Assembly (NCBI GenBank): GCA_027449865.1
Contig: DAIDKV010000130.1
Coordinates: forward strand, 1 to 41,232
Direction of reading: 5' to 3'
DNA length: 41,232 bases
From: Planctomycetales bacterium
GTDB lineage: Bacteria > Planctomycetota > Planctomycetia > Isosphaerales > Isosphaeraceae
Below the pieces are notes generated by a model, which had not been told where the DNA came from, ran no database searches, and saw nothing but the letters and a program-made list of their open reading frames with translations. Positions 1 through 41,232 of the stretch are shown here, one piece after another. A program made the position numbers and the translations under genes. Position 1 is the first letter of the stretch. Each line of letters starts with the position of its first letter.

Positions 1-2
1 AG

Positions 3-428
3 AAGGAACGGCTGCAATCGCTGTTGCAGACCGAAGCCTATCGTGAGGTCAAGCCTCTCATGCAAACGACTTATGAACGCGGCAAGGCCGATGCGCTTCG
101 CGAGGTCAAGCCTCTCATGCAGACCACATACGAACGCGGCAAGGCCGATGCGCTTCGCGAGGTCAAACCTCTCATGCAGACCACATACGAACGCGGCATC
201 AAACAGGGCATCGAACAGGGCATCGAACGCGGCATCGAACGCGGCATCGAACAGGGCATCGAGCAGGGTATGCGGCGATCGGTCCTTCTGATGATGGGGA
301 AGAAGTTCGGCCCGTTGCCGGCTGAGGTCGAACGCCGGGTCGAAGCTCTCTCGACGGAGGCTCTGGCCCAGCTTCAGCTCGACCTCCTTGATGCGCGGAC
401 CCTTGAAGAACTCCGCCTGGACGATTGA
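3..428 (+). CDS. C-terminal part of an Rpn-family nuclease / DUF4351 protein (5' end outside window)
   Basis: The reading frame is open from base 3, so the gene begins before the window; the TTG at 24 is only an internal codon. Three parts are visible: imperfect 19-residue repeats (units like MQTTYERGKADALREVKPL), then six four-residue repeats of the GIEQ/GIER type, then a 50-residue tail from MMGKKFGPLP to LEELRLDD that resembles the DUF4351 end of Rpn (recombination-promoting nuclease, PD-(D/E)XK transposase-like) proteins. In that family the nuclease domain is N-terminal, so the catalytic part would be upstream and cannot be checked here. The repeats are probably a flexible or helical linker. 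Ends at TGA 426-428. The domain is inferred from the repeat style and tail only. Confidence 0.6.
   Translation, partial: KERLQSLLQTEAYREVKPLMQTTYERGKADALREVKPLMQTTYERGKADALREVKPLMQTTYERGIKQGIEQGIERGIERGIEQGIEQGMRRSVLLMMGKKFGPLPAEVERRVEALSTEALAQLQLDLLDARTLEELRLDD
24..194 (+). repeat. 57-bp in-frame tandem repeats inside the Rpn-like gene
   Basis: A partial degenerate unit (24-59) is followed by two full 57-bp units (60-116 and 117-173) and a truncated unit (174-194). The full units are nearly identical in DNA sequence and each encodes 19 residues, so unit number can change without shifting the frame. Confidence 0.85.
195..266 (+). repeat. 12-bp tandem repeats coding for GI(E/K)(Q/R)
   Basis: Six consecutive 12-bp units encode GIKQ, GIEQ, GIER, GIER, GIEQ and GIEQ. 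They directly follow the 57-bp array and lead into the conserved C-terminal tail. Such GIEQG runs are common just before DUF4351 tails. Confidence 0.85.
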
Positions 429-940
429 TTCCCCCAGGTCGTTCAGCGACGAGGCGAGTCCCAGAGTACCCGGAACGAGGACGGACGAAACCTCGCGACG
501 CGAACGCTGTTGATCCTGACCGCGACTCCGGACACGACGGCCTGGTCCACCCAGGCCGCCGAGCAAACGGGGTTCCCCTTATGACGTTCCAGACCGGAGC
601 TGTCGGAGTCGGCTCCGGTCGGCGACCAGGTCGAGATCCAGTGCTCCCTCCGGCAAAAGACCGGCTACCCCAGCCATCACCTTCCGGACAGGATCATCGG
701 GCTCGTGAATCCGTGGGCAACGCCCACTCGTAAAACCGACCGGCACCCGCACGCGTTCGCTCACGATCTTGAGAGAGCCACCTCTGCCAGGTTCGGGTGC
801 CCGTCGCCCATTTTCGGCCAACCGGGTTGGAAACCGGCCGGAGTTCCACCAGCGCGCGCTGGCCGCCGCGTGGTTCGTATCCTATAATGAGGGCGATTCT
901 GGAGCGACGCCCGATTTCACCTCAAGGGCGAGTCCCATCG
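429..940. other. Intergenic stretch, no gene supported
   Basis: Several short frames are open on both strands, but none has recognisable domains, a good start context or a conserved-looking composition. The only signal noted is a TATAAT hexamer at 883-888 ahead of the next gene. Confidence 0.5.
860..888 (+). promoter_or_regulatory. Possible sigma70-type promoter for the squalene-cyclase-repeat gene
   Basis: A perfect -10 hexamer TATAAT lies at 883-888, about 53 bases before the chosen start. The matching -35 region (around 860-865, TGGCCG) is weak. The TATAAT overlaps an upstream in-frame ATG at 887, which argues against that ATG being the start. Confidence 0.3.
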
Positions 941-2530
941 ATGCCCGCAACCTGGCCCTCCGCATCCATGCCCCGACATTTCCGCGCCCGATGGGAGCAG
1001 CTTCGCCGGGGCGAATACGATCCCGAGGCGCTCCGGACCGTCCCCGCCTGGGGCCTCAGCCTGCTCCTCCACTCGCTCGCCCTCCTGATCCTCGCCCTTT
1101 TGATCCGATGGTCGCACCGCGCGCCGGTCGCTCCGCCCATCGAGGGCCAGCTCGTCAATACCCAGCTTGGCGACGTGACCTCCCTGGTCGACGCCAAACA
1201 GGCCGGCGACCCGTTCACCGTGGCGCGGTCGGCCGACCCTCCCTCGATCGGACTCGATCCCGACCCGCACCTGAAGCTCGCCGGTCAGCCCGAAATCCCG
1301 AACCTGGTCCAGTACGCTCCTGTCCTCGCCGCTCCCACGCCGCTGCTCGACCTGAAAAACCCGTCGATGGTCGGCGCCCGGTTCCCCGAGATCGCCATGA
1401 GCCTCAAGGCGCCGTTCTCGGGCCGACAGGGGATGAACCGGGCCAGACTCGTCCGTCGCGAGGGAGGCACGGCAAAGTCGGAAAAATCCGTCGAGGACGG
1501 TCTCGACTGGATCGTCCGCCACCAGCGCCCTGACGGCGCCTGGAGCCTCGACTACCACGAGCAATGCCAGGGCACCCCCTGCCCCTCGCGTCCGGTCATG
1601 GCGACGGACACCGGCGCCACCGGGCTGGCCCTGCTTCCGCTCCTGGGTGCCGGCTACATTCACACGGTCAAGAGCAAGCATCAGGACGCCGTTCGTCGCG
1701 GGATCGGATGGCTGGTCGACCACCAGCAGCCCGACGGCAACCTCTTCACCGGCCCGCCCGGCATGGCCTACATGTACAGCCACGCCATCGGGACCATGGC
1801 CCTCTGCGAGGCCTACGGCCTTTCGCAGGACCCTCGGCTCAAGAAACCCGCCCGGCTCGCGATCGAATTCATCACCAACTCTCAGGATCCCAGCACGGGC
1901 GGCTGGCGTTACTTCCCCGGCCAGGCTGGCGACACCTCCGTCTTCGGCTGGATGATGTTCGCCCTTCGAAGTGGTCGAGGCGCCGGCATCCCCATCCCGC
2001 GCCGCGTTCTCAAGGACTGCTCGAAATACCTCGACCTCGCCTCAATCGATCGAAGCCGGGTCGGATACGCCTACCAGCCCGGCCGCCCCGGCTCGATGAT
2101 CATGACCGCCGAGGCCCTTCTCGCCCGACAGATCCTTGGCTGGCCCCGCAAAACCCCCGCCCTCGTCAAGGGCGCCTCGATCATCGCCCGTGACCTCGAC
2201 ACCAATCACGACCGAAACATTTACTACTGGTACTACGCCACCCAGCTCCTTCATAACATGAAGAACCAGGACTGGGACGACTGGAACCTCAAGGTCCGCG
2301 AGGGCCTGATCTCCATGCAAATCCAGGACGGAACCTGCGCCAACGGAAGCTGGGACCCCGACTTTCCCGCCCAGGACGTCTGGGGTCAGCGCGCCGGCCG
2401 ACTTTTCACCTCCTCGCTTTCGATCCTCACCCTCGAAGTCTACTACCGCTACCTGCCCCTTTACCGAGACTACGACGAGGACCAGGAAAACGACGCCCCC
2501 CTGCTCCGCGCCGATCGCGGCAAGAACTGA
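941..2530 (+). CDS. Membrane-anchored prenyltransferase/squalene-cyclase-repeat protein
   Basis: A 529-aa protein with one N-terminal transmembrane helix (about residues 37-58) after a basic segment, a low-complexity extracytoplasmic stretch, then an alpha/alpha-toroid domain from about residue 185. Several repeat-like blocks of the terpenoid-cyclase/prenyltransferase type are visible: VRHQRPDGAWSL, VDHQQPDGNLF, NSQDPSTGGWRYFPG and MQIQDGTCANGSWDPD. The canonical DxDD motif of squalene-hopene cyclase is not evident, so it is unlikely to be a hopanoid synthase. Planctomycetes carry many such anchored toroid proteins of unknown role. Start 941 has AAGGG about 12 bases upstream; 887 and 968 are alternatives. 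The last 59 bases of the gene lie in the direct repeat that bounds the restriction-modification island. Confidence 0.8.
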   Translation: MPATWPSASMPRHFRARWEQLRRGEYDPEALRTVPAWGLSLLLHSLALLILALLIRWSHRAPVAPPIEGQLVNTQLGDVTSLVDAKQAGDPFTVARSADPPSIGLDPDPHLKLAGQPEIPNLVQYAPVLAAPTPLLDLKNPSMVGARFPEIAMSLKAPFSGRQGMNRARLVRREGGTAKSEKSVEDGLDWIVRHQRPDGAWSLDYHEQCQGTPCPSRPVMATDTGATGLALLPLLGAGYIHTVKSKHQDAVRRGIGWLVDHQQPDGNLFTGPPGMAYMYSHAIGTMALCEAYGLSQDPRLKKPARLAIEFITNSQDPSTGGWRYFPGQAGDTSVFGWMMFALRSGRGAGIPIPRRVLKDCSKYLDLASIDRSRVGYAYQPGRPGSMIMTAEALLARQILGWPRKTPALVKGASIIARDLDTNHDRNIYYWYYATQLLHNMKNQDWDDWNLKVREGLISMQIQDGTCANGSWDPDFPAQDVWGQRAGRLFTSSLSILTLEVYYRYLPLYRDYDEDQENDAPLLRADRGKN

Positions 2531-2660
2531 GCGTCTGGGAAAGAATGGCCATCGCGTCCGCCGTCTCTCAGACTGAAGATTCCAGATTCCAGACCCCGGA
2601 CTCCAGATCCCAGAAATCCAGGGGCAGTGGAGTGCGTCGATCGGCAATCTGTCGGGAATC
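2472..2660 (+). repeat. Left copy of the 189-bp direct repeat bounding the R-M island
   Basis: It aligns without gaps to 11717-11905 at a constant offset of 9245 bases, with five mismatches by eye, three of them in the last 12 bases. This copy covers the final codons and TGA of the squalene-cyclase-repeat gene plus 130 bases downstream, including a short internally repetitive GATTCCAGATTCCAGA segment. Confidence 0.95.
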
Positions 2661-2738
2661 CCTCGGCATTTGCCTTCCGGCTGATGCGGGGGTTGGGAGT
2701 CAGTCGCCGACGGCGGGCGCCTGGGGAAACTCCTTTTG

Positions 2739-3455
2739 TCAATAAGCCCACTCTTCATGACGGACCGGCAATTGATTCAACTTCTCCCTGAAGAATCGCC
2801 ACTGCGGCAGGAACCGGTCCATGAGATCGACAAAACGGGTGTTGTGCGTTGGCTCCAACAGATGAGTCATCTCATGAACGACGATGTATTCGAGGCACTC
2901 GGGCGGCTTCTTGGCGAGGTCCGTGTTGAGGCGAATGCGGTGCCTTTGGGCGTTGCAACTCCCCCATTTCGTTTTCATCCGTTGGACGAAAAACCGGTCT
3001 ACCTTGACGCCCAGTATCGGTTCCCACTTGCCGATCAATGGCGGCACGGCACTCTTGAGCTGCTCGCGATACCACGCCTCCATAATAGCCTGCCGGCTTG
3101 ACTCGGCTGTACCCGGCCGCAACCGCAGGATGATCGTGCTATGTTTCCGTTCGACGGAGGGCGCTTCGTCGCATTCGACAGTCTTGAGCAGGTAGCGTTT
3201 CCCCCAGAGATAATGGCTTTCGCGGTCCAGGTATTCGCGGGGTGTCTCGCGCTCCTGGGCGCGGAGCTTGTTCTGCTGCTGCCGGATCCAGCTCAGCTTG
3301 GAGATGGCGAAGACGCGGATGGTGTCGAGGCTCATCCGCCGGGGCGCGGAGATCTTGACCCGGCCGGCGGGAGGGTAAACGCTCAGATGGAGATTCTTGA
3401 TATCCTTGAGCTCGACCTCCACCGCGATGTCGCCCAGCTTCAGTTGAGTGGCCAT
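2739..3455 (-). CDS. YgjP/SprT-like zinc metallopeptidase (M48/DUF45 type)
   Basis: A 238-aa protein with the zinc motif HEMTH at residues 194-198, followed by E201 and a probable third ligand H204 in EPTHN. The WGSC block at about 164-167, typical of the YgjP family, is also present, and the length fits the family. Such genes are often found as the last gene of type I restriction operons, where their role is not established. Its ATG shares one base with the hsdR stop (TGATG), which indicates translational coupling. Assignment to the family is firm; substrate and link to restriction are unknown. Confidence 0.88.
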   Translation of the reverse strand: MATQLKLGDIAVEVELKDIKNLHLSVYPPAGRVKISAPRRMSLDTIRVFAISKLSWIRQQQNKLRAQERETPREYLDRESHYLWGKRYLLKTVECDEAPSVERKHSTIILRLRPGTAESSRQAIMEAWYREQLKSAVPPLIGKWEPILGVKVDRFFVQRMKTKWGSCNAQRHRIRLNTDLAKKPPECLEYIVVHEMTHLLEPTHNTRFVDLMDRFLPQWRFFREKLNQLPVRHEEWAY

Positions 3456-6400
3456 CAGTATTCCTTCTGGGCCTTGACGATGAGGAAGATGCGCTCCACC
3501 TCCTCGACATCTTGCAACACACCGTAAAGCGCCTGTTTGACGGCCCGTTCGCGGGTCTCGACGCCCCGCCAGGCGTCGGGACGCGTGGCCTTCACCGTCT
3601 CGTCGATCCGCAGGGCCAGCTCCTCGTCCTGGCCCAGGTTGTTGTAGAGGGCGCGTTTCCCCGGCGTGTCCAGCCGCTCGGGCGTATCGTCGGCCTGGCC
3701 GGCCTCCACCTGCTTCGCCAGCTCGGCGATCCGCTTCAGATACTCCTCGTACTCGATGGCCTTCGCCTTCCGCGCCGCGATGATCTCGTCGAGCAACGCC
3801 GACATTTTCTCGTAGAAGGCCGGATCGTTCAAATGCTCCTTGACGATCTTGCTGCGGACGTTGTTCTCGATCGTCTCGGCGATCGCGTTTCTGTCTCCCT
3901 TGAGCCCGCCGAGCTGCGCGGCGATGGCGTCGGCGATCCCAGACTTCACGATCAGTTCGAGCAGCCCCATCGTCTCGAAAGGCGAGATCGTCCGAGGCGC
4001 GTCGGCCACAATGTAGGTATCGATCAGGTGCCGCATGTCGGCCTCGTACGCCTTCAGGTCGAGGCTTTCGCCGCTGGCCCTGCGCACGGTGTCGCGGACG
4101 TTGACGTAACGCTCAAGTTCCCTCTTGATCCGCGTGATGTCGGCCGGCGTGTAGCCGGCGGCTTCCAGATCGTCGGCGATGTTGGCGTAGGACCGCACCA
4201 GCGACGCGGTCCCCTTGTAGAGCGCGGCGCGTTGGGGCTGTCGCTCCTCCAGGTCGGTCGGGATCTCGGTGTTGCCGCAGAAGTAATGGATGTGCTCCAG
4301 CTCGCCCCTCGGCGGCTCGACCGGCTCGCAGAGAAGGGCGAGCGTCTCCAGCGCGGCGTCGAGCCGCTCGCGGCCCTTCTGGAGGTGGTCGTGGATCATG
4401 ACCTCGGGATCGGCGCCGGGGGCGGTGTGATCCAGCTCCGAGGTGTAAACCGCGACGGCGTTGTTGACCTTCTTGAACAGGTCCTTGTAATCGACGATGT
4501 AGCCGAAATCCTTGTCCTCGCCGTCGAGCCGGTTGGTCCGGCAAATCGCCTGGAATAGCCCGTGGTCCTGCATCGACTTGTCGATGTAGAGGTACGTGCA
4601 GGGCGGCGCGTCGAAGCCGGTGAGCAGCTTGTCCACCACGATGAGCAGCTTCATGTTCGCCGGCTCTCGGGTAAAGAGCGCCTTGGCCCGCTCCTCGTAG
4701 GATTCCGTCCGGGTCATCCCCGGCCGGACCTCGACATCCCGGAGCAGATCGGTGTACGTGTTATAAACGAACTGCTTTTCGGTCTCGGTGTTGGCGCCGG
4801 TCTCCTCGCGGGTGACGTCCTGCGTCTGGGGATTGTAAGAGGTGATAAGAGCGCACTTTCCCCGGAGCGGAGTCTCCTGGAACAGCGAGAAATACCGGCA
4901 CGCCTCATAAATGCTCGACGCCACGAGGATGGCGTTGCCGCGCTCATTCATCAGGCGGGGCTTCACGCTGAAATCGAAGACAACGTCATTGACGATCTCG
5001 CCCATGCGCGACCGGGAGCTGAGCAGCTTCTGCATCGTGCCCCATTGCTTCTTCAGTTCGTCCTTCTGCCAGTCGTTGAGCGCCCGAGTCTTGGCCTCGA
5101 ACCAGGCATCGATCCGGTCCTGCGAGACGAGACGCTGGTCGATGTCGCGCGCCTCGTACACGAGGTCAAGCACCACCTCGTCCTCGACGGCCTCGCTGAA
5201 CTTGTAGGTGTGGATGTAGCCGCCGAAGACCATCAGGCTGGTCTTCTTATCCTCCTTGAGGAGCGGCGTGCCCGTGAAGCCGATGAAGACGGCGTTGGGC
5301 ATCATCGCCTTCATGACCCGGTGCAGCCGCCCCCCCTGGGTCCGGTGGCATTCGTCCACGAACACGAACACCTCGCCGGTGGTCAGGCTCGGGCCGGATT
5401 CCAGTTCCTTGATGTATGCGTTGAACTGCTCGTCCGTCTTCTTCTTGCCTTTTGGTCCAAACTTGTGGACCAGCGAGCAGAGCAGCCGTGGAGTGGCCAG
5501 CCCGAGCTGTTGAATCAGGTCGCGTCCGCTGTCGGCGCGGTAGACCGGCTCGCCGGCCTCGTGGAAAACGCGCTCGATCTGCCTGTCCAGCTCATCGCGG
5601 TCGGTGATGATGGCGACCCGGGCGGCGGGGTTGTTCTCCAGGATCCAGCGGGCGAGCAGCAGCATGACAATGCTCTTGCCGCTCCCCTGGGTGTGCCAGA
5701 TGATCCCGCCCTTGCGCTGGCGGACGTGATTCTGGGCGAGCTTGATGCCGAAATACTGGTGGACGCGGGGCAGCTTCTTCACGCCGCCGTCGAAGAGCAC
5801 GAAGTCGTGCATCAGCTCGATCAGCCGCTTCCTGTCGCACATCTTGAGCAGGTACTTGTCGACCTTGAAGCGGGTATCGTCCTCCTCGTCCTCCTTCCAT
5901 TTGAGGAAATACTTCTCCGGAGTGCCCACGGTCCCGAATTGCAGGCCCTCGGAGTCGTTACCGGCGAAGACGAATTGCACGGTGCTGAAGAACCAGGCGT
6001 TGAACTCGGGTTGCTGGTTGGAAAGGCTCTGGCGGATGCCTTCACCAATCGAGACGCGGGAGTTCTTCAGCTCGATCGTGCCGATCGCGATGCCGTTGAC
6101 GTACAGCACGAGGTCGGGACGGCGCTCGTGACCGCCGCGCAGCGTGACCTCCTCGGCGATGGCGAAGTCGTTTGCTTCTGGCTCTCGCCAGTTAATCAGG
6201 TGAACCGTTTCCGTCGCCTTGCCGGCCTCGGTCTTCACCGGGACGCCGTAGCGGAGCAGGCTGTAAACGGCCTGGTTATTGCCGTAGAGGCCGCGGTGGT
6301 GGTTGTCGGCCTCGGTGCGGAGCCTGTGCAGGGCGATGGCGATCTGCGGCGCGGTGTAGCCGCATCGGGTCAGGTATGCGGTGAGCAGCCCTTCCTCGAT

Positions 6401-6517
6401 GTTGCTGTTGCCGTCGCGGTCGGTCCAGTCGCCGAGATTGCGGTAGCTCAGTTCGTCGCGGAAGAGGGCGATGACGCGGTTCTGCGTGACGCGCTCGGAT
6501 TGGCCGACGGTGCTCAT
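3455..6517 (-). CDS. hsdR: Type I restriction enzyme R subunit (endonuclease/translocase)
   Basis: A 1020-aa protein, normal length for HsdR. The N-terminal PD-(D/E)XK nuclease is visible with D135, E149 and K151 (RRPDLVLYVNG...IELKNS). The superfamily 2 translocase follows, with Walker A GSGKS at 278-282 and the DECH box at 388-391. A third helicase-type block (ALITSYNPQ, later LLIVVDKLLTGFDAP) and a C-terminal helical region complete the usual architecture. No broken motif is seen, so this gene looks intact. It cuts DNA after translocation as part of the R2M2S complex. The start codon overlaps the stop of the upstream AlbA_2 gene (ATGA), and the stop overlaps the metallopeptidase start, so its translation probably depends on ribosomes arriving from upstream. 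Confidence 0.96.
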   Translation of the reverse strand: MSTVGQSERVTQNRVIALFRDELSYRNLGDWTDRDGNSNIEEGLLTAYLTRCGYTAPQIAIALHRLRTEADNHHRGLYGNNQAVYSLLRYGVPVKTEAGKATETVHLINWREPEANDFAIAEEVTLRGGHERRPDLVLYVNGIAIGTIELKNSRVSIGEGIRQSLSNQQPEFNAWFFSTVQFVFAGNDSEGLQFGTVGTPEKYFLKWKEDEEDDTRFKVDKYLLKMCDRKRLIELMHDFVLFDGGVKKLPRVHQYFGIKLAQNHVRQRKGGIIWHTQGSGKSIVMLLLARWILENNPAARVAIITDRDELDRQIERVFHEAGEPVYRADSGRDLIQQLGLATPRLLCSLVHKFGPKGKKKTDEQFNAYIKELESGPSLTTGEVFVFVDECHRTQGGRLHRVMKAMMPNAVFIGFTGTPLLKEDKKTSLMVFGGYIHTYKFSEAVEDEVVLDLVYEARDIDQRLVSQDRIDAWFEAKTRALNDWQKDELKKQWGTMQKLLSSRSRMGEIVNDVVFDFSVKPRLMNERGNAILVASSIYEACRYFSLFQETPLRGKCALITSYNPQTQDVTREETGANTETEKQFVYNTYTDLLRDVEVRPGMTRTESYEERAKALFTREPANMKLLIVVDKLLTGFDAPPCTYLYIDKSMQDHGLFQAICRTNRLDGEDKDFGYIVDYKDLFKKVNNAVAVYTSELDHTAPGADPEVMIHDHLQKGRERLDAALETLALLCEPVEPPRGELEHIHYFCGNTEIPTDLEERQPQRAALYKGTASLVRSYANIADDLEAAGYTPADITRIKRELERYVNVRDTVRRASGESLDLKAYEADMRHLIDTYIVADAPRTISPFETMGLLELIVKSGIADAIAAQLGGLKGDRNAIAETIENNVRSKIVKEHLNDPAFYEKMSALLDEIIAARKAKAIEYEEYLKRIAELAKQVEAGQADDTPERLDTPGKRALYNNLGQDEELALRIDETVKATRPDAWRGVETRERAVKQALYGVLQDVEEVERIFLIVKAQKEY

Positions 6518-7879
6518 TTCAGAACCTCCCAGTGGCCGCCCTTGTCGGGGCCGACGCGGCGAACAATTTCATCTTTCTTGAGATTGTTGATTTGTAAAAA
6601 GATGGCTCGTTCGGATCGGCGAAGTTTCTCAGCCATCTCGGGAATCGTGATTCTCGGCCTTGCAAGCATCAGTTCGACGATCGCCTGGGCGGTCTCGCCC
6701 AATCTTTTCCCTGAAGGTTTTCCCTGAAGGTTTTCCCTGAAGGTGCTGGCTCCCCACTCAGCCGCTCCAGAACCGCTTTCAGGAACGAGAACCTGGCCCA
6801 CCAGCCTCCTGCGTCATATTCGATGACGGGATCAGGGAAACCGGCAGCGCGGCATTCCTCGAAAATACGTTCGATTCCACGCCCCCACATCTCGATTTCC
6901 CCGGAGCGAAAGAACGCGTTGGCAATCTCGGGATTGAACGGTTTGGAGGCGTGTTGCCGCATCACCTTTTCCGGGGTCCAGTTTTCGGGAAGATGACCGG
7001 GGTTCCAGATCGACATCTTTTCCTCGTAGACCTTGATCTGGATCGGGGTGTGCGTGGCGTAATCCTTGTGGATGATGGCGTTCAAAACCGCTTCGCGGAG
7101 AGCCTCATACGGCACGGGATAGGTCTCGACCCGGTGAATGCCCTGGTACGTGATGGCGGCCTTCATGTACTTGGCACGGATCATCTTGACCGTCTCGGCT
7201 GCCTGCGTGAAGAGATCGCCTTCAATCAGGTCGTGGTAAACGACATCGCTCCCATCACGAAAAAATCCGACCTTCACATACGAGCCGCTGAAGAATCTCT
7301 GTGGATCCGTATGAAAGAGCAGCACCGCGGCCCTGGTCAGATACTTGCCTTCAAGGAGTCGTAGTTTCTCCAGCAGACTTTCACGCGACCCCTTGAGGTC
7401 CGCCGCCGTCATCCGCTCGCTGAGCCTGGCCAGCTTTCGGAACGTGCCGAACGCCGACGCTGAAAGTTGCCGCGCGGAGACGCCCGGCACCGGCACGCTA
7501 TCCCAGGTGCGTCCGTACCGACCCAGCAAAAACCGGTCGAGCGCCGCCCCCTTGAGTTCCTGCTTCGTGCTGCCGCTACGGACGTGGTATTCCCCCCGGT
7601 AGCTGATCGGGTTGGGGTATGGCTCGACGCGGATCTCCACCAGATCCTTGCCCCCGTCCCGCACCAGCCGAACATTGGCCATGATGCCGAGCACGTCGCG
7701 GATCTTGTTCGGCAGGTCCTCCATCGGTTTGCTCGCGCCCGCGACCCCGACGGGAATGCCCCTGTCGTTGCGGCCAATGACCAGAACACCCCCTCGGCAT
7801 TGGCGAACCCGCAGAGCCACTTCAAATATTCGTCCCGCCACGACTCCTTCCACTCGACGTTCTGGTCTTCCCTTTTCAT
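6514..7879 (-). pseudogene. AlbA_2 (Schlafen-like) ATP-binding/transcriptional regulator, split by two frameshifts
   Basis: Three pieces in different frames together make one COG2865-type protein. The first 30 residues (MKREDQNVEWKESW...CGFANAEG) start at 7879. The middle (GVLVIGRNDRG... to SGEPAPSG) carries the rest of the AlbA_2 domain and the HATPase-like region (REAVLNAIIHKDYA, EMWGRGIERI). The last piece (RLGETAQAIVEL... to GGHWEVLK) is a winged helix. The first break sits in a run of five C at 7789-7793 (G on the coding strand), where six would keep the frame. The second sits at three copies of a 13-bp repeat (6705-6743), where one or four copies would keep the frame. The gene overlaps the hsdS stop and the hsdR start by ATGA at both ends. 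It may be a pseudogene, a phase-variable gene, or hold a sequencing error at the C-run. Confidence 0.8.
6705..6743 (-). repeat. Three perfect copies of a 13-bp repeat in the AlbA_2 gene
   Basis: The unit TTTTCCCTGAAGG occurs at 6705-6717, 6718-6730 and 6731-6743 without mismatch. Because 13 is not a multiple of three, gain or loss of units shifts the frame. With one or four units the upstream frame joins the winged-helix frame; with three, as here, it runs to a premature stop. Confidence 0.95.
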
Positions 7880-9126
7880 ACCAGTCGGATCCTCCCCGTG
7901 AGGAGTTCCTGCATCATGCCCTGCTTGACGTTCCGGGCCTTGGCCAGCTTTTCTTCCAGCGCGGCGATCTCGGCGTCCATGTCTGAGAGAACAGCGGCTA
8001 TTGCCCTTTGTTCTTCAGATGGAGGAATCGGAATTGCAAATGCCTTGAGCCACGCGAATTCGACACTTTCAACAGTGGTCCCTGCCTTTAAACACTGCGC
8101 GAGAATTTGGTCACCATGGGCTACAAGAGAATGGAGGAGGTAATCAGACGATATATGATCGTGCGGCACAATAGCCTTAATATCCTGATTGATAGCCATC
8201 GGGACAATATTTATAGCGACGGGCAGGTACTTACGCAGGATACCACTGCGTGTCACTACAACGATCGAATTCGGTGGAAGTAAAGTGGTTGCACCGGATC
8301 TGATTGCATACTCAGTCAGAGCGGCTCCGGTTGAGGACAACCGCACAGATTTCACATCGCCGGACGAGATCCACGGAACAGTTCCACCCTGCCAATAGAG
8401 GGGCTCACGCATCGAAGGAGTCATGCCGCCCCTCCATCCGCCCACATCGTTTAGTTTCCTCGTCTCCCACTTTCCACTGAAGCCCGGAAGTCGCCTCTTG
8501 CCTGTGAGCAATTCCTGCATGGCGCCCAGTTTAATCTGCCGCTTCTTGGCGATGAGTTGCTCCAGGGATTCGATGAGGGCATTGGCATTGCTCAATGCCC
8601 CGGCGATGGCTCTTTGCTCATTCAACGAGCGAGGCACAGGTATAGGAATCGCACCGATTGAATTCATGTTAATCTTTTTTGGAGTTGCGTTCATCAAGGC
8701 TCGCTTCTCTACATCGTTCCGGAATTCCTTCGATTTTGTATAACGGTAAAGATACTCTGGACATACTCTATCATTCGGCTTCAGTAGCGCGAGGCTGACA
8801 TAAATACTGGCATCCACTTCCCAATCTATCATTTTGGTGTCTCCCAATACACCGGCGGTGATGCGAGTCATCAGAATGTCGCCTTTCTCCGGCCTGCATC
8901 GTTTTATGAGGATCTTATGTTCGGCAACGGAAATATATTTTGTGTTTACAAAATCGTCTCGTGTAATATTCTCGACACTATAAAAAGGAACTCCTTCGGC
9001 AACGTATCTCGGCGTAAAATGCGTTCCATCGCAAATTGTATGACATAGCCGATCTAGCGGGACCACGTCCCAGTCATCCGGAACCATCCCTATCTCAGAT
9101 CGCTTGAAGCCAGGCTTTACTTCCAT
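7876..9126 (-). CDS. hsdS: Type I restriction enzyme specificity subunit S
   Basis: A 416-aa protein with the classic two-half design: target-recognition domain 1, conserved helical spacer, target-recognition domain 2, conserved helical end. The two helical ends repeat each other: EQRAIAGALSNANALIESLE...MQELLTGKRRL and EQRAIAAVLSDMDAEIAALE...MQELLTGRIRL. The subunit sets the bipartite DNA target for both methylation and cleavage; the sequence recognised cannot be told from here. The DNA of both recognition domains is more A+T-rich than the rest of the operon, as is usual for these exchangeable parts. It overlaps the 3' end of the hsdM second half by 10 bases and the AlbA_2 start by four. Confidence 0.95.
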   Translation of the reverse strand: MEVKPGFKRSEIGMVPDDWDVVPLDRLCHTICDGTHFTPRYVAEGVPFYSVENITRDDFVNTKYISVAEHKILIKRCRPEKGDILMTRITAGVLGDTKMIDWEVDASIYVSLALLKPNDRVCPEYLYRYTKSKEFRNDVEKRALMNATPKKINMNSIGAIPIPVPRSLNEQRAIAGALSNANALIESLEQLIAKKRQIKLGAMQELLTGKRRLPGFSGKWETRKLNDVGGWRGGMTPSMREPLYWQGGTVPWISSGDVKSVRLSSTGAALTEYAIRSGATTLLPPNSIVVVTRSGILRKYLPVAINIVPMAINQDIKAIVPHDHISSDYLLHSLVAHGDQILAQCLKAGTTVESVEFAWLKAFAIPIPPSEEQRAIAAVLSDMDAEIAALEEKLAKARNVKQGMMQELLTGRIRLV

Positions 9127-10274
9127 GACAGACAGATCCTTTCGAGATGGCAGTTCACTTTCGCTTCCAGATCAAAGACTCGCCGGGTCATCTCCGGCAG
9201 AGAGGTCTCGTAGCGCTCGACCAGCTCCTTGACGCGACGGGTGAGGGACCGGCTGATGCGGTCCATCTCGCCGTGGATCATGGCGTCGAGGGCCGCAAGC
9301 CATTTATCGTCCACGGCGAGCGTCTGAACCTCGGCCTCGGTCAACGTGGGGTACTTCGCGTACGCCTTCGCGTCCAGATCTGCCTCTGCCGTCCTGAACT
9401 TCTTCCGGAGTGACGCCTCCTGGTCGTTGAGTTTCAGCCACTCCTTGAGGATGGCGGCCTCGGCGCCAGAATCCTGCTCCGCGGCATACAGGCCATCAAG
9501 CTCCTTCAACCGGGCGGCGACGCTGGCCCTGTTCACCCTGTCAAGCTCTGAGAAAGCGCCGTCATCGCCGCCGTGCTCTTCCTCCAGCTCGGCGATGCGG
9601 GCGACGACGGCCTCCCACTCGGCTTCGATTTGGTCGATGGCCGCCTGCTCCTTCGCGAAGTATCGGGCGACGATCAGGGGCCTGGGCACCAGGTCACAGG
9701 CCCAGCCCCTGTCTTTTTCCTTGCCCTTCTTGTCCTTCTCGATGATGCGGTAGGTCTCGGCCTTCCAGCCGTCGGCGGCGATCTGGTAGAGATCGTCCTG
9801 CATGGTCTGCTCCCAGTAATCGAGCAGGTGCTGGTAGACGTCGTACGGATCGATGAGCGGCTGGCCGGCGTAATGGGCGAGGAGATCCTCGGAAAGGGCG
9901 GCGATCACCTCCCTGGGATGGCAGCCGGCGTCCAGCTCGCGCAGGTGGCCGGCGGTCCTGTTCCGCCAGGCGGCGAAATGGGCGTTCATGCCGGCGATGA
10001 AGGCGGCAAACTCGGGGTGGCCGTAGATGGTCAACTTGATCGCCGACTTCTCGACGGTGAGCGACAGGTATCCGGGGCGGGCCTCGTGGAACAGGTCGTG
10101 CCGCAGCTTCGGGCAAACGGACCAGTAATCGCTGAGGGCGTCGATGTCGGCGGCGGGAATGCCGCCCTTCAGGTGGCCCTCGATGTCCTGGCGGTCCTCG
10201 GCCTGCTGGCTGTCGATGTAGCGGGGGATGTTGAGGTTGAAATCGTTCCGCTCGATCTCCTCGACGCTGACCAT
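9117..10274 (-). CDS. hsdM: C-terminal half of HsdM, downstream of an in-frame stop
   Basis: This 385-aa frame continues the HsdM protein in the same frame as the preceding 415-aa part. It begins MVSVEEIERNDFNLNIPRYID, a block normally found inside full-length HsdM just after a Tyr-Ser-Arg. The remainder is a long helical, coiled-coil-rich segment typical of the larger HsdM class. The TAA at 10283-10281 is followed by TCT CGG ATG, so reinitiation at 10274 lies only six bases beyond the stop codon. Whether two chains assemble into a working methyltransferase, or the gene is dead, cannot be decided from sequence. Confidence 0.85.
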   Translation of the reverse strand: MVSVEEIERNDFNLNIPRYIDSQQAEDRQDIEGHLKGGIPAADIDALSDYWSVCPKLRHDLFHEARPGYLSLTVEKSAIKLTIYGHPEFAAFIAGMNAHFAAWRNRTAGHLRELDAGCHPREVIAALSEDLLAHYAGQPLIDPYDVYQHLLDYWEQTMQDDLYQIAADGWKAETYRIIEKDKKGKEKDRGWACDLVPRPLIVARYFAKEQAAIDQIEAEWEAVVARIAELEEEHGGDDGAFSELDRVNRASVAARLKELDGLYAAEQDSGAEAAILKEWLKLNDQEASLRKKFRTAEADLDAKAYAKYPTLTEAEVQTLAVDDKWLAALDAMIHGEMDRISRSLTRRVKELVERYETSLPEMTRRVFDLEAKVNCHLERICLSWK

Positions 10275-10280
10275 CCGAGA

Positions 10281-11528
10281 TTACCTGTCGATCTCGAGCT
10301 GGCGGTTGAAGACATCGACGATCTTGTGGATATCCTGGGCGCGCAGGCGGTTCTTGGGCCCGTCCTTCATGAATCCCTGGCTGGCATCGATCATAAAAAG
10401 GCCCTTGCGAGCCTGGGAGTCTTCCTTGTCCACGACGACGATGCAGGCGGGGATGCCGGTGCCATAGAAGAGGTTGGCGGGCAGGCCGATGATCCCCTTG
10501 ATGTAGCCCTTGCGGACGAGGTTCCGGCGGATGTCGGCCTCGGCGTTGCCGCGGAAAAGGACGCCGTGAGGCAGGATACAGGCGCCCTTGCCGGTGCTCT
10601 TGAGCGAGCGAACGATGTGCAGCAGGTAGGCATAATCGCCCTGCCTGGCGGGCGGCACGCCGAACGAGCGGAAACGCTCGTAATCGTCCTTGTGAGGGTC
10701 GAGGCCGGTGCTCCATCGCTTGTCGGAGAAGGGCGGATTGGCAACGACGTAGTCGAAGGTCTTGAGCGCTCCGCCGTCCTTGAACTTCGGGTCCACCAGC
10801 GTGTTACCCTGTTCGATCACAGCGGTCGGATTGTTGTGCAAAATCATGTTCATCCGGGCCAGGCCGGCGGTGGCGGCGTCCTTCTCCTGGCCGTTGAGCG
10901 TGACCGGCGTGGGGGCCTCGTCGGCGACCTTCAGCAGCAGCGAGCCGGAGCCGCAGGTGGGGTCGTAGACGGTGGTGGCGGTGGTGGTCTTCGCCTGGCG
11001 GATGCCGATGATCTGCGCGATCACGCGACTGACCTCGGCGGGGGTGTAGAACTGCCCCTTGCTCTTGCCGCTCTCGGTGGCGAAGTGCCGCATCAGGTAT
11101 TCGTAGGCGTCGCCGAGGATGTCGTCGCCCTCGGCGCGGTTCTTCGAGAAGTCGAGGGCCGGGTTCTCGAAGATGCCGATCAGGTTGTCGAGCCGGTCGA
11201 CCATCTCCTTGCCGCTGCCGAGCTTGTTGGCGTCGTTGAAGTCCGGCATGTCGGACAGCTTGTTGGCCGCGGCGAGGGGCGCGAGGATCTTCTTGTTGAT
11301 CTGGTCGCCAATATCCTTGCTGCCCTTGAGCGCGACCATGTCCGCGAAGCTGGCCCCGGCCGGGATGGTGATCGGCGCGAACGGCACGCCGGCGTACTTG
11401 TCGCTGATGTACTTGATGAACAGGAGGACGAGGACGTAATCCTTGTACTGGCTGGCGTCCATGCCCCCGCGCAGCTCGTCGCAGCTTGACCAAAGGGAGG
11501 AATAGAGATCGGATTTCTTGATGGCCAT
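10281..11528 (-). CDS. hsdM: N-terminal half of HsdM, type I DNA adenine methyltransferase catalytic part
   Basis: A 415-aa product with the HsdM N-terminal helical domain and an N6-adenine methyltransferase domain: GQFYTPAEVSRVI near 158-170, SAM-binding DPTCGSGSL at 189-197 and catalytic NPPF at 264-267. It ends ...NRQLEIDR and a TAA, exactly where family members continue with Tyr-Ser-Arg-Met-Val. A single base change (TAT or TAC to TAA) explains the stop, and the frame then stays open for 385 more codons. It is the first gene of the hsd operon. No clear Shine-Dalgarno sequence precedes the ATG. Confidence 0.9.
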   Translation of the reverse strand: MAIKKSDLYSSLWSSCDELRGGMDASQYKDYVLVLLFIKYISDKYAGVPFAPITIPAGASFADMVALKGSKDIGDQINKKILAPLAAANKLSDMPDFNDANKLGSGKEMVDRLDNLIGIFENPALDFSKNRAEGDDILGDAYEYLMRHFATESGKSKGQFYTPAEVSRVIAQIIGIRQAKTTTATTVYDPTCGSGSLLLKVADEAPTPVTLNGQEKDAATAGLARMNMILHNNPTAVIEQGNTLVDPKFKDGGALKTFDYVVANPPFSDKRWSTGLDPHKDDYERFRSFGVPPARQGDYAYLLHIVRSLKSTGKGACILPHGVLFRGNAEADIRRNLVRKGYIKGIIGLPANLFYGTGIPACIVVVDKEDSQARKGLFMIDASQGFMKDGPKNRLRAQDIHKIVDVFNRQLEIDR

Positions 11529-12426
11529 GGGCGTGTCAAAATCTTGATAATCGAGTGCCTATTCGGCAAATAAAACACCACGCGGTAACCCTCCGGGGCA
11601 GCGTTTCGTTGAACCATCATAACGCATGGGGCAGTGCATGAGCAGGGGCCATCCGAAATCCATCTCAAACAGGGGTTACGTTTCCCCGACTACACGCCAA
11701 CCCACATCCCTGGACCACGACGAGGACCTGGAAAACGACGCCCCCCTGCTCCGCGCCGATCGCGGCAAGAACGGAGCGTCTGGGAAAGAATGGCCATCGC
11801 GTCCGCCGTCTCTCAGACTGAAGATTCCAGATTCCAGACCCCGGACTCCAGATCCCAGAAATCCAGGGGCAGTGGAGTGCGTCGATCGGCAATCCGCAGG
11901 GAATCTGGAATCCCCGGCTATCGGGAAGCGATTTCTTCATCCCCCCTCCTTTCACTCTCGCCTACGAAGAAATACGGATCAAATGTTTGGATCGAGCCGC
12001 TTGACAGCGCCCTGTCCGTCAGTTAAGTATTAGGGATCTGGCGGCGGTCCTCTTTCGCGTCGCACGATCGGGCCGGAACGAACAACCCGGCGCGCCGTAA
12101 AATGAGATCGGAATCGCCCCTTTCTCCGTGGCGATCCCTCTGATGGGCGACCCGATCCCGAAGGATACGCGTCGTCGAACCGGCTGAATCTCGGACTGCC
12201 CTCTCCGTATCCCCCGGATGACCCTCCCTGAGCCCTGGCACGAGCCCAATCCAACCCGATCCCTCGCGGATGAGGCGATCGGGAAAGGAACCCGGCTTTT
12301 GCCGAGGCTCACCCGACTGGGGTTGTCTCTCTCGCTTTTCTTATCATCCCTTGAAAGTCATGGCCGAGGCTCGCCCAGTGATGGGCCTGAGCCCAGGCGC
12401 TTTACGGCTCCGTGGAGTGGACTTCC
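11529..12426. other. Intergenic region between hsdM and the DUF1559 gene
   Basis: No gene is supported in these 900 bases. The region holds the upstream side of the hsd operon (a lone TATGAT-like -10 on the minus strand at 11621-11616, with no good -35), the right copy of the 189-bp repeat at 11717-11905, and about 520 bases of unassigned DNA before the DUF1559 start. Short open frames here run through the repeat and are not conserved-looking. Confidence 0.6.
11717..11905 (+). repeat. Right copy of the 189-bp direct repeat bounding the R-M island
   Basis: It matches 2472-2660. It carries a detached copy of the last codons of the squalene-cyclase-repeat gene (ENDAPLLRADRGKN), but the TGA stop reads GGA here (11773-11775). 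No start or upstream coding part accompanies it, so it is a non-functional gene tail. Confidence 0.95.
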
Positions 12427-13554
12427 ATGCGCACGAATGCTCCCTGTCCTCGCCCTCGTTTGGCGTTCACGCTGATCGAACTGCTGGTCGTCATCGCCAT
12501 CATCGCGGTTCTGATCGCACTGTTACTTCCCGCCGTGCAGGCGGCGCGCGAGGCCGCCCGCCGTTCCCAGTGTACCAACAACCTCAAGCAAATCGGCCTG
12601 GCGATCGCCAATTATGAAAGCGCCAACACGATCTATCCGATCGGAATCCAGGCTTACGGCCCGCAGGACAAAGCCTACGGTTGCTCGCTGACGAGCAACG
12701 GGATGAGCCGCCTGCACACCGTCTTCACCTATATCCTGCCCTACATGGAGCAGGGACCGATCTACAACGCGATCAACTTCAACTTCCCCGCCGGCGCCTC
12801 GATCGGCGGCCAGTACTTCGGGGTCGACCCGGGGATGGTCCAGTACACAGCCCTTTCCTCGACCATCAACCCCTACCTCTGCCCCGACGACTCGCTACGG
12901 ACGCCACGTTCCGGCCATCCCCAGGACGTGAATGAGCCTTATTCGCAGACCTCCTACGCGGCGAGCTTCGGCACCTGGGACGTCTGGCACTGGTGGTACG
13001 GCTGCCCGACCCAGATCCAGGGCGACGGCGCCTTCGCCTACGACATCTCCTATACGATCGCGGCGATCACCGACGGCCTGAGCAACACGATGTTCATCGG
13101 CGAGATGTCGCGGTTCGCCAACGATCCCGACCCATTCTTCAACTTCTGGAACCGCGGCGGCTACTTCGGCGCCCGGTCGAACCTGACCCCCGGCGTGACC
13201 CGCCCGCAGGCCTGCACCTCGACGGCGGCCCGGCTCAACGCCCCGCTGGCGATCCCCGACGTCCCGGCGACCATCGGCGGCCCCAACTATGTTGACGGAT
13301 GGCTGTACGCCCCGATGGGCGCCCGGGTCCTCAACGAGGGGCAGTACAGCTTCCGGAGCCTCCATCCCGGCGGCGCCAACTTCGTCTTCGGCGACGGCTC
13401 GGTCCACTTCATCAAGAACACGATCAACATGGGCAACCTTCAAAACTTCACCGTCCCCGGCGGAAGCTCTCCGCCGCCAGGCGCCCAGATCGGGATCTAC
13501 CGGGCCCTCAGCACCCGGGGCGGCGGCGAGGCCATCAGCGCCGACTCGTATTGA
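12427..13554 (+). CDS. DUF1559 family protein with prepilin-like N-terminus
   Basis: A 375-aa protein. The N-terminus has the type IV pilin-like signature [20 protein letters not shown] followed by [14 protein letters not shown], and the C-terminal region has the H-x9-DG motif ([12 protein letters not shown]). Both are hallmarks of DUF1559 proteins, which are greatly expanded in planctomycetes and are probably extracytoplasmic pseudopilin-like or surface components. The ATG at 12427 has GGAG nine bases upstream and places the hydrophobic helix correctly; the GTG at 12412 is a less likely start. The downstream small lipoprotein is a common partner. Confidence 0.93.
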
Positions 13555-13630
13555 TATCGAGCGATCGACCTGGGCCGGGCCCACAGGCCTGGCCCCTCGC
13601 TTTTTCTCACTCTCGATTCGAGGAACCTTC

Positions 13631-13846
13631 ATGCTCCGCCGAACCCTCCTGGCGATCGCTCCGCTGGCCGCCCTGGCCCTCACCGGCTGCAATCATTCCG
13701 ACGAACTCCCCACGGTCCCCTCCCCACCGCCGCCCGGCTCGGTCAAGGCGGAATCCGGCGGACCGGCCACCCTCCCGCCCGAGGCCGCCGCGAAGCTCAA
13801 GAATCAGGGCATGCCGGTCATGAAATCCGACGTGCAGGCCAACTGA
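13631..13846 (+). CDS. Small lipoprotein following the DUF1559 gene
   Basis: A 71-aa protein with a short basic N-terminus, a hydrophobic core (LLAIAPLAALA) and a lipobox LTGC at about residue 20, so it is predicted to be lipid-anchored. The mature part is Pro/Ala-rich and has no recognised domain. The ATG has a GAGGAA ribosome-binding site 7-8 bases upstream. It lies 76 bases after the DUF1559 gene and ends just before a strong terminator, so the two likely form one transcription unit. Small lipoproteins behind DUF1559 genes are common in planctomycetes; function unknown. Confidence 0.82.
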   Translation: MLRRTLLAIAPLAALALTGCNHSDELPTVPSPPPPGSVKAESGGPATLPPEAAAKLKNQGMPVMKSDVQAN

Positions 13847-13876
13847 ACCCAATATCGATCGCCAGACCGATCCCAG

Positions 13877-13911
13877 GGCCCGCCCGGCCAACCGCCGGCG
13901 CGGGCCTTTTT
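13877..13911 (+). terminator. Rho-independent terminator after the DUF1559/lipoprotein pair
   Basis: A GC-rich stem (GGCCCGC pairing with GCGGGCC, with an inner CCGGC/GCCGG pair around a CAAC loop) is followed by TTTTT. Confidence 0.8.
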
Positions 13912-14124
13912 GTGTCCACGAATCCAGGCGATGCACGCTCGAACCGACCGCCCGTGAAGGCGGCAAGGGCCAGACCGGCTTTCGGGAAGCTTTCCGATCG
14001 TCCTGAATCCGATCGTCTGCGAGAATGGCTTTCGAACGATCGGCGGTCGGCCGCCGAGGAAAAACCCTTTCCGCCAGGGAACCCGGCGGAGCCCTTCCCC
14101 GGGCTCGTGTATCAGGACTCAATA

Positions 14125-15381
14125 ATGACCGCCTCGGCGTCGATGGAGAAGCTGAACCGGGCACTCCGGCAGAACTCGCTCGTCCGGATCATCGAGCAGT
14201 TCGGCCGCGAGCATCCCGAGGCCCACCTGAAGGACCTGGTGGTCGACGCATCCGGACCCGGACGCCGGATCGTGGTCGATGGCCGAGAGCTCATCCACTT
14301 CGGCTCCGACAGCTTCCTCGGGCTCGATCAGGACCCTCGTGTCCAGGAGGCCATCCGCCGCGGAATCGAAAAATGGGGTACCCACAACGGTGCCTCCCGG
14401 GCGTTCGCGAGCGTCCGGGCGAACATCGAGGCCGAGGAAAAGCTGGCCGACTGGCTGGGGATCGAGTCCGTCCTGATCCTCCCCTCGGTCATGCTGACCA
14501 ACCTCGGCGCGATCCCTGGCCTGGCCGCCAGGCAAGACGCGATCGCGCTGGACGAGCAGGCGCACAGCTCGATGCAAGAAGCCGCCAAGATCGCCCGCCA
14601 GAACGGCGCGAAGGTCGCGACGTTCACCCACGGCGACCCCACCGCTCTTGAGAAGACGCTTCGCTCGCTCCGCCCCTATCGATCCGCGATCGTCTGCATC
14701 GACGGCGTCTACAGCATGAGCGGCCGAATCCCCCCCATGGCCGACCTCGACGCCGTCGCCCGCGCCGCCGACGCGGTCCTCTACGTCGACGACGCCCACG
14801 GAACCGGCGTCCTCGGAGAACAGGGCAAGGGGACCGTCCTGCAAGCCCTCGGCAGCTATGAAAATGCCTTCGTGGTCGGCTCCCTCTCGAAAGCCTTCTC
14901 CTGCGCGGGTGGATTCATCGGCGGACCAGCCTCATTTCATCGACTCTTAAAGATTCGATGCAATCCCTATATTTTCGGTGGTCCCGTGGTCCCGCCGTAC
15001 CTGGAGGCGATTGGGGTGGTGATCGAGATCCTCCGGTCAGAGGAGTACCCGAAGCTCCGTGCGCGGCTTGAGGCGGCGATCCGGCGACTGACCAGCGGCC
15101 TGGCCGACCTGGGACTCGTCGTGATGGGCGCCGTCACGCCGATCGTCTCGGTCCTGATCGGCGACGAGGCCGAGACACTTCGCGCAGGGAAGTACCTATT
15201 CGACCGAGGCTATTATGTTCAGTCGGTCCTCTTCCCGGCGGTTCCGTACCATGCTGGAGTCCTGCGGATTCAGTGCAACGCCAACCATCGCGAGTCGGAG
15301 GTTGAGGGACTGATTGAGGCTTTCGCCGGGCTCTCGCGAGCGATGGAACTACCGCGGCCCGGCCGCCGAGGAGGCGCCTAA
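14125..15381 (+). CDS. Alpha-oxoamine synthase family PLP enzyme (serine palmitoyltransferase/KBL-like)
   Basis: A 418-aa enzyme of the fold-type I PLP family that condenses an amino acid with an acyl thioester. Visible landmarks are the THNGASRAF block, the DDAHGTGVLG cofactor motif (D222/D223, H225) and the PLP lysine K256 in SLSKAF followed by the glycine-rich GG. Family members make 3-ketosphinganine, 2-amino-3-ketobutyrate, 8-amino-7-oxononanoate or 5-aminolevulinate. No biotin or threonine-degradation neighbours are present, and the coupled membrane protein favours a lipid product, so a sphingoid-type base is a reasonable guess. ATG 14125 has AGGAC seven bases upstream; the longer upstream frame has no such support. 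The stop overlaps the next start (TAATG). Confidence 0.88.
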   Translation: MTASASMEKLNRALRQNSLVRIIEQFGREHPEAHLKDLVVDASGPGRRIVVDGRELIHFGSDSFLGLDQDPRVQEAIRRGIEKWGTHNGASRAFASVRANIEAEEKLADWLGIESVLILPSVMLTNLGAIPGLAARQDAIALDEQAHSSMQEAAKIARQNGAKVATFTHGDPTALEKTLRSLRPYRSAIVCIDGVYSMSGRIPPMADLDAVARAADAVLYVDDAHGTGVLGEQGKGTVLQALGSYENAFVVGSLSKAFSCAGGFIGGPASFHRLLKIRCNPYIFGGPVVPPYLEAIGVVIEILRSEEYPKLRARLEAAIRRLTSGLADLGLVVMGAVTPIVSVLIGDEAETLRAGKYLFDRGYYVQSVLFPAVPYHAGVLRIQCNANHRESEVEGLIEAFAGLSRAMELPRPGRRGGA

Positions 15382-15761
15382 TGACAAACGAGCGTTCGTA
15401 TATTTTTATTTTTATGTCAGCTTCGGTGATGGCCCTCTCGCTGGGTGAAACCGCGTTGGCGAAGGGGGTAAAAAGTGCCATGGAGTGCCGTGGAGTCTCG
15501 ATTGGCCAGGTCTGGGCGATCGCTCGAAACGGCTGGGTCATCGCGGGCGTGGTCTTGCTCGCGGTCCATCTTTTGCTCTACTTGATGGCTCTTCGCCGGG
15601 CCGACCTGAGCTTTGCCTTGCCGATGACGGCGGCCTCGTATCCGCTCTCGGCGCTTCTGGCGAGGTTTTATCTTCGCGAGGAAGTGGGGACCTCGCGATG
15701 GTTCGGGACCCTCCTGATCGCCGTTGGCGTCGCGATAGTGGCTTTCGGCGAGGAGCGGTGA
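15381..15761 (+). CDS. Half-size EamA/DMT (ArnE/SMR-like) membrane protein
   Basis: A 126-aa protein with four predicted transmembrane helices and an EamA-type second half (LSFALPMTAASYPLSALLAR, then FYLREEVG and GTLLIAVGVAIVAFGEE). Its length matches half-size transporters that work as dimers, such as ArnE/ArnF (lipid flippase subunits) and small multidrug resistance proteins. The ATG shares its A with the TAA stop of the oxoamine synthase gene, so the two are translationally coupled. That coupling suggests it moves or handles the lipid product of the synthase; this is an inference from context. Confidence 0.75.
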   Translation: MTNERSYIFIFMSASVMALSLGETALAKGVKSAMECRGVSIGQVWAIARNGWVIAGVVLLAVHLLLYLMALRRADLSFALPMTAASYPLSALLARFYLREEVGTSRWFGTLLIAVGVAIVAFGEER

Positions 15762-15765
15762 GCGA

Positions 15766-18700
15766 TCAGCGGGCCGAGGAATTTTCGCTGGCGAGGAAGC
15801 GGATGAGGTCGGCGAACTCGGCTGGCGAGAGGGCCTCGGCGGCGAGAGCCGGCATGATGGAACCGGCGGCGGTCCTGCGCACCTCGACGTCGCGCTTTGG
15901 CAGGTGGATGATCCGGGCCTCGGTGTCGGCAAGGTCGATCGACTCGTCGGTCTCGGCGCGGACGATCCCCGAATGGAGGCGGCCGTCCCTGGTGGCGATC
16001 GAGACCGGCTGATATCCCACCGCGATCCGGCTCGAAGGCTCCAGCACGGATCGAATCAGCTCGGGCCGATCGTACTTCCGGCCGATCCCGGCGAGGTCGG
16101 GGCCGATGGTGGCGGTTCCCCGGCCGCCGACCGAGTGGCATCGGGCGCAATCGAGTCGTCGCTGGTCGAAGAAGAGGGCCTCGCCCCGTCGAGGGTCGCC
16201 CTCGTGCTTCATCGCGAAATCGCGGAGCGTCTCGGATCGCGAGCCTCCCTTCGAGGCGACGGGACCGGCGATGGCTGGGCTCCGCGCGATCCGGGCGCTG
16301 AACGACCATCGACCGAGCCCCTCACGGGTCTCGATCAAAATGCGATTCCGGCCGCGAACCAGCCGAAAACGGACGAGGTCGCCGTCAGGGGAGCCAGGCG
16401 ACTGGCGACCGTCGAGGACCATCCGCTCGTTGACCGTCACGATCATGGGTCCGCTTGAGTGGAGCCTCAACAGCGCTGGACCCTCGGCGTCGGAATCGAC
16501 CTCGGCATGGGCGAACGCGGCGAGGTCCATCGAGACGCCCGGATCGCCGTCGCCGAGGCGCTTCAGATCGTCGAGGTCCACGCGGCCGGTCGAGGGCTCG
16601 GCGCGTCGTGTAGACCAGGCGACGGCCCTGCCACCGGCTCCGATCTGTCCCTGAGCGAAGTCGATCCGAGACTCGCCGAGGAAAAGCTGAGGAGTCGTCC
16701 TCGGGAACGGGCCGATCACGCGCCAGGCGGGGATGACCGTGAACCGCGCGAGGGCTTGTTCGAGCTCGGCGAGAGCGGGGCCGTCGAAGCGTCCCGATCG
16801 CGCGGCCGCCAGGATTCGGCCGTCCTCGCGATCGCGGACCGCCGCGAGCGCCAAGCCGGCCGCGTTTCGAAATCTGGGATCAACGAGCGCGCCCAGGTAG
16901 ACATCAACGGCTCGCGGATCGGGGAGCCGGCAGAGTGCCGCAATCGCCCGGTCGCGGACCGCCTGCTCGGAGCCTCCGGCCTGTTGCAAAAGGCGAGGGA
17001 CGGCCGCCATCATCCGGCAGGCGACCGAAGCCAGGACCGCGGCCTCGCGAACGTTCGCGTCCTTGTCGTCGAGCCGGTCGAGGACCGATCGGCGGACCTC
17101 CTCGGGTAATTCGCGGCGGATGTTGAGGCTCAGAAGGGCCGCGACCCGGATCGGGGCGTGCGGACTTTCGAGGAAAGCAGCCAGGTCGTTCGGCGGCAGA
17201 ATGCCGGACTGTGCCAGGCCCGGAAGTGCCGCCGCGACGAGGCCCGGCGGCGCGTTCGGGTCGTAGATCAGGCCAATCCGAGCGTTGAACGCCGCCCGAT
17301 CTCGGGTGGTTGAGAGCCCTCGCAGAGCCGCCACGCGAACCGGCTCGGCTCGTTGGGCATCCGAGAGGATCGCCACGAGAGCCGGGATCGCGGCGGCGTC
17401 CTGGGTCTTGCCGAGGGCCTCGACAATCGCCTCCTGATTTCGCGGTTCGGGCTCTCTCGGCAGCGCGGCGGCAAGCAGACCGGCGGCGTCCGGACCGACC
17501 TCGCCCAGACCGACGATCGCCCGGGCACGGACCTCGGCGTCGCGATCGACCAGGCCAATCGCCAGGCCATCGGCAACCGCCTGCATCCCTTCCGGCGACC
17601 AGTTCCGCGTCTTCGAGGGCGGCTCGCTCGCCAGCGGGTTTGGACCGTACCAGTCACCCGACCACTCCGGGTACTGACGGAAGATACCGGCAAGGTTCTC
17701 CACGATCCGGGCTCGAAGCACCGAGCGATCCGATCTCCGGAGTGCCTCGGTTAAAGCCCGGGCCACGGCGACGTCCCAGACTTCATCGGTGAGCTCCAGC
17801 GCCGGCTGTCCTCGCCGTTCGTCGAGCAGCGCGGCGACCACCTCCGCCTGGTCCCAGGCGCCCATCCGCCGGATCGCACCTCGGATCGACCAGGCCGCAA
17901 AGCGGTCGCCGTCGTCGAGCGCCGCAAAGAGCGCCGGCGCGGCCGACTTCTCCCCAATCCGGCCGATCGCGATGGCCGCCTCACGACGGACCGCCGCATC
18001 CCGATCCTTCAATAAACGGACCAGCGCGGAGATGGCCTCGCGATCCCCCCGAATCCCCGACGATCGCGACGCCTGGAGCCGAACGCCCACCGATCGATCA
18101 TCGATCGCGGCGACAATGGCTTTCCGGGCCTCGATGCCTCCGATCGCATCGAGAGCCCAGATCGCGTGCGTCCGGCCGAGGTCGGATCCCCCGGATTGCA
18201 GCCGTTGCACGAGGTCGGGAACAGCCGATGATCCCATCCGCGCCAGGGCCCGCTGAGTTTCCATCCGGACCGATCGGGCCGGGTGATCCAGGTCCACGAG
18301 GAGGGAAGCGCGGTCGTCGCCGATCGACCGAGGAGTCGGCCTCGTCTGACCGAGGCCCTTGTATCGGAGCCGGCAAAGTCGGCCCGATTGGACCTTCGGA
18401 TCCCGCCAGCCGGTATATGCCCAGTCGACCAGCCAGAAGCCATCGGGAGCGTTGGCGATCGAGAACGGGCGGAAATCGGCGAGTTTTCCCTTCGTGACGA
18501 TCGACGAGCGGCCGGCGATCGCGAAGGTGGCGCCGTTGCGTCGGAGAACGATCCGCTGGACCTCCTGCCGGCCCCAGTCGCAGAAGAAGAGGTTGCCGCG
18601 ATACTCGGCCGGAAGGCCGTCTTCGTCGTAGCAGAGGCCCTGAGCCCCCGCGCCGCCGTCCTGACCGCCGAGGATCGGCAGGCATCGCTTCGGGGCGGAG

Positions 18701-19479
18701 AGGAACTCGTGAGGATAGCCATAATGGCCGCCGACGATGTGGTGCGTCAGGCTGTTCGGCCAGCGGTGGCTGTCGTCGTCGTTCCCGTAGGTGAAGATCT
18801 CGTCCGCGGCTGAGAGCGCCACCGAGAGCGGGTTGCGTTCACCGGTCGAGACGACTTCCAGTCCGGTCCCATCTGTTCGAATCCGGATCACGCCGCCGCC
18901 TCGAAGCTGGATCGTCTTGCCGTCGCGACCCACTCCCCGCGGGATTCCCTTGTCGCCGACGGCTATATAAAGGAACCCGTCCATCCCCAGCCGGAGACCC
19001 GAGGCGACATGGTCGTTCATCCCACTGGCGCCAGGCAATCGAGGGCCGAGACCTGTCATCAGATCGACCCGATCCTCAGCACGGCCATCGCCGTTGCTAT
19101 CGCGAAACGCCGAAAGAAACGGTGCGTGGACCACGTAGAGCACACCATCAGCCCATTCCAGTCCCATCACACTCCAGAGCTTCTCGGCGAAAGGAACGAT
19201 CTTGCCACCTGGCTGGATCGCGACCACCGAATCGATCGGCGAGGTCGACGGGCCCGGCATGTCCATCGGGTCGGAGCCAAGATAGAGCGTTCCGTCGGGC
19301 GCGGCAACGATGGCGGTTGGAAACAGGATTCGAGGGGCCCGGGCGACCTCCTCAATCGCCCATCCCGCGGCGACCTCAGGCCGCTCGGTCTCGGCCGCGA
19401 TCGCAATCGATCCGCTCGGCCCGGCGGCGAAGCGCGCCGCGAGCATCGCCAGGATCATCCCGGTCCGCATCTTGACCAT
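15766..19479 (-). CDS. PVC-type membrane-bound dehydrogenase: beta-propeller, HEAT repeats, cytochrome c
   Basis: A 1237-aa secreted protein. An N-terminal signal peptide (MVKMRTGMILAMLAARFAAG) is followed by a sugar-dehydrogenase-like beta-propeller (residues about 35-385), a long HEAT-repeat section (about 400-950), a small beta-rich segment, and a C-terminal cytochrome c domain with CARCH at 1111-1115 and a probable axial Met near the end (SIMPALA). This fusion is typical of planctomycetes and verrucomicrobia; substrate and electron partner are unknown. The ATG at 19479 follows GGGAGGG and leads directly into the signal peptide, so the longer frame from 19653 is rejected. The gene converges on the EamA-like gene, four bases from its stop. 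Confidence 0.9.
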   Translation of the reverse strand: MVKMRTGMILAMLAARFAAGPSGSIAIAAETERPEVAAGWAIEEVARAPRILFPTAIVAAPDGTLYLGSDPMDMPGPSTSPIDSVVAIQPGGKIVPFAEKLWSVMGLEWADGVLYVVHAPFLSAFRDSNGDGRAEDRVDLMTGLGPRLPGASGMNDHVASGLRLGMDGFLYIAVGDKGIPRGVGRDGKTIQLRGGGVIRIRTDGTGLEVVSTGERNPLSVALSAADEIFTYGNDDDSHRWPNSLTHHIVGGHYGYPHEFLSAPKRCLPILGGQDGGAGAQGLCYDEDGLPAEYRGNLFFCDWGRQEVQRIVLRRNGATFAIAGRSSIVTKGKLADFRPFSIANAPDGFWLVDWAYTGWRDPKVQSGRLCRLRYKGLGQTRPTPRSIGDDRASLLVDLDHPARSVRMETQRALARMGSSAVPDLVQRLQSGGSDLGRTHAIWALDAIGGIEARKAIVAAIDDRSVGVRLQASRSSGIRGDREAISALVRLLKDRDAAVRREAAIAIGRIGEKSAAPALFAALDDGDRFAAWSIRGAIRRMGAWDQAEVVAALLDERRGQPALELTDEVWDVAVARALTEALRRSDRSVLRARIVENLAGIFRQYPEWSGDWYGPNPLASEPPSKTRNWSPEGMQAVADGLAIGLVDRDAEVRARAIVGLGEVGPDAAGLLAAALPREPEPRNQEAIVEALGKTQDAAAIPALVAILSDAQRAEPVRVAALRGLSTTRDRAAFNARIGLIYDPNAPPGLVAAALPGLAQSGILPPNDLAAFLESPHAPIRVAALLSLNIRRELPEEVRRSVLDRLDDKDANVREAAVLASVACRMMAAVPRLLQQAGGSEQAVRDRAIAALCRLPDPRAVDVYLGALVDPRFRNAAGLALAAVRDREDGRILAAARSGRFDGPALAELEQALARFTVIPAWRVIGPFPRTTPQLFLGESRIDFAQGQIGAGGRAVAWSTRRAEPSTGRVDLDDLKRLGDGDPGVSMDLAAFAHAEVDSDAEGPALLRLHSSGPMIVTVNERMVLDGRQSPGSPDGDLVRFRLVRGRNRILIETREGLGRWSFSARIARSPAIAGPVASKGGSRSETLRDFAMKHEGDPRRGEALFFDQRRLDCARCHSVGGRGTATIGPDLAGIGRKYDRPELIRSVLEPSSRIAVGYQPVSIATRDGRLHSGIVRAETDESIDLADTEARIIHLPKRDVEVRRTAAGSIMPALAAEALSPAEFADLIRFLASENSSAR

Positions 19480-19676
19480 CGGCGTCCCTCCCTGGAGCGA
19501 GACAGAGCGATCCGATCCCACGCCCTCGGCGAGGATGCTCTGGCGGTCGGCGGCCCGACCGATCAGAATTGTAGCGACGCGGCCCAATCGCCTCAACGCG
19601 AGCCGACCATCGGGCCCGACCGGGGGGATGCTCCCCTCGCTCGCCGTCTTCAATCCCGTGTGGAGGTTCCAGACAG

Positions 19677-20063
19677 GTGTCCACCTCGACTGCGATCACG
19701 GAGGCCGCCGAGCAGCCCCAGGCGGGCAGCCTGCGCCCGGCCGTGCCGTTCAAGAGCCCAACCTATCCGGTCCGTAACCACTACGCCGAGCGCGCCACTC
19801 TCGAGCAGCAGCTCCGTTCGATCGACGATCGAATCCAGGCCGCCCGTCGCAAGCTCGACGTGATGGCGGGCAACCACGCCGATCGGCCGACTCTCGAACG
19901 GATCTATTTCCAGATGCAAGGCGCCCGCGATCAGGTCGCCGAGGGCGTCCGCCGGCTCCCGCTCGAGACGGGCGCCCTCTACGACGAGGACCACGAGCGG
20001 TTCGCCGAGGCGATCGCTGCCTTCGAGCGCGTTTACAAGCGGTGGGAATCAGGCGGGCGCTGA
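19677..20063 (+). CDS. Small hypothetical helical protein
   Basis: A 128-aa protein starting at GTG with GGAGG about 10 bases upstream. After a 20-residue disordered N-terminus it is mostly charged helix (ERATLEQQLRSIDDRIQAAR, later RFAEAIAAFERVYKRWE), so a short coiled-coil is likely. No domain was recognised. It is divergent from the dehydrogenase gene and ends before a long hairpin. Codon usage and start context support it as a real gene, but no function can be proposed. Confidence 0.6.
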   Translation: MSTSTAITEAAEQPQAGSLRPAVPFKSPTYPVRNHYAERATLEQQLRSIDDRIQAARRKLDVMAGNHADRPTLERIYFQMQGARDQVAEGVRRLPLETGALYDEDHERFAEAIAAFERVYKRWESGGR

Positions 20064-20100
20064 TATCTCCCTGACTCCTCGCAAGGGAGCAACCCAGCGC

Positions 20101-20141
20101 AGGGAACGGGCGGGGCCCATCCACCGCCCCGCCCGTTCCCT
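20101..20141. terminator. Perfect 16-bp hairpin between convergent genes
   Basis: AGGGAACGGGCGGGGC pairs perfectly with GCCCCGCCCGTTCCCT around a nine-base loop. It lies between the stop of the small hypothetical gene (20063) and the stop of the opposing secreted-protein gene (20179). There is no T-tract on either side, so a bidirectional terminator or RNA 3'-end stabiliser is inferred from position and stem strength. Confidence 0.6.
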
Positions 20142-20178
20142 CGACTTCAAAAACAAGTGCAGAACTTCGGCCTCAGGC

Positions 20179-23100
20179 TCACTGCAGGAACACGCCGCTG
20201 ACGACGGCGTTCGGACCCGTCAGCATCGTTACCTTGATCTGCACATGCCCGCTGATCGCCCACGTCAGGTACGCTCCGTTATAAAAGCTCGAAAGCGTCT
20301 CCGTATCCAGTACCTTACCCGTCGCCGGGTCAATCACCTGGAATTGCTCGCTCCGATCCTTACCCGCTACCCAGTCCACCGCGTACAGACTCAGATTGTG
20401 AGTCTGACCATCGGTCAAATTCACGTCAATCGTGAACGTCGTATTATACCACGCCGTCGCCGTTCGACTGCTTCCGCCAGGTGTCTGTAACGCACGAACG
20501 TCCGTCGTGCTCGTCGCCCACGTCCACAGCATCGTGTTGCTGAACCCCACCTGCGCGTACGACGGAAGCGTCGAGGGCTGACCCTCGATATCACTCCCCA
20601 GCGACCCGTACTTCCCTATCCAACCCCCCTGCGTCGCCGTGTCCTGCGACACAAATGTCGCCGAAGGACTCGGTGTCGGTGAAGGCGTCGGACTCGGTGT
20701 CGGTGAAGGTGTCGGACTCGGCGTCGGCGAAGGTGTCGGACTCGGCGTCGGCGAAGGTGTCGGACTCGGCGTCGGCGAAGGTGTCGGACTCGGCGTCGGC
20801 GAAGGTGTCGGACTCGGCGTCGGCGAGGGCGTCGGACTCGGCGTCGGCGAGGATCCAGGCGAAGGCATCGGGCTCGGCGTTGTCCCAGGTGCCGCGTCCA
20901 CGAACAGGCCGGCAACAACCGCGTTCGGTCCGGTAAGGCCCGTGACGTGGATCTGCACGCTGCCACTGACCTGCCACTTCAGGTACGTACCGGTCGTGAA
21001 TGCCGAGAGAGTCTCTGAATCCAGTACGTTCCCGGTGGACGGATCGATCAACTGAATCAACTCGCTACGGCCGAGACTATCCCAATCGACTGCGTAGAGC
21101 GCCAGGTCGTGCATCATGCCGTCGTTGAGGTTGACGTTAATCGTGAAGCTGGAGCCGTACCACTGGATCATGCTCGGGTCGATGCCGGAAAGCTGCTGGA
21201 GCGCTCGAGGATCGGACGTGCTGCTGGACCAGGTGGATGTTGAGGCGCCGACGACCGAAACGTTGACGTTGGAGTCGGGTGGAACGCTTGGAGTCCGTCC
21301 GGCGATCCAGACGCCCTCGGCTCCATAGTTGTACCGCCAAACCCCCTTGTTGGTGGTATCGCTTCCAAGGAACGTGGCGGAGGCAACGTTCGGGACCACC
21401 GTAACGGTCGTCGAGGCCGAGCCGGTCTGCCCCTGCGCGTCCGTGGCGGTGACCATCAGGTTGTAAACCCCAGCGATCGCCGGCAACACGAACGAGTCGG
21501 CGGTCTGCGTGCTGACGACCTTCCCATTCTGGGTGATGGTCCAGGTGAGAGTGTCGGGGGTTGTGGAGCCAAAGTTGGCCGTGGAGACGACGCGGGCATC
21601 GCCGAAGGCGGCGAGGTCGCCAGCCGGCGAGGTGCCCGGTCCAGCTTCAACCACCAGGGTCAACTTCTGAACCCCCGTCACGTTAATTGAGACCGGTGTC
21701 GCGGCCGAAGCGGCCGAGATCAGCGGCGACTGATAGTACACCTTCCCATCGCCAATTACCTGGAAAATCACCGACGACCCCGCCGCCGCCGAAGCCTCCA
21801 TGCCGATCATCGCGTCGAACTCGGTGAACTGCCCGTTGAGCGCCAGCGTGGTCTGCGAACCTCCGGTGAAACCGAGGCCCTGCGAATAAAGGGCTCCGCC
21901 CATCAAAATCGGATTGCCGGCGCCGTCCTGGTTGACCTGCACTGTCCCCGTCGTTCCGGAGCTCGCCAGCGATCCGGCAGGAGTGACACCATAACCGGAG
22001 TAATCCAGCGCGGTCGGAGTGTTCACCGTCACCGCCTGACCAAAAAGAGCTTGCTGGGCGAACTCCGTCGGCGTGAAGCCCGACGGGGTGATATTCGACC
22101 GGAGAAGATTCAGGTCGATCCCGTTGACCGCGTTATCACCGTTGAAGTCGCCCTGCATCCAGTTGGCGTTTGTCGTCCCATAGTTGGCGGCAAGCGTTTG
22201 GAAATCCGCGAAATTGACGACGCCATCGCCATTGGTGTCGCCAGCGGACAGGAACGAGGAGAGCAGGCCGTTATACTTCATCCCGCCAATCTGGGAGACC
22301 GACGGGAACATCCCCCAGAAGCCCCAAATCGTGTAGGGACCGTCGAGCTGATAAACATTGAAGAGCTGGCCGCCGCCCTGGCTCCACGTACTCATCAACT
22401 CTTGATATAATGTATACATACGCGGATCAGACTGAGCCTGGCTCATGACGGCGAAGTTAGCGCCGTTGGTGCCCGGCATCAGCCCCTGTCCACCCTCGTA
22501 GGCAACCATTGGGAGGCCGTACTGCTGGTCCAGAGCGGCATCAGTGCGGACCTGGGGCCCCCACCAGTTGGTCAGGTTATTCTGAAGGTCGGCGAAGAGT
22601 TGGTCGAGGGTCAGATTTGGGGTGTTCGAATCCCCACCGTCAATGTAGGGAGCTACCGCCTGGGCATACACGAATTTTGATGGGGCACCGAAAACTTGCT
22701 GGATGAACTGGAGTTCGTCGGTTTGAAACTGGTCCCAGGCAAACTGCCCGCCAAGGATCGGCCGCACTTGAGATGACCCGGCACCAAAGACCTGCTTGAA
22801 AATCTGGCCATCCACGATTGTGGTGTACGCCGCCTGGTCGGCCACCTGCTGGTACTGGCTCAGCGTGTGGTCGATGACCGGATTGGAGGCCGCGATGGCG
22901 GCGACCTGCGAATAGGCGGAAAAGCCGTAGTTCCAGATCTCGTTGCTGTACTCGATGTAAACATTCAGGCTCGGGTCGAGCTGGGAGTGGATGAGCTGGG
23001 CCAGGCTCTGGACGAACTGGGGCGTCGCCTCCGCCGGAATGTTGATCCACATGTCCTTGTGCGCGTCATTGCACAGCGTAATCATGTCTTCGTAAGGCAC

Positions 23101-23760
23101 GCCTCCGGGTCCGTCTGTGATCAGGGCGTTTGGCAGGACGCGCTGGGACCAATTGGCGACGGTGGAGTTATTGGTTTGACCCCAGTTCATGAAGCGGATA
23201 TCTGAGAATGGAGCGAGCGACTGGAGGAACTGGGGTGTGTACATCGGCTCGGGATTGGTTCCGTTGCCGTAGCCGGGCATCATGAAGTGGAAGTTATCCA
23301 TGGGGTTCGAGGGATCGAGCCCCGACATCGTCAGGTTGACCTCAAAGCCGGCCGATGGGTTGACCAGGACCGTGCCCGTCGTGACACCGTTGGAGACCGT
23401 TGTGGTCCCGACCAGTTGCCCGGCACCGCTGAAGGAGGGGATACCGGCGCCGGTGAAGCTAAACTGATACTCGCCAGCGGGGTAGCCGGTATCCGTAATG
23501 CCGATCGACGGCGTGCCCGACGTCGGGTAGCCGTCGGCGGTCAGTGTGGTGACCGCCTGGCCATTATCCCACCAGGTCCCCATGAGATTGTGCAAATCCG
23601 TCCAAATCGGGTCGTAGTTGTACCATTGATTGCTCTGAAGGTTGACCCCGGCCGAAAAACCGGAGAGGACCAACCGGGGCTCGAGACCCTCGGCCGTTGG
23701 CCGAAAACGTGCCCGTCGCGAGGAATTCCGCCGCTTTCGCAGGTGCTCAACATATCGCAT
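20179..23760 (-). CDS. Large secreted GH-A-like protein with dockerin, NPCBM-like and paired C-terminal domains
   Basis: A 1193-aa protein. The basic N-terminus contains LEPRLVLS (26-33), the LEPR-type motif of large exported planctomycete proteins. Residues about 50-490 look like a (beta/alpha)8 glycoside-hydrolase-like domain, with NE at 273-274 (YSNEIWN) and E422 (VAYEGGQ) as candidate acid/base and nucleophile. Dockerin-type calcium repeats follow at about 508-560 ([26 protein letters not shown]), then an NPCBM-like carbohydrate-binding domain (about 600-735), an Ig-like segment, and two homologous 150-residue C-terminal domains joined by a PSPT-repeat linker (about 970-1032). Both C-terminal copies share LYAVDW and LTGPNAVV. 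The ATG at 23760 has AAGGA eight bases upstream. Substrate unknown. Confidence 0.82.
20666..20851 (-). repeat. 12/24-bp tandem array encoding the PSPT linker
   Basis: Near-identical 24-bp units (two 12-bp half-units) encode uninterrupted Pro-Ser-Pro-Thr repeats between the two C-terminal domains. Inner units are identical and edge units carry a few third-position changes, which suggests recent expansion. Changes in number stay in frame. Confidence 0.9.
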
Positions 23761-24666
23761 GCGTCGTTCCTTGAATTGCAGGTACAATGTCGCTGTTCCA
23801 GTGGCATGCTCGGTCCAGGGGGGTGAACCCTCGGCGGGCACGACACCAGCGGGATTCGCCCAGGTGCACGCAGGCCCGGGGCATGGGCGCGCAACCCGAA
23901 CGGGCCGCGTCCCTCGCAGTTTCTCCTGCTGCCTCGTCGTCCAATCTCGTCGCCGACGGCCCGATCGCCACTATGCACGGCGTCGAGGCGTCTTTAATAC
24001 TTCACCAGTTGACGAACGAACGTAAAACCGATCCAGCGTTTCCGGGGCCGTTGACCGTCGCCGGCTGCCCCATGACCCGCTCGCGCTCCTCGCCCCACGG
24101 AGGAGCCCGCCCCGGGCACCACATCGCACGCGACCCGCGCGGCGAGGGAATGCCCCCCCATCGCTCGACCTCCACAGAGGCGCGCCGAACACCATGCAAT
24201 GGTGACGACACCAACCTCTGAATTCATCATCGCAATAGTAGATAAGCAATCGAGCGAAAGTCGAGGATATCTTTTTGATTGTGCGTTGGCAAGCGGTCGG
24301 CATCAGAAAAATTTCAGGCTTCTGGACTGTCGCCGGTGGTGCCACGGGCCGCCGAGAGATGGGATGAAGGAGGAGGGTGAGAGCGGTTCCAGCGCAAGGC
24401 GAAGCGGTCGGCGATGGTCCAGTCGTCCCCCCGGGACCGATCTGGAAAACTCCCGGAAGGACCCTCGCGGGCCATGGCCGGTACCGGGCCCTATCCGGGC
24501 GCGGACGGCCGGGGATAGAATGCGAACATCAGCCGGCTTATGGCCGGCCGGGCCGGAGGCGTCGCCGGCGCGGCTGGGCAGGGAGGTGCCGGCGACGGCC
24601 CCGGGCGCGGGATTCCCGGTGACTGTCTTCTTCCTGGAACGCGCCACCCGGGCCGGGCGTCCAATC
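23761..24666. other. Divergent intergenic region between the secreted-protein gene and the sigma factor gene
   Basis: No gene is supported in these 900 bases. Open frames on the plus strand run into the sigma factor frame but lack any domain upstream of the chosen start. A short A+T-richer patch at about 24220-24300 may hold promoter elements for the plus-strand genes, but no convincing -35/-10 pair was found. Confidence 0.5.
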
Positions 24667-25287
24667 ATGATGATGTCGCGGACTCCCGACGATCTGAGCC
24701 TGGTGGAGGCCTGCCGGTCCGGCCGGACCGAGGCCTTCGGGCTTCTCGTCCAGAGATATCAGGACCGGCTCTACCCAACGATCGCGCGAGTGGTCGGATC
24801 GGCGGGGGATCCCGAGGACATCCTCCAGGACGCGTTCGTCCGCGCGTTCGAGAAGCTCGACCAGTTCCAGGGGGAGAGCTCATTCTACACGTGGATCCAT
24901 CGGATCGCGGTGAATCTGGCCCTCTCGGGGCACCGGCGACGGCGAGTCCGGGCGGCGCCCCCGCCGGCAAACCGTCGCGAGGCGCCCCGGGGTCTGCACC
25001 CGGCCGACGAGTCGGTCGAGGCCGACCCCGCCGCTCCACTCGAGCGGGCCGAGCGGCAACGGATCGTCGCCGCGGCTCTCGACGAGCTGAGTCCCGAGCA
25101 CCGCGCCGTCGTCGTTTTGAAGGACTTCGACGGCCGAAGCTACGAGGAGATCGCCGAGACCCTGGGGATCCCAGTCGGGACGGTCAGGAGCCGATTGCAC
25201 CGGGCTCGTTGCGAACTGCGAGACCGGCTCCGCCCCCTGGTCGACGAGCCCCGCCCGGCCCAGCAAGGGGCGACCTCCGGCCCCTGA
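24667..25287 (+). CDS. ECF-type RNA polymerase sigma factor
   Basis: A 206-aa protein. Region 2 is visible in FGLLVQRYQDRLYPTIAR, GDPEDILQDAFVRAFEKLDQ and FYTWIHRIAVNLALSGHRRR; region 4 in LDELSPEHRAVVVLKDFDG, YEEIAETLGIPVGTVRSRLH and RARCELRDRL. Length and layout match ECF sigma factors that activate specialised gene sets. Three consecutive ATGs (24667, 24670, 24673) are possible starts and no strong ribosome-binding site separates them. The next gene, 78 bases away, is the likely anti-sigma factor. Confidence 0.93.
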   Translation: MMMSRTPDDLSLVEACRSGRTEAFGLLVQRYQDRLYPTIARVVGSAGDPEDILQDAFVRAFEKLDQFQGESSFYTWIHRIAVNLALSGHRRRRVRAAPPPANRREAPRGLHPADESVEADPAAPLERAERQRIVAAALDELSPEHRAVVVLKDFDGRSYEEIAETLGIPVGTVRSRLHRARCELRDRLRPLVDEPRPAQQGATSGP

Positions 25288-25365
25288 ACCACCCAGCGCA
25301 TCCGGCGGGCACGAGGCCCGAGACGATTTTCGCGGTCCAGGCCCCATTCCCCGAAGACCATCCTC

Positions 25366-26454
25366 ATGATCCTCGAAGATGAATCGATCCTGAGTGCCTA
25401 CCTCGACGGCCGCCTCGGCCCCGAGGAGCGGCACGCCGTCGAGTCGGCCCTGCTGGAGGACCCCCGACTCGCCGACGACCTGCGCGGGCTCGCGGCTGTC
25501 CGCGACCTGCTCGCCGGGCTGCCCCGAGAATCTCCACGTGACCTCTCGGGGCGAGTTCTTCGGCAATTCCGACGACGCGCGTTGCTCGGTGTCGCACGGG
25601 GCGCCCTCGCACGAGGGCCGGTCCGCGCCGCAACCCTCGTTACCATCGCCGCCGGACTAATGGTATCAATCATGATGCCATGGATGCTCCCGAGGCTTGA
25701 CCGTGGGGTCGCTCCGGAGACAAAGGGTTCCGAGATGGCCGACATCGCCCCCCACAAGACACCGCCGGGCCCCTCCGACCCACGATGGCCGGCCTTCTCG
25801 CATCCCCGGACCGAGCGAGGCCATGCCGACCAACCGCGCGACAATCGCCCTACACCCGCCCCGGTGAAGTCGGCCGATGCCGGCCGTGAGGAGCTCGCTC
25901 ACGTTCGGGAGTATCTTGAGCATCCCGGACTTCGCCAGGTCTTCCTCGTCACTGACCCCGGCGACGGCTCCGACGAGCGCAGAGTCGCCAGCATCGTCGA
26001 GGAGACGACCCGGTATAACTTTTACAAGATCACCGTGGCACAGGGGATCGCGATGGATCCGAAGCATCCGGAACGGGCCACGGTTTTCGCGCTGGTGGTC
26101 GGACCCCGCGAGCTGGAAAGTCTGCGCGACCAGCTCCGCGTCGCGCTTCACGAGCGAGTCGAGGAGCGACCCGCCGACCACGCGGTGATGACTCGCCTGG
26201 CCCAGGGCGGCCAGGTCGAGGCCTGCTCGCCGGTCGCCGAGTTGCAGATCCCTCGCGAGGATCTCGCCTTCCGCCAGGATGACCCGACCGCGCCCGCTCA
26301 ACCACCCCCCGACATTCCCCGATCCGGCCCGACCCCTGCCCTGACGAGGACCAACGGCCCGACCCCCGAGCAGGAACGCAGCTCACCGGCCGCCGAGGTG
26401 ATCGACCGTTCCATTGTCGTGCTGGTCTGGGTCGCTCGCGCCCGGCCGGGCTGA
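25366..26454 (+). CDS. Probable membrane anti-sigma factor
   Basis: A 362-aa protein with a cytoplasmic N-terminus of the anti-sigma type (DESILSAYLDGRLGPEERHA, EDPRLADDLRGLAAVRDLLA), one transmembrane helix at about 88-109 and a long extracytoplasmic part. The Cys/His zinc motif of ZAS-type anti-sigmas is absent. Residues about 165-260 form a compact alpha/beta-looking region without a recognised domain, and the rest is Pro-rich. The position directly behind the ECF sigma gene is the main support. It would hold the sigma factor at the membrane until a signal releases it. Confidence 0.75.
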   Translation: MILEDESILSAYLDGRLGPEERHAVESALLEDPRLADDLRGLAAVRDLLAGLPRESPRDLSGRVLRQFRRRALLGVARGALARGPVRAATLVTIAAGLMVSIMMPWMLPRLDRGVAPETKGSEMADIAPHKTPPGPSDPRWPAFSHPRTERGHADQPRDNRPTPAPVKSADAGREELAHVREYLEHPGLRQVFLVTDPGDGSDERRVASIVEETTRYNFYKITVAQGIAMDPKHPERATVFALVVGPRELESLRDQLRVALHERVEERPADHAVMTRLAQGGQVEACSPVAELQIPREDLAFRQDDPTAPAQPPPDIPRSGPTPALTRTNGPTPEQERSSPAAEVIDRSIVVLVWVARARPG

Positions 26455-26712
26455 GAGGTTTTGGTCGAATCGACCGAGGATGGCGAAGTGATGGAAAGGG
26501 TTACCGGACAATAACCTGGAATTTTTCCATCTTCCCTCCCGGCCCTTCCATCAGCGCTCTTCCCATCCTCTGAGCCAGACGGGGTCATGTTACGCCCACT
26601 GGTCGGCGGGTATATTGTGTATCTCATGCGTATTGGAGATCAGGGCGCCCTCGCCCCGGCCGATCGGCCGGGGACGCCCGGAGTGCCGGATCCCTGGAGG
26701 CTCGCTCGTCGG

Positions 26713-27663
26713 ATGATTGAGGTCGACCGATTGTCGAGGCGGTTCGGGTCGTTCCGGGCCGTCGACGACGTCAGCTTTGCGGTGGGTACCGGCGAGATCG
26801 TCGGCCTGCTCGGCCCGAACGGTGCGGGCAAGACCACCACGATGCGCATGCTCACCACCTACCTGACGCCGACCAGCGGCCGGGCGGTGCTGGCCGGGCA
26901 CGACGTCCTCGACGAGCCGCTGGAGGTCCGTCGCAAGCTAGGATATCTGCCGGAAAGCGTTCCGCTTTATCCTGAGATGCGGGTTCGGGAGTTCCTCCGG
27001 TTCCGGGCAAGGCTCAAGGACGTTCCGCGTTCGAGCTTGCGGCGGGCGATCGCCGAGGTCGTCACGCGGTGTCGGCTGGAGGAGGTCGAGAACCGGATCA
27101 TAGGCCAGCTCTCGCGTGGATATCGTCAGCGGGTCGGACTGGCCGGGGCGCTGCTGCACGATCCCCCGATCCTGATCCTCGACGAGCCGACCAGCGGCCT
27201 CGATCCGATCCAGATCCTGGAGGTCCGCTCACTGATCCGAGAGCTGGGCGCCCGGCACACGATACTGCTGTCGACGCATATCTTGCCGGAGGTCGAGGCC
27301 GTCTGTAATCGCGTGATCATCATCGCGAGGGGTCGAATCGCCGTGGACGGCCGGCTTGAGGACCTCCGCCGCGAGACCTCGATTGTGGTCGAGGCGAAGG
27401 GTCCGGCCGACGCCATCGCACCCGCGATTCAGACGGTTACCGGGGTCGACCGGGTCGCCGTCGAGGGGCAGGATGGTCCGTTCATCGCCCTCCGGGTGCA
27501 GGCCCGGGACGGTCGAGACCTCCGCGAGGCGATCGGCCAGAAGCTGGTCTCCAACGGCTGGCCGCTCCGTCGTCTCGACCTGAGCCGGAGCACGCTGGAA
27601 GAGCAATTCATCCAGGCTGTCAACCGCGAGGCCCTCGCCGACGCCCGACAGGAGGCCTCCTGA
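26713..27663 (+). CDS. ABC transporter ATP-binding protein (GldA-like)
   Basis: A 316-aa ATPase: Walker A GPNGAGKTT at 34-42, a Q-loop-like YLPESVPLY, the signature LSRGYRQRVGLA, Walker B LILDEPTSGLD and the switch His in LSTHILPEV. After residue 215 a C-terminal extension (SIVVEAKGPADAI...LEEQFIQAV) is typical of the CcmA/GldA group of ABC-2 exporters. The ATG at 26713 begins the conserved MIEVDRLSRRFG; an ATG at 26626 would add 29 residues without support. First gene of a four-gene unit with very short gaps. Confidence 0.92.
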   Translation: MIEVDRLSRRFGSFRAVDDVSFAVGTGEIVGLLGPNGAGKTTTMRMLTTYLTPTSGRAVLAGHDVLDEPLEVRRKLGYLPESVPLYPEMRVREFLRFRARLKDVPRSSLRRAIAEVVTRCRLEEVENRIIGQLSRGYRQRVGLAGALLHDPPILILDEPTSGLDPIQILEVRSLIRELGARHTILLSTHILPEVEAVCNRVIIIARGRIAVDGRLEDLRRETSIVVEAKGPADAIAPAIQTVTGVDRVAVEGQDGPFIALRVQARDGRDLREAIGQKLVSNGWPLRRLDLSRSTLEEQFIQAVNREALADARQEAS

Positions 27664-27665
27664 CC

Positions 27666-28439
27666 ATGCGGCACGTCAACGAGCTGCTCCGACGCGAGCT
27701 GGCGGCCTACTTTCTTTCGCCGATGGCCTACCTGGTTCTGCTCGCGTTCCAGGTTCTGGCTTTCCTCAACTTCTGGGTGCTGGTCGACACGCTCAGCGAC
27801 CCGGTTCGGACTCACGGCGAGTATTCCAGCCTGAACGACCCGATGTCGACTTACATATCGTCGAGCCCGTCGTTCTGGTTGGGAATGCTGATGGCCATCC
27901 CGGTCCTGACGATGCGGCTGCTCGCCGAAGAGCGACGGTCCGGGACGATCGAAACGCTGCTGACCCTCCCCGTCACGGAGGCCCAGGTCGTTCTGGCAAA
28001 GTGGTTGGCGGGCGTGGTGATGTATCTGGTGCTGCTGGTACCGTTCGCACTGTACTTGCCGTTCCTGTATTATCAGGCCCATTTTCCGTTCGATGTCGGG
28101 CCGCTGATCGCACTGGCGGTCGGCCTCACCACGCTCGGAATGATGCTCGTGGCGATCGGGATTCTTTGCAGTGCCTCGACAAGGAACCAGCTTGTGGCGG
28201 CCATCTGGACGTTCGCGGTGCTGTTCTTCCTGGTCGGGATGATCCCGCTGCTGGGGCAGTTCGCGGCGCGGACGCGGACCGGATGGGCCGAGGCGGTTCA
28301 GTATACCTCGATCTTGCACCAGGTCGCGGCTTTCGGCCTCGGCCGGCTCGATCTGCGGCACCTGGCGCTGCACCTATCGGCCTGCGTCTTGCTTTTGAGC
28401 CTGACAGTCCGGATCGTCTCGGCACGGGGGAATCGTTGA
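27666..28439 (+). CDS. ABC-2 type permease (GldF-like)
   Basis: A 257-aa integral membrane protein with about six helices. The N-terminal RRELAAYFLSPMAYLVLLAF and the ERRSGTIETLLTLPVTEAQVVLAKW block are characteristic of ABC-2/GldF permeases. It begins two bases after the ATPase stop, so it forms the transport core with that ATPase. The substrate is unknown. In Bacteroidetes the related Gld set is linked to gliding, but planctomycete copies have no proven role. Confidence 0.9.
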   Translation: MRHVNELLRRELAAYFLSPMAYLVLLAFQVLAFLNFWVLVDTLSDPVRTHGEYSSLNDPMSTYISSSPSFWLGMLMAIPVLTMRLLAEERRSGTIETLLTLPVTEAQVVLAKWLAGVVMYLVLLVPFALYLPFLYYQAHFPFDVGPLIALAVGLTTLGMMLVAIGILCSASTRNQLVAAIWTFAVLFFLVGMIPLLGQFAARTRTGWAEAVQYTSILHQVAAFGLGRLDLRHLALHLSACVLLLSLTVRIVSARGNR

Positions 28440-28441
28440 CG

Positions 28442-30289
28442 ATGAGCGAGCGAGTGCTCTCCTTCCTGTCGAGGGGCGACGTGCTGACGGCCGGCTCGGC
28501 GCTGGCGGCGTTCCTGGTACTGACCTGGATTCTCCGGGGCGCGGCGCCGGGGCGATCGCTGGCGGGCGAGCCCGAGGGCGACGCCCCGCTCGCGAGCCGG
28601 CGTGACCGGATGGTCTTCGGTGTGGCGCTCGGACTGGTCCTGATCCTGATCGGCGCCGGAGTCGCGGCGACGCAGGGAGTCCCCTGGGCACTGCCGATCT
28701 TCGGCATGGGCTTCCTGATGGTGGTCTCTCTCACCCGGATGAACCGCCGGTATCGCCACGAAAGCCCGACGCTCCGCCGAACGATCGACGTCTCTGACGC
28801 CTTCCTGGATATCTCGCTGCTGGCGGGCGTCCTGATTGTGCTGAACGTGCTGGCGTTCCGCTACGGTGGGACGCCCCTGGACCTGACCCGAGAGGGAACC
28901 TACTCGCTGACCCCCGAGAGCATCGCCCGCGTCCGGGCGCTGGACCGGCCGGTGACGTTCACGATCCTCTCGGGCGCCAGCCCGATTGCCGAGCAGCACA
29001 AGGCCCGGGTCGTCCAGCTTCTCGACGCCTACAAGTCGATCAACCCGGAGAAGATCCGGATTGCCTCCCTCAATCCTTACGAGGATCTCTCGCGGATCGA
29101 GGAACTGGCCCGCCGAGTTCCCGAACTTGGGCTGCTTCGCGGCGGCGGCGTTCTGATCGAGTACGGTGAAGACAGGGAAACAGCACCGGTCATCGTCCGG
29201 ACCCAGGAGATGTTTGACGAGCCCTCGCGCGGCCAGCGCCGGGTTGCCGATTACTTCGAGTCGAACTTCAAGGGTGAAGACGCGATCACCTCGGCGCTGG
29301 ACCGCCTTCGGCTCGGCAAGGGGGTGAAGGTGGCGTTCACCGTCGGCCACGGCGAACCGAAGCCCGACGACATGTCGGGGAACGGCCTGGGCACCTGGCG
29401 AACGCGGCTGACACGTGTGGGCTACGAGGTCAGCGAGATCCGGCTCGACCAGCCGGCGGTCGCTGGCGAGGAGGAGCCGGCGGTGGTGATCGTGGCGGGA
29501 CCTCGCGACCCGTTCCGGCCCGAGGAAGTCACGCGGCTTCGCGAGCGAGTGGACCGCGGTAAGCCGGTCTTGCTGCTCCTCGGCAACGAGCACCCGAGCG
29601 GGCTCGATTCGCTGCTGAAGGCGTACAACGTGGAGATCGGCCATGGAATCGTGATCGACCCGCGGTCGAACTACGGGGGGATTCTCGAGAACGTGCTGGT
29701 CCCGTCGCAGAGCGGGCCCGGTCACCCGATTTCCTCGGCGATGTCCCCTGATCGGTCGGTACTGGTTCCGCACGCGGCACCGATCCGAATGATCGGACCC
29801 TCGGGGAGACCCGGCCGGCCCTCCGAGCCGATTGACCGGACGCTTGTCCCAACGCCGATCCTTCAGGCCGGGCGAAACGCCTGGGCCGAGTCGGATCTGA
29901 AAAATCCACGACCTACCTACGATCAGGACGCCGACGGCCCTCGCGGGCCGCTTCTGGGCGTTGCGATCGCGAAGCGGCCCGAGCCTGAGTCCCGGCCCGG
30001 CTTGCCAATCGAGGAGGAGCCCCGGCTCGTTCTGTTCTCCTGCCCGTACATGGCGCTGGACTCACTGCAGGACCGCTTCCCAGCCAACCTCGACCTGTTA
30101 ATGAACGCCGCGAGCTGGCTCCGGGGCGGCAAGGGAGACACCCTGGGCCTCTCGCCCCGGACCCACGTCGCATTGACGCTGATGATCGACCCCCAGCTCC
30201 GATCGCGGCTCATCCTGGTGCCGACGCTCACCGCGGCGATGGTCATCATCGCGGTCGGACTGATCGTCTACACTTCCCGGCGAGAATGA
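28442..30289 (+). CDS. ABC auxiliary protein (GldG-like, ABC_transp_aux)
   Basis: A 615-aa protein with three N-terminal transmembrane helices (within about residues 15-145), a large extracytoplasmic domain, and a C-terminal helix (LTAAMVIIAVGLIVY). The domain opens with the typical LDLTREGTYSLTPESIARVR and RPVTFTIL, the signature of the GldG/ABC_transp_aux family. It starts two bases after the permease stop and overlaps the next gene by four bases. Probably an accessory subunit of the exporter above. The longer frame from 28001 overlaps the permease gene and is not used. Confidence 0.88.
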   Translation: MSERVLSFLSRGDVLTAGSALAAFLVLTWILRGAAPGRSLAGEPEGDAPLASRRDRMVFGVALGLVLILIGAGVAATQGVPWALPIFGMGFLMVVSLTRMNRRYRHESPTLRRTIDVSDAFLDISLLAGVLIVLNVLAFRYGGTPLDLTREGTYSLTPESIARVRALDRPVTFTILSGASPIAEQHKARVVQLLDAYKSINPEKIRIASLNPYEDLSRIEELARRVPELGLLRGGGVLIEYGEDRETAPVIVRTQEMFDEPSRGQRRVADYFESNFKGEDAITSALDRLRLGKGVKVAFTVGHGEPKPDDMSGNGLGTWRTRLTRVGYEVSEIRLDQPAVAGEEEPAVVIVAGPRDPFRPEEVTRLRERVDRGKPVLLLLGNEHPSGLDSLLKAYNVEIGHGIVIDPRSNYGGILENVLVPSQSGPGHPISSAMSPDRSVLVPHAAPIRMIGPSGRPGRPSEPIDRTLVPTPILQAGRNAWAESDLKNPRPTYDQDADGPRGPLLGVAIAKRPEPESRPGLPIEEEPRLVLFSCPYMALDSLQDRFPANLDLLMNAASWLRGGKGDTLGLSPRTHVALTLMIDPQLRSRLILVPTLTAAMVIIAVGLIVYTSRRE

Positions 30290-32640
30290 TGAAGACCTAC
30301 CGATACCGATCCGTGATGTTCTTCCTGCTGATGGGCCTGCTCCTCCTGATGTGGGCCCTGGAGCTGGGCGGCGTCCGGACCCGCTCCGATCGCGAGCGAC
30401 AGGCCGTCCGCGTGCTTCCCAACCTGATCGACATCCCCGAGGTCGACATCCATCGGGTCGAGATCGACCGAGGCGGCGATCACCTGGCCTTCGAGCGACG
30501 GGGCGACGGCCCTGGCCAGTGGCAGATGGTCGAGCCGAAGGATGTCGCCGCCGAACCCGTCCGACTCGACGCCCTGGTCCGCAACCTGAAGGAACTGCGC
30601 AAGGATCCCGACGCAGGGACCATCGCCGTTGACTCGAAGAAGCAGGGATTCGATCCGCCCGCGGCCACCATCCGCCTTTTCAGCAAATTGAGTTCGCCCG
30701 GACAGCCGATCGCGACACTCGAACTGGGCCGAGCCTCCGACATCGGCTCGTCGCGTCGACTCCGATACGCCCGGCCATTGGGCGCGACTGGGACCGATCT
30801 GATCGATGCTCGGCTCGTCTCGGCCCTGGATGAGCCGGCGATCGAATGGCGGCAGCCGAATCTGATGCCGGCGCCGACGTTCCAGGTGAAGGCGGTCCGG
30901 ATTGTCCGGCGCGACCAGCCGGGCGGCCGGTCCCGGCCGATCACGGCCGAGCGCGACGCCTCGGGCCGGTGGACCGTCGAACTACCGACGCAGACAACCG
31001 TCGATGCCCCCAGGCACGGCCCTCAAGAGGTCCCCGCCGACGGTCCAAAGGTCGAGAATTTGCTTGCGGCGATGGCATCGCTTCGCGTTGCCGACCCGCC
31101 CAGGGGCTACGCCGACGATAACGCGAAGGACCTCGCCGCCTTCGGACTCGGCGACGACCGCGCGGCCATTCGCGTCGAGGTCGAGCCTGCCCGGGGCGCC
31201 CCGATGGCCGTCGAGATCGGCAAGACGGTCCCTGGTCAGCCTGACCGCGTCTACGCCCGGCAAGTAGGGCAGGACGACGTCGTGATTGTCGACAGCCGAG
31301 CCCTGACCGACATCCCGGCCGACGTCAACGCGATCCGAAGCCACCAGGTGACCGAGATCATCCCGCGCGACGTGGTCTCGTTCGAGGTCGAAACCCACCC
31401 AGACGTCTTCCGCGTCGAGCGCGCCGGCCGCGCCTGGAAACTGACCTCGCCGAAGGCCGAGCCCGCCGACCCGCAGTCCATCGCCGAGTTCCTGGGCCAC
31501 CTTCAGGATCTTCAGACCAGCGAGTTTCTCGACCCATCGAAGGTTGTTGACCCGAAGCTCGATCCTCCCGTGATGCGGATCAAGGTCCGGCAGGCTTCCA
31601 CCCGCCCCAACGCCGAGCCGTTCCAGGCTCTGAACCTCCGCCTGGGCCGGCACGACATCGCCCGCAAGGCCGTCTATGCCCAGCTCGAAGGCGACTCGGT
31701 CACCCTGGTTCTCCCAGATAAGGTGATCGAGATCCTGCCGAAGAACCCGCTGGCTTTCCGCGACAAGTCGGTGGCGGATGTAAAGGCGGCGGAGGTCCAT
31801 CGGCTGGTGATCCATCGCGGCTCCCAGGTCGACGAGTTGATCCCCGAAACTAAAGGCAACCCGAACGCCTGGCGGATGGTCCGCCCGGTCGAGGCCCAGG
31901 GCGACGTCCCGACAATCACACGAACACTCGCCCTGCTCGGCTCGCTCCGCGCGAAGGAGTTCACCGGCGTGGGCATCGACCAGCCGGGCGCGTCGAAGGC
32001 CGCGGGGCTCGACAACCCGCCGATGGAGATCGAGTGGGAATCCGACGCCCCACACCGGCTCCGAATCGGGACGGTCGCCCCAAGGACCACAACCTTCTAC
32101 GCGGTGACCGACGCCGAGCCGATGATCTTCACCCTCCCGGCCGACGTCGTGCGCGAACTCGACGCCGAGTACCACAGCCATCGCATTGAGACGTTTCCAC
32201 CGAAACGGGCCCTCCGGATCGTCCTGCACTTCTTCGGCCGAACTGTCACCCTCAGGTACCGGCCCCCGCAAAAACTCGGCCAGGTGGAGTGGATGCCCGA
32301 GGCCGACTCCGACGCTTCCGGAATGGATCTCACCCGGATCCCCGCCCTGGTCCAGACGATGGCTGCCCTCGAAACCCGTCGATTCATCCAGTACGAGGGC
32401 GCCTATCCGATCGACACCGGACTCTCACGACCGAGGCTCACAATCGAGGTTTTTGTTTCGGGCGAAGAATCCCCTCGTGTTCTTCGGATCGGCTCCGAGG
32501 CCGGCGACTCCAACGTCTGCGCCGCCAACGGAACCGGACTAACCGGCCCGGCGTTCCTCCTGCCGAATGCCTCGTGGAACGAGCTGATCCGGATCGGCGA
32601 GCGCCTCCCAACCCTCCCGGAAGACGTCTTCGCGCACTGA
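30286..32640 (+). CDS. DUF4340 protein, partner of the GldG-like exporter
   Basis: A 784-aa protein with one N-terminal transmembrane helix (about 10-27) and a long extracytoplasmic region made of repeated DUF4340-like beta-rich units, each resembling 'V..FEVE......ERAGRAWKLTSPKAEPADPQSI'. It is normally coded next to GldF/GldG-like genes, as here, with an ATGATGA overlap; ATG 30289 is an alternative start. Function unknown; probably an envelope component of the same complex. Confidence 0.85.
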   Translation: MMKTYRYRSVMFFLLMGLLLLMWALELGGVRTRSDRERQAVRVLPNLIDIPEVDIHRVEIDRGGDHLAFERRGDGPGQWQMVEPKDVAAEPVRLDALVRNLKELRKDPDAGTIAVDSKKQGFDPPAATIRLFSKLSSPGQPIATLELGRASDIGSSRRLRYARPLGATGTDLIDARLVSALDEPAIEWRQPNLMPAPTFQVKAVRIVRRDQPGGRSRPITAERDASGRWTVELPTQTTVDAPRHGPQEVPADGPKVENLLAAMASLRVADPPRGYADDNAKDLAAFGLGDDRAAIRVEVEPARGAPMAVEIGKTVPGQPDRVYARQVGQDDVVIVDSRALTDIPADVNAIRSHQVTEIIPRDVVSFEVETHPDVFRVERAGRAWKLTSPKAEPADPQSIAEFLGHLQDLQTSEFLDPSKVVDPKLDPPVMRIKVRQASTRPNAEPFQALNLRLGRHDIARKAVYAQLEGDSVTLVLPDKVIEILPKNPLAFRDKSVADVKAAEVHRLVIHRGSQVDELIPETKGNPNAWRMVRPVEAQGDVPTITRTLALLGSLRAKEFTGVGIDQPGASKAAGLDNPPMEIEWESDAPHRLRIGTVAPRTTTFYAVTDAEPMIFTLPADVVRELDAEYHSHRIETFPPKRALRIVLHFFGRTVTLRYRPPQKLGQVEWMPEADSDASGMDLTRIPALVQTMAALETRRFIQYEGAYPIDTGLSRPRLTIEVFVSGEESPRVLRIGSEAGDSNVCAANGTGLTGPAFLLPNASWNELIRIGERLPTLPEDVFAH

Positions 32641-32790
32641 CGACCGATCCTCCAAAAGAATCTACAAGCACCGCCCCGTTCGCGCCGATAACGAACGAAG
32701 GCGGTTCCACGCAGCCCCGAGACGTCCCTCACCGATCCCCCGGACCGCCCCGGGACAGACAGGAACAGGACGACCTCGGGGAGATCGGCC

Positions 32791-33975
32791 ATGACGGTCG
32801 CCGGATCGACTGCGCGCACGAGGCGCCTCGGGCGTCGGCTCCAGCCAGCAGGAACGCCCGCGACGGAATCACCGCCGAGGCTCAGCCGACGCAAGCGGAT
32901 CGCCTTCGCAATCGTCGCGAACATGGTCCTGCTACCGGCCTGGTTCCTTGTCGCGGAGGTTGGATTCCGGGTCTTCTGGAAGCCCCGATACTGGATTCAC
33001 ACAAGCCGCCTCAGGGTTGCCTCCGGGCAGACGGAAGCCGGGAAGAAGTGGTGGCCCGAGACGCTCTACCGCGTGAACGGCTCGGAATTCGAGACCGAGT
33101 TCCGCACCGACGCCCGCGGCTACCGTGCCCGGCCAACACCCGTGCCCCCAGCCTCGGCGCATCCGTACCGAATCGCGATGGTCGGCGACTCGTTCACCGA
33201 GGCCATGCAGGTTCCCTATGAGTCCTCCTTCTGCGCTCGGCTGGAGACGCTCCTGAACTCGCCTTGCCCATCGCGGCCAAGAGTCTGTCTCAATTTCGGT
33301 GTCTCGGCGACCGGGCTATTCGACTACTGGCACCGGATCGTCCACGACGTACTGCCGAACGATCCGCCCGAGGCGCTCATCCTCTGCCTCTACCCCGGGA
33401 ACGACTTCCAGCCAACGCTTCCGGCCGATGCCTTCGACGCCGAGGGCCACCCGCTTCGCGACTACTTTCGTCCCGCCGACACGATCCATCACCTGATCGC
33501 CTGGATCAACCTCCACTCGAAGTTCGGCTGCTTCGCCCAGCGAGCCCTGTTAAGTTATGACGCGGCCTCGAAGCGTCCCGACCCCCGGCTGAACAACTGG
33601 TGGGGCGATCCAGAACGAGCCGCACGCCTCGATACCGATCCCCAGGTCGCCCGCTATCGGGCCCTGTTCCAGGCGATTGTCGATGAGTGCCGCAAGTCAG
33701 GTACCCGCCTGGGGATCGTCGTGGTCGGCCCGGTTGCAAACTACGCAGCGAAGGACGGCAAAAGTCCGATCGCCACGATCCTCGGGCACTGGGAGATCGA
33801 CGTCCCCGTAATCGATGTGGCGATTGTCGCCCGCGCTCGGCCACAATGGGCATCGGTCGTCTTCCCGTTCGACGGCCACCTGAACGACTCGGGGCACCAG
33901 CTTGTGGCCAACGAGGCCATCGGCCCGCTTCGGGCCCTGCTCGACGAGACCGCAACCGCCAATCTTCGCCCCTGA
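32791..33975 (+). CDS. Membrane-anchored SGNH hydrolase-type acyltransferase
   Basis: A 394-aa protein with an Arg-rich cytoplasmic N-terminus, one transmembrane helix (about 36-57) and an extracytoplasmic SGNH domain. The nucleophile motif GDSFTE puts Ser at 134. The C-terminal catalytic block FDGHLNDSGH puts Asp at 361 and His at 363 (or 369). It resembles the AlgJ/AlgX/PatB-type group that moves acyl groups onto exported polysaccharide. It heads the acyl-carrier/FkbH/MBOAT cluster and is probably one of its final transferases. GGGGAG six to seven bases before the ATG supports the start. Confidence 0.82.
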   Translation: MTVAGSTARTRRLGRRLQPAGTPATESPPRLSRRKRIAFAIVANMVLLPAWFLVAEVGFRVFWKPRYWIHTSRLRVASGQTEAGKKWWPETLYRVNGSEFETEFRTDARGYRARPTPVPPASAHPYRIAMVGDSFTEAMQVPYESSFCARLETLLNSPCPSRPRVCLNFGVSATGLFDYWHRIVHDVLPNDPPEALILCLYPGNDFQPTLPADAFDAEGHPLRDYFRPADTIHHLIAWINLHSKFGCFAQRALLSYDAASKRPDPRLNNWWGDPERAARLDTDPQVARYRALFQAIVDECRKSGTRLGIVVVGPVANYAAKDGKSPIATILGHWEIDVPVIDVAIVARARPQWASVVFPFDGHLNDSGHQLVANEAIGPLRALLDETATANLRP

Positions 33976-34068
33976 TGCCGCCTGGCCGGCGTCTGGCCGA
34001 TCCTGGTATGCTGCCAGACGTTCGGATTCTCAACCCGTCCCAGAGCCGCCAGACCAGGACCTCGCCCC

Positions 34069-34395
34069 ATGTCCAGCCGGGAGACCCTCCGCCAGACCCT
34101 TATCGACCTGCTTGAGCAGGAGATGGGCGAATCCTATCCCTCCCTCACCGACGACCAGGATCTCCGCGAATCCCTCAAGCTCGACTCCGTCGACGTCGTC
34201 GGCCTCGTCATGCGGATCGAGCGCGAGTACCACGTCCGGCTCGCCCCCGAGGAACTCGCCACCATCAAGACCGTCGGCGATTTGCTCGACTTGATGCAGC
34301 CGAAAATCGCCGCCAGACCCGCATCCATCCCCCCGTCCTCTATCGGCGAAGACGTCCCCCACCATGTTGCCCGAGATCAACAAGAGGAGGCTTAA
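34069..34395 (+). CDS. Acyl carrier protein (first of two)
   Basis: A 108-aa protein whose first 80 residues form a phosphopantetheine carrier domain: LKLDSVDVVGLVMRIEREY with the attachment Ser at 40, then PEELATIKTVGDLLDLM. A 25-residue disordered tail follows, longer than in fatty-acid ACP. It lies between the SGNH gene and the second carrier gene. In this cluster it is expected to carry an acyl thioester in the cytoplasm for an MBOAT. No clear Shine-Dalgarno sequence is seen. Confidence 0.87.
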   Translation: MSSRETLRQTLIDLLEQEMGESYPSLTDDQDLRESLKLDSVDVVGLVMRIEREYHVRLAPEELATIKTVGDLLDLMQPKIAARPASIPPSSIGEDVPHHVARDQQEEA

Positions 34396-34403
34396 AAAAG
34401 AAA

Positions 34404-34431
34404 TTGACAGCCAATAAATACTGCATATAGC
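34404..34431 (+). promoter_or_regulatory. Candidate sigma70 promoter upstream of the second ACP gene
   Basis: TTGACA at 34404-34409 and TATAGC at 34426-34431 are separated by 16 bases in an A+T-rich context. Confidence 0.45.
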
Positions 34432-34512
34432 CCTGGGTTTGGTGAAAACGGGGAAGTAGGGAGGTCTGGTTTGGACCATGTTGAGAAGCTTCATCCGTCT
34501 TCACGCCTTGTG

Positions 34513-34542
34513 TTGACAGTGCACCTGGATTTTCCCTATTTT
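34513..34542 (+). promoter_or_regulatory. Second candidate sigma70 promoter upstream of the second ACP gene
   Basis: TTGACA at 34513-34518 and TATTTT at 34537-34542 are separated by 18 bases, about 195 bases before the ACP start. Confidence 0.4.
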
Positions 34543-34737
34543 TGACTTGTCCACGATATCGCTCGGGAATCCGTCTCGCCTTGAGTTGGCGACTCCGACG
34601 ATTTGCGGGTGACCTGATCCCATCAATGGGCTTGGCGGAGGCCGCACCCTCGGCGTCCCTGGCTGGGCTCGCTTCTGTCCTGAGAGATCGTTCCGGCACA
34701 ATCCGTCCCAGCGCGAACACCCTGAGAAGAGACACCG

Positions 34738-34980
34738 ATGCCTGATACACTGGCGCGCCTGAATGAGGTCTTTCAGCAGGTCTTCGATGATGAAGAGTTG
34801 GAAATCACTCCCGAAACGTCGGCGAAAGACGTCGATGGGTGGGATTCTCTGATGCACGTGACGCTGATCGTGAACGCCGAGAAGGCGTTTGGCGTCAAGT
34901 TTTCCAGCTCCGAGGTCGCTGCGCTGAAGAACGTGGGAGACCTGGTGCATCTGATCGATTCTCGCAAGCACGCGGGATGA
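34738..34980 (+). CDS. Acyl carrier protein (second of two)
   Basis: An 80-aa carrier protein of standard length with the phosphopantetheine site in VDGWDSLMHV (Ser 37), followed by the helix III region VKFSSSEVAALKNVGDLVHL. The DGWDSL form is typical of carriers coded beside FkbH-type proteins and in DltC-like settings rather than of the fatty-acid ACP (usually DSLD). It sits 112 bases before the FkbH-like gene, its probable loading partner. Confidence 0.9.
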   Translation: MPDTLARLNEVFQQVFDDEELEITPETSAKDVDGWDSLMHVTLIVNAEKAFGVKFSSSEVAALKNVGDLVHLIDSRKHAG

Positions 34981-35092
34981 TCGAGACGTTGAGACGGCCC
35001 GCGACTTTTCATCTATCTCGTGAATTCGATCCATTCCCACGATCCCGGGCGGCGTGATCGGTCCCCGGTCGGATCGAGCCGGAGGCATCTGC

Positions 35093-36967
35093 ATGTCTAC
35101 AGCCACCGAGTTGTTCAAGCGGACGTCCGCCCTGCGCAAGGAGGGACGCCTCGACGTAGCGCTGGCCATGCTTCGCGAGGCGATGGCCCGAGGCGGGCTC
35201 TCCCCGGAGGAAGTGGACCGTGCCGGCCGATTCATCCGGAAGGCGCGGGGCGAGGGCGCCGGCGGCGAGCCCGGGCTTCGGGTCCACCTGCTCGGTCAGT
35301 TCACGACAAGCTGGCTGGTCCCCGCCGTGACGGCCGTCGGGTGGGGGCAGGGAATCGCCTCCGACGTCGAGGAGGGGGGATATGATCTCGTCCTGCAGGA
35401 CCTGACGCGGCTCTCGGCGTCGTCCGAGCCGCCGGGCGTGGTCGTCCTCTTCCCATGGAACAACCGGCTGCTGAACGGCTCGGCCCAGGCCGGGGACCGC
35501 GTTGCCGACGAACTCGCGTTCTGGAAACAGGCCTGGGAAATCGCCGGGCGAATGGGTGCGCGGGTGCTCCAGGTTGGGTACGACTGGATGGCCCCTGGCG
35601 CCGAGGGCTACGCCCTGGCCGCCGAGACGGGCGGAACCATCGACCTGATCCGCTCCGTCAACACCGCGATCCGGCAGAATCGCCCGCCCGGCTCGTATTT
35701 CCTCGACCTGGAGCTGGTCTCGGGGATGATGGGCCGCGAGGCGTTCTACGACCCCAGGCGGTACTACTGGACCAAGCAGCCGTTCAGTGAGCGGGGCGTG
35801 GTCCGGCTGGCCGAGCACGTTGTCGCCGGCATCAGGGCTCTGACCACCGGGCCGAAGAAGGTTCTGGTTCTCGACCTGGACAACACGCTCTGGGGCGGCG
35901 TCGTCGGCGAGACCGGCCCGCTCGGCGTGGCGCTCGGTGACAGCCCCGACGGCGAGGCATACCGCGCCTTTCAGAAACACGCCAAGGCCCTCTCCAAGCA
36001 GGGGATTGTCCTGGCTTTGGCCTCGAAGAACAACGAGGCTGATGGTCGGGAGCCCTTCGAGAAGAATCCCGACATGGTCCTCTCGCTCGACGACATCGCC
36101 GCCGCGGAGATCTGCTGGGAGCCGAAGGGATCGACCATCCGCCGGATCGCCCAGACCCTCAACCTCGGCCTGGATAGTTTTGTCTTCGTGGACGACAACC
36201 CGGCGGAGCGTGAGCAGGTCCGGCAGGCGATCCCCGAGGTCGCGGTGGTTGACGTACCGGTCGAGCCGGCCGAGTATGTCCGGGCGCTCCAGGCCGGGCT
36301 CTGGTTCGAGACCACCGGGCTGACCGACGCCGACCGCGAACGCGCCGCACAGTACGCCGTCGAGCGCCAGCGCCGCGAATTGCAACAGACGGCCGGCTCG
36401 ATGGAGGACTACCTTCGATCGCTGGAGATGCTCGCCGACGTCCGCGAAATCGACGAGGCCGACCTGATGCGGGTCGTCCAGCTTCTGGGAAAGACAAACC
36501 AGTTCAACCTCACAACCCGACGTCACACGCGGGAGGAAGTCGTCCGGATGCTCGATCGGCCCGGCTCGATTGGGATGACTCTCCGCGTCGAGGACCGTTT
36601 CGGCGACCACGGCCTGGTCGGCGTCCTGCTCGCCGTCCCGTCGGATGATGATCCCCAGGTCCTCCGGGTCGATACCTGGTTGATGAGTTGCCGGGTGATC
36701 GGCCGGACCGTCGAGGAGTTCACCTGTGCCGACCTGATCGACCGCGCCGAGCGGATGGGCTACCGGAAGATTCTCGGCGAATTCCTCCCGACGAAGAAGA
36801 ATGCTCTGGTCGCCGAACTTTACGACCGGATGGGCTTCCGCCGGCTGGAATCCAGCGACGGCGCCTCGGTGCTTTACGCCCTGGAGCTCGCCGGCTCGGC
36901 CAGGCCGGTGCACTACCTCACGCCGAAGGGGGCCGCGATCGGGGCCGAGTCGGTCGGCGCCGCCTGA
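35093..36967 (+). CDS. FkbH-like HAD-IIIC protein with GNAT-like C-terminus
   Basis: A 624-aa protein. An N-terminal SGNH-like/helical region is followed by a HAD domain with LDLDNTLWGG (D261, D263, T265) and the late motif FVFVDDNPAE, and by a GNAT-like C-terminal domain (RVIGRTVEEF, AERMGYRKILGEF, ELYDRMGF). FkbH enzymes take a glyceryl unit from 1,3-bisphosphoglycerate, remove phosphate and load it on a carrier protein. Here two carrier genes precede it, so it probably charges one of them. No methoxymalonyl-pathway dehydrogenases or polyketide synthases are present, which points to another use of the acyl group. GGAGG seven bases before ATG 35093 decides the start. Confidence 0.88.
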   Translation: MSTATELFKRTSALRKEGRLDVALAMLREAMARGGLSPEEVDRAGRFIRKARGEGAGGEPGLRVHLLGQFTTSWLVPAVTAVGWGQGIASDVEEGGYDLVLQDLTRLSASSEPPGVVVLFPWNNRLLNGSAQAGDRVADELAFWKQAWEIAGRMGARVLQVGYDWMAPGAEGYALAAETGGTIDLIRSVNTAIRQNRPPGSYFLDLELVSGMMGREAFYDPRRYYWTKQPFSERGVVRLAEHVVAGIRALTTGPKKVLVLDLDNTLWGGVVGETGPLGVALGDSPDGEAYRAFQKHAKALSKQGIVLALASKNNEADGREPFEKNPDMVLSLDDIAAAEICWEPKGSTIRRIAQTLNLGLDSFVFVDDNPAEREQVRQAIPEVAVVDVPVEPAEYVRALQAGLWFETTGLTDADRERAAQYAVERQRRELQQTAGSMEDYLRSLEMLADVREIDEADLMRVVQLLGKTNQFNLTTRRHTREEVVRMLDRPGSIGMTLRVEDRFGDHGLVGVLLAVPSDDDPQVLRVDTWLMSCRVIGRTVEEFTCADLIDRAERMGYRKILGEFLPTKKNALVAELYDRMGFRRLESSDGASVLYALELAGSARPVHYLTPKGAAIGAESVGAA

Positions 36968-37117
36968 TCAGACTCTTCGCCGACCGCTGGCGACGTGATC
37001 ACGCCGGGCCGGACCCATCGGGCATAAACTGGATCGGTTCCCCCCGGCCGGGGGGTGTCAGCGCCGCGGGCCTGGGGATCGGGCCGCGGGCGAACGCCAA
37101 AGCGAGGCCCGCCGAGG

Positions 37118-38296
37118 ATGCCATTCCCCGACCTCTTCAACGTGCAATTCTGGTGGATCGTCGCCCTCGCGATGATTGTGCTGGTCCCGCTCCGGCATCC
37201 CGTCCTGAGACGATGGGCCTTCGCCGCGATCAACCTGCTGATGATCGTGTTGATGCTCAAGTCGGGCGTGGTCGCGGTGCTGGCACTGGTCGCCGCCGGC
37301 TGGCTGGCCCTGCGAGTCGGCGGCGGTCGGATGGGGACGATCGCCACAACGACCGTCGGGCTCGCGGCGCTGGGGCTGTTCCTGGTCCACAAGCGGCCCG
37401 ACCTCGTCGCCTCGACCGGGGTCGAGAGGATCGAGCCGGTCCTGGGAGCGATCGGCTATTCCTACGTGGCCCTCCGCTGGATCGAGATGACTCGTGCGGT
37501 CCGGTCGGGCCGGCACCCGCTCCCCGACCCGATCTCGACGATCAATTATCTGCTGCCGTTCCACATGCTGGCCGCCGGCCCGATCCAGTCGTTCGACGAG
37601 TTCGTCGCCCAGCCGGCCGTTCCGAGGCCGCTCTCGGCCGCCGGAGCACTCCGGGCGATCGAGCGGATCGCCTCCGGGCTGTTCAAGAAATACGTGGTTG
37701 CCCAGGCGATCCAGAGGGCCTACCTGACCGACTTCCACGCTGGCGGGATGTATACCCTGCTGGAGGCCCAGTTCACCTATATCTGGCTCTACCTCGATTT
37801 CAGCGCTTACAGCGACATCGCCGTCGGGATCGGCCGGTTGATCGGCTTCGAGGCGCCCGAGAACTTCAACTGGCCGCTCCTGGCCCGGAACATGGTCATG
37901 TTCTGGGAGCGGTGGCACATCTCGCTCTCGATGTTCATCCGGCGGAACCTGTTCATCCCGACGCAACTCACGCTGACGCGATACGACGGCGGCCAACACC
38001 CGCTGATCATCGCGGCTGTGGCGTTCGTGGTGGCGTTCGTCCCGTGCGGGCTCTGGCACCGGATCGGGTGGCCCTGGGTGGCCTGGGGGCTCTACCACGC
38101 CGCCGGGCTGACCGTTTGCACGGCCTATCGGCAGTGGCTCACCCGCAAGCTGGGCCGCAAGGGCGTGCTCCGCTACATGGACGACCCGAAGATCCGCCTG
38201 GCGATGACCGTCCTGACCTTCGAATTCGCGGCCCTTGGCGTGGCACTGCCCCTCTTCCCGTACGAGGACATGTTCCCATGGATGAACTCTCATTGA
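37118..38296 (+). CDS. MBOAT family O-acyltransferase (first copy)
   Basis: A 392-aa polytopic membrane protein of the DltB/AlgI-type MBOAT family. Landmarks are INYLLPFHMLAAGPIQSFDE, YLDFSAYSDIAVGIGRLIGF, ENFNWPLLARNMVMFWERWH, and the His-containing block CGLWH (H314) ... WGLYHAAG (H327). In the family such enzymes pass an acyl group from a cytoplasmic thioester to an extracytoplasmic acceptor through a membrane tunnel. Placed 150 bases after the FkbH-like gene. Its last 19 bases overlap a small membrane-protein gene in the -1 frame. The protein itself does not end in an acyl-shuttle hexapeptide. ATG 37118 is chosen because MPFPDLFNVQFWW aligns with the start of the second copy. Confidence 0.9.
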   Translation: MPFPDLFNVQFWWIVALAMIVLVPLRHPVLRRWAFAAINLLMIVLMLKSGVVAVLALVAAGWLALRVGGGRMGTIATTTVGLAALGLFLVHKRPDLVASTGVERIEPVLGAIGYSYVALRWIEMTRAVRSGRHPLPDPISTINYLLPFHMLAAGPIQSFDEFVAQPAVPRPLSAAGALRAIERIASGLFKKYVVAQAIQRAYLTDFHAGGMYTLLEAQFTYIWLYLDFSAYSDIAVGIGRLIGFEAPENFNWPLLARNMVMFWERWHISLSMFIRRNLFIPTQLTLTRYDGGQHPLIIAAVAFVVAFVPCGLWHRIGWPWVAWGLYHAAGLTVCTAYRQWLTRKLGRKGVLRYMDDPKIRLAMTVLTFEFAALGVALPLFPYEDMFPWMNSH

Positions 38297-38427
38297 ACGA
38301 CGAGGCGCCGGACGACCCCCCGATCGGCCGAGCCGAGTTCCTGGCGCGGGCGGCGATGGCGGCGCTGATGATCGTGGCGGCCTACTACCTGGGCCATTCC
38401 GATTTCTTCTTCTACCAGGGCTTCTGA
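38278..38427 (+). CDS. DltX-like acyl-shuttle microprotein (first copy)
   Basis: A 49-aa protein starting within the 3' end of the MBOAT gene (19-base overlap, GAGG about 10 bases upstream of ATG). An acidic N-terminus, Arg residues at 18 and 24 and a single transmembrane helix (about 25-40) predict N-in/C-out topology. It ends in FFYQGF, fitting the F-x-Y-x-x-F hexapeptide of DltX whose Tyr accepts the acyl group from the MBOAT and hands it to the SGNH-type transferase; here the Tyr is residue 46. A second, otherwise divergent protein with the same last six residues follows the second MBOAT, which strongly supports a real gene. The next gene, 16 bases on, is a DltD-like SGNH protein. Confidence 0.85.
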   Translation: MDELSLNDEAPDDPPIGRAEFLARAAMAALMIVAAYYLGHSDFFFYQGF

Positions 38428-38443
38428 AGGCCGGGGGCGGGGG

Positions 38444-39553
38444 ATGGTCTACGACATCCGGCGAGGCGGGGGTATCCTGGCGGCGCTGGCCGCGGTCGGG
38501 GTGATGATGGCGGGCTACGGCGCGATCCTCCACGCGGCGCTGGACCCGTTCGCCGATCGGCTCCGCGAGCGCGACCAGTCGTTCATGGTCTCGGTCAATT
38601 ACGGGGTGGGGGCCCGCCGGATGCTGGGGATCCTCCGAGACCGGCCATCGTCGAAGCTGGGCGTCCTGCTCGGGCCGTCAGTGCTCCAGCAGGGCGTCGA
38701 CCCGGCGCTGCTCACCAAGGAGATGGACGGCGCCTACCGATGGGCCAACCTCCGCCTGCCCGCGCTGGCGGAAGACAACCGCCGGTTCGTCGAGCTGATG
38801 TACGCCAGCGGCCTGCGGCCCGACGTCCTGGTCCTGGTCGCCAACGTTGGGATTCAGATCTCTGACCTCGACACCCAGGCCGAGTCGGCCTGGTACGACC
38901 CGAGGATCCTGATCGATCATCTGGCGCACCGGAAGTTGGAGCTGGCGCGAGCCGATCTGATCGACATTACGATGATCCCCTGGCGATACGTCTTCCCCTA
39001 CCGGGGGCACGTTTTCACTGTCGTCGACCGGGCGCTCTATGCGTCCAAACTGGCCATGTTTTCCAACCGCAAGACTCCCTTTGCCGCGCTCTATCCCCCT
39101 GACCCCGACCCCTACGTCGAGCCATTCCCAGCGATCGGTCCCCGGACCGAAGTGGCCGATCAGGAAATCCTGGGGTTCATCGGCCGCAAGGGATGGTTCG
39201 ACACCTCTCGATACCGGACCGACAGCCGGAACTACCGGCAGCTCGTCGAGCTGTTCCGGACCGCGCACTCGCACGGGACGCGGACGTTTCTTGTCCTCGT
39301 CCCCGAGTCTGCGCCGTACCGCGAGCGGCTGCCCGCCAACGCCGCCGACCCAATCTTGCAGGGCTTCCCTCGAGACCTCGGCGAGGCGGCGCCGGTGGTC
39401 CTCGATTACCGAAAGCTCCTCTCCGAGACGGAGTTCGCCGACGTGAACCACCCCAACCACGACGGTCGGATCGTCGAGACGCGCCGCCTGGCCCGCGACC
39501 TCCGATCGGCGCTGGGCCTCGATCCGGCCGCCTCGAAAGAGGCTGGTCGCTGA
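38444..39553 (+). CDS. DltD-like membrane-anchored SGNH acyltransferase
   Basis: A 369-aa protein with one N-terminal transmembrane helix (about 9-31) and an extracytoplasmic alpha/beta domain. The candidate nucleophile is Ser79 in LLGPSVLQQGV, a GxS variant comparable with the GSSE of DltD rather than the classical GDS. The C-terminal catalytic pair is Asp333 and His336 in FADVNHPNHDG. The gene directly follows the shuttle microprotein, the gene order expected for the enzyme that takes the acyl group from the shuttle Tyr and moves it to the polymer. Family placement rests on these motifs and context and is less certain than for the first SGNH protein. Confidence 0.72.
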   Translation: MVYDIRRGGGILAALAAVGVMMAGYGAILHAALDPFADRLRERDQSFMVSVNYGVGARRMLGILRDRPSSKLGVLLGPSVLQQGVDPALLTKEMDGAYRWANLRLPALAEDNRRFVELMYASGLRPDVLVLVANVGIQISDLDTQAESAWYDPRILIDHLAHRKLELARADLIDITMIPWRYVFPYRGHVFTVVDRALYASKLAMFSNRKTPFAALYPPDPDPYVEPFPAIGPRTEVADQEILGFIGRKGWFDTSRYRTDSRNYRQLVELFRTAHSHGTRTFLVLVPESAPYRERLPANAADPILQGFPRDLGEAAPVVLDYRKLLSETEFADVNHPNHDGRIVETRRLARDLRSALGLDPAASKEAGR

Positions 39554-39570
39554 CCGGTTGACCGACCAGC
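39542..39570 (+). terminator. Weak hairpin at the end of the DltD-like gene
   Basis: GCTGGTCG (39542-39549) pairs with CGACCAGC (39563-39570) across the stop codon. There is no T-tract, so termination is uncertain. Confidence 0.25.
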
Positions 39571-39583
39571 GACAGTATTAGCC

Positions 39584-39610
39584 TTGCCGGATCGCAACCT
39601 ATCTTATAAA
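39584..39610 (+). promoter_or_regulatory. Possible promoter for the second MBOAT gene
   Basis: TTGCCG at 39584-39589 and TATAAA at 39605-39610 are separated by 15 bases, shorter than ideal. The position 162 bases before the TTG start is reasonable. Confidence 0.3.
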
Positions 39611-39771
39611 GTCGAAACGACTCGCAGGGATTCGCGTGTCGTTGCCTTCCGGAACGGATGCCCGGCGCCGGTTCCCCATTGCCGTCGAGTCGCTGCGGGC
39701 CCGCCCCGATCCCGGGGTTGCCCGCTAACGTTCTTCGATCCTTTGCACGGCACCCGGGGAGATTCGTCGCC

Positions 39772-40974
39772 TTGTCCAACCCCATCGACCTCTACGCGAT
39801 GCGCTTCTGGCTATTCGTCGGGGCGGGCATTGCGATCCTCAATCCGATCGTCGCACCTCGCACCAGGCGTTGGGCGTTCGCGGCCCTGAACCTCGGGTTC
39901 GTCGCGGTTTTCCTCGGCACGAGCGAGCGATTCGCGGCCGTGGTCGCCGGCCTGCTGGCGATCCGTGCAACCCTCGGGATGCTGCGTCCCGGTCGCTCTG
40001 GCGCCGCTTCTGTGGCTGTGGTCCTGGGTGCCGCGACCGCCGGGCTGTTCCTCGTCCACAAGCGACCCGACCTGCTGGCCAGCCGGATGCCGGGCGCGGA
40101 CAGCCTCGAAGCCATCCTGGTGACGATCGGCTTCTCGTACATCGCCCTGCGGCTCCATGAGCTGACGCGGGCCATTCGCGAGGGCCGCCATCAGCCGCCC
40201 GATCTCGCTTCGATGGTCAACTACTTGCTCCCGTTCCACATGCTGGCCGCCGGGCCAATCCAGTCGTTCGACGAGTTCGTCGACCAGCCGGCCGTCCCGC
40301 CCCCGCTCGATGTCGACGCCTCGCTCAACGCCCTCGGACGGATCTCCTCAGGGCTCTTCAAGAAGTACGTCCTGGCACGGCTGGTCCAGGAGCTTTTCCT
40401 CACCGACTACCGTTCCACCGGCTGGTACGTCCTCGTCGAGGCACAGCTCACCTTCCTCTGGCTCTACCTCGACTTCAGCGCCTACAGCGACGTGGCCGTC
40501 GGCGTCGGACGACTCATGGGCGTCGCCACCCCTGAGAACTTCGATCGACCGCTCCTTGCCCGCAACATCATCGAGTTCTGGGAGCGGTGGCATATCTCGC
40601 TCTCGATGTTCATCCGGCGGAACGTTTTCATCCCGCTTCAGCTCACCCTCATGCGACGCACCGGCGGCTCTCGCCCCTTGACCGTTGCGGCCCTCGCCTT
40701 CACCGCCTCGTTCCTCCTCTGCGGGCTCTGGCATCAGGTCGGCTGGCGATGGCTGGTCTGGGGCGGTTTCCACGCCGCCGGGCTCATCGCCTGCAACCTC
40801 TACCGACATCGGCTCAACAAACGGCTCGGACGCAAGGGCGTGAACCGGTACATGGAGAACCCCTGGATCCGCCTCGCGGCGGTCTTCCTGACGTTCGAGT
40901 TCAACGCGGCAGCTGTGTTCCTTGTCACTTACCCCTTTGAGGTGCCGAGATGGATCTCCGGGCACGGCTACTGA
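39772..40974 (+). CDS. MBOAT family O-acyltransferase (second copy)
   Basis: A 400-aa paralogue of the first MBOAT, sharing long blocks such as VNYLLPFHMLAAGPIQSFDE, LWLYLDFSAYSDVAVGVGRL and ISLSMFIRRN, and the His block CGLWH (H321) ... WGGFHAAG (H334). The TTG at 39772 with GGGGAG about 10 bases upstream gives LSNPIDLYAMRFWLF, matching the N-terminus of the first copy; the frame is open to ATG 39658, but the added Pro/Arg-rich stretch looks non-coding. It overlaps the following microprotein gene by 25 bases, the same arrangement as in the first copy. Probably works with that microprotein and an SGNH transferase coded nearby or beyond the window. Confidence 0.87.
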   Translation: MSNPIDLYAMRFWLFVGAGIAILNPIVAPRTRRWAFAALNLGFVAVFLGTSERFAAVVAGLLAIRATLGMLRPGRSGAASVAVVLGAATAGLFLVHKRPDLLASRMPGADSLEAILVTIGFSYIALRLHELTRAIREGRHQPPDLASMVNYLLPFHMLAAGPIQSFDEFVDQPAVPPPLDVDASLNALGRISSGLFKKYVLARLVQELFLTDYRSTGWYVLVEAQLTFLWLYLDFSAYSDVAVGVGRLMGVATPENFDRPLLARNIIEFWERWHISLSMFIRRNVFIPLQLTLMRRTGGSRPLTVAALAFTASFLLCGLWHQVGWRWLVWGGFHAAGLIACNLYRHRLNKRLGRKGVNRYMENPWIRLAAVFLTFEFNAAAVFLVTYPFEVPRWISGHGY

Positions 40975-41096
40975 CACGCAACGACCCAATGCGGGCCTGG
41001 CAACGGGCGGCGAGCGGCCTCTGGATCGGCCTGAAGCCGATCGCGGTGCTGTACCTCGGCCAGGCCGGCGCGAAGTTCTTCTATCAGGGGTTCTAG
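40950..41096 (+). CDS. DltX-like acyl-shuttle microprotein (second copy)
   Basis: A 48-aa protein starting inside the second MBOAT gene, with GAGGTG five to six bases before the ATG. A basic N-terminus (four Arg in the first 15 residues), one transmembrane helix (about 23-37) and the C-terminal hexapeptide FFYQGF (Tyr 45) give the same layout as the first copy, although the rest of the sequence has diverged. Conservation of only the end and topology is what the shuttle model predicts. Stop TAG at 41094-41096. Confidence 0.85.
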   Translation: MDLRARLLTRNDPMRAWQRAASGLWIGLKPIAVLYLGQAGAKFFYQGF

Positions 41097-41232
41097 CCCG
41101 GATTATTCGCACCCACGCAAGCAATTGGACTTTAGGGCAGTCCCTGCGTCCAAGATCGGGGGATCTTCATAAGTGAGTCGTCGGGTGCCATCGCTCCTCT
41201 GGTCCGAGCGCGAACCACCCCCTAACCCCCGG
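41097..41232. other. Window end after the second microprotein
   Basis: A small hairpin (AAGATC, GGGG, GATCTT at 41152-41167) without a T-tract is visible. A frame opened by GTG at 41173 stays open to the window edge, but too little is present to call a gene. By analogy with the first copy, an SGNH transferase gene could begin here or just beyond. Confidence 0.3.

Follow-up and report, generated by a model that had tools for sequence, protein, structure and literature searches.

The DNA analyzed here, hereafter the window, is a stretch of 41,232 nucleotides that makes up the entire contig DAIDKV010000130.1 of the Planctomycetales bacterium assembly GCA_027449865.1. The host is a soil planctomycete. 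Between positions 32791 and 41096 lies a cluster of nine genes, all on the + strand, and every member of the set named in the initial annotation is present: an SGNH protein, two acyl carrier proteins (ACPs), an FkbH, two MBOATs, two microproteins ending in FxYxxF and a DltD-like SGNH protein. The GDSL/SGNH-type SGNH1 (32791..33975), which at 28.8 bits falls under the PF13472 cut-off of 32.9, is followed by two stand-alone carriers, ACP1 (34069..34395) and ACP2 (34738..34980), both above the cut-off of PF00550 (E 9.7e-12 and 3.1e-8, respectively), and by a three-part FkbH loader (35093..36967; frame open from a GTG at 35054). The two DltB-like MBOAT acyltransferases, MBOAT1 (37118..38296; ORF open from a GTG at 37055) and MBOAT2 (39658..40974; its true start may be the TTG at 39772), are each overlapped at their end by a membrane microprotein, of 49 aa with one hydrophobic segment in the first case (microprotein 1, 38278..38427) and of 48 aa in the second (microprotein 2, 40950..41096). 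SGNH2, a putative DltD-like transferase with an N-terminal helix, lies between these units at 38444..39553. The locus has two MBOAT/microprotein units, whereas there is a single FkbH loader. The contig ends 136 bp past microprotein 2, and in the sister species L051 an SGNH gene follows the counterpart of the MBOAT2/microprotein 2 unit; thus an SGNH gene has probably been lost here to the contig end.

Both microproteins end in FFYQGF (38407..38424 and 41076..41093), a hexapeptide of the acyl-shuttle type. Among the 687 open frames of the window (stop-terminated, 30 or more codons), only two end in FxYxxF, and both stand directly after an MBOAT. Relative to the sister species, the two genes are under purifying selection, with dN/dS of about 0.28 for microprotein 1 and about 0.26 for microprotein 2. 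The acyl-Tyr shuttle has been described for DltX and PatA (PMC12148441). The DltX model does not match the microproteins, and a profile comparison with DltX is weak (probability 17%), with the motif aligned; what the microproteins and DltX have in common is therefore only the motif, the size and the membrane segment. There are also fused forms, in which the MBOAT itself ends in FVYQGF (locus L099) or FLYQGF (Sinorhizobium meliloti), each together with FkbH and ACP.

Both MBOATs exceed the PF03062 cut-off. Against the DltB model TIGR04091 they score 157 bits (MBOAT1) and 172 bits (MBOAT2), and do not reach its cut-off of 375. When the profile of the MBOAT clade is compared with the PDB, DltB structures are the sole matches (E 9e-52), and the clade histidines, spaced 47 residues apart and invariant in 21 MBOATs, align to H289 and H336 of DltB (6BUG). 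In MBOAT1 these residues are His267 and His314. In phylogenetic trees the MBOATs form three separate groups, with the clade apart from the fused type. As these trees are unrooted and the groups separate, we have dropped a placement that put the clade with DltB. Nor do the data establish that the L099 fusion arose independently (p-AU 0.054). In a tethered model of the L067 MBOAT and its microprotein, with the stops read as residues, the MBOAT is folded and the microprotein mostly below pLDDT 50.

SGNH2 matches no family HMM, and a sequence search of the PDB found nothing for it. Its model has the SGNH fold (pLDDT 83.7). The sequence alignment shows a triad of Ser79, Asp333 and His336, with S79 and H336 invariant and D333 at least 90% conserved. 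The top 11 Foldseek matches of the model are all DltD (best E 1.6e-4), with a loose superposition (TM 0.43, rmsd 16.5). In VIA-align most residues are aligned with DltD (231–242), and small SGNH hydrolases reach an equal Z, so DltD is not alone in matching the model. SGNH1 recurs only in a genus sister and is an accessory protein outside the conserved core, possibly an esterase or a second transferase.

FkbH-type enzymes are normally loaders of glyceric acid. The FkbH of the cluster, with stand-alone ACPs adjacent, scores 313.6 bits against TIGR01686 (cut-off 146.65). Its HAD motif reads DLDNTLW, and the cysteine of SCR is invariant; D274, D276, D380, D381 and C546 are invariant in the alignment, as they are in PKS-type FkbH. 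Its profile matches 3SLR (BF1531) with an E of 1.1e-85. ACP2 is 48–65% identical to the ACPs that adjoin FkbH-MBOAT-microprotein genes at other loci and, judged by sequence, is orthologous to the ACP of the operon there. ACP1 is retained in genus sisters and, like SGNH1, is outside the conserved core, a correction to the set of nine first proposed.

The Dlt machinery is used by Gram-positive bacteria to attach D-alanine to wall polymers, and the combination of DltB-, DltD- and DltX-like parts with stand-alone ACPs could be taken for a true Dlt system adding D-alanine. However, an HMM search finds no adenylation enzyme of the DltA type at the locus or in the core of its relatives, where FkbH stands instead; adenylation domains are present elsewhere in the host genome. 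Every Dlt equivalog cut-off is missed, including that of DltC, for which the ACPs score 18.4 and 14.8 bits (cut-off 68), and planctomycetes are not known to have teichoic acids. We therefore regard D-alanylation as extremely improbable.

The fate of the proposal had been tied in advance to the conservation of gene order and of the hexapeptide, and both are conserved: in all 25 MBOAT units of the clade that were examined, the adjoining microprotein has FxYQ(G/A)F as its very last residues, and the order ACP, FkbH, MBOAT, microprotein, SGNH recurs across phyla. The recurrent operon, which includes a methyltransferase between ACP and FkbH, is found in Planctomycetota, Acidobacteriota, Myxococcota and Pseudomonadota, while in Chloroflexota these parts are arranged differently. 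The initial annotation, in framing the system as one of planctomycetes, was too narrow: the system is scattered over the host phylum and at least four others, and S. meliloti has its fused-motif version. Within Planctomycetota it is rare (4 of 392 sampled genomes). In the window's family, Isosphaeraceae, the long FkbH is found in 8 of 45 genomes and the MBOAT clade in 7 of 45, nested and in the same 4 of 21 genera, with a chance probability, not tree-corrected, of 1.8e-7 by genome and 1.7e-4 by genus. The expected co-occurrence of FkbH and MBOAT thus holds genome-wide within the family, and extends to two genomes (G019 and G023) in which the genes occur together though unlinked.

These patterns bear on whether FkbH and ACP belong to a separate pathway, with the MBOATs carrying out polymer O-acetylation from acetyl-CoA in the manner of PatA or AlgI. 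Some MBOAT-SGNH units do lack a nearby FkbH (L052, L053 and L062), and the known non-Dlt MBOAT-SGNH pairs run on acyl-CoA (PMC12148441). Nevertheless, the nested co-occurrence, unlinked cases included, the conservation of the operon across phyla, and an MBOAT clade that is apart from the fused type and whose sole PDB profile match is the carrier-using DltB all argue against such a separation, and we consider it improbable.

The reading that we favor, and hold to be rather likely, is a Dlt-like, carrier-dependent acylation. FkbH would load a glyceryl group from 1,3-bisphosphoglycerate onto ACP2, at its phosphopantetheine arm, and possibly onto ACP1 as well, a step modelled on known FkbH/ACP pairs. 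The DltB-like MBOAT would then receive the glyceryl group as a cytoplasmic thioester and transfer it to the Tyr in FFYQGF, the extracytoplasmic C-terminus of the microprotein. From there the DltD-like SGNH2 would take it onto Ser79 and link it as an ester to a hydroxyl group on a polymer that belongs to the envelope or is exported. The genes with their conserved catalytic residues, the nearest folds, the motif, the operon order and the co-occurrence are what the analysis shows, and they support the proposed system with FkbH in place of DltA; the glyceryl group, the acyl-Tyr, the topology and the acceptor we infer. Because FkbH, normally a loader of glyceric acid, replaces DltA, the surface polymer is probably decorated with glycerate esters.

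The identity of the acyl group is where the same Tyr-shuttle machine could be read differently, with FkbH loading, for example, a lactyl or other 2-hydroxyacyl group from a different phosphorylated donor. The glyceryl specificity of this FkbH is an analogy with known FkbH/ACP pairs, and the operon of most relatives has a methyltransferase and that of some an epimerase-like VOC protein, which makes O-methylation or epimerisation of the carrier-bound acyl group probable in those organisms. For the cluster in the window, a methyltransferase sought across the whole genome gave generic domain matches only. On the other hand, FkbH with ACP yields glyceryl-ACP in the described pairs (PMC7489565, PMC3679948), and the part of PMC7099621 drawn on here places dimethylglyceric acid (DMGA) on the flagellar glycans of Campylobacter jejuni, with fkbH-domain and epimerase-annotated genes in an island. 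A group other than glyceryl is therefore unlikely, in our estimate.

FkbH/ACP pairs are best known from the polyketide tetronates and methoxymalonate (PMC7489565, PMC3679948), and no polymer gene adjoins the cluster within the window. Both points would fit a small-molecule or lipid cluster, in which the MBOAT passes the group of glyceryl-ACP to a secreted metabolite or lipid and no polymer is involved. However, the conserved core has no gene identified as a ketosynthase or PKS, the DltD-like SGNH with its N-terminal helix is a fixed part of it, and in L066 the operon is followed by a Wzy-type ligase, with a glycosyltransferase near that of L077. We give this explanation little credence, and return to carrier-dependent polymer acylation.

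Taken across its hosts, the system may represent a distinct, widely scattered pathway of surface-polymer glyceroylation. FkbH and ACP, often joined by an O-methyltransferase and a VOC epimerase, would form an acyl-editing module; the acyl groups would pass from it to a DltB-like MBOAT, then to a Tyr shuttle, either a microprotein or fused, and finally to a DltD-like transferase. We see the chances of this as evenly balanced. We found no literature that connects FkbH to MBOAT-based acylation of polymers or to the acylation of exopolysaccharides. If the reading is correct, the Tyr-shuttle machine can export acyl groups after their assembly and editing on a carrier protein, the Dlt export machine would serve as an adaptor for acyl groups on carriers in general, and the fused-motif branch would not be confined to acyl-CoA donors. 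The genes would then also be candidates for the enzymes that make glycerate esters of surface polysaccharides. Among cultured bacteria, Paucibacter sp. Y2R2-4 (L065) carries the microprotein version, and S. meliloti 2011 and Rm41 carry the fused one, with an intact fkbH frame.

Among known systems, the Dlt pathway is similar in its carrier protein, its MBOAT with both catalytic histidines, its separate microprotein with C-terminal FxYxxF and, putatively, its SGNH transferase of the DltD type. It differs in that FkbH here takes the place of the adenylating DltA, the MBOATs (157–172 bits) stay below the DltB cut-off of 375, and the microproteins match no DltX model and have their own signature, FxYQ(G/A)F; relatives have additional methyltransferase and VOC genes, and the hosts are of Gram-negative type. 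With the FkbH/ACP modules of tetronate and methoxymalonate pathways the cluster shares an FkbH domain over the cut-off, a stand-alone ACP and the catalytic Asp and Cys, but its FkbH is of the full-length, three-part kind, as seen in the BF1531 match, and putatively coupled to MBOAT/SGNH export in place of a PKS. In C. jejuni, a methylated glyceric acid is carried on a surface glycan, and the fkbH-domain gene is a pseudogene in a strain without DMGA, while no MBOAT/microprotein/SGNH unit is seen in the part of PMC7099621 drawn on here. The PatA/PatB-type systems, with their acyl-Tyr shuttle fused to the MBOAT, have in common with the cluster an MBOAT, an SGNH protein and a C-terminal Tyr hexapeptide. 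Non-Dlt MBOAT-SGNH acylation pathways have been stated to be without a carrier protein and without a DltX-like microprotein (PMC12148441, a 2025 JBC paper). The present clade is not Dlt and yet has the two together, and in S. meliloti and L099 the fused motif occurs with FkbH and ACP.

The nine genes of the initial annotation (SGNH1, ACP1, ACP2, FkbH, MBOAT1, microprotein 1, SGNH2, MBOAT2 and microprotein 2; 32791–41096, forward strand) were all found where it had placed them, in a window that is the complete contig C130 (41,232 bp) of its genome. In family scans, FkbH scored far over the cut-off, both MBOATs passed the Pfam cut-off with sub-threshold DltB scores, the two ACPs were recognised, and SGNH1 came out as GDSL-like, below the Pfam cut-off; SGNH2 and the two microproteins had no family match. 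Microprotein 1 (38278–38427) overlaps the end of MBOAT1, and microprotein 2 (40950–41096) that of MBOAT2. They are the only two of the window's 687 stop-terminated open frames of at least 30 codons to end in FxYxxF, and against sister species synonymous change exceeds non-synonymous change in both (dN/dS about 0.28 and 0.26, respectively). Directly up to SGNH1, 24199–32640 encodes an ECF sigma factor, a zinc-finger protein, an ABC ATPase, an ABC-2 permease, a GldG-like protein and a DUF4340 protein; a sister species in the genus (L032) keeps the order GldG-like, DUF4340, SGNH1-ACP1-ACP2-FkbH.

Conservation of the terminal hexapeptide and of the gene order had been set as a test of the proposed system, and both are borne out. 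A scan with a three-MBOAT alignment, in which each species was represented by a single genome, yielded a well-separated clade of window-type MBOATs (L051–L069), and at all 19 loci the MBOAT is directly followed by a frame whose last six residues are FxYQ(G/A)F; with four units of other genomes (L140, L151, L167, L169) and the window's two, the count is 25 of 25. Neighbour clustering gives a core order of ACP, SAM methyltransferase, FkbH, MBOAT, microprotein and SGNH, which recurs across phyla: in Planctomycetota (Planctomycetales, Phycisphaeraceae, Schlesneria), Myxococcota and the cultured Paucibacter sp. Y2R2-4, with a rearranged form in an acidobacterium. Five loci also encode a VOC protein, which scores weakly as a methylmalonyl-CoA epimerase. 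SGNH1 and ACP1 fall outside this core, being retained in close relatives only. Neither methyltransferase nor VOC genes lie beside the window cluster, and no specific methyltransferase homologue was found elsewhere in its genome. Near the Schlesneria operon lies an acyltransferase-3 protein with internal ankyrin repeats (L067 13423–15066).

The co-occurrence of FkbH and MBOAT, which the initial annotation had asked to be checked, takes the form of nesting within the window's family. Of its 45 genomes, 8 have a full-length match to FkbH; the MBOAT clade occurs in 7, all among those 8, and the eighth genome is 68% complete. By genus, the same 4 of 21 carry both. Chance would give such nesting with a probability of 1.8e-7 when genomes are counted and 1.7e-4 when genera are counted, relatedness being ignored. 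Co-occurrence exceeds mere physical linkage, because in two genomes (G019 and G023) the FkbH-ACP pair is on other contigs than the MBOAT-microprotein-SGNH units. In Planctomycetota as a whole, few genomes have the clade (4 of 392).

The only PDB matches of the clade MBOAT profile are to DltB (E 9e-52), whose H289 and H336 align with the two invariant clade histidines; these have a spacing of 47 in MBOAT1 and MBOAT2. Ser79 and His336 are invariant across the SGNH family alignment, and Asp333 is conserved in 90% or more of its sequences. For the SGNH2 model (pLDDT 83.7), the eleven top Foldseek matches are all DltD, with loose superposition; by VIA-align the longest alignments are again with DltD, at Z no higher than for small SGNH hydrolases. 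FkbH has a structural counterpart in the PDB, BF1531 (3SLR), as a profile match; its HAD aspartates are retained, as is an SCR cysteine also present in PKS-type FkbH proteins. The microproteins have one hydrophobic segment, and profile comparison with DltX revealed no clear similarity beyond the motif. In a model of an MBOAT tethered to its microprotein (L067), the MBOAT folded, whereas pLDDT for most of the microprotein stayed under 50.

More distant MBOATs served as a control set for motif placement. The motif is fused at the C-terminus in 44, and for the nine that lack the fusion a separate short frame carries one, eight of these nine forming the DltB group; in trees, the clade, DltB and the fused type are three separate groups. 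An anaerolineal bacterium (L077) has the parts in a different order, with FkbH, microprotein, MBOAT, ACP, methyltransferase and VOC all present, and in an alphaproteobacterium (L099) FkbH, ACP and methyltransferase accompany an MBOAT bearing a fused FVYQGF. Sinorhizobium meliloti pSymB, in nearly all strains listed, encodes VOC, an MBOAT with FLYQGF at its end, a probably SGNH-like protein that bears a TonB-receptor annotation, ACP and FkbH. In strain 1021 the deposited sequence splits the fkbH frame (L156 9206–11268), which is open in 2011 and Rm41. Microproteins ending FIYQNF and FIYRGF follow DltB-like MBOATs at L070 (202–3130, with ACP and methyltransferase, lacking FkbH) and after 10092 in L073, respectively. 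A fused motif also goes with a carrier in a Nannocystis MAG (L086 7526–11989), where the MBOAT (FVYQQF) is followed by an AMP-binding ligase and ACP. From L070 and L086, therefore, the loader varies.

In the window's genome, a fused-type MBOAT ending IAYMRF (contig C192 8614–9786, L148; L041 8314–9798) has an in-frame TGA, and is a broken gene or an assembly error. On contig C162 of that genome (L046 4881–10534), an MBOAT-like protein without the Tyr motif has an AMP-binding ligase and a pair of GDSL proteins as neighbours; this may be a separate acylation locus. In a Niveispirillum plasmid (L155 7794–12274), FkbH and ACP precede a WcbI-type putative polysaccharide acetyltransferase, possibly another way of bringing a carrier-loaded group to polysaccharide.

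In the DltX and PatA systems, the MBOAT moves the acyl group to the hexapeptide Tyr, and the SGNH serine is next (PMC12148441). Described FkbH/ACP pairs form glyceryl-ACP (PMC7489565, PMC3679948). Together, the two chemistries would esterify an extracytoplasmic polymer with glyceryl or O-methylglyceryl groups. That the acceptor is a polysaccharide is hinted at by the Wzy-type ligase after the operon in L066 and the glycosyltransferase near that of L077. Independently, Campylobacter jejuni provides a precedent for a surface glycan that bears methylated glyceric acid (PMC7099621): the group is absent from strain 12661, which lacks the epimerase-annotated cj1301, and from strain 12664, in which the fkbH-domain gene cj1302 is a pseudogene.

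The cluster is best read as a variant form of MBOAT-SGNH Tyr-shuttle system. It falls outside Dlt proper, failing on the loader and on the equivalog scores. The original proposal of a Dlt-like system with FkbH replacing DltA stands in this sense: among MBOAT-SGNH Tyr-shuttle systems the likeness to Dlt is greatest, whereas the loader here is FkbH.
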